22,554 bases of DNA, from positions 1-22,554 of IMG/VR virus record IMGVR_UViG_3300037504_000129. One strand, given 5' to 3'. The notes beneath the pieces were generated by a model that worked only from the letters and a program-made list of their open reading frames with translations, searched no databases and had not been told where the DNA came from. Shown here piece after piece: positions 1 through 22,554 of the stretch. Position numbers and translations under genes: made by a program. The first letter of the stretch is position 1. Every line of letters begins with the position of its first letter. This DNA is from a virus.

Positions 1-28
1 CCGGCGGTGGAAAACCTAGCGCGAGCAT
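1..28 (-). CDS. Possible 5' end of a further gene, cut by the window edge
   Basis: An ATG at 28-26 opens a minus-strand frame that stays open for the nine codons left before the edge (it begins MLALGFPPP). It lies 13 bases past the stop of the sulfotransferase gene, a normal spacing for this gene string. No strong Shine-Dalgarno sequence precedes it. Too little is visible to assign a function, and a different start beyond the edge is possible. Confidence 0.3.
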
Positions 29-41
29 CGCGGGAAAGAAC

Positions 42-57
42 CTACGAACTTTCGTAG
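42..57. repeat. Short perfect inverted repeat over the sulfotransferase stop codon
   Basis: CTACGAA at 42-48 and TTCGTAG at 51-57 are exact reverse complements separated by 2 bases. On the minus-strand mRNA this could form a 6-bp hairpin with a 4-nt loop that includes the stop codon of the sulfotransferase gene. No T-run follows it in the direction of transcription, so I do not call it a terminator. It may be chance. Confidence 0.35.
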
Positions 58-770
58 CCCCAGTATCGAAGCGCATCCCCATGCACGCGCTCGAACGCCT
101 CCACCTCGCTGCGTGGCAGCGAGTCTCGCCACGCCCAATTCGCACGATCGTTGATCGCAAACGTCACCTCGTCGTTGGCGAGCCCCAATTGAGCCCGCAC
201 CCGTACCATCGTAGCGCGTGGCTCGGCGACCAACTGCTCGTAGCGCACGGTGATTTCTGCTGCCTCGCACGAGGCAACACACCGCGCCCACTGATAGCCT
301 GCCAGCACGAAGAACGATCGCCCCGCCTGCTCCCATGTCTGCTGCTCAGCCTCGGTCAGCGGTCCCCAGCGCCATTGCGTTGGGCCTGCCCATCCCCGCC
401 ACCAGCTCTGTTGCATCAGCGAGAAAGCCACGGCTCGCCCGTCTCGCACGACGTGTACCGTCCGCACCTCGGGCCAGATCGCACGCAGGAAATCACGCCG
501 CCCCCATCCCGTGACTTTGGCCAATAGGCGTCTGCCCGGTGTCGCTGCCTGCCGTTCGGCCAGCCACGTTTCGGCTCGCTGCTTCACGCCGGCGTCAACA
601 TCCCGTGCTGTCAGGTCGCGGCACGGTGCCCGAAAACCACGATAGATGCGATCCCAGTGATCGTACGGCTCCGGGCTGCCCGGCACCAGCTCGGCCAACT
701 CCGGGTGTGCTGCCAGCAACCGATACGAGAGCGTCGTTCCGCTTCGGCCAGAGCCGACAAGCACAATCAC
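42..770 (-). CDS. Sulfotransferase, PAPS-dependent type
   Basis: This probably transfers sulfate from PAPS to a hydroxyl or amine of a glycan or other cytoplasmic acceptor. The N-terminus carries the phosphosulfate-binding loop VGSGRSGTT (about residues 5-13), directly after a first beta strand. The second family motif, VVRDGRAVAFSL (about 107-118), supplies the Arg and Ser expected to bind the 3'-phosphate. A C-terminal YEQLV segment also fits the family. The length of 242 residues is usual for bacterial members. I chose the GTG at 770-768 because it forms a GTGA overlap with the upstream stop and follows GGAGGT at a 6-base spacing. An ATG at 797 would overlap the upstream gene by 31 bases. 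It is the last complete gene of the sugar-modification module. The acceptor is unknown. Confidence 0.85.
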   Translation of the reverse strand: MIVLVGSGRSGTTLSYRLLAAHPELAELVPGSPEPYDHWDRIYRGFRAPCRDLTARDVDAGVKQRAETWLAERQAATPGRRLLAKVTGWGRRDFLRAIWPEVRTVHVVRDGRAVAFSLMQQSWWRGWAGPTQWRWGPLTEAEQQTWEQAGRSFFVLAGYQWARCVASCEAAEITVRYEQLVAEPRATMVRVRAQLGLANDEVTFAINDRANWAWRDSLPRSEVEAFERVHGDALRYWGYESS

Positions 771-1393
771 AGGCGCACCTCCCGGCCACAACCCCAACAG
801 GCAAACGGCCGACCACGCACAAGCTCATCGTACCGGCGACCGCATTTTGGACATTCGAGCGGCCCAGTTCGTTCGTAGATCGCTCGCATGTAATGGTTGA
901 TCCGCCAGGCCAAGCCCAGCTCGTGCACCTGTAGGCCACGCTCACGCTCCCACGCGGCCACGGTACGCACCAACGGCCCGTGCTCGCCCGGCGTGCCCTC
1001 GCTCTCCATGCGCGCGATCCAGTCGTCCACGAAAGCGCCCGCCTCGGCCGAGCCATCAAGCAAAATCGCTCCGCACGACCACGCCATGTTATGGCCTCGC
1101 ATCAGCCCCAGCGTGCACGGCAGTTGCGGCCACTGGGGCGCTTCGTCGAGGTGGCAGTCGACGTCAAGCCACATGATGGGCGATCCGGCCGCTACGCCGT
1201 ACACCTCGCCTCGCAAGCACTGCCGAATAAAATACGGCTTGTGGCGGCAGTTGGCCAACCACTCGCCAATTGGCTCGATCATGCGTATCGCGTGCGGCAA
1301 ACCAAGCTCGGTGAGCCTCTGTATTTGCAACTCGCGGACCACCGCGTAATAACCTGGTCGGCTCGTGGCGTAGGATACAATCGTCGGCTGCAT
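767..1393 (-). CDS. GT-A-like glycosyltransferase with C-terminal zinc ribbon
   Basis: This is a predicted nucleotide-sugar transferase of 208 residues. The core looks like a GT-A domain: an N-terminal strand (TIVSYATSRPGYY), a KPYFIRQCL helix near 52-60, then IMWLDVDCHLDE, whose DVD at 77-79 fits the metal-binding DxD motif. Appended is a four-cysteine zinc ribbon with CPKC at 181-184 and CWGC at 199-202, an unusual partner for such an enzyme. The ATG at 1393 lies 2 bases after the upstream stop. The gene overlaps the following sulfotransferase gene by GTGA, so the two are probably translationally coupled. The GT-A call rests on the DxD context and overall pattern, not on a search. Sugar and acceptor are unknown. 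The ribbon could bind nucleic acid, a partner protein or simply stabilise the fold. Confidence 0.7.
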   Translation of the reverse strand: MQPTIVSYATSRPGYYAVVRELQIQRLTELGLPHAIRMIEPIGEWLANCRHKPYFIRQCLRGEVYGVAAGSPIMWLDVDCHLDEAPQWPQLPCTLGLMRGHNMAWSCGAILLDGSAEAGAFVDDWIARMESEGTPGEHGPLVRTVAAWERERGLQVHELGLAWRINHYMRAIYERTGPLECPKCGRRYDELVRGRPFACWGCGREVRL

Positions 1394-1395
1394 GC

Positions 1396-2355
1396 TCACG
1401 CCTCCCGTGTTTCGCGCGCCGCAATCAGGCGATCGAACAGTCGGTAATAGGCAGCCGCCCGGCGGCTCCAACACCACGGAGCAATCGCCTCTTCCATTCT
1501 CGGCTGCCACTTGTGATACCGCTCGACGGCCACCATGACGGCCGACTCGATATCGTCGATCGTGCGGTCGCACAACAGGCCGTTGACGCCGTGCTCGATC
1601 AACTCGGGCATATTGCCTACGCAGGTGCTCACGAGCACACAGCCGCAACTAGCGGCCTCCAGCGCCGGGTTCGGTGTGCCCTCGCTATTTGAGCAGCACA
1701 AATACACCGTGCCGGCGTTATACCACTGTCGCATCTCGTCCGCCGTCCAGCCGTGGCCCTGCTCGACCTTGCACGAGTCGACGCGCCGCAAATCGAGCGG
1801 CACGCCGCGCGCCGCCAGGCGCTCTTGCAACGGCAGCAAGAATCGGTAATAGCCCTTGAGATCCTTGTTGGGCTGCGTGTGGTACGTCGAGCCACACCAC
1901 AGCACTTTGGGCGCGCGGCGATCGGGCGCAACGTCAATGAAAAACCGCTGGCGATCCACGCCGTTGGAAATCCACGACGTTTTCGCCGGCATCCCAGCCA
2001 AACCCCAGGCAGCCCGGTTGTTGAACACGATCCAATCGCTAGCCGCGTAGAAGTTCGGCCAATGGTCGCGGCCCTCGTGCGGTCCCTCGCGCAGCCAGCC
2101 GGTCGTGTAGTTGGTCACGATCACCCCACGGTCGCCTCGCCGCTTGATATGATCGCGCAACCGCATGGTGCAATTGTACGACGGCTGCAACCAGATGTCG
2201 GGTGAATCGTCTGGAAACGTCTTGCGGTTGCCAAGCGCCAATTCTACCTGCCAGTGATCCGGCGCGTATTTGCGCAGCGCCTCGGCGCGTCGATGGTACG
2301 CCCACCCCTCGCGATCGAATAGCAGCCGCGCGCGGCGTTTATCGGTGGTAGACAT
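1396..2355 (-). CDS. Glycosyltransferase, GT-B fold, GT4-like
   Basis: This 319-residue enzyme probably uses a nucleotide-activated sugar. The second Rossmann half begins near VLWCGSTYHT (151-160). It contains the donor-binding motif SEGTPNPALEAASCG, with the Glu pair E225 and E233 in the E-x7-E spacing of GT4-like retaining enzymes, followed by GNMPELIEHGVNG. The N-terminus has AYHRRAEALRKYAPDHW, closely matched by the enzyme encoded at 3557-4498, so the two look like paralogues. The start at 2355 overlaps the methyltransferase stop by 17 bases. An upstream in-frame ATG at 2514 would overlap that gene by 176 bases and is rejected. Typical GT-B enzymes are about 350-400 residues, so this is compact, as phage versions often are. 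Donor and acceptor are unknown. Confidence 0.88.
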   Translation of the reverse strand: MSTTDKRRARLLFDREGWAYHRRAEALRKYAPDHWQVELALGNRKTFPDDSPDIWLQPSYNCTMRLRDHIKRRGDRGVIVTNYTTGWLREGPHEGRDHWPNFYAASDWIVFNNRAAWGLAGMPAKTSWISNGVDRQRFFIDVAPDRRAPKVLWCGSTYHTQPNKDLKGYYRFLLPLQERLAARGVPLDLRRVDSCKVEQGHGWTADEMRQWYNAGTVYLCCSNSEGTPNPALEAASCGCVLVSTCVGNMPELIEHGVNGLLCDRTIDDIESAVMVAVERYHKWQPRMEEAIAPWCWSRRAAAYYRLFDRLIAARETREA

Positions 2356-2905
2356 AGACGGTGTACGCCTCCGGGTAGGCCGTCGCTTCAAACTCCAGTC
2401 GCATCTTTTCGCGCCAACCGCCCTGCAACAGCGTGTCGGCCATCGCACGTCCGTCGTCGGCCGTGTGGCAGTCCCACACCCACACACCATCAGGTCGCAA
2501 CGCGCTGGCGACATTCTCGGCGATCGCGTCTAGTTCATCGATCTCCTCCATTCCCTGGAGCCAATTGATCGTGCAGATCGCCGCGAATTGCACGCCACGA
2601 AAACCAACCCGCTCGGCAAGTGACCCCACCGCCACGTTGTCCAGGCCGGTGCGTCGCTTGGCCAGCTCGACATGGCCGGGGCGAAGATCCTGCCCGTACA
2701 ACCGCTGCGCCCCAAGGCCGCGTAACCTCAGCAGCCGCAGCAGCTCGCCGCTCCCGCACCCGACGTCGAGAATCGGCCCGTCAACCCAGGTAAACAGCCA
2801 CGATGCCACGTCCGGCAGCGTGGGCGTGTACCGCGACCCGTCCTTGAGCCATTCGATCAACTCCAGATCGTCGACGGGCACCTTATGATCTGAGCTTAAC
2901 GGCAT
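2339..2905 (-). CDS. Class I SAM-dependent methyltransferase
   Basis: This 188-residue protein has the Rossmann-fold methyltransferase signature ILDVGCGSGELLRLL (motif I, about 45-59), in which the glycine loop binds S-adenosylmethionine. An acidic residue follows strand 2 (LYGQDLRPGHVELAK, Asp73). Motif IV may be the AAICTINWLQ region near 108-117. Its position between a deacetylase and a glycosyltransferase suggests a sugar or glycan methyltransferase; nothing in it resembles a DNA methyltransferase (no DPPY/NPPY). The start at 2905 overlaps the deacetylase stop by 10 bases. The substrate is inferred from context only; a small-molecule or protein substrate is possible. Confidence 0.85.
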   Translation of the reverse strand: MPLSSDHKVPVDDLELIEWLKDGSRYTPTLPDVASWLFTWVDGPILDVGCGSGELLRLLRLRGLGAQRLYGQDLRPGHVELAKRRTGLDNVAVGSLAERVGFRGVQFAAICTINWLQGMEEIDELDAIAENVASALRPDGVWVWDCHTADDGRAMADTLLQGGWREKMRLEFEATAYPEAYTVYVYHR

Positions 2906-3564
2906 GTGTAACACTCCTGTTGAGCAAGGGAAAACTCGGGATATAACTCGCGCCCATGCCATTCGGGCGTTTGGGTACACCCGTAGCGATAATAGTCCAG
3001 CAATTGCGACTTGGCGATCAGGTCGACGGGCACCGCGATGCTGCCCTGCCGGTCGTAGTGCCACAGCGCATAGCCATACGTTGGTTGGCAACTGCTTGCC
3101 AGATCGGCGGCCCATCGGTGTTGCGCTCTGGCCACGTCAAAGCCGCTCGCATACTGCTGAGCCGTGTAGTCGCCGTCGACGCCGTGAGTCACTACCACGC
3201 TTGGCTCGTAGTCCGCCAGCGCATCGAGTAGTACCCACTCGGCAAGCGCGGTGGTTGCGTGGCGGTCCTTGCACTCGGCGATTTGCGGCAAGCGCAGATG
3301 AATGCCCGTCGCGCCGACCTCCTGGCACACCCGCGCAAACGCCCCAAGTCGCATGTTGCGTCGATACGGTTCTCTGGCGACTTCCTGCGGCGTTCTCGGC
3401 GGGTTGCACGCCGACACATCGGTCAGTACGGCGATCGTTAGCGACTTCGCCACGGCTTGAGCCGCCAACAGCAGCCCACCGAAAAACAGCGCCTCATCGT
3501 CGTAGTGCGCTGCCAACACCATCACGCGCTGCCCCCGTAATCGCTCATGCGCCGGGCTATCCAT
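2896..3564 (-). CDS. PIG-L/LmbE-family deacetylase, variant active site
   Basis: This family removes the acetyl group from N-acetylglucosamine-containing substrates with a metal-dependent mechanism. The N-terminal motif AAHYDDEALFFGG (18-30) matches the family's A-H-P-D-D-E core, with Tyr in place of Pro. H20 and D23 would be metal ligands and D22 the catalytic base. A second conserved block, VVVTHGVDGDY (123-133), follows. The family's usual H-P-x-H after this block is missing: the residues are TAQQYASGFD, so the third metal ligand is not evident. The length of 222 residues is normal. The start at 3564 overlaps the upstream glycosyltransferase stop by 8 bases. Neighbours on both sides are glycan-modifying enzymes, which supports a sugar substrate. 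Activity is uncertain because of the missing histidines. Confidence 0.82.
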   Translation of the reverse strand: MDSPAHERLRGQRVMVLAAHYDDEALFFGGLLLAAQAVAKSLTIAVLTDVSACNPPRTPQEVAREPYRRNMRLGAFARVCQEVGATGIHLRLPQIAECKDRHATTALAEWVLLDALADYEPSVVVTHGVDGDYTAQQYASGFDVARAQHRWAADLASSCQPTYGYALWHYDRQGSIAVPVDLIAKSQLLDYYRYGCTQTPEWHGRELYPEFSLAQQECYTCR

Positions 3565-4498
3565 TGTCCGCCTCCCGCTGATTGCTCGCCCGCGCGCACA
3601 GCTCGCCATCGATCAACTGGTAGTAGTACCCCGCCAGCCGCGACCACTCCCATTGCGCGACCCGTTCCCGCACGTCGCGAATCGCGTGGAGGTACTGATG
3701 GTTGGCCTGGGTGATCGCTTCGACAAACGCCTCGACGGTCGGCGGCACGATCCAGCCTGTTTTGCCCTGCTGTACAAACTCCGGCAGCACGCCGACCGAG
3801 GTGCCAACGATCAGGCACCCGCACGCCGCCGCCTCCAGTGCCGTATTGGGCAGGCCCTCCATTTTGCTCGTCACGCAAAAAATGCGACCCGTATTGTACC
3901 AGTCGCGCATCTGGGCGGGACGCCGGCAGTCCTCTCCATTGGGGTCGACGGTCAACAGCTCCATGTCGATGTCCTGCTCGGCCAGCACCTCGCGCAATCG
4001 CTGCGCCATGGTGTAGCGCTTCACGTCGCCGCGCTCGGGCGACTGGCCGGCGATCCCGGCACACCAGAGCACCCGCGGCTTGCGCTGGTGTGGGGGCCGC
4101 GTGACGCGAAACACACGGCCATCGACACCGCTTGCCAACCGTCGCACCTTGTTGTAGCGACCGGGAATCGCCTGCTGGCACTGTCGGCTTTCGACGATCA
4201 CGATGTCCGAGCACTCGTGCAGCATGTCGAGCTTGTCGACGTAGCGCGGATATTGGGTGTTGTAACGCGACACGATCAGCGCATCAGGGCAGCGCCGACT
4301 GGCCGTCTCGTACAGCTCCTTATGGCAATTCGATCCCAGGTTGATGATCGCATCGGCATCGTCGTATTGCCATTGTCGATGATGCCCGGTCCACCAGTCG
4401 ATCGTGACGTTCCAGTCATCCGGCGCGTGATGTTGAAGCGCCTCGGCGTGATTCTTGGCGCTCCAATTGGGGCACTCGTACAGGATGTAAGCGTTCAT
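3557..4498 (-). CDS. Glycosyltransferase, GT-B fold, GT4-like (paralogue)
   Basis: This 313-residue GT-B enzyme has the donor-binding motif KMEGLPNTALEAAACGC, with E214 and E222 in the E-x7-E spacing, followed by GVLPEFVQQGKTGW. The linker strand RVLWCAGIAG (142-151) marks the start of the second Rossmann domain. The N-terminus contains NHAEALQHHAPDDW, matching the block near the N-terminus of the enzyme at 1396-2355. Both also share a (R)D/QWYN segment just before the donor motif. I read them as duplicates that diverged, possibly adding successive sugars. The ATG at 4498 forms an ATGA overlap with the sulfotransferase stop; a start at 4534 would give a longer overlap and is less likely. Donor and acceptor are unknown. 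Confidence 0.88.
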   Translation of the reverse strand: MNAYILYECPNWSAKNHAEALQHHAPDDWNVTIDWWTGHHRQWQYDDADAIINLGSNCHKELYETASRRCPDALIVSRYNTQYPRYVDKLDMLHECSDIVIVESRQCQQAIPGRYNKVRRLASGVDGRVFRVTRPPHQRKPRVLWCAGIAGQSPERGDVKRYTMAQRLREVLAEQDIDMELLTVDPNGEDCRRPAQMRDWYNTGRIFCVTSKMEGLPNTALEAAACGCLIVGTSVGVLPEFVQQGKTGWIVPPTVEAFVEAITQANHQYLHAIRDVRERVAQWEWSRLAGYYYQLIDGELCARASNQREADNG

Positions 4499-5112
4499 GC
4501 GGTGTACCAGGTATTTATGATTTGCTGCTCGCACCGCTCCACAGCGCGGCGTTGTGCGTCCTGCCAGACCGGCGCGCCGACCTTGCTGGGCGTGCGATGG
4601 ATCGGTTTGAGTTGACGAATTACCTCAGGATCAACCGGGTGATCGATGGCGGCAAGCAGCCTCAAGAAATCGTCGGCCATGCGTTCCACGCGGCCGATGA
4701 AGCCGCACGTCGGCGCATCGAGCGGGCCGGTGTAATGACTCAGCAGCTCGCCGTAGAGGCCGCCCGCGTCGACCATCCGATCCACCCAGCGGTTGAAGTC
4801 CATCTCGCGGATCGCGTTGAGCCTGTGCGTCGGGTGCCAAGGCCAGTCCTGCCAGTTGTGCGGCACGCCGACGTGATATTTCCACCAGCTCTCATACCAG
4901 GCGATCGGGTGGCGCACGAAGCAGGCCGTCAAATCGCACGCCAACGGCCGCATCGCCGGGGTGAGGTGGCGATCGGCGCGGCTGGGGTCTCGCGGGCTCG
5001 GCAAATGGATAATAGCTAGCCCGGCTCGCAGGCACGCCTCCTCGACCCACATGCCGCCGCACTTGGGGACGTGGTAAATGACCGTCGAGTAGTCAGGCAG
5101 AAATAGCGCCAT
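4495..5112 (-). CDS. Sulfotransferase of a second type
   Basis: This 205-residue protein carries HVPKCGGMWVEEA (14-26). It fits the phosphosulfate-binding loop of the carbohydrate-sulfotransferase group (consensus PK-x-G-G/S-T-W). FVRHPIAWYESWW (65-77) fits the 3'-phosphate-binding motif R-x-P...S. It is clearly different from the sulfotransferase at 42-770, whose loop is GSGRSGTT. This type is typical of enzymes that sulfate polysaccharides, which fits the flanking glycosyltransferases. It starts 3 bases after the upstream zinc-ribbon gene, with a GGAG sequence nearby, and overlaps the next glycosyltransferase by ATGA. At 205 residues it is short, so a reduced acceptor-binding region is possible. 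The acceptor is unknown. Confidence 0.82.
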   Translation of the reverse strand: MALFLPDYSTVIYHVPKCGGMWVEEACLRAGLAIIHLPSPRDPSRADRHLTPAMRPLACDLTACFVRHPIAWYESWWKYHVGVPHNWQDWPWHPTHRLNAIREMDFNRWVDRMVDAGGLYGELLSHYTGPLDAPTCGFIGRVERMADDFLRLLAAIDHPVDPEVIRQLKPIHRTPSKVGAPVWQDAQRRAVERCEQQIINTWYTA

Positions 5113-5115
5113 CGC

Positions 5116-5316
5116 TCACCATTCTCCAGCATGAAAACGCCCGCCATGATACTGTTGCTCGCCTGTTTCGATCGCTGCGGTTCCCCGCTCCATGTAGCGA
5201 TCGGAGTGCTCGTCCGCACAGTCCACGCACAGCCACATATAGTCGTCGCCGCGCGGCGTGGCTTGCGGCATCAGTTCCCCACATACCTGGCATCGCACGT
5301 TGAAAACCATAGTCAT
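5116..5316 (-). CDS. Small zinc-ribbon protein
   Basis: This 66-residue protein has two CxxC knuckles (Cys9/Cys12 in CQVC and Cys30/Cys33 in CVDC) separated by 17 residues, the layout of a treble-clef or ribbon zinc site. The C-terminal half is polar, rich in Glu, Gly and His, with no membrane segment. It sits between a glycosyltransferase (ATGA overlap at its start) and a sulfotransferase (3-base gap), so it is embedded in the sugar-modification module. It could be a regulator, an adaptor or a chaperone; I do not recognise a family. Confidence 0.75.
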   Translation of the reverse strand: MTMVFNVRCQVCGELMPQATPRGDDYMWLCVDCADEHSDRYMERGTAAIETGEQQYHGGRFHAGEW

Positions 5317-6353
5317 GCGGTGATCTCCTGAAAGAGCCGTCGCCACTGCGACGTGATGCGGCTGGCGTCGGCGTGCTCGGCCAACGCACGGCACGCCTGC
5401 TTGACGAGTGATCGTCGAAGGCGCTGATTGTCCAGCACGGCGAGCGTGTGCTTCACGAACTCGTCCTCCGTCCGACACAACATGCCTGTCTGGCCGTGTT
5501 CGAGCATTTCGTGCCACCCTCCCGCTGCGTCGACCACCAGCGGCACGCCCAGGTGCATTGCCTCCAGCCCCACCCGTGGCCAATTTTCGATCGCCGTGCC
5601 GCCCGGCTGGACGAGGCAATCCAACGAGGCCAAAAACCGCTCGGGCGGCTCCGCACCGGGCGGAAGCGTTTCGATCCACGTCGGCGGCGGCCCGGTGACT
5701 CTTTCGACCTGGCGATCAAATCCCATCACCCGGGCGCGTACCGTGTGTCCGCGTTCGGCGGCCGCTTGGCGAATTGTCTCGTAGATTGTCCAGGTGTGCG
5801 GAGAAAACTTGTCCGGGGCCGCGCGGCTCAACCGCCCTATTGTCACGACGCCCGGTGTCGCGTCAATGGCGGGTGTAGGCCGGGCCAGGTCGAAGGCGCC
5901 ACGGATCAGGTAGCCCTGCGAGGGGTCGTAGCCGACGCCGCGCAACACGGGCTCCAATTGGTGTCGCTGGTAGTGGCTTTGGAATACGTGGGCGGCGCAC
6001 GGCCCGTGCCGCTTGATCGCGCGCAACATGGCCGCCTGGGGATGCGTCATGCAGCCAACCCACACGCAGCGCGCGTCGAGGTGCTTGAGCATGGGGTAAC
6101 ACGCGCGAAACGCCGTCGAACAAACCCCCACCGCCACATTGCCGCGCACGCTCAGCCGGGCCAGCCGCTCGGGATCGGCCGTCGCATGGGACACACCCCA
6201 CTCGGCCAGACGCTCGGGCCAGGGCGGCGTCGGCCTGGTGCGGCTGATGAGCGTCACGCCCCAGCCCGCGCGTCGCCAGAGCTTGATCGTATCCCACAGC
6301 TCCGTGGCCGCGCCGCCGAGGTAGTCGAGTTCACCGAACGCAAAAAGGTTCAT
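5313..6353 (-). CDS. Glycosyltransferase, GT-B fold, GT4-like (first of module)
   Basis: This 346-residue protein begins MNLFAFGELDYLGGAATEL, a typical GT-B N-terminal glycine-rich acceptor loop. VVTIGRLSRAAPDKF (169-183) marks the start of the donor-binding domain. The motif GGTAIENWPRVGLEAMHLG gives E256 and E264 in the E-x7-E spacing, and VPLVVDAAGGWHEMLEHG completes the GT4-like C-terminal signature. It is more distant from the other two GT-B enzymes here than they are from each other. The ATG at 6353 overlaps the upstream stop as ATGA and the gene overlaps the zinc-ribbon gene downstream in the same way, linking tail genes to the sugar module. Donor and acceptor are unknown. Confidence 0.88.
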   Translation of the reverse strand: MNLFAFGELDYLGGAATELWDTIKLWRRAGWGVTLISRTRPTPPWPERLAEWGVSHATADPERLARLSVRGNVAVGVCSTAFRACYPMLKHLDARCVWVGCMTHPQAAMLRAIKRHGPCAAHVFQSHYQRHQLEPVLRGVGYDPSQGYLIRGAFDLARPTPAIDATPGVVTIGRLSRAAPDKFSPHTWTIYETIRQAAAERGHTVRARVMGFDRQVERVTGPPPTWIETLPPGAEPPERFLASLDCLVQPGGTAIENWPRVGLEAMHLGVPLVVDAAGGWHEMLEHGQTGMLCRTEDEFVKHTLAVLDNQRLRRSLVKQACRALAEHADASRITSQWRRLFQEITA

Positions 6354-6757
6354 TGTGCATTGTCCTGTGCGTGCCGTTTTGCGTGCCTGATTGCCAGACG
6401 AACAAGCACCCTGGCGGCCTGCCGCGTCGCCCACCAGCTCGACGCGGGCCAGTTGCGCCGCTGGGCTTCCTCGACAAGCCAACCGGCGATCTCGTCCAGT
6501 CGCTCGCGGCACCCGTCGGCGCCCCAGGCGTCCATTTGCCGGATGCGCGACTTGCACCCGCAGCCTTCGGTGGTGTCGATCCCGAGTCGCGAGAGCAGCT
6601 TGTGTAACTCGGTGCCGGGCAAAGGCTTCGTTGCCGGCGACACACACCCAGCGATTGGCGGTCGATGGGCAAAGGACTTGACTCGATGGGTCAGGCCGCA
6701 GTCTCGGCAGACCAGCAGGCCCCGTTTGAAGTCGGGTTTCCAACGGCAGGTGCTCAT
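6350..6757 (-). CDS. Conserved-looking phage protein with Cys motifs, function unknown
   Basis: This 135-residue protein has eight or so cysteines in two blocks. The first has Cys4, CRDC (17-20) and Cys38, suggesting a zinc site. The second is EGCGCKSRIRQMDAWGADGC (64-83). That block and the following helix (RERLDEIAGWLVEEA) resemble small phage proteins I have seen next to glycosyltransferases, but I know no function. The chosen ATG at 6757 forms an ATGA overlap with the upstream stop; an in-frame ATG at 6808 would overlap by 55 bases. It bridges the last tail-region gene and the first glycosyltransferase. A role in the sugar module or in the tail are both open. Confidence 0.7.
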   Translation of the reverse strand: MSTCRWKPDFKRGLLVCRDCGLTHRVKSFAHRPPIAGCVSPATKPLPGTELHKLLSRLGIDTTEGCGCKSRIRQMDAWGADGCRERLDEIAGWLVEEAQRRNWPASSWWATRQAARVLVRLAIRHAKRHAQDNAQ

Positions 6758-7344
6758 GAGGCGGAAAAGTATGCTGATACCTTGCAGGTGGCCGATGTGC
6801 CATCGCACGGATGATTGAAGTTTTCGTCTACCGACAACGACACGTCACTCCAATTCACGCAATCCTGCATGCTGTCGAAGTTGGTCTCAAATCGCCAGGC
6901 TATAAGGCATGGCGAGCTGCCAGTGCCGTCAAAACGCAGGTAGACCAGCATACTACCCTCGCTCGTAGCGGGGATATAGGAGTGCTGTAGATAGATTTCA
7001 CAACGACTACAATCGCCGTTGTAGGTGAAATCAAATTCCAGCCTCCATCTGGCTCTCCAGATATCATTGCCCCCCGCGTAGTCAACGTCAAGCACGCACT
7101 CTTCAAACGGAAGGATGAAATCCCCCGAATATTCCCCGCTGTCTGCGCAGCCGTCAGTACACTCGTAGCCTTCCTTGCCAACTAACCCAGAGACGGACAC
7201 CTTGACATAAGGTGGAGCCCTGCCGCTTGTACAGGCGCCACACTCGGGGTTCCCGTCGCACGGGCATTCGGCGCATTTGTAGACCCCCGCGCCGCTCTTT
7301 CGCAGGACCCCGTCGCCCGGATTCCGCCACACTTGCAGCGACAT
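6754..7344 (-). CDS. Cysteine-rich protein in the tail-tip region, function unknown
   Basis: This 196-residue protein has 14 cysteines, several in pairs (CAECPC, CGAC, CTDGC, CSRC). The body alternates hydrophobic and polar residues and contains many aromatics (for example WRARWRLEFDFTYN), suggesting beta structure. No signal peptide is apparent from the chosen start. The ATG at 7344 overlaps the upstream TAA by one base (TAATG). A start at 7401 would add a hydrophobic stretch but overlap the previous gene by 58 bases. Base use differs from neighbours: 6961-7020 is 29/60 and 7021-7080 is 31/60 G+C by hand count, against 44/60 at 17581-17640. This suggests more recent acquisition or different selection. 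It may be a secondary tail or fibre protein. Confidence 0.7.
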   Translation of the reverse strand: MSLQVWRNPGDGVLRKSGAGVYKCAECPCDGNPECGACTSGRAPPYVKVSVSGLVGKEGYECTDGCADSGEYSGDFILPFEECVLDVDYAGGNDIWRARWRLEFDFTYNGDCSRCEIYLQHSYIPATSEGSMLVYLRFDGTGSSPCLIAWRFETNFDSMQDCVNWSDVSLSVDENFNHPCDGTSATCKVSAYFSAS

Positions 7345-8240
7345 TATGCCCCAGATGAGGACCCAGATGAACACTCGCTCAATGGCACCCGCACGAAACA
7401 CCCGTCCTTGATCCCGAGCAAGTAGTCCACGTCATCAGCGTCGGTTTCCGCGGGGAACGCCTCGTCAGGAATACCGCCGAGGTTGTCGATGCAGTCCGCA
7501 TCCTCATCGTGGACCGGATTGAGGACAACTGCCCAAAACTTCGTGTTTTCCCAATCCCAGATGGCGACGATATCTGATCCGCTGGGCCCTTTGTAGTCCG
7601 TTTTTAGGTGGAAGTCATACACCGTCTCCGTATTGCCGTTAACCGCCGCCTCAGCCGAGCTGTCCTTGGTCAAGTCTTCGTTCAAAACGCCGATAAAACA
7701 GTTGGCGTTGAGGGAACCCAACCGCACCACGGCCCATTTCTCGCCGGTGCCCGACTCTTTCCAGAGGATTGTGGCCGAGCCGCTTGCGGCGCTCGCGAGC
7801 TTCTCGCTGTCGCCGACCGCTATGTCCGCGTAGCCGTGGCTGTCGTCCGTCACGTTGATTTTCACCGGCGTGACGCCCGAGAGCAGCGCAGGGGCCCAGT
7901 TGTCCTGGGCACATGGGGCCTGGAAGATCGCGAAACGCCCATCATCCCCCGAGGCTGGCGTGGCGCCGACAAACGGCGGACCGTTCTTGAAGGACTCAAG
8001 GTTGTCGCTCGGGCCGTACTTTGGCGATTGCAGGCCCACCACGGAGAAACGCGCGAGGTCGATGCCCGTGCCATTGTAGACGTTTAGCAAACCTGGCCTG
8101 GTTTGCGTATGACCGTAGCGCGTGCCAACCATCCGCATAAGCGCATCGACCTGTAGTCGCAACTCGCGCACCTCGTTGTGCGCGGCTGCCGATGGTCCGC
8201 GGTAGGGTTGGCCTGGTTGGACTCGCTTCAATGGGCTCAT
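7344..8240 (-). CDS. Probable tail-tip or fibre structural protein, function unknown
   Basis: This protein has 298 residues from the ATG at 8240, which follows the upstream TAA by one base. The N-terminus (MSPLKRVQPGQPYRG) leads into a short helix (HNEVRELRLQVDALMRM), as in trimerising tail proteins. The rest is predicted beta-rich: RPGLLNVYNGTGIDLARFSV, then an IAVGDSEKLASAASGSAT block and a KWAVVRLG strand, and a Ser/Gly-rich end (CSSGSSSGA). No enzyme motif is visible. Position two genes after the tape measure suggests a distal tail or fibre component. I recall similar sequences only as hypothetical proteins in planctomycete-like phages. An in-frame ATG at 8306 would overlap the previous gene by 65 bases. 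Confidence 0.75.
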   Translation of the reverse strand: MSPLKRVQPGQPYRGPSAAAHNEVRELRLQVDALMRMVGTRYGHTQTRPGLLNVYNGTGIDLARFSVVGLQSPKYGPSDNLESFKNGPPFVGATPASGDDGRFAIFQAPCAQDNWAPALLSGVTPVKINVTDDSHGYADIAVGDSEKLASAASGSATILWKESGTGEKWAVVRLGSLNANCFIGVLNEDLTKDSSAEAAVNGNTETVYDFHLKTDYKGPSGSDIVAIWDWENTKFWAVVLNPVHDEDADCIDNLGGIPDEAFPAETDADDVDYLLGIKDGCFVRVPLSECSSGSSSGA

Positions 8241-8241
8241 C

Positions 8242-9060
8242 TTAGCTCCAGGGATCGGGCAGGCCGAGGCTCGACCAGTCCGTCGCATCGTAGACTCGTT
8301 CGACATGCGCGGCCAGCGGACGGCTGGTGAGCGTTTTGCTCACATCGTCATCCTCCTGCTGGTACTCGATCCACAGGTAGTCGTGGCCTTTTTTTTCGGC
8401 GACGGTGATATCGTCGCCGACGGCAATGTTGCTCTCGGTTCTGCTGGAGGCGAACCGAAACGTCAACGCCACCGGCTCTTCGCCGCGCTTGGCCCCGGAG
8501 ACGCCGAGCAAAAGCAGCTCGTAGGATTCCCAAATCCGAAACGCGCCGCTGTTCATCGTCGCGACCCGCTGCTCCAGCGTCTCGATGTAGGAGTGCGACG
8601 CCACCGTTTCGTAGGCAACGTAGTGCGTTTCCTCCCACGTAAATACCGGGACAATGATGTCGGTGCCGTCGACCGTGACGCCAGAGCCATCGCGGCGCAC
8701 GCCGATCGCGCCCTTGTGGTCCGGCGCGGTTTCGCCGTCGGGAGCGTAACTGGCGATGTGCTCGACGGCCTGCGTGATATGTAGCGTTTCGCTGCCGATC
8801 TCGAACGACCAACTCACGTCGCCCGACTCGCCCTGCTCGGCGACGCCATACTGTACCTCGGCCTTCCAAATCGAATCGCCGACCTCGCGCACCCGCACGT
8901 TTTGCTTGACCAACCCGCCCCATATGCTGGCCGTCGCCGCGGCCGCGAGGCTATACGCGGTGGTCTTGTCGTCCGTGCCTGTGATTTGCAGTCGGCGCCG
9001 GCCCGAGGGGCTCTGACCGCGCGCTAGCTCCTGGCCGATTTCCTCGATCACCACGCTCAT
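8242..9060 (-). CDS. Probable distal tail structural protein, function unknown
   Basis: This 272-residue protein is encoded directly after the tape measure gene, the position of distal-tail proteins in siphoviruses. The ATG at 9060 forms an ATGA overlap with the tape measure stop; an in-frame start at 9069 is possible. The protein is rich in short beta-strand patterns (WSFEIGSETLHITQ, DIIVPVFTWEETHYVAYE, EPVALTFRFASSR). Small, evenly spread charged residues and a lack of Cys fit a virion protein. I do not recognise a Dit or baseplate-hub signature, so the role is inferred from position. Confidence 0.75.
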   Translation of the reverse strand: MSVVIEEIGQELARGQSPSGRRRLQITGTDDKTTAYSLAAAATASIWGGLVKQNVRVREVGDSIWKAEVQYGVAEQGESGDVSWSFEIGSETLHITQAVEHIASYAPDGETAPDHKGAIGVRRDGSGVTVDGTDIIVPVFTWEETHYVAYETVASHSYIETLEQRVATMNSGAFRIWESYELLLLGVSGAKRGEEPVALTFRFASSRTESNIAVGDDITVAEKKGHDYLWIEYQQEDDDVSKTLTSRPLAAHVERVYDATDWSSLGLPDPWS

Positions 9061-10667
9061 GGTTGCCACACGGGCTGTCCGCCCGCCTCCAGTTCGTCGG
9101 CCATCCGCTCGGTGTTATCGGCCGTCTTTTCAGTCGCCTTGGCCGTTCGCTCGGCCGCGTTGCCACCGAGGCCCAGTAGTTCGGCCGCCCGCGCCGAGAA
9201 CGTCCCCGCGGCGCCGGTGGGGCCCGTGTACGGCGCGCCAGCCGCCTCGAAGGTCATCGTTACCGGGTCGCGTCGCAGGTTGCGATCGGCCGTCTTGATC
9301 TCCTGCTCCGTCGCATCGGCTTCGGGCTGCACTGCCAGCAGTTGATCGAGTTCCTTGCGCAGCCGCGCCGCCTCTTGCCGAAACGGTTTCAGCGCGCGCT
9401 CGGATTCTTCAATGTCTTTGAGGAACTGCTGAAACAACGCCTCGCTATCGGCAAACGGATCGAGCCATTCCTGTAACCCGAGCTTGACCTGCGCGATGAA
9501 CTTATCCCATATTTGTTGCAGTGCCGTGGTGCCTTCGAGCCACGCCAATCGCAGCGCGGTCCACATGATGTCGGCCGCCCGCTTCATGTCGCCTGCCTTG
9601 ATCGCGTCGACGATCCCGCCCAAGACGCGCTTCACGGTGTCGGCCATCTTTGAGAATCGCGTGCCGAACAGTGACGCGATCTTTTCCCCGATGCCGCGCA
9701 GATCGACGAACGCCGCCACCAGGGCAATCACGCCCGCGACCAGCAAACCAACCGGCGACAGAAGAATACCGAGGATCGTCGACACCACGCCGAGCGCTGC
9801 GCCGACGCCGCTGATCGCCAGACCGAGGGCGGCGAATGCCGTGCCGGCCACCACGACGCCGGCCGCTACCGCAGCAACAGTAACGGTAAGCTCGCGGTTT
9901 TCGTCTATCCACGTTATCAGCGGATCGACCACCTTTGTGATCGTTTCTGCTAGGCTCGTCAGGGCTGGAGCCAATGCCGCGCCGATCCGCACGGTCGCCT
10001 GCTTCAAAGCGCCGGTAAGCGTATTCCACGCCTCTTGCATGGCCGTAGCGGCCTTGGCGTCCTCTTCGCTCCAGGCGGCAACGCCTTCGAGTGATTCGCG
10101 TAGTTCGTCGCCGCCCTTGGCCAGCAACGGCAGTATCCGAAACGCATCACCCCCGAAGATTTCATCGGCTATGAATTGCCGCTGCGACGTGGGCAGGTCG
10201 TTGAGGATGTCGGCCAGCTTGGCGAATTGCTCGCCAACGGGGAGCTTGGCGAATTGCTGGGCGTCGATGCCTAGCTTCTCGAACGTGTCGCTCAATGGCC
10301 CAGTGCCGTCGCGCACCGCCTCGCCAAGGCGGAGTTGCAGCTCCTCGACACTGCCCGAAATATCGTCGACCTCCACGCCGGCGCGCTGTGCCACTTTCAC
10401 GAGTCGGGAAATGTCTTCCACGGGTTGGCCGGTCGCTTTGGACAGGCGATCCATCGCGCTGCCTACACTGGCGAATGTGCGAGCTGCGCCGAGAAACGGA
10501 GCAAGCGCTGCGCCCCCGACACCGGCGATCTTCGCGCCCATCGCGGTGACCGACGTGCCCCACTGTGTTAGTTGCCGCGAGGCCGCGTTCAGTCCGCGCG
10601 TCAACCGCGAGCGCTGCGTGAATAGCTCGACGTAGGCCGCACCCGCTTTGATGTCGCCCGCTGCCAT
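9057..10667 (-). CDS. Tail tape measure protein
   Basis: Tape measure proteins set tail length and are packed in the tail tube, then pass into the host membrane on infection. This one has 536 residues. The first 100 contain the short-helix pattern common to the family (GLNAASRQLTQWGTSV, SKATGQPVEDISRLVKVAQRAGV). A long hydrophobic stretch spans about 261-323 with possible transmembrane helices. The C-terminus has a coiled-coil-like run (RTAKATEKTADNTERMADEL). By the usual rule of about 1.5 angstrom per residue, the tail would be near 80 nm, fairly short for a siphovirus. It follows the two tail chaperone genes by 3 bases, as in lambda-like phages. Confidence in the family is high; the start (ATG 10667) is clear. 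Confidence 0.92.
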   Translation of the reverse strand: MAAGDIKAGAAYVELFTQRSRLTRGLNAASRQLTQWGTSVTAMGAKIAGVGGAALAPFLGAARTFASVGSAMDRLSKATGQPVEDISRLVKVAQRAGVEVDDISGSVEELQLRLGEAVRDGTGPLSDTFEKLGIDAQQFAKLPVGEQFAKLADILNDLPTSQRQFIADEIFGGDAFRILPLLAKGGDELRESLEGVAAWSEEDAKAATAMQEAWNTLTGALKQATVRIGAALAPALTSLAETITKVVDPLITWIDENRELTVTVAAVAAGVVVAGTAFAALGLAISGVGAALGVVSTILGILLSPVGLLVAGVIALVAAFVDLRGIGEKIASLFGTRFSKMADTVKRVLGGIVDAIKAGDMKRAADIMWTALRLAWLEGTTALQQIWDKFIAQVKLGLQEWLDPFADSEALFQQFLKDIEESERALKPFRQEAARLRKELDQLLAVQPEADATEQEIKTADRNLRRDPVTMTFEAAGAPYTGPTGAAGTFSARAAELLGLGGNAAERTAKATEKTADNTERMADELEAGGQPVWQP

Positions 10668-10670
10668 GGC

Positions 10671-10883
10671 TTACCGCTTGGGAAAGGCTTGCTCCAGGAA
10701 TCGCCGGTCGGCGTCGCTGGCCGGCTTCGGTTGGCGTTTCGACCCGCCCAACACCCACGGACACAACTCGTTGACTGGGATCGCATCGCTTTTTTTCGAA
10801 TCGCGAAACGCATTGTGCAACTGCGCGCACACGGCGAAGGTGTGATTCCAACGCATCCGGTCGGCCTGCTCGGCCATCCACAT
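10671..10883 (-). CDS. Second tail assembly chaperone (gpT-like position)
   Basis: From the ATG at 10883 this is a 70-residue protein with MWMAEQADRMRWNHTFAV and HNAFRDSKKSD. This pattern (W-M-A-E..., then N-x-x-R-D-x-K-K) is common in small proteins encoded just before tape measure genes. The ATG shares its A with the stop of the upstream gene (TGATG). The frame is -1 relative to that gene and stays open upstream to 11066, and the extra in-frame residues (FAGW near 10955 and GYSLREL just before the ATG) look like part of the same domain. The true product may therefore be made by a -1 frameshift, as lambda gpGT is, or from an internal start. A run of seven A's on the coding strand lies at 10790-10796. 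Confidence 0.7.
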   Translation of the reverse strand: MWMAEQADRMRWNHTFAVCAQLHNAFRDSKKSDAIPVNELCPWVLGGSKRQPKPASDADRRFLEQAFPKR

Positions 10884-11404
10884 CAGTTCCCGTAGACTGT
10901 AGCCGTGGGGTTCGACGCCGGCGACGGCGGCCCATCGACAGCAACTTTGCCAACCTGCGAAAGGATCGTATCGAACCGTTCTTGCATTGCCGGGCTGGTC
11001 ATCGTCTCCGCGCCCCGCTTGACGGCCGCGTCGATCAGTTGCCGCGTTTTCTCGATCGCCTCGCAAACGTCGGGCCTCTTCAGGCCGCGGAAAAAATCCG
11101 CTAGTGCGGCCTCCAACGCCGCATGTGCCGCCTCGAGCGTTTCCCCGCCGAGCCGCGCGGCGAACTGCTCATCACTCAAACCGCGGTCGTCCGCCTGTGG
11201 CTTGCAGACGACATACAGCACGTCGACGGCGTACATGATGTCGGTGGCCAACCGGATCAACGGCGCCTGGCTGCTGTCGCTCTCGTCCGGGGACACCAGC
11301 GGGTTGCCCAGATCGACTCGGAGCAACTGCGCGACCCTCCGCAACGTGGCCGCCGTAATCGTCACGTCCCAGGCTGTTTGCTGGGTGTCGATGAATTGTG
11401 CCAT
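10883..11404 (-). CDS. Tail assembly chaperone (gpG-like position)
   Basis: This 173-residue, acidic, largely helical protein sits between the tail tube genes and the tape measure gene, the place of lambda gpG. Examples of its helices are ITAATLRRVAQLLRV, EAAHAALEAALADFFRGL and VCEAIEKTRQLIDAAVKRG. The C-terminus (after about 155) turns Pro-rich (DGPPSPASNP) over the part that overlaps the next open frame. ATG at 11404 follows a GAGG sequence. The role is inferred from order and from the -1 frame relation to the next gene, not from a diagnostic motif. Confidence 0.7.
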   Translation of the reverse strand: MAQFIDTQQTAWDVTITAATLRRVAQLLRVDLGNPLVSPDESDSSQAPLIRLATDIMYAVDVLYVVCKPQADDRGLSDEQFAARLGGETLEAAHAALEAALADFFRGLKRPDVCEAIEKTRQLIDAAVKRGAETMTSPAMQERFDTILSQVGKVAVDGPPSPASNPTATVYGN

Positions 11405-11423
11405 TTCGCCTCGTCCTGCTGCG

Positions 11424-12086
11424 TTACGGCGTCGAGTCGAATAGCGCCGCCGCCTTGACGGTTGCCGCGTTGCTCGAATCGCCGTTGGAAACTTTCAGCT
11501 TGTAGATCATATTGCCGGTGAGCGGATTGCTCAGGTTTTGCCGGCTCTTGTAAGACCACTCTTCGTTGGCCGCCAGCACGGCCGAGGTGATCGTCGCGCT
11601 GCCCGAACCAGGCGCGTCTTCCAGCTCAAAGTGCCCCTTGCGCGTCGACTGGATCACGCACAGCTCGCAGTCATCGCCATCGAAGACAAAATCGACCTCG
11701 GTTTGCACGTCGGCCGTGACCGCCGTATCCTGAGCCGGCAACGCACTGACCGCTGCGCTGGTTGGCGCCGCCGAATCGAACGACGCCCCGGTGAACGGCA
11801 CGCTCGTGCCAGACACGGTGCCCACCGTGCACCCGTGTGCACAATGGACGTAGCCGTTGGCGTCGGTCCAAAAAATGTCGATCGTGTTGCCAGTGACGAT
11901 GCCGTGCCCGGAACCGAGCGTGAGCGTGCCGGCCGTGTCGCTGGTCCGCGCCGACAGGGTGCCCGAGGCGGCTGCGGGGAGGCTGATCGACCCGGCCGAC
12001 ACCTGCCCGTCGGCCGTCCGCTCGGTGGTTCCGCTGATCGACACGCCGCCGATCGAGACGCTGAGTCGCTGAGTAATCGTGGGCAT
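11424..12086 (-). CDS. Probable tail or virion protein, beta-rich, function unknown
   Basis: This 220-residue protein is rich in Ser, Thr, Ala and Gly. The N-terminus repeats short strands (RLSVSIGGVSISGTTER, GSISLPAAASGTLSAR) and the centre has a segment around GHGIVTGNTIDIFWTDANG. Two Cys pairs are visible: CAHGC (about 82-86) and CELC (about 139-142). It lies between the tail-tube candidate and the chaperones, so a second tail tube, a tube-associated or a virion decoration protein is likely. AGGAG precedes the ATG at 12086 at good spacing. I do not recognise a named family. Confidence 0.7.
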   Translation of the reverse strand: MPTITQRLSVSIGGVSISGTTERTADGQVSAGSISLPAAASGTLSARTSDTAGTLTLGSGHGIVTGNTIDIFWTDANGYVHCAHGCTVGTVSGTSVPFTGASFDSAAPTSAAVSALPAQDTAVTADVQTEVDFVFDGDDCELCVIQSTRKGHFELEDAPGSGSATITSAVLAANEEWSYKSRQNLSNPLTGNMIYKLKVSNGDSSNAATVKAAALFDSTP

Positions 12087-12101
12087 GTCGCGCTCCTGTG
12101 C

Positions 12102-12521
12102 TTACTGCCAAACGGGATCGCGCGATTCGTCGGTCGGCACCGCCGTCACGCTGTAGGTGATGAATTGCGTGTTCGTCTCAGAGCGGCTGAACTCGGTAAT
12201 GTAATAGTCGGCGTCGAGTCCCTTGCCGCTGGACGCATCCGTGGGATACAGCGCCAGGCGCGTCTTGTCGTAGGCGGCCGACTCCAGCGCCGCGACAAAC
12301 GCATCGCCCTCCTTATCCGCCACGTCGAACGTGAGCGTTGGCTCCAGCACGGTGGGCTTTTTCGTGACGAAGCTTTTCCCGCGCTCGACGGCCTCGGCCG
12401 TCCGCGCGGACAGTTGCACCCGGACGTTATCCACATTCGACGCCTCGGTGTCCGCCTGGCTGCCGGCGTCCCCGTAGTAAAACACGCCGTCCAAGCCAAT
12501 GCGGCGATCTCCAGCGGCCAT
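12102..12521 (-). CDS. Major tail tube protein candidate
   Basis: This 139-residue protein begins with a short polar lead (MAAGDRRIGLDGVFYYG). It has the strand-rich core expected of tail tube subunits: NVRVQLSARTAEAVERGK, TLTFDVADKEGDAFVAAL, and a C-terminal strand TQFITYSVTAVPTD. The residues Ser, Thr and charged side chains dominate, as in other tube proteins. The gene follows the neck and tail-completion genes and precedes the chaperone and tape measure genes, the usual place. AGGAG lies 8 bases before the ATG. The assignment rests mainly on order and general pattern; the next gene downstream is an alternative tube candidate. Confidence 0.72.
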   Translation of the reverse strand: MAAGDRRIGLDGVFYYGDAGSQADTEASNVDNVRVQLSARTAEAVERGKSFVTKKPTVLEPTLTFDVADKEGDAFVAALESAAYDKTRLALYPTDASSGKGLDADYYITEFSRSETNTQFITYSVTAVPTDESRDPVWQ

Positions 12522-12597
12522 CAGTGCGCTCCTGTTTCAGGTGGCGCCGCATCGCCGTCTGGTTTCGCCCCCGGTGATCAGCCGGGCTGGCGTGTCG

Positions 12598-12993
12598 TTA
12601 TCGTTTGATGCTGCCGGCCCAATGCCTTGGCAAGCGTGGTGCCGTTTCTTGCAGCGCGGGCCGCATAAACGGTCGCGCCGGATAGTCTTGCTGTTTGTAT
12701 CGTCCGCCGTGCTCGTGCGCGGCGGCTGCCTGGCCCATCATTGTGGCCGTCGGACCGATCACCGCCGCCTGCTTGTGCTTGTCGACCGCGTACAAGATCG
12801 CCCGCGCCCGCTTGAGCTTGCCCTTGGGCGACGAAGGCGGCTGCCCCGGACGGCTCGGGCGCTTGCGTCGTCGAATACTTTTTCTCGCGGCCTTGCGGAT
12901 CGCGGCCGCCGCGTGGCCAAGGCTGGTAATGCTCGCCTTGCGTGCCGCCCGATCGATCTTACGCGCGTCAAAATGCGTCCTGCCTCGAATCAC
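12598..12993 (-). CDS. Neck or tail-completion protein, HK97 gp10-like
   Basis: This 131-residue basic protein has an N-terminal helix (RKIDRAARKASITSLGHAAAAIRKAARKSI), a Pro-rich segment (RPGQPPSSPKG) and a C-terminal block with EHGG and YPARPFMRPALQE. This order is common in the HK97 gp10 / tail-completion group that links tail to head. I chose the GTG at 12993, which forms a GTGA overlap with the upstream stop and follows GGAGGG. The ATG at 13104 would overlap the previous gene by 115 bases. The many Arg and Lys residues may bind DNA or the packed tube. The assignment fits both the sequence pattern and the gene order. Confidence 0.75.
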   Translation of the reverse strand: MIRGRTHFDARKIDRAARKASITSLGHAAAAIRKAARKSIRRRKRPSRPGQPPSSPKGKLKRARAILYAVDKHKQAAVIGPTATMMGQAAAAHEHGGRYKQQDYPARPFMRPALQETAPRLPRHWAGSIKR

Positions 12994-13439
12994 TGCCGCG
13001 CCCTCCACGTTGTGCGGATCACGCCCGTGAACGCGCGGTGATCCTCCAAGTGCTCGCGCGCCACGGCCGAATCCGCCCCAGGAACCAACGCCCGCTCCAT
13101 GCAAATCACGTTGATCGACCCGGCCGACAGCGCCGCCTGGCGGAAGTGCTCGACGATTTCCTCGACCAACACCAGCAACGCATCCACATCGTCGTTGTCG
13201 TACTGGGCCGGCAGTTTTTTTTGCACGGCTACATCAACGTCGACCTGTCGATCGTCCACGTCGCGCGCCACGGTGTTCCACTGCGCCGGCCCCGGCGTGA
13301 CCGACACGCGCAACGTCGACAGCTCCGACTCGGTATAGCGCACCTGATACAATCGCTGTGCGGTAAACGTCTGCGACAGGCTGGCCCCGTTGAGGCTAGT
13401 GACCATCGCGTCGCACAAATCGGCAATCAGGCTGCTCAT
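12990..13439 (-). CDS. Neck / tail terminator protein candidate
   Basis: This 149-residue protein has features of small neck and tail-terminator proteins: an N-terminal helix (SLIADLCDAMVTSLNG), then beta strands (LSTLRVSVTPGPAQW, RQVDVDVAVQKKL) and a helix with a run of acidic residues (DDVDALLVLVEEIVEHFRQAAL). It starts with an ATGA overlap to the upstream connector gene and ends in a GTGA overlap with the gp10-like gene. Position between connector and tail-completion genes supports a head-tail joining role. No diagnostic motif is visible. Confidence 0.68.
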   Translation of the reverse strand: MSSLIADLCDAMVTSLNGASLSQTFTAQRLYQVRYTESELSTLRVSVTPGPAQWNTVARDVDDRQVDVDVAVQKKLPAQYDNDDVDALLVLVEEIVEHFRQAALSAGSINVICMERALVPGADSAVAREHLEDHRAFTGVIRTTWRARQ

Positions 13440-13819
13440 GTCGTTTCAATCAGTTTGGTATGGACTCGCAATACATGGCGTTGCGGATCGCAAAACCGGT
13501 AGCACTGGCTATCGCCTAGCGGCATCACCTCATAGGTTTTCAGCGTGCCGTCTTCCCCGTCCAGTTCCTCGATGCGATCACCCGGCGCGGGCAGCGTCCG
13601 CCCGCCATCAAGCACGAGCCTGTCGGCCCGAAAGATGTAATCGCGATCGGTATACCGGAGTACCATGCCGCTCGTGTCGTCGACCTGGTACTCCGTGCGT
13701 CCCAACGTGGCGCGAATCGAGCACGCCGCGCCGCTGCGCGTGTAGCGGACCGTGCGGCTCAGGTGGCGCTCGAATTGTTCGCCGAGCCATCGGGCCCCGC
13801 GACTCAGCAAATCGCCCAC
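13436..13819 (-). CDS. Head-closure / head-tail connector candidate
   Basis: This 127-residue protein is predicted as a small beta-barrel: VRYTRSGAACSIRATLGR, GMVLRYTDRDYIFRAD, TLPAPGDRIEELDG and LKTYEVMPLGDSQ form successive strands. The segment DYIFRADRLVLDGGRTLPAP resembles the core of small head-closure proteins. Position after the DUF2190-like decoration gene and before the tail terminator candidate supports this. GTG at 13819 is the start, preceded by GGAGAG. An alternative internal start is unlikely because of the good ribosome site. Confidence 0.65.
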   Translation of the reverse strand: MGDLLSRGARWLGEQFERHLSRTVRYTRSGAACSIRATLGRTEYQVDDTSGMVLRYTDRDYIFRADRLVLDGGRTLPAPGDRIEELDGEDGTLKTYEVMPLGDSQCYRFCDPQRHVLRVHTKLIETT

Positions 13820-13831
13820 CGTGTCTCTCCG

Positions 13832-14212
13832 TTACGCGCCACTCTCGGTGTGGCCGCCACTGACCGCGAAGTCCGGCGCGTAGCCCAGCCGCACGTACAC
13901 GGTACTGTCCGACTGCGCAGCCGCCTTGACGCACTTGCCGATCCAGAGGTTCGCACCCGACTCGCTGTCGCTGTTGACGGTCGCCTCGGCCTCGTCCCAG
14001 AACAGATCGGTGCCGACGGTGTAGGCGACGTTAGTTGCCTTGGGAAACGAATACACGCCGGTCAGTGCCAGCGCGCCTTTTTCGCTTGCGGCGATGTCCG
14101 TTTTTGCAACGCCGATCATGTCGTTCTGGACGACGATGTCCCCGGCCGTCACGGCGGCGCTAGGCGTGTAGTCGATCGCGTCGCCATCGTAGATGAAAGT
14201 TGCCGTGGCCAC
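13832..14212 (-). CDS. DUF2190-like capsid decoration protein
   Basis: This 126-residue protein follows the major capsid gene and has the pattern of DUF2190 proteins, thought to decorate capsids. The N-terminal strand (ATFIYDGDAIDYTPSAAV) leads to AGDIVVQNDMIGVAKTDI and EKGALALTGVYSFPKATN, with a closing strand VYVRLGYAP. It begins with GTG at 14212, after AGGAG at a 7-base spacing. The C-terminal tail is short and Gly/Ser-rich. The role as capsid cement is inferred from family memory and position. Confidence 0.82.
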   Translation of the reverse strand: MATATFIYDGDAIDYTPSAAVTAGDIVVQNDMIGVAKTDIAASEKGALALTGVYSFPKATNVAYTVGTDLFWDEAEATVNSDSESGANLWIGKCVKAAAQSDSTVYVRLGYAPDFAVSGGHTESGA

Positions 14213-14309
14213 GGTAATGCTCCTGGTATTGGTAGTGTTTGGTAATCGGGTAACTGCGCGGCGACCGGGGCGGGCGTCCCTGCCTCACCCCGGCGCCAAG
14301 CAGCAGGGG
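14213..14309 (-). other. Intergenic gap after the capsid gene with a GC-rich hairpin
   Basis: These 97 bases separate the capsid and decoration genes, the longest coding gap apart from 18054-18251. Arms at 14260-14270 and 14288-14297 can pair over 10 bp with one bulged base and a 17-base loop. No T-run follows on the minus strand, so this is not a classical terminator; it could protect the capsid mRNA 3' end or tune expression. The AGGAG of the decoration gene lies at its downstream end. I see no small gene here. Confidence 0.45.
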
Positions 14310-16382
14310 TTAGCTGGAGTCGCCTTTGCTTTTCACGCCGGCGCGATACTCCTGCTTGCTCACGCCGAAGTCGTGATAGCCGCGCATCTGAATGCCGAGC
14401 GTGTTGAAGTCCGCGTCCGCACTTTCGACGGTCGGCGACTGTTGGCCGTTGAGAAATGCGATTTCCATCACGGCCAGATCGGCCGGATCGGCCAACAACC
14501 ACCAAGCCGTATCGCTGGAGCCACTGATCGACAGCGCGGCCGCGAGGTAGCTGGAGACGACCGGCTCGTACTTCCGCATCCAGATGTTGCGGTTGGGAAC
14601 CTTGCTCTTGGTCGAGCTGCCCCCGGTGTTGACCTGGAGCGATTCGTACAGCTCCATTGCCGTCACCTCGAGCGCCGGCGGTACGAGCAACAGGCGCGGT
14701 TCGAGCGCCAACGGGTCGCCGTCGGGGTCGGTCTGCTCGCGGAACGCCTGCGTGGCCAGCTTGAGCGAACTGCTTTGCAGCGACGTGTCGGCCGACTCGT
14801 TGGCGTAGGTCAGGTAGTTGCCGCGCGCCGTAGTGAAAAAGGTGTCGTCGTCGAGGAACTCCGTCCAAAACACCTTGTTGATTTTCAACGCGGCACCGCG
14901 ACCCAGCCGCCGCGGAATGGCCGAGAGCGCGCCGAGGTCGTCGTTGATGATGTCCTCGCGCGTGATCGAAAACATCTTGGCGTAGGTGTCGGCGGAAATC
15001 GTGAACGACTCTTCGCCCACGGTCCCGTGCTTGATCTCACCGCCCTTGCCGAGTTCGTCGTACTCGAAATTGCCGGTGAGCCGGTAGCGTGTCACCGTTT
15101 TGAAATCGTTCACGGTGCCGATGGTGGCGATCCGACGCCACACGCTCTCGACGGCGTTAAACGATTCGAGCAGAAACTTGTTGGCCGTGTTGGCCAGGAT
15201 GCCCGACAGGCTGAGCGTCGAAAACGCTGCCTGGATGATCGGCCGCAGTTCCGAGGCCCGAAAACTGTGGCCTTCGTAGCCGGCGGCACGCGCCTGGATC
15301 ATGAGCACTTCCTTCAGCCCCAGCTCGCGCCGAAAGCTGGCGTCGGCCGCTTCGAGCACCTCGGGCTTGAAGTGGTTTTCCAGGTCGGTCAGTCCAAGCG
15401 TGCGACACGCGGCGGCTTCGAGCACTGGCGCGTCGTAGCTGGGACCGCTGCCGATGTGCGCGGCCGGGGCTTTGGGTCGCTCGGCGCGAAGCACGGCCAG
15501 CTCGGTCGTGTCAGCCGTCCACCCTTCGCGGATCGCTTGCGCCTCGATGTCCGCGTGCGCGCCTTTGCAGGCCGCGCGGATCGCGGCGACACGCTCCGTC
15601 TCTTGGGCCTGCGCTTGACGCCACGCGGTGACGTCGGGCGCGTTGTTCGACGCCTGAACGGGCGGATCGCTCGTCTGGTTGCCCGCGTCGTTTGCCTGCG
15701 TTTGCTCGGCGTCGTAGGCCGCCTGTAGCGGCGCCACCATGTCCGTGGTCATCGCGTCGGCGTCGAACCCTTTGGCTTCGAGCCACTGCTTGAATTTCGG
15801 GTCCATTTCCGTTGCTCCTGGAGTAATAGGTTGCGCAGCGATCGCCACGCTGGTTTTTGAATCCGCGCCACGCGGCACGAAAGAGGTTTCCATTAGCCGA
15901 CCCGCGCGAACGATGTGCTTCGGCCCCTTCCACGTTTTCCCGTTCGCCTTGGCCGTAGTGCCGGGTTGGACGTACTCCGTCCGCTGCGGACTCACGCCGA
16001 CCGACGCTTTCCACGGGAAGCCGAGCTTGGCACTGGCGGTCACCTGGTCTGACGTCGCGTTGGCGCCTGAGATAATGCCGGCGATCTTGATTCGCTGCGC
16101 TGTGATCTCCGCTTGGCCGTGGCCGACGATCTGGCTGGGATCGTGGTTGAGATAGAGCGGCGTGGTGTCGCTCTCGGCGCGCAAACCGGCCAGGTCGACC
16201 ACGACCGGGTGCGGCCAGCCGATGATTCGCATCGCGCCGCCGGTGTAGGCCGTCATCGTGAAGCGCGGCGGCTTGTCCTCGCCTGCTTCGGCCGCAGTGA
16301 TTTCGACCGGCGCGGCCTCGCAATGCACCAGCTTGCCGTCGAGGTTATTCGCCGCTTGAATCAGCGGTTTCGGGTTGAGCAT
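14310..16382 (-). CDS. Prohead protease / major capsid protein fusion
   Basis: One 690-residue protein combines two head functions. Residues 1 to about 190 look like an HK97-type (S78) prohead protease: H80 in LYLNHDPSQIVGH and S127 in PWKASVGVSP fit its His and Ser catalytic positions. A linker and helical scaffold-like region follows (about 195-310, rich in Ala, Gln and Glu). From about 320 to the end is an HK97-fold capsid protein (NTANKFLLESFNAVES, MFSITREDIINDDLGALS, WWLLADPADLAVMEIAFLNG). The protease should process the capsid domain during head maturation. The ATG at 16382 follows AGGAG by 7 bases and overlaps the portal gene by 38 bases; an ATG at 16430 has no such site. Such fusions are known in other phages. 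Confidence 0.9.
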   Translation of the reverse strand: MLNPKPLIQAANNLDGKLVHCEAAPVEITAAEAGEDKPPRFTMTAYTGGAMRIIGWPHPVVVDLAGLRAESDTTPLYLNHDPSQIVGHGQAEITAQRIKIAGIISGANATSDQVTASAKLGFPWKASVGVSPQRTEYVQPGTTAKANGKTWKGPKHIVRAGRLMETSFVPRGADSKTSVAIAAQPITPGATEMDPKFKQWLEAKGFDADAMTTDMVAPLQAAYDAEQTQANDAGNQTSDPPVQASNNAPDVTAWRQAQAQETERVAAIRAACKGAHADIEAQAIREGWTADTTELAVLRAERPKAPAAHIGSGPSYDAPVLEAAACRTLGLTDLENHFKPEVLEAADASFRRELGLKEVLMIQARAAGYEGHSFRASELRPIIQAAFSTLSLSGILANTANKFLLESFNAVESVWRRIATIGTVNDFKTVTRYRLTGNFEYDELGKGGEIKHGTVGEESFTISADTYAKMFSITREDIINDDLGALSAIPRRLGRGAALKINKVFWTEFLDDDTFFTTARGNYLTYANESADTSLQSSSLKLATQAFREQTDPDGDPLALEPRLLLVPPALEVTAMELYESLQVNTGGSSTKSKVPNRNIWMRKYEPVVSSYLAAALSISGSSDTAWWLLADPADLAVMEIAFLNGQQSPTVESADADFNTLGIQMRGYHDFGVSKQEYRAGVKSKGDSS

Positions 16383-17853
16383 CCGGTTGCTCCTGATTGG
16401 TATCGTTTGTCTTGGTAGGCGCCGGGCCAAGCAGCTTGGTCGCCAGCCGCGCGCGATAGTCCTTGACCGTCAAGCCGATCGCCTTGGCCTGCGCCTCCTG
16501 CTCGCGCTCCCAGTCCTTGCCTTGCTCGGCGAACAGCGCGGCGTATCCGGTCTGGCCGCTTTGCAGCGCTGTGTCACGCGCGCGGGCCGCCTTTTCCGGG
16601 TCGATGTCCTCGACGCCGTCCCAGTACACCTGCACGGTCCACTCGCTCGGATCGCGCAGCGTGGCGCGCAGCGCATCCGGCATGGCGTACTTGGCCTCGG
16701 CAAACCAGGCGGCAACGATGCGCTGCACTTCGCCGTCCCAATCAAGTCGCCGCTCGACTTCGACGGCGCGCTTGAATCCCAGGCGGGTCAGCTTGCCGCT
16801 GGCAAAGTTTTCCTGAGAGCTGTCCGCCGCGCCGACGCTGTACGGCATACACACGCAGGCAAACGCCTCGGCCAGCACGCAGCGCACGAACTCTTCGTGC
16901 GTGCTCGATGGCTGCTCGCTCTTGGGTTGATAGAGATCGGTGCCGTCGGGCAGCACCGTGACGAGTCCGCGCTCCAGGTCGAACGTGTCGAAGGTCTCGT
17001 AGGAAGCCGGCTCATCGTCGCTATCGCCCGACGGACCGAAGCCCGCCGTCACGTCGGTGTGCTGTGTTTTCAGCGCCATCGCGACCGAGGCGATGTTCTC
17101 CGCCGCTTGCAGCACTGCCAGGTTGTAGCGCCTGAGGCGAGAAAACAGCGGCAACGCCGGAGTCAACTCGGGCACGCCGCGATGCTGGCCGGGCCGGTCG
17201 CGCCGGAATACGTGGATCACTTCGTCCGGGCCGGGCGCCGGTGTGATCTCGCGAAACGGATCGATCCCGTAGTGGGTTTCGCCCGGGTGATCGCGGAGGA
17301 TGTGATAGCGCACCGGATAGCCCAGCTCATCGAAATCGATCCCGTCGACCTGGTTGCGTTGCCAGGCGACGTCCGGTGTGGTGAGCTGGTCGCACTCCAG
17401 CGGCCTGATATCCAGTTGCACGTCGCCGAGGCGCGGATTGTTGACCAGCAGCGCGAGGCCCTCGCCGTCCTGCGCCTTGGCCTTGCGAAGCGTTCGCAGC
17501 TTGCGACCCAAATGCACCTTGGCCGCCCAGGCGGCAAAGCGGCGCTCGACCCAGGCATTGGCCGTCCGCGAGCCCATCTCGACCTGCACGCGCGGCCCGG
17601 TGCCGATCACCTCGTGGGCCAGCGTCTCGACCATCGACCGCGCCCACCCGTTGTTGGCGACCTCGTAGCGCGCCCGTTCGCGGAGCGTTTTTCGCACGGC
17701 CGCCGAGTTGGCCGCGTCGGCGCTGAGGCTGTCCGTGTTGCCCCAATGCCGCGCGTTGTCGGTGATCGTTTGCGCCGCGTCGTACTTCGCGCGGAGCGAT
17801 CGCCGCTGGCGGGAGCGGATCGGTTGGCCGTGTTGGTCAAGGATGGTCGCCAC
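16345..17853 (-). CDS. Portal protein, lambda family
   Basis: The portal forms the dodecameric ring at the vertex through which DNA enters and leaves the head. This 502-residue protein has the lambda-family hallmarks: VANNGWARSMVETLAHEVIGTG (about 65-86), EVIHVFRRDRPGQHRGVPEL (211-230) and the later LDWDGEVQRIVAAWFAEA. The size matches lambda gpB (533 residues). The start is GTG at 17853, sharing one base with the TAG of the small upstream gene (TAGTG). The C-terminus is acidic and Gln/Asn-rich (TNDTNQEQPDAQPE). It lies between the gpW-like gene and the protease-capsid gene, as in lambda. Confidence 0.93.
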   Translation of the reverse strand: MATILDQHGQPIRSRQRRSLRAKYDAAQTITDNARHWGNTDSLSADAANSAAVRKTLRERARYEVANNGWARSMVETLAHEVIGTGPRVQVEMGSRTANAWVERRFAAWAAKVHLGRKLRTLRKAKAQDGEGLALLVNNPRLGDVQLDIRPLECDQLTTPDVAWQRNQVDGIDFDELGYPVRYHILRDHPGETHYGIDPFREITPAPGPDEVIHVFRRDRPGQHRGVPELTPALPLFSRLRRYNLAVLQAAENIASVAMALKTQHTDVTAGFGPSGDSDDEPASYETFDTFDLERGLVTVLPDGTDLYQPKSEQPSSTHEEFVRCVLAEAFACVCMPYSVGAADSSQENFASGKLTRLGFKRAVEVERRLDWDGEVQRIVAAWFAEAKYAMPDALRATLRDPSEWTVQVYWDGVEDIDPEKAARARDTALQSGQTGYAALFAEQGKDWEREQEAQAKAIGLTVKDYRARLATKLLGPAPTKTNDTNQEQPDAQPETADSSGE

Positions 17854-18053
17854 TACGCGGTTCCCGGGGGCCTGATTTTGCCGACGCGGAACGGCAGCCC
17901 GCTCAACCGCGAGGCTTGCTTGCGAGCCTTGTGCTTGTCCGCTTCGATCAGCTCAGCGATACTGTGTTGCTTGATCGAGCCCTGGTCGCCGCGAGCCTCG
18001 GCGGGCTCCTGGGCGATCTTGTCGATCTGTTGTTCGATCTCGCTCTCGCTCAT
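17853..18053 (-). CDS. Small head-tail joining protein, gpW-like position
   Basis: This 66-residue protein has an N-terminal helix (MSESEIEQQIDKIAQEP), then SIKQHSIAELIEADKHKARKQA and a closing PFRVGKIRPPGTA. This arrangement is common in small proteins encoded between terminase and portal, the place of lambda gpW, which joins head and tail. The ATG at 18053 follows AAAGGG at a good distance. A frame-open ATG at 18098 lies inside the terminator hairpin and is rejected. The gene begins only 33 bases after the terminator T-run. Confidence 0.75.
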   Translation of the reverse strand: MSESEIEQQIDKIAQEPAEARGDQGSIKQHSIAELIEADKHKARKQASRLSGLPFRVGKIRPPGTA

Positions 18054-18086
18054 CACTACCCTTTGAAAACGGCCGGCGAGCGCACG

Positions 18087-18122
18087 AAAAAAGGCCATGC
18101 GGGGATGCGGCCCCGCATGGCC
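18087..18122 (-). terminator. Strong rho-independent terminator inside the late operon
   Basis: On the minus strand a perfect 12-bp stem (arms 18122-18111 and 18104-18093) with a 6-base loop is followed at once by six T's (18092-18087). This is the classic intrinsic terminator. It points along the gene string, between the terminase/zinc-ribbon pair and the gpW-like gene. On the plus strand the stem is followed only by TTGTTGTG, so it is weaker in that direction. Only 33 bases separate it from the next start codon, too few for a normal promoter. Confidence 0.88.
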
Positions 18123-18151
18123 TTGTTGTGCGCTGGAATCGCCGCCGGGGA

Positions 18152-18232
18152 TCAGCCGTCGACGTCGCCGGTCATGTTGTTGGTTTTGAGATTACCGCAT
18201 TTACTGCAAGAACTACAATGCCGCCTGGGCAA
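18152..18232 (-). CDS. Possible 26-residue Cys-rich microprotein
   Basis: In the gap between the zinc-ribbon gene and the terminator, a frame from TTG at 18232 to TGA at 18152 encodes MPRRHCSSCSKCGNLKTNNM and six further residues. Three cysteines in C-x2-C-x2-C fit half a zinc site. The start would be the rare TTG with only a weak GGCAAG upstream, and the frame is open further upstream into the zinc-ribbon gene. The Cys spacing recalls phage Com-like zinc-ribbon regulators, but it is too short to assign. It may be chance. Confidence 0.3.
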   Translation of the reverse strand: MPRRHCSSCSKCGNLKTNNMTGDVDG

Positions 18233-18251
18233 CTTGCCATATGTGGCAGTA

Positions 18252-18443
18252 TTACGTTGCGCTAGGCCGTTCCTCCGACGTGTAGCTGTCCTGGCCGCAG
18301 TGTCGGCAGACGCGCTGGCGCCGGATGGTGCCGTCGCGCAACCGCCAGGTGGTCACGACGCGGAAATCGCAGCACCCGCAACGTCGGCACGCGCGCGGGC
18401 CGTCGATCGGTGGCTTCGGCTTGACAAGATGCGCCGCGCTCAT
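18252..18443 (-). CDS. Small zinc-ribbon protein coupled to the terminase
   Basis: This 63-residue protein has Cys19, Cys22, Cys24 and Cys25 in CRRCGCC and Cys46/Cys49 in CRHC. CxxC pairs at 19/22 and 46/49 fit a four-cysteine zinc ribbon. Between them lies a basic hairpin (VVTTWRLRDGTIRRQRV), which could bind DNA or RNA. The ATG at 18443 overlaps the terminase stop as ATGA, so the two are probably translated together. A role in packaging or in regulation of late transcription is possible; nothing shows which. Confidence 0.7.
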   Translation of the reverse strand: MSAAHLVKPKPPIDGPRACRRCGCCDFRVVTTWRLRDGTIRRQRVCRHCGQDSYTSEERPSAT

Positions 18444-20569
18444 TGTCGCGCCCCCTGCTTTTTGGCCTTTATCTCCGATAGCCTGACGCGCTGCTTGGCC
18501 TGCTTGGCCTGCTTGCCCTGCTTGTTTCGGCGCGCGTCCAACAACGAAATGCCGCACAGCGAGGCGGCCACGTCGGAGAGGTACGAGGCATCGAGCCAGT
18601 GATTGTTTTGCGTTTTCGCCTTGAACCCGCGCTGCACCTGGCCGCGGACGACTTCCTCGACGACGACCTCCGAACAAATGTGGTGGGCGTAGCTGTGGTG
18701 CTGTTTTTCGTCGGCCGTCAAGCGTCCCTTGCCGCTGGAATGCTCGCCGAACAGCGACAGCGCGCCGGGCTTCTGCGGCGACGTCATCCACCGATCATGT
18801 TCCCACTCCTTCCAGTGGTCCGCGTCCATTTCCACCAGCCACAGGCCCTCGGGTTGGCGCGAGAGAATCCACCCATGGCCTACCCGTCGATGCGGCGTGC
18901 TCTTGCTCGGCGCGTGGAAGCTGCGCTTGACGCATCCCTGCGACTTGCCAAATCCCATCGCCGGATAGACGCCTTTGCCCGCCTCGGCCGCCGCCGCATA
19001 GATGGCGCGCTTCTTGTAGCGAGCGTCGATCAGCGTCATCGCCGGGCGGACGATTTCGCCGTCGGGCCGCGTGTACGGCTCGTCTTCTTGCGATTCCAGC
19101 CACTCCTGCAGCGCGCGACGGATCGCGTGTTCGACGCCCTCATCCACGTTGGGCGCGGTGCCGCGCACCTCCTGAACGCCGTAGTCGATCGTGGTGCCGG
19201 TGGCGTCGTCGGTCCACGCCCGCACAACCCAATGCAGCGCGTACTTGCCGATGTCGACGCCGCGGGTGATCGTCGTCGCCTGCGGTGGCACCACGCCGCG
19301 CGGGTAGCCGGAGAGCTGCTTTTGCACGCGCGCCGCGGTAATTCCCGACTCTTGCGGTCCGCTCTCTTCGGGCGGATCGTTGTCGTACTCCGTGGCGACC
19401 GCCTCCACCCCCAAGCGCGCCACTTCGTTGTAGTAGTGTTGAAGCGCCGAAACCTCGCTTTGCGAGCCGTCGGGCAGTCGATCCTCGTTGTAGCGGTGCG
19501 GGTTCGCGACCTCCGCGCCGCGGTCCATTTCCTCGCGATGATCCAAGTAGAATTGATGCGCAGCGCGGCCAAACTCGTCCCCATCGACCATCCCCTGCTG
19601 GCGAAGTTGAATGTATTCGTCCCACAAATCAACGCGCGACGGAGGCGAGACGAGAAAGCGAAACCGCTTGCCCTTCCACGTCGGCTTTTCGCTCGGATCG
19701 GTGTAGCGGTAGCTGGCGCAGATGCGACTTTGCAGCGTGGTCAGCATCACCCTGGCTACGTTGCGACGCTGCCCGCCGAGCCCGCCCAACGCCCGGTCGA
19801 TCCGATCTTCGAGTTTCTTGCTCTGCTCTTCGCTCCGCGCCGTATCCTCGGTGTCTGGATCGTCGATCACCACCAGGCTCGGACGGCGGCCCTTGCGTTT
19901 CAAACCGCGCACGGCCGCATCCAATCCGCGTGTCGCGAGGATCGCTTGAGAGGCCGGCGCACCGGGAACGGCGGGAAACACCAGCTCTTGGCCACACCAC
20001 TGAAAGCGCGTGGCGTGCGCCTCGTAGGGCTCGCCGTTGTCGTGCCGCGCGCCGGAGGCAAGCTGATAGTGGGCGCGGTTCGGCGTGTTTTCCAGCGCGG
20101 CAACAGGCACGCAGACCTCCGGGTAATCCTCGGCGAGCCGCTCGTTCTCTTCGATCGCGTCGCGGATCGACTCCAGGATATTCGCAGCCAACGTGCCGGT
20201 CGCCGCGCAGATCACCGCAAAAGGAATCACCCCCGACATTAACGATTTCAGCACCAAGCGCTCGCACAAGGTCGTCTTGCCCTCGCCCCGGCTGGCCGCG
20301 ATCGACTGGTCGCCGCCGTATCGAATGGCCCGATGAATCGCTTCGATGATCTCAAGATGCTGCGCCGTAAAATCGTAGGTGAACGGGTCCGGGCAGTTGC
20401 TTTCCGGCCCGAAATACCACCGCAGCCAAGCGATGTCGTCGGCCTCTAGCGCTGCCCGCCGCGCTGGGTCGGCGCACGGAGGCACCGTGACGATGCGTTG
20501 CTGCCGGCGCGTGTCTCGCTTGCGCTGCGCATCGCGTTGCCGCTCGGTCTCTCGTGCTGCTGTACCCAC
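18440..20569 (-). CDS. Terminase large subunit, GpA-like
   Basis: The ATPase-nuclease that cuts and pumps DNA into the prohead. In 709 residues the order is an N-terminal basic helix, Walker A (ASRGEGKTT, 92-100, K98), Walker B (LVVIDDP, D236/D237) and a C-terminal RNase H-like nuclease. The latter shows D439 (RGVDIGKY), D515 (TLIDARY) and D660 (NNHWLDASYL), which fit metal ligands. The length and the NHWLD motif fit the lambda gpA group rather than the shorter terminases. The C-terminus has a Lys/Gln repeat (KQGKQAKQAKQR). The start is GTG at 20569, with no strong ribosome site, 4 bases after the upstream stop. No small terminase subunit is seen in this window. Confidence 0.93.
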   Translation of the reverse strand: MGTAARETERQRDAQRKRDTRRQQRIVTVPPCADPARRAALEADDIAWLRWYFGPESNCPDPFTYDFTAQHLEIIEAIHRAIRYGGDQSIAASRGEGKTTLCERLVLKSLMSGVIPFAVICAATGTLAANILESIRDAIEENERLAEDYPEVCVPVAALENTPNRAHYQLASGARHDNGEPYEAHATRFQWCGQELVFPAVPGAPASQAILATRGLDAAVRGLKRKGRRPSLVVIDDPDTEDTARSEEQSKKLEDRIDRALGGLGGQRRNVARVMLTTLQSRICASYRYTDPSEKPTWKGKRFRFLVSPPSRVDLWDEYIQLRQQGMVDGDEFGRAAHQFYLDHREEMDRGAEVANPHRYNEDRLPDGSQSEVSALQHYYNEVARLGVEAVATEYDNDPPEESGPQESGITAARVQKQLSGYPRGVVPPQATTITRGVDIGKYALHWVVRAWTDDATGTTIDYGVQEVRGTAPNVDEGVEHAIRRALQEWLESQEDEPYTRPDGEIVRPAMTLIDARYKKRAIYAAAAEAGKGVYPAMGFGKSQGCVKRSFHAPSKSTPHRRVGHGWILSRQPEGLWLVEMDADHWKEWEHDRWMTSPQKPGALSLFGEHSSGKGRLTADEKQHHSYAHHICSEVVVEEVVRGQVQRGFKAKTQNNHWLDASYLSDVAASLCGISLLDARRNKQGKQAKQAKQRVRLSEIKAKKQGARQ

Positions 20570-20573
20570 ATCG

Positions 20574-20975
20574 TTAGATCACATCGACGCGCCACGTCGC
20601 GCGGATCACCTGGCCACTAACAGGCGTAATCGCGACGTCGACGAAATAAGCTCGGCCGCGCGTGGCGAATGCCTGGTTGCTGCTTACGTCGAGCTGATGC
20701 TTGAAATTATACCCGGTGCTGTCGACGCTCCACACGCTATCGGTCTGAAGCGTGTCGTAAATCGCATCGGCCACGGCAATCGCCACGCCGTCGTGGCCGC
20801 TGACCACCGTCGTCGTGTACTCGTCGTCTTCGTCGATCAGCCGCACCGTGTAGCTGATGCTTGCAACGTCGGCTTGCTGAATCGCGGCATTGTCCCAGTT
20901 CACGATGCGCGCCAGCAGCAGCAGCGAACCGTTGCGATGCGCGATCGCCTGGGTGTAACTGGCGTTTTGCGGCAT
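20574..20975 (-). CDS. Probable structural protein, function unknown
   Basis: This 133-residue protein looks beta-rich: GSLLLLARIVNWDNAAI, ASISYTVRLIDEDDEYTT and GQVIRATWRVDVI form strands at the ends, with a helix (VAIAVADAIYDTLQ) in the middle. No Cys and no membrane segment is visible. It starts at ATG 20975, 3 bases after the upstream gene, and precedes the terminase by 4 bases. The position and the strand pattern fit a virion protein, such as a fibre or decoration, but I know no family. Confidence 0.65.
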   Translation of the reverse strand: MPQNASYTQAIAHRNGSLLLLARIVNWDNAAIQQADVASISYTVRLIDEDDEYTTTVVSGHDGVAIAVADAIYDTLQTDSVWSVDSTGYNFKHQLDVSSNQAFATRGRAYFVDVAITPVSGQVIRATWRVDVI

Positions 20976-20978
20976 GCA

Positions 20979-21554
20979 TTACGCTCCGTCGTCTGCCGTG
21001 GTGAACGTGGCGGTCACCTCCAGGGTGTCGCCATCGTCTGCCGACTTGTCGCCGCCGGTAAACGCTCCCGCGGCGTAAATGGTCGCGGCCCCACCCTCGA
21101 CGGCCTTGGTGTTGGCGCTCGCCAGGTAGGCCCCACCGATCGTGCTGGAGTTCGTCGAGATCGTGAAGCTCGCCTTGCTGGCCGAGTTATCCACGCTCTG
21201 ACTCGACACTCCGCCATCCGTCCAGGCCGGCAGCGTGGCTTCGTCGTAGTCGACGAAATCGGCCGCGCCCACCTCGGTCTTGGTCCAGCCGGCCGCTGGA
21301 GACGGAGACGAGCCCAGCAGCCCGACGTACCAGTTGCTCTGCTGGGATCCGCCCGACAGCGCCACGTCGAGGCAGTAGTCGAGGCCCTCGTTGGTGATGA
21401 GGTTGCTGTAGCTCTCGACCCAGCGGATCGTGCCATCCGGCCGGCAACACGTCACGTGCCAGGTGCCCCGTACCGTCGCCCGTCCGGCCAGGCCAACGCG
21501 ACGCCGTAGCGCGGCACCGAACCGTGCCGCCGCGGCTGCCAAAAAACGCATCAT
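20979..21554 (-). CDS. Phage structural-type protein, function unknown
   Basis: This 191-residue protein has a hydrophobic/basic start (MMRFLAAAAARFGAALRRR) that may be a helix. Its body includes SNLITNEGLDYCLDVAL (about 50-66), SNWYVGLLGSSPSPAAGW (73-90) and a beta-rich C-terminal segment (ASFTISTNSSTIGGAYLAS). The NLITNEGL...WYVGLL pattern is common in phage proteins encoded near tail or fibre genes; the function is unknown to me. I chose ATG at 21554 because AGGAG (21567-21563) lies 8 bases before it; a GTG at 21563 is too close to the ribosome site. Confidence 0.75.
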   Translation of the reverse strand: MMRFLAAAAARFGAALRRRVGLAGRATVRGTWHVTCCRPDGTIRWVESYSNLITNEGLDYCLDVALSGGSQQSNWYVGLLGSSPSPAAGWTKTEVGAADFVDYDEATLPAWTDGGVSSQSVDNSASKASFTISTNSSTIGGAYLASANTKAVEGGAATIYAAGAFTGGDKSADDGDTLEVTATFTTADDGA

Positions 21555-21565
21555 CGTGCACACTC

Positions 21566-22252
21566 CTACGCTATGGTGTCGCCGGCTACTGCGCCGGCAG
21601 AAAATGCTTGGCCCGTTGCGGTGCCAGCCTGGAACGTCGACCCGGCCGAGGCACCTGCAGCAAACGCCTGCGCGGCCGCGACGTAGTAGGGCCCCAGTAC
21701 GTGGCTCACCACCTCCGCCGCAAACGAGTCGCCTGCCCGGGCCCCCAGCAGCACGCTACCGCGGAGAATACTCGCCACGGCCCACACGTCGCCCGCCTTG
21801 GCCGCCTCAAGCACCGCGCGGGTGCCCTGGATCGTCGCGGTGAGTGTGGCCCCGGCGGTTGCGCCCTCGCGTATCGCCGCCAGGGCGAGTGCCGTAGCGG
21901 CGAACGTTTCGCCCGCTTGGCTGCCTTCGGCCAGCGCCGCGTCAATCCGTTCGCGCACGACAGCCGCAAACGAATCGCCCGCCGTCGCCCCGCCGCTGAA
22001 CGCGGCCGTGCCCAGTAGCCGGACGGCCCACGTTTCGCCGGCCGCCGCGCCCTCCTGGATCGCCGCGCGGAGCGATGCCTCGACGGCCCACACGTCGCCA
22101 GCAACCGCTTCGTCGGCCAACGCAGCCGACACCAGTGCCGCCGCCGTCGGCTCCTCGTCAACCGACACACCACGAACCATCCATTCGCGGTCGCTGTCGC
22201 TAGCGCGCTCTTCTTGAACGGTGATGTCGCCGTAGGTCCATTCGCGGCTCAT
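21566..22252 (-). CDS. Repeat protein with 20-residue period, function unknown
   Basis: This 228-residue protein has a 38-residue unique start and then nine copies of a repeat. Each contains an Ala-Gly pair, usually followed by Asp or Glu and an aromatic (AGDVWAV, AGETWAV, AGDSFAA, AGETFAA). The pairs sit at 51, 71, 91, 113, 133, 153, 173, 203 and 223, so the period is 20 residues with one 22 and one 30. Such regularity suggests a solenoid or a fibrous shaft. No enzyme motif is seen. The ATG at 22252 overlaps the upstream stop as ATGA. Its neighbours are structural-type genes, so a tail fibre or virion role is likely. Confidence 0.78.
   Translation of the reverse strand: MSREWTYGDITVQEERASDSDREWMVRGVSVDEEPTAAALVSAALADEAVAGDVWAVEASLRAAIQEGAAAGETWAVRLLGTAAFSGGATAGDSFAAVVRERIDAALAEGSQAGETFAATALALAAIREGATAGATLTATIQGTRAVLEAAKAGDVWAVASILRGSVLLGARAGDSFAAEVVSHVLGPYYVAAAQAFAAGASAGSTFQAGTATGQAFSAGAVAGDTIA
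21569..22135 (-). repeat. Degenerate 60-bp tandem repeat inside the repeat-protein gene
   Basis: The DNA that encodes the 20-residue repeats has a 60-bp period. Copies differ in many bases, yet GGCCCACACGTCGCC is identical at 21779-21793 and 22085-22099, and a close variant lies at about 22025-22039. The divergence shows selection on protein spacing more than recent DNA duplication. Confidence 0.75.
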
Positions 22253-22554
22253 GCAGCGACCTCCAACTTCGGGTCGACGTAAACCGTCGTGGATGGTTTG
22301 GCGAGGCAGAACCGCACGGCCATCGGCCCGCCTACCTGGTCGGGCTCCATAACCTCAATCCAAAAGTCATCGTCATTGAGCGTAGCGCTACTGGCAACGT
22401 AGCAGGTGAGCGTCGAGCCGTTTTCCATCGTGTGGTCGATCTTCTGCTTCGTCCCCACTCCCGAACCGTTCCACGTTGAACTGCTGTCCGTTGTCAACGC
22501 AGAGGGCGTCCCTTGGGGAGTCATGCGGGTTGAGGTGAAAAGGCCCTGCGCCGT
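22249..22554 (-). CDS. C-terminal part of a probable virion protein, cut by the window edge
   Basis: The frame is open from the window edge to the TGA at 22249, giving at least 101 residues. An ATG at 22524 is possible, but the reading frame continues through it (TAQGLFTSTR precedes), so this is more likely the end of a longer gene. The visible part is beta-rich and looks like a C-terminal carbohydrate-binding or capping domain (STLTCYVASSATLNDDDFWI, MAVRFCLAKPSTTVYVDP). I recall similar ends in large phage or planctomycete proteins with beta-helix or LamG-like parts. It overlaps the repeat-protein gene by ATGA. Confidence 0.6.
   Translation of the reverse strand, partial: TAQGLFTSTRMTPQGTPSALTTDSSSTWNGSGVGTKQKIDHTMENGSTLTCYVASSATLNDDDFWIEVMEPDQVGGPMAVRFCLAKPSTTVYVDPKLEVAA

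Follow-up and report, generated by a model that had tools for sequence, protein, structure and literature searches.

Why would a tailed phage carry, directly behind its tail genes, what appears to be a pathway for building and decorating a glycan, and which molecule would receive that glycan? This question is raised by a viral DNA fragment of 22,554 nucleotides (IMG/VR record IMGVR_UViG_3300037504_000129), the whole of which is called the window below. The phage probably infects Planctomycetota bacteria, as do, probably, its relatives with related terminases.

A glycan gene module behind the tail genes

Nine minus-strand genes (g1 to g9, positions 42-6353) directly continue the tail genes without interruption. 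From the tape-measure gene through g1, the largest intergenic gap is 3 nt and most of the junctions overlap (Table 1). A first-pass annotation had proposed nine glycan genes in a row and joined to the tail genes. All nine are present, and each of the overlaps claimed at 6757, 6353, 5316, 4498 and 770 proved to be a genuine stop/start overlap of 4 nt. The glycosyltransferase genes are phage-encoded, since they lie in one stretch with the terminase, portal, capsid and tail genes. The 22.5-kb fragment ends 41 nt beyond g1 and includes neither the replication region nor the opposite genome end. Matches to promoter-like consensus sequences within the module and a hairpin at the g1 stop codon were set aside as non-informative.

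Table 1. Genes of the module and the adjoining tail region, with positions in the window.
Gene	Position	Strand	Assignment
g1	42-770	-	GTG start; Sulfotransfer_3-type sulfotransferase
g2	767-1393	-	Putative GT-A-type glycosyltransferase with DVD motif and C-terminal four-cysteine zinc ribbon (model-based)
g3	1396-2355	-	GT4 (GT-B) glycosyltransferase (Pfam)
g4	2339-2905	-	SAM-dependent methyltransferase (Pfam)
g5	2896-3564	-	PIG-L/LmbE-type de-N-acetylase, AHxDDE and distal His
g6	3557-4498	-	GT4 (GT-B) glycosyltransferase, EX7E motif
g7	4495-5112	-	Sulfotransfer_2-like sulfotransferase of a family different from g1 (motifs and structure matches)
g8	5116-5316	-	Small DksA-like four-cysteine protein
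g9	5313-6353	-	GT4 (GT-B) glycosyltransferase, EX7E motif
g10	6350-6757	-	Zinc-ribbon and CxC domain protein
g11	6754-7401	-	Late Cys-rich protein and candidate acceptor, with an uncertain start codon
g12	7344-8306	-	Candidate acceptor from the tail-tip region, conserved in the clade
g13	8242-9069	-	Tail protein conserved in the clade
Tape measure	9057-10667	-	Tail tape-measure protein (PHROG 8125, 5.5e-38)

Predicted enzymes

Profile searches, which the first-pass annotation had put forward as a way to refute its family names, left those names standing. They are upheld by Pfam for g1, g3-g6 and g9, by motifs and structure matches for g7, and, more tentatively, by structure matches for g2. The proteins g3 and g6 (PF13692, Glycosyl transferases group 1; 9.5e-15 and 4.3e-17) and g9 (PF00534; 2e-11) exceed the curated Pfam cut-off for the C-terminal nucleotide-sugar domain (Glycos_transf_1 or Glyco_trans_1_4) and conserve EX7E in alignments, which places them in GT4. 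The first two are paralogues that share 32% identity. In searches for relatives of g6, six exact peptide patterns found none in viral contigs, an alignment of the two paralogues reached three distant contigs, and cultured phages yielded three weak cyanophage matches. No Pfam family matches g2. Its low-confidence model (pLDDT 52.5) gave 50 listed structure matches, every one of them to a GT-A-type enzyme (Z up to 7.9, rmsd 3.8, 147 residues aligned). One of these is the capsid glycosyltransferase A064R of chlorovirus PBCV-1; its first domain ranks with the nearest folds (Z about 7), at an identity of about 11-16%. Searching with g2 alone found no relatives in viral contigs, nor was there a match among 392 sampled Planctomycetota genomes.

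The tailoring enzymes include a methyltransferase (g4; PF13649, Methyltransf_25, 2e-10) and a deacetylase (g5; PF02585, PIG-L, 2.3e-8; 35.1 bits versus a cut-off of 28.2). The deacetylase has the AHxDDE zinc site and the distal histidine, and its residues H20, D22, D23 and H149 are conserved in homologues from contigs G006 and G451, both of which also encode a g4 homologue. An apparent loss of the distal zinc ligand was dropped as a candidate feature, since alignment with these homologues showed an 11-residue insertion and a conserved histidine. The first histidine of the GHxxH motif is replaced, and because one of its two histidines is missing, the predicted activity of g5 is less certain.

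Two predicted sulfotransferases of different families complete the set. The first, g1, matches PF13469 (Sulfotransfer_3) at 3.8e-18, with 67 bits against a cut-off of 27. A profile made from g1 and its G451 homologue matches tyrosylprotein sulfotransferases at 1.8e-10, and by this measure g1 is a distant relative of protein-tyrosine sulfotransferases. The second, g7, has no Pfam or NCBIfam match, and for neither g7 nor g5 did phmmer find anything useful among solved structures. The g7 protein is recognizable as a PAPS sulfotransferase by its 5'-phosphosulfate loop, its R-x-P-x5-S motif and its fold rather than by a family profile. Both PAPS-binding motifs (PKCGG and RHPIAWYES) are kept in five homologues, with exact spacing in the R-x-P-x5-S 3'-phosphate motif. 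The protein is homologous to Planctomycetota proteins carrying HIPKTGG, and one homologue falls just below the Sulfotransfer_2 threshold (21 bits versus 22). All 50 listed structure matches of its moderate model (pLDDT 64) are sulfotransferases (Z 5.6-7.3, 155-182 residues), the best listed being heparan sulfate 2-O-sulfotransferase (Z 7.3, rmsd 5.1, 168 aligned).

The small protein g8 matches PHROG 54, a DksA-like zinc finger (0.0011), and no homologue was found in G451. The g10 protein resembles a GT2 fusion in G005 (phmmer, 1.4e-8) and a protein of G010 (4.1e-10), and g10-type domains occur fused to glycosyltransferases in relatives. Homologues of g12 are found in at least 12 relatives; those of g13 are found in about 19, where they lie downstream of the tape measure. 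For g11 itself there is no significant match, and its position is conserved; Cys-rich proteins at that position in G008, G451, G044 and G029 are related among themselves.

The gene set in a second phage lineage

An alignment search of viral contigs with PIG-L (g5) was the sole route to G450 and G451, two near-identical IMG/VR contigs that represent one phage; later alignment scans with g6 and g1 returned only these same two. All eight enzymes are present there at 38-56% identity (for G451, g1 45%, g2 46%, g3 52%, g4 38%, g5 44%, g6 56%, g7 42% and g9 41%), and in g2 the DVD motif and the cysteines are kept between the two sequences compared. Seven of the eight enzymes are collinear, an arrangement equalled by 50 of 40,320 gene orders. 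In G451, too, the module is preceded by a zinc-ribbon gene and a Cys-rich gene, whose likeness to g10 and g11 is one of position and cysteine pattern only, and the g1 homologue is the last gene of the module. The two phages share no detectable head or tail gene homology, including between g12 or g13 and the G451 tail genes, and they differ in GC content (52% in G450/G451 versus 64% here). In base composition, each copy of the module matches the phage that carries it, and thus the transfer was not recent.

Since a phage that is otherwise unrelated has nearly the same set in the equivalent place, the gene set is a maintained pathway and not a chance pile. The first-pass annotation's enzyme identities, the coupling to the tail genes and the combination that it had called unusual are all supported, and more strongly so because a second phage lineage has kept the set. 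It might still be argued that these are host polysaccharide genes acquired by chance and non-functional in the phage, given that bacterial polysaccharide clusters commonly contain such enzyme families. We regard this explanation as very improbable: eight intact frames persist at this level of identity across phages that differ strongly in base composition and structural genes, and gene order and the main motifs are kept between both.

Other phages carry parts of this arrangement. A third contig has the core of glycosyltransferase, deacetylase and methyltransferase genes. In some members of this terminase clade, the slot that follows the tail genes is taken by zinc-ribbon/GT4 fusions (at the g10 position in G029, G031, G036 and G044) or by Sulfotransfer_4 genes, and in another by a fusion of GT2, methyltransferase and g10-type domains. 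The unrelated G008 has a glycan island with three sulfotransferase-like genes after a Cys-rich gene and a zinc-ribbon gene. No relative of g1, g5 or g7 was found among 50,697 cultured-phage records.

The acceptor of the proposed glycan

We see about an even chance that this is a late phage pathway in which a short glycan is assembled and decorated directly on a protein of the virion; the most likely acceptor would be a tail-tip protein, g11 or g12. Sugars from host nucleotide-sugars would be added by the GT4 enzymes (g9, g6 and g3) and by g2, the putative GT-A enzyme. An N-acetylated sugar would then lose its acetyl group to g5, which would leave a free amine; g4 would methylate, and g1 and g7 would sulfate amine or hydroxyl groups with host PAPS as the donor. 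The zinc ribbons of g10 and of the g2 C terminus might guide the enzymes to the acceptor, and co-expression with the tail genes would supply soluble enzymes during virion assembly. We infer the acceptor, the substrate, the late timing, the order of the steps and the benefit, which may be tail adhesion or protection. In cultured precedents, glycosyltransferase genes need not adjoin the gene of their acceptor, and therefore the position next to the tail genes is only suggestive as a pointer to it.

Viruses that glycosylate their own particles offer the closest comparisons. Mycobacteriophages use their own glycosyltransferases to glycosylate capsid and tail-tube proteins (PMC12619734, PMC12363180). 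In the work of Freeman et al. (2023), as cited in those two papers, phages Che8, Corndog and Myrna have phage-encoded glycosyltransferases and virion-protein glycans, as is proposed here, although the passages drawn on name only glycosyltransferases, with no sulfotransferase or deacetylase, whereas the present tail operon holds eight enzymes that include two sulfotransferase families and a deacetylase. Chlorovirus PBCV-1 glycosylates its capsid protein with A064R, and the portion of that work drawn on here describes mostly soluble viral glycosyltransferases and a methyltransferase that act on the capsid protein, as we propose for the tail (PMC5408694). It differs in being a eukaryotic virus with scattered early genes, and the same portion mentions no sulfotransferase (PMC5408694). 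As an analogy only, the decoration of Nod factors (NodB/NodS/NodH/NoeE) and of heparan sulfate (NDST) has the chemical logic proposed here, namely de-N-acetylation and sulfation, with methylation in the Nod factor only; synthase and deacetylase belong to other families there, and the module has no acyltransferase.

A different target would be the host surface, where sulfate, methyl groups or sugars might be added to a Planctomycetota surface polysaccharide, either late in infection or from a prophage, and block re-adsorption or superinfection. Relatives of g1 and g7 do occur in Planctomycetota genomes, one of which clusters a g7-like with a g1-like sulfotransferase. At locus L199 the two types stand close together as in the phage, but on a genome contig where no phage genes were seen. 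Furthermore, G451 encodes a phage integrase, such that this phage may be temperate and a lysogenic role is possible there. Known phage serotype-converting systems, however, depend on integral membrane proteins. None of the proteins g1-g10 has a convincing membrane helix or a family match to a gtr-like flippase with its glycosyltransferase, and the genes of the fragment include no flippase, polymerase or lipid-carrier enzyme. For these reasons, of the two readings offered by the first-pass annotation, we favour virion glycosylation over a late change of the host surface, which we judge unlikely; the tight coupling to tail genes also favours expression at assembly.

Modification of the phage genome itself, with module enzymes decorating modified bases against restriction, seems improbable. 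Nucleotide modification systems based on glycosyltransferases and sulfotransferases have been reported for phages (PMC10829341), and a title cited in PMC12619734 refers to DNA hypermodification by virus-encoded glycosyltransferases. The genes discussed here, however, lie in a structural operon and not with replication genes, and the window proteins searched yielded no base-priming enzyme such as a hydroxymethylase or TET/JBP, most of the genome being outside the window.

Still less probable is a diffusible product, such as a decorated amino-sugar signal or a thiol-like small molecule in the style of lipochitooligosaccharides or bacillithiol. A GT4 enzyme with a PIG-L deacetylase constitutes the first half of bacillithiol and mycothiol synthesis, and g9, g6 and g3 weakly match the BshA model. 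The deacetylase, methyltransferase and sulfotransferases recall Nod-factor decoration, and g1 weakly matches NoeE. Instead of a NodC-type synthase and a CE4-type NodB deacetylase, the module has GT4 and PIG-L enzymes, and no NodA or other acyltransferase was matched. The scores miss the curated cut-offs for bacillithiol and Nod-type pathways by a wide margin, a ligase and an exporter are also lacking, and a diffusible product would leave the coupling to tail genes unexplained.

Implications

Sulfotransferases have been reported in phage genomes, where their function was stated to remain unclear (2023, PMC10580990). The module described here is small and conserved, has a fixed place behind the tail genes, and combines two sulfotransferase families with glycosyltransferases, a deacetylase and a methyltransferase that could make their substrate. 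Such a set turns the question of phage sulfotransferases into a testable one. The distribution of related genes suggests that the zinc-ribbon gene may mark a slot where diverse phages carry exchangeable glycan genes. More tentatively, and in our view less likely than not, the pathway may be a mobile one common to unrelated phages, whose sulfated, de-N-acetylated and methylated tail-tip glycan would serve as a host-bound ligand or as a shield for the tail. To our knowledge, no sulfated virion glycan is known for bacterial viruses, and if such a glycan is indeed borne by the tail tip of this phage, it would be the first.

Organization of the module and its operon

The window, a linear IMG/VR virus record of 22,554 bases that is probably a fragment, carries on its minus strand genes for a terminase, portal, putative protease-capsid fusion, cement, head-tail joining, tail and tape-measure proteins, followed by the tail genes g13 and g12, the cysteine-rich g11, the zinc-ribbon gene g10 and the nine-gene glycan module (g9 to g1). 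The protease of the fusion is suggested by ORF length, which indicates that the N-terminal half of the capsid ORF is probably a fused prohead protease. From the tape-measure gene through g1, no two neighbouring genes are separated by more than 3 nt. Most of them overlap, and among these overlaps are the 4-nt stop/start ones that the first-pass annotation had pointed out. Because the G+C content of the module (63.9%) equals that of the rest of the window (64.2%) and their codon-position patterns are alike, the module reads as resident, and neither as a recent insert nor as an assembly artefact. For g11, g12 and the gene at 12598-13104, the choice of start codon is uncertain.

The window stops 41 nt past g1, and therefore the operon end is visible only in a related contig described below (G451). 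A perfect hairpin at the g1 stop might serve as the operon terminator, and hairpins of this kind are not enriched relative to shuffled sequences. Elsewhere, a 215-nt gap occupies the usual place of the genes for tail assembly chaperones and their frameshift products; a small gene or a frameshifted extension may have gone unrecognised in it.

Coordinates of features in the window and in the contigs compared
Feature	Contig	Position	Strand	Remarks
Major capsid gene	window	14310-16430	-	single 706-aa ORF; Pfam match confined to C-terminal capsid part (402-701)
Perfect hairpin	window	57-42	-	CTACGAAAGTTCGTAG then GTTCTTTC; overlaps g1 stop
Gap	window	10668-10882		between gene 10883-11404 and tape-measure gene
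Integrase	G451	17520-18680	-	adjoins module end; strand opposite to module
Zinc-ribbon/GT4 fusion	G029, G031, G044; truncated in G036	slot
GT2/weak methyltransferase-like/g10-type CxC domain fusion	G005	oriented 42318-44357 (locus L015, 13897-15936)	-	679 aa; slot
GT2-like protein with g10 domain	G010	slot		our reading; no Pfam match
Sulfotransfer_4	G046, G051	slot		tested in G046; by similarity in G051
g10-like domain on phosphoribosyltransferase-like plus HAD-like protein	G046; G051	oriented 26816-28462; oriented 41033-42565		slot; Sulfotransfer_4-type gene near
Glycan island, ~19 kb	G008	10332-29201		loci L026, L027; behind tail genes

Enzyme identities

Pfam searches bear out the proposed GT4 enzymes (g3, g6 and g9), methyltransferase (g4), PIG-L de-N-acetylase (g5) and first sulfotransferase (g1, Sulfotransfer_3). 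A joint profile of g1 and its G451 homologue matches tyrosylprotein sulfotransferases (1.8e-10), which we read as giving the enzyme class and not the substrate. The PIG-L protein retains both the AHxDDE site and the distal histidine, and shares an 11-residue insertion with its G451 homologue. The second proposed sulfotransferase, g7, is likewise supported, though it has no Pfam match: the two PAPS-site motifs are present, homologues bearing an HIPKTGG loop occur in Planctomycetota, and its model of moderate confidence retrieves sulfotransferases in all of its best 50 structure rows, headed by heparan sulfate 2-O-sulfotransferase (Z 7.3, rmsd 5.1, 168 aligned). For g2, a putative GT-A enzyme whose model is weak, every one of the best 50 rows belongs to that class (Z up to 7.9), the PBCV-1 capsid glycosyltransferase among them. 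Since any single row with Z below 8 can be coincidental, both fold calls rest on list uniformity and motifs.

A second copy in an otherwise unrelated phage

Two contigs, IMGVR_UViG_3300017963_006700 (G451) and 3300017971_007513 (G450), were identified by searching with the PIG-L alignment; they are 99.7% identical across their overlap. Both encode homologues of all eight module enzymes at 38-56% identity to the window, in the order g9-g2-extra methyltransferase-g7-g6-g5-g4-g3-g1; the extra gene, without a Pfam match, is a methyltransferase in our reading of its sequence. Order is kept for seven of the eight enzymes, as in only 50 of 40,320 permutations. Their G+C content is 52%, they gave no match to the terminase profile, and no convincing match to window head or tail genes was found in them. 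In G451, a cysteine-rich and a zinc-ribbon gene precede the module, g1 is its last gene, and an integrase follows; this phage is probably temperate. Because eight frames stay intact and motifs are kept despite such divergence, the comparison implies that the module is under selection; that it is useless cargo is very improbable.

A third contig (G006) has GT4, PIG-L and methyltransferase genes ordered as in the window (25-35% identity), and no additional carrier emerged from scans with alignments of g6 and of g1, so that counts are small: all eight enzymes in G450 and G451, part of the set in G006.

A variable slot behind the tail genes

Matches to the terminase profile came from 71 viral contigs and from three contigs of Planctomycetota genomes; because of the latter, the host is probably a member of the Planctomycetota, with mis-binning possible for two of the three, which are short. 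Separately, a Planctomycetota genome (L170/L198) encodes an 814-aa bacterial protein that combines a methyltransferase with a GT4 domain related to g3 and g6.

Across this terminase clade, the order from terminase to g13 and g12 is conserved, and the content of the slot 3' of them differs; some members have nothing recognisable there and others a zinc-ribbon gene alone. The complete module is rare, and in this clade the GT4 profile was passed by only three contigs out of 47. Because relatives fuse zinc-ribbon or g10 domains to glycosyltransferases, these proteins, and hence g10, are tied to glycosyl transfer. The phosphoribosyltransferase-like proteins of G046 and G051 also bear the g10 domain, and thus show that it is not restricted to glycosyltransferases.

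The same succession of cysteine-rich gene, zinc-ribbon gene and glycan genes occurs in an unrelated 93-kb contig (G008, IMGVR_UViG_3300043256_000348), whose zinc-ribbon gene shows homology (6.9e-19) to the zinc-ribbon/GT4 fusions in their N-terminal half. Its island exceeds the window module in size, with three sulfotransferase-like genes, one nucleotide-sugar dehydratase-like and one aminotransferase-like gene, and several methyltransferase and GT4 genes.

Proposed function

Glycosylation of virions by phage glycosyltransferases in mycobacteriophages (PMC12619734, PMC12363180) and of the capsid by chlorovirus enzymes (PMC5408694) is established. Phage sulfotransferases are described in PMC10580990, with their function there given as unknown. 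Neither a sulfated phage glycan nor this module turned up in the open-access literature searched, where absence is not proof. Co-occurring transferases in viromes were interpreted in PMC10829341 as modifying nucleotides or proteins; DNA modification by this module appears improbable, and a small-molecule product somewhat more so.

Modification of the host surface is the stronger alternative, if still unlikely; no lipid-carrier or export genes were found with the module. Our preferred reading, at about even confidence and with acceptor and product both conjectural, is that the enzymes would glycosylate a virion protein directly, because the module would be expressed late with the tail genes, as gene order suggests, its enzymes are predicted to be soluble, lipid-carrier and export genes are lacking, and the module is tied to a zinc-ribbon gene beside the tail-tip genes. 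On this virion protein, sugars would be added, an N-acetyl group removed, and methylation and sulfation would follow, and we would guess that the amine exposed by g5 may itself become N-sulfated.
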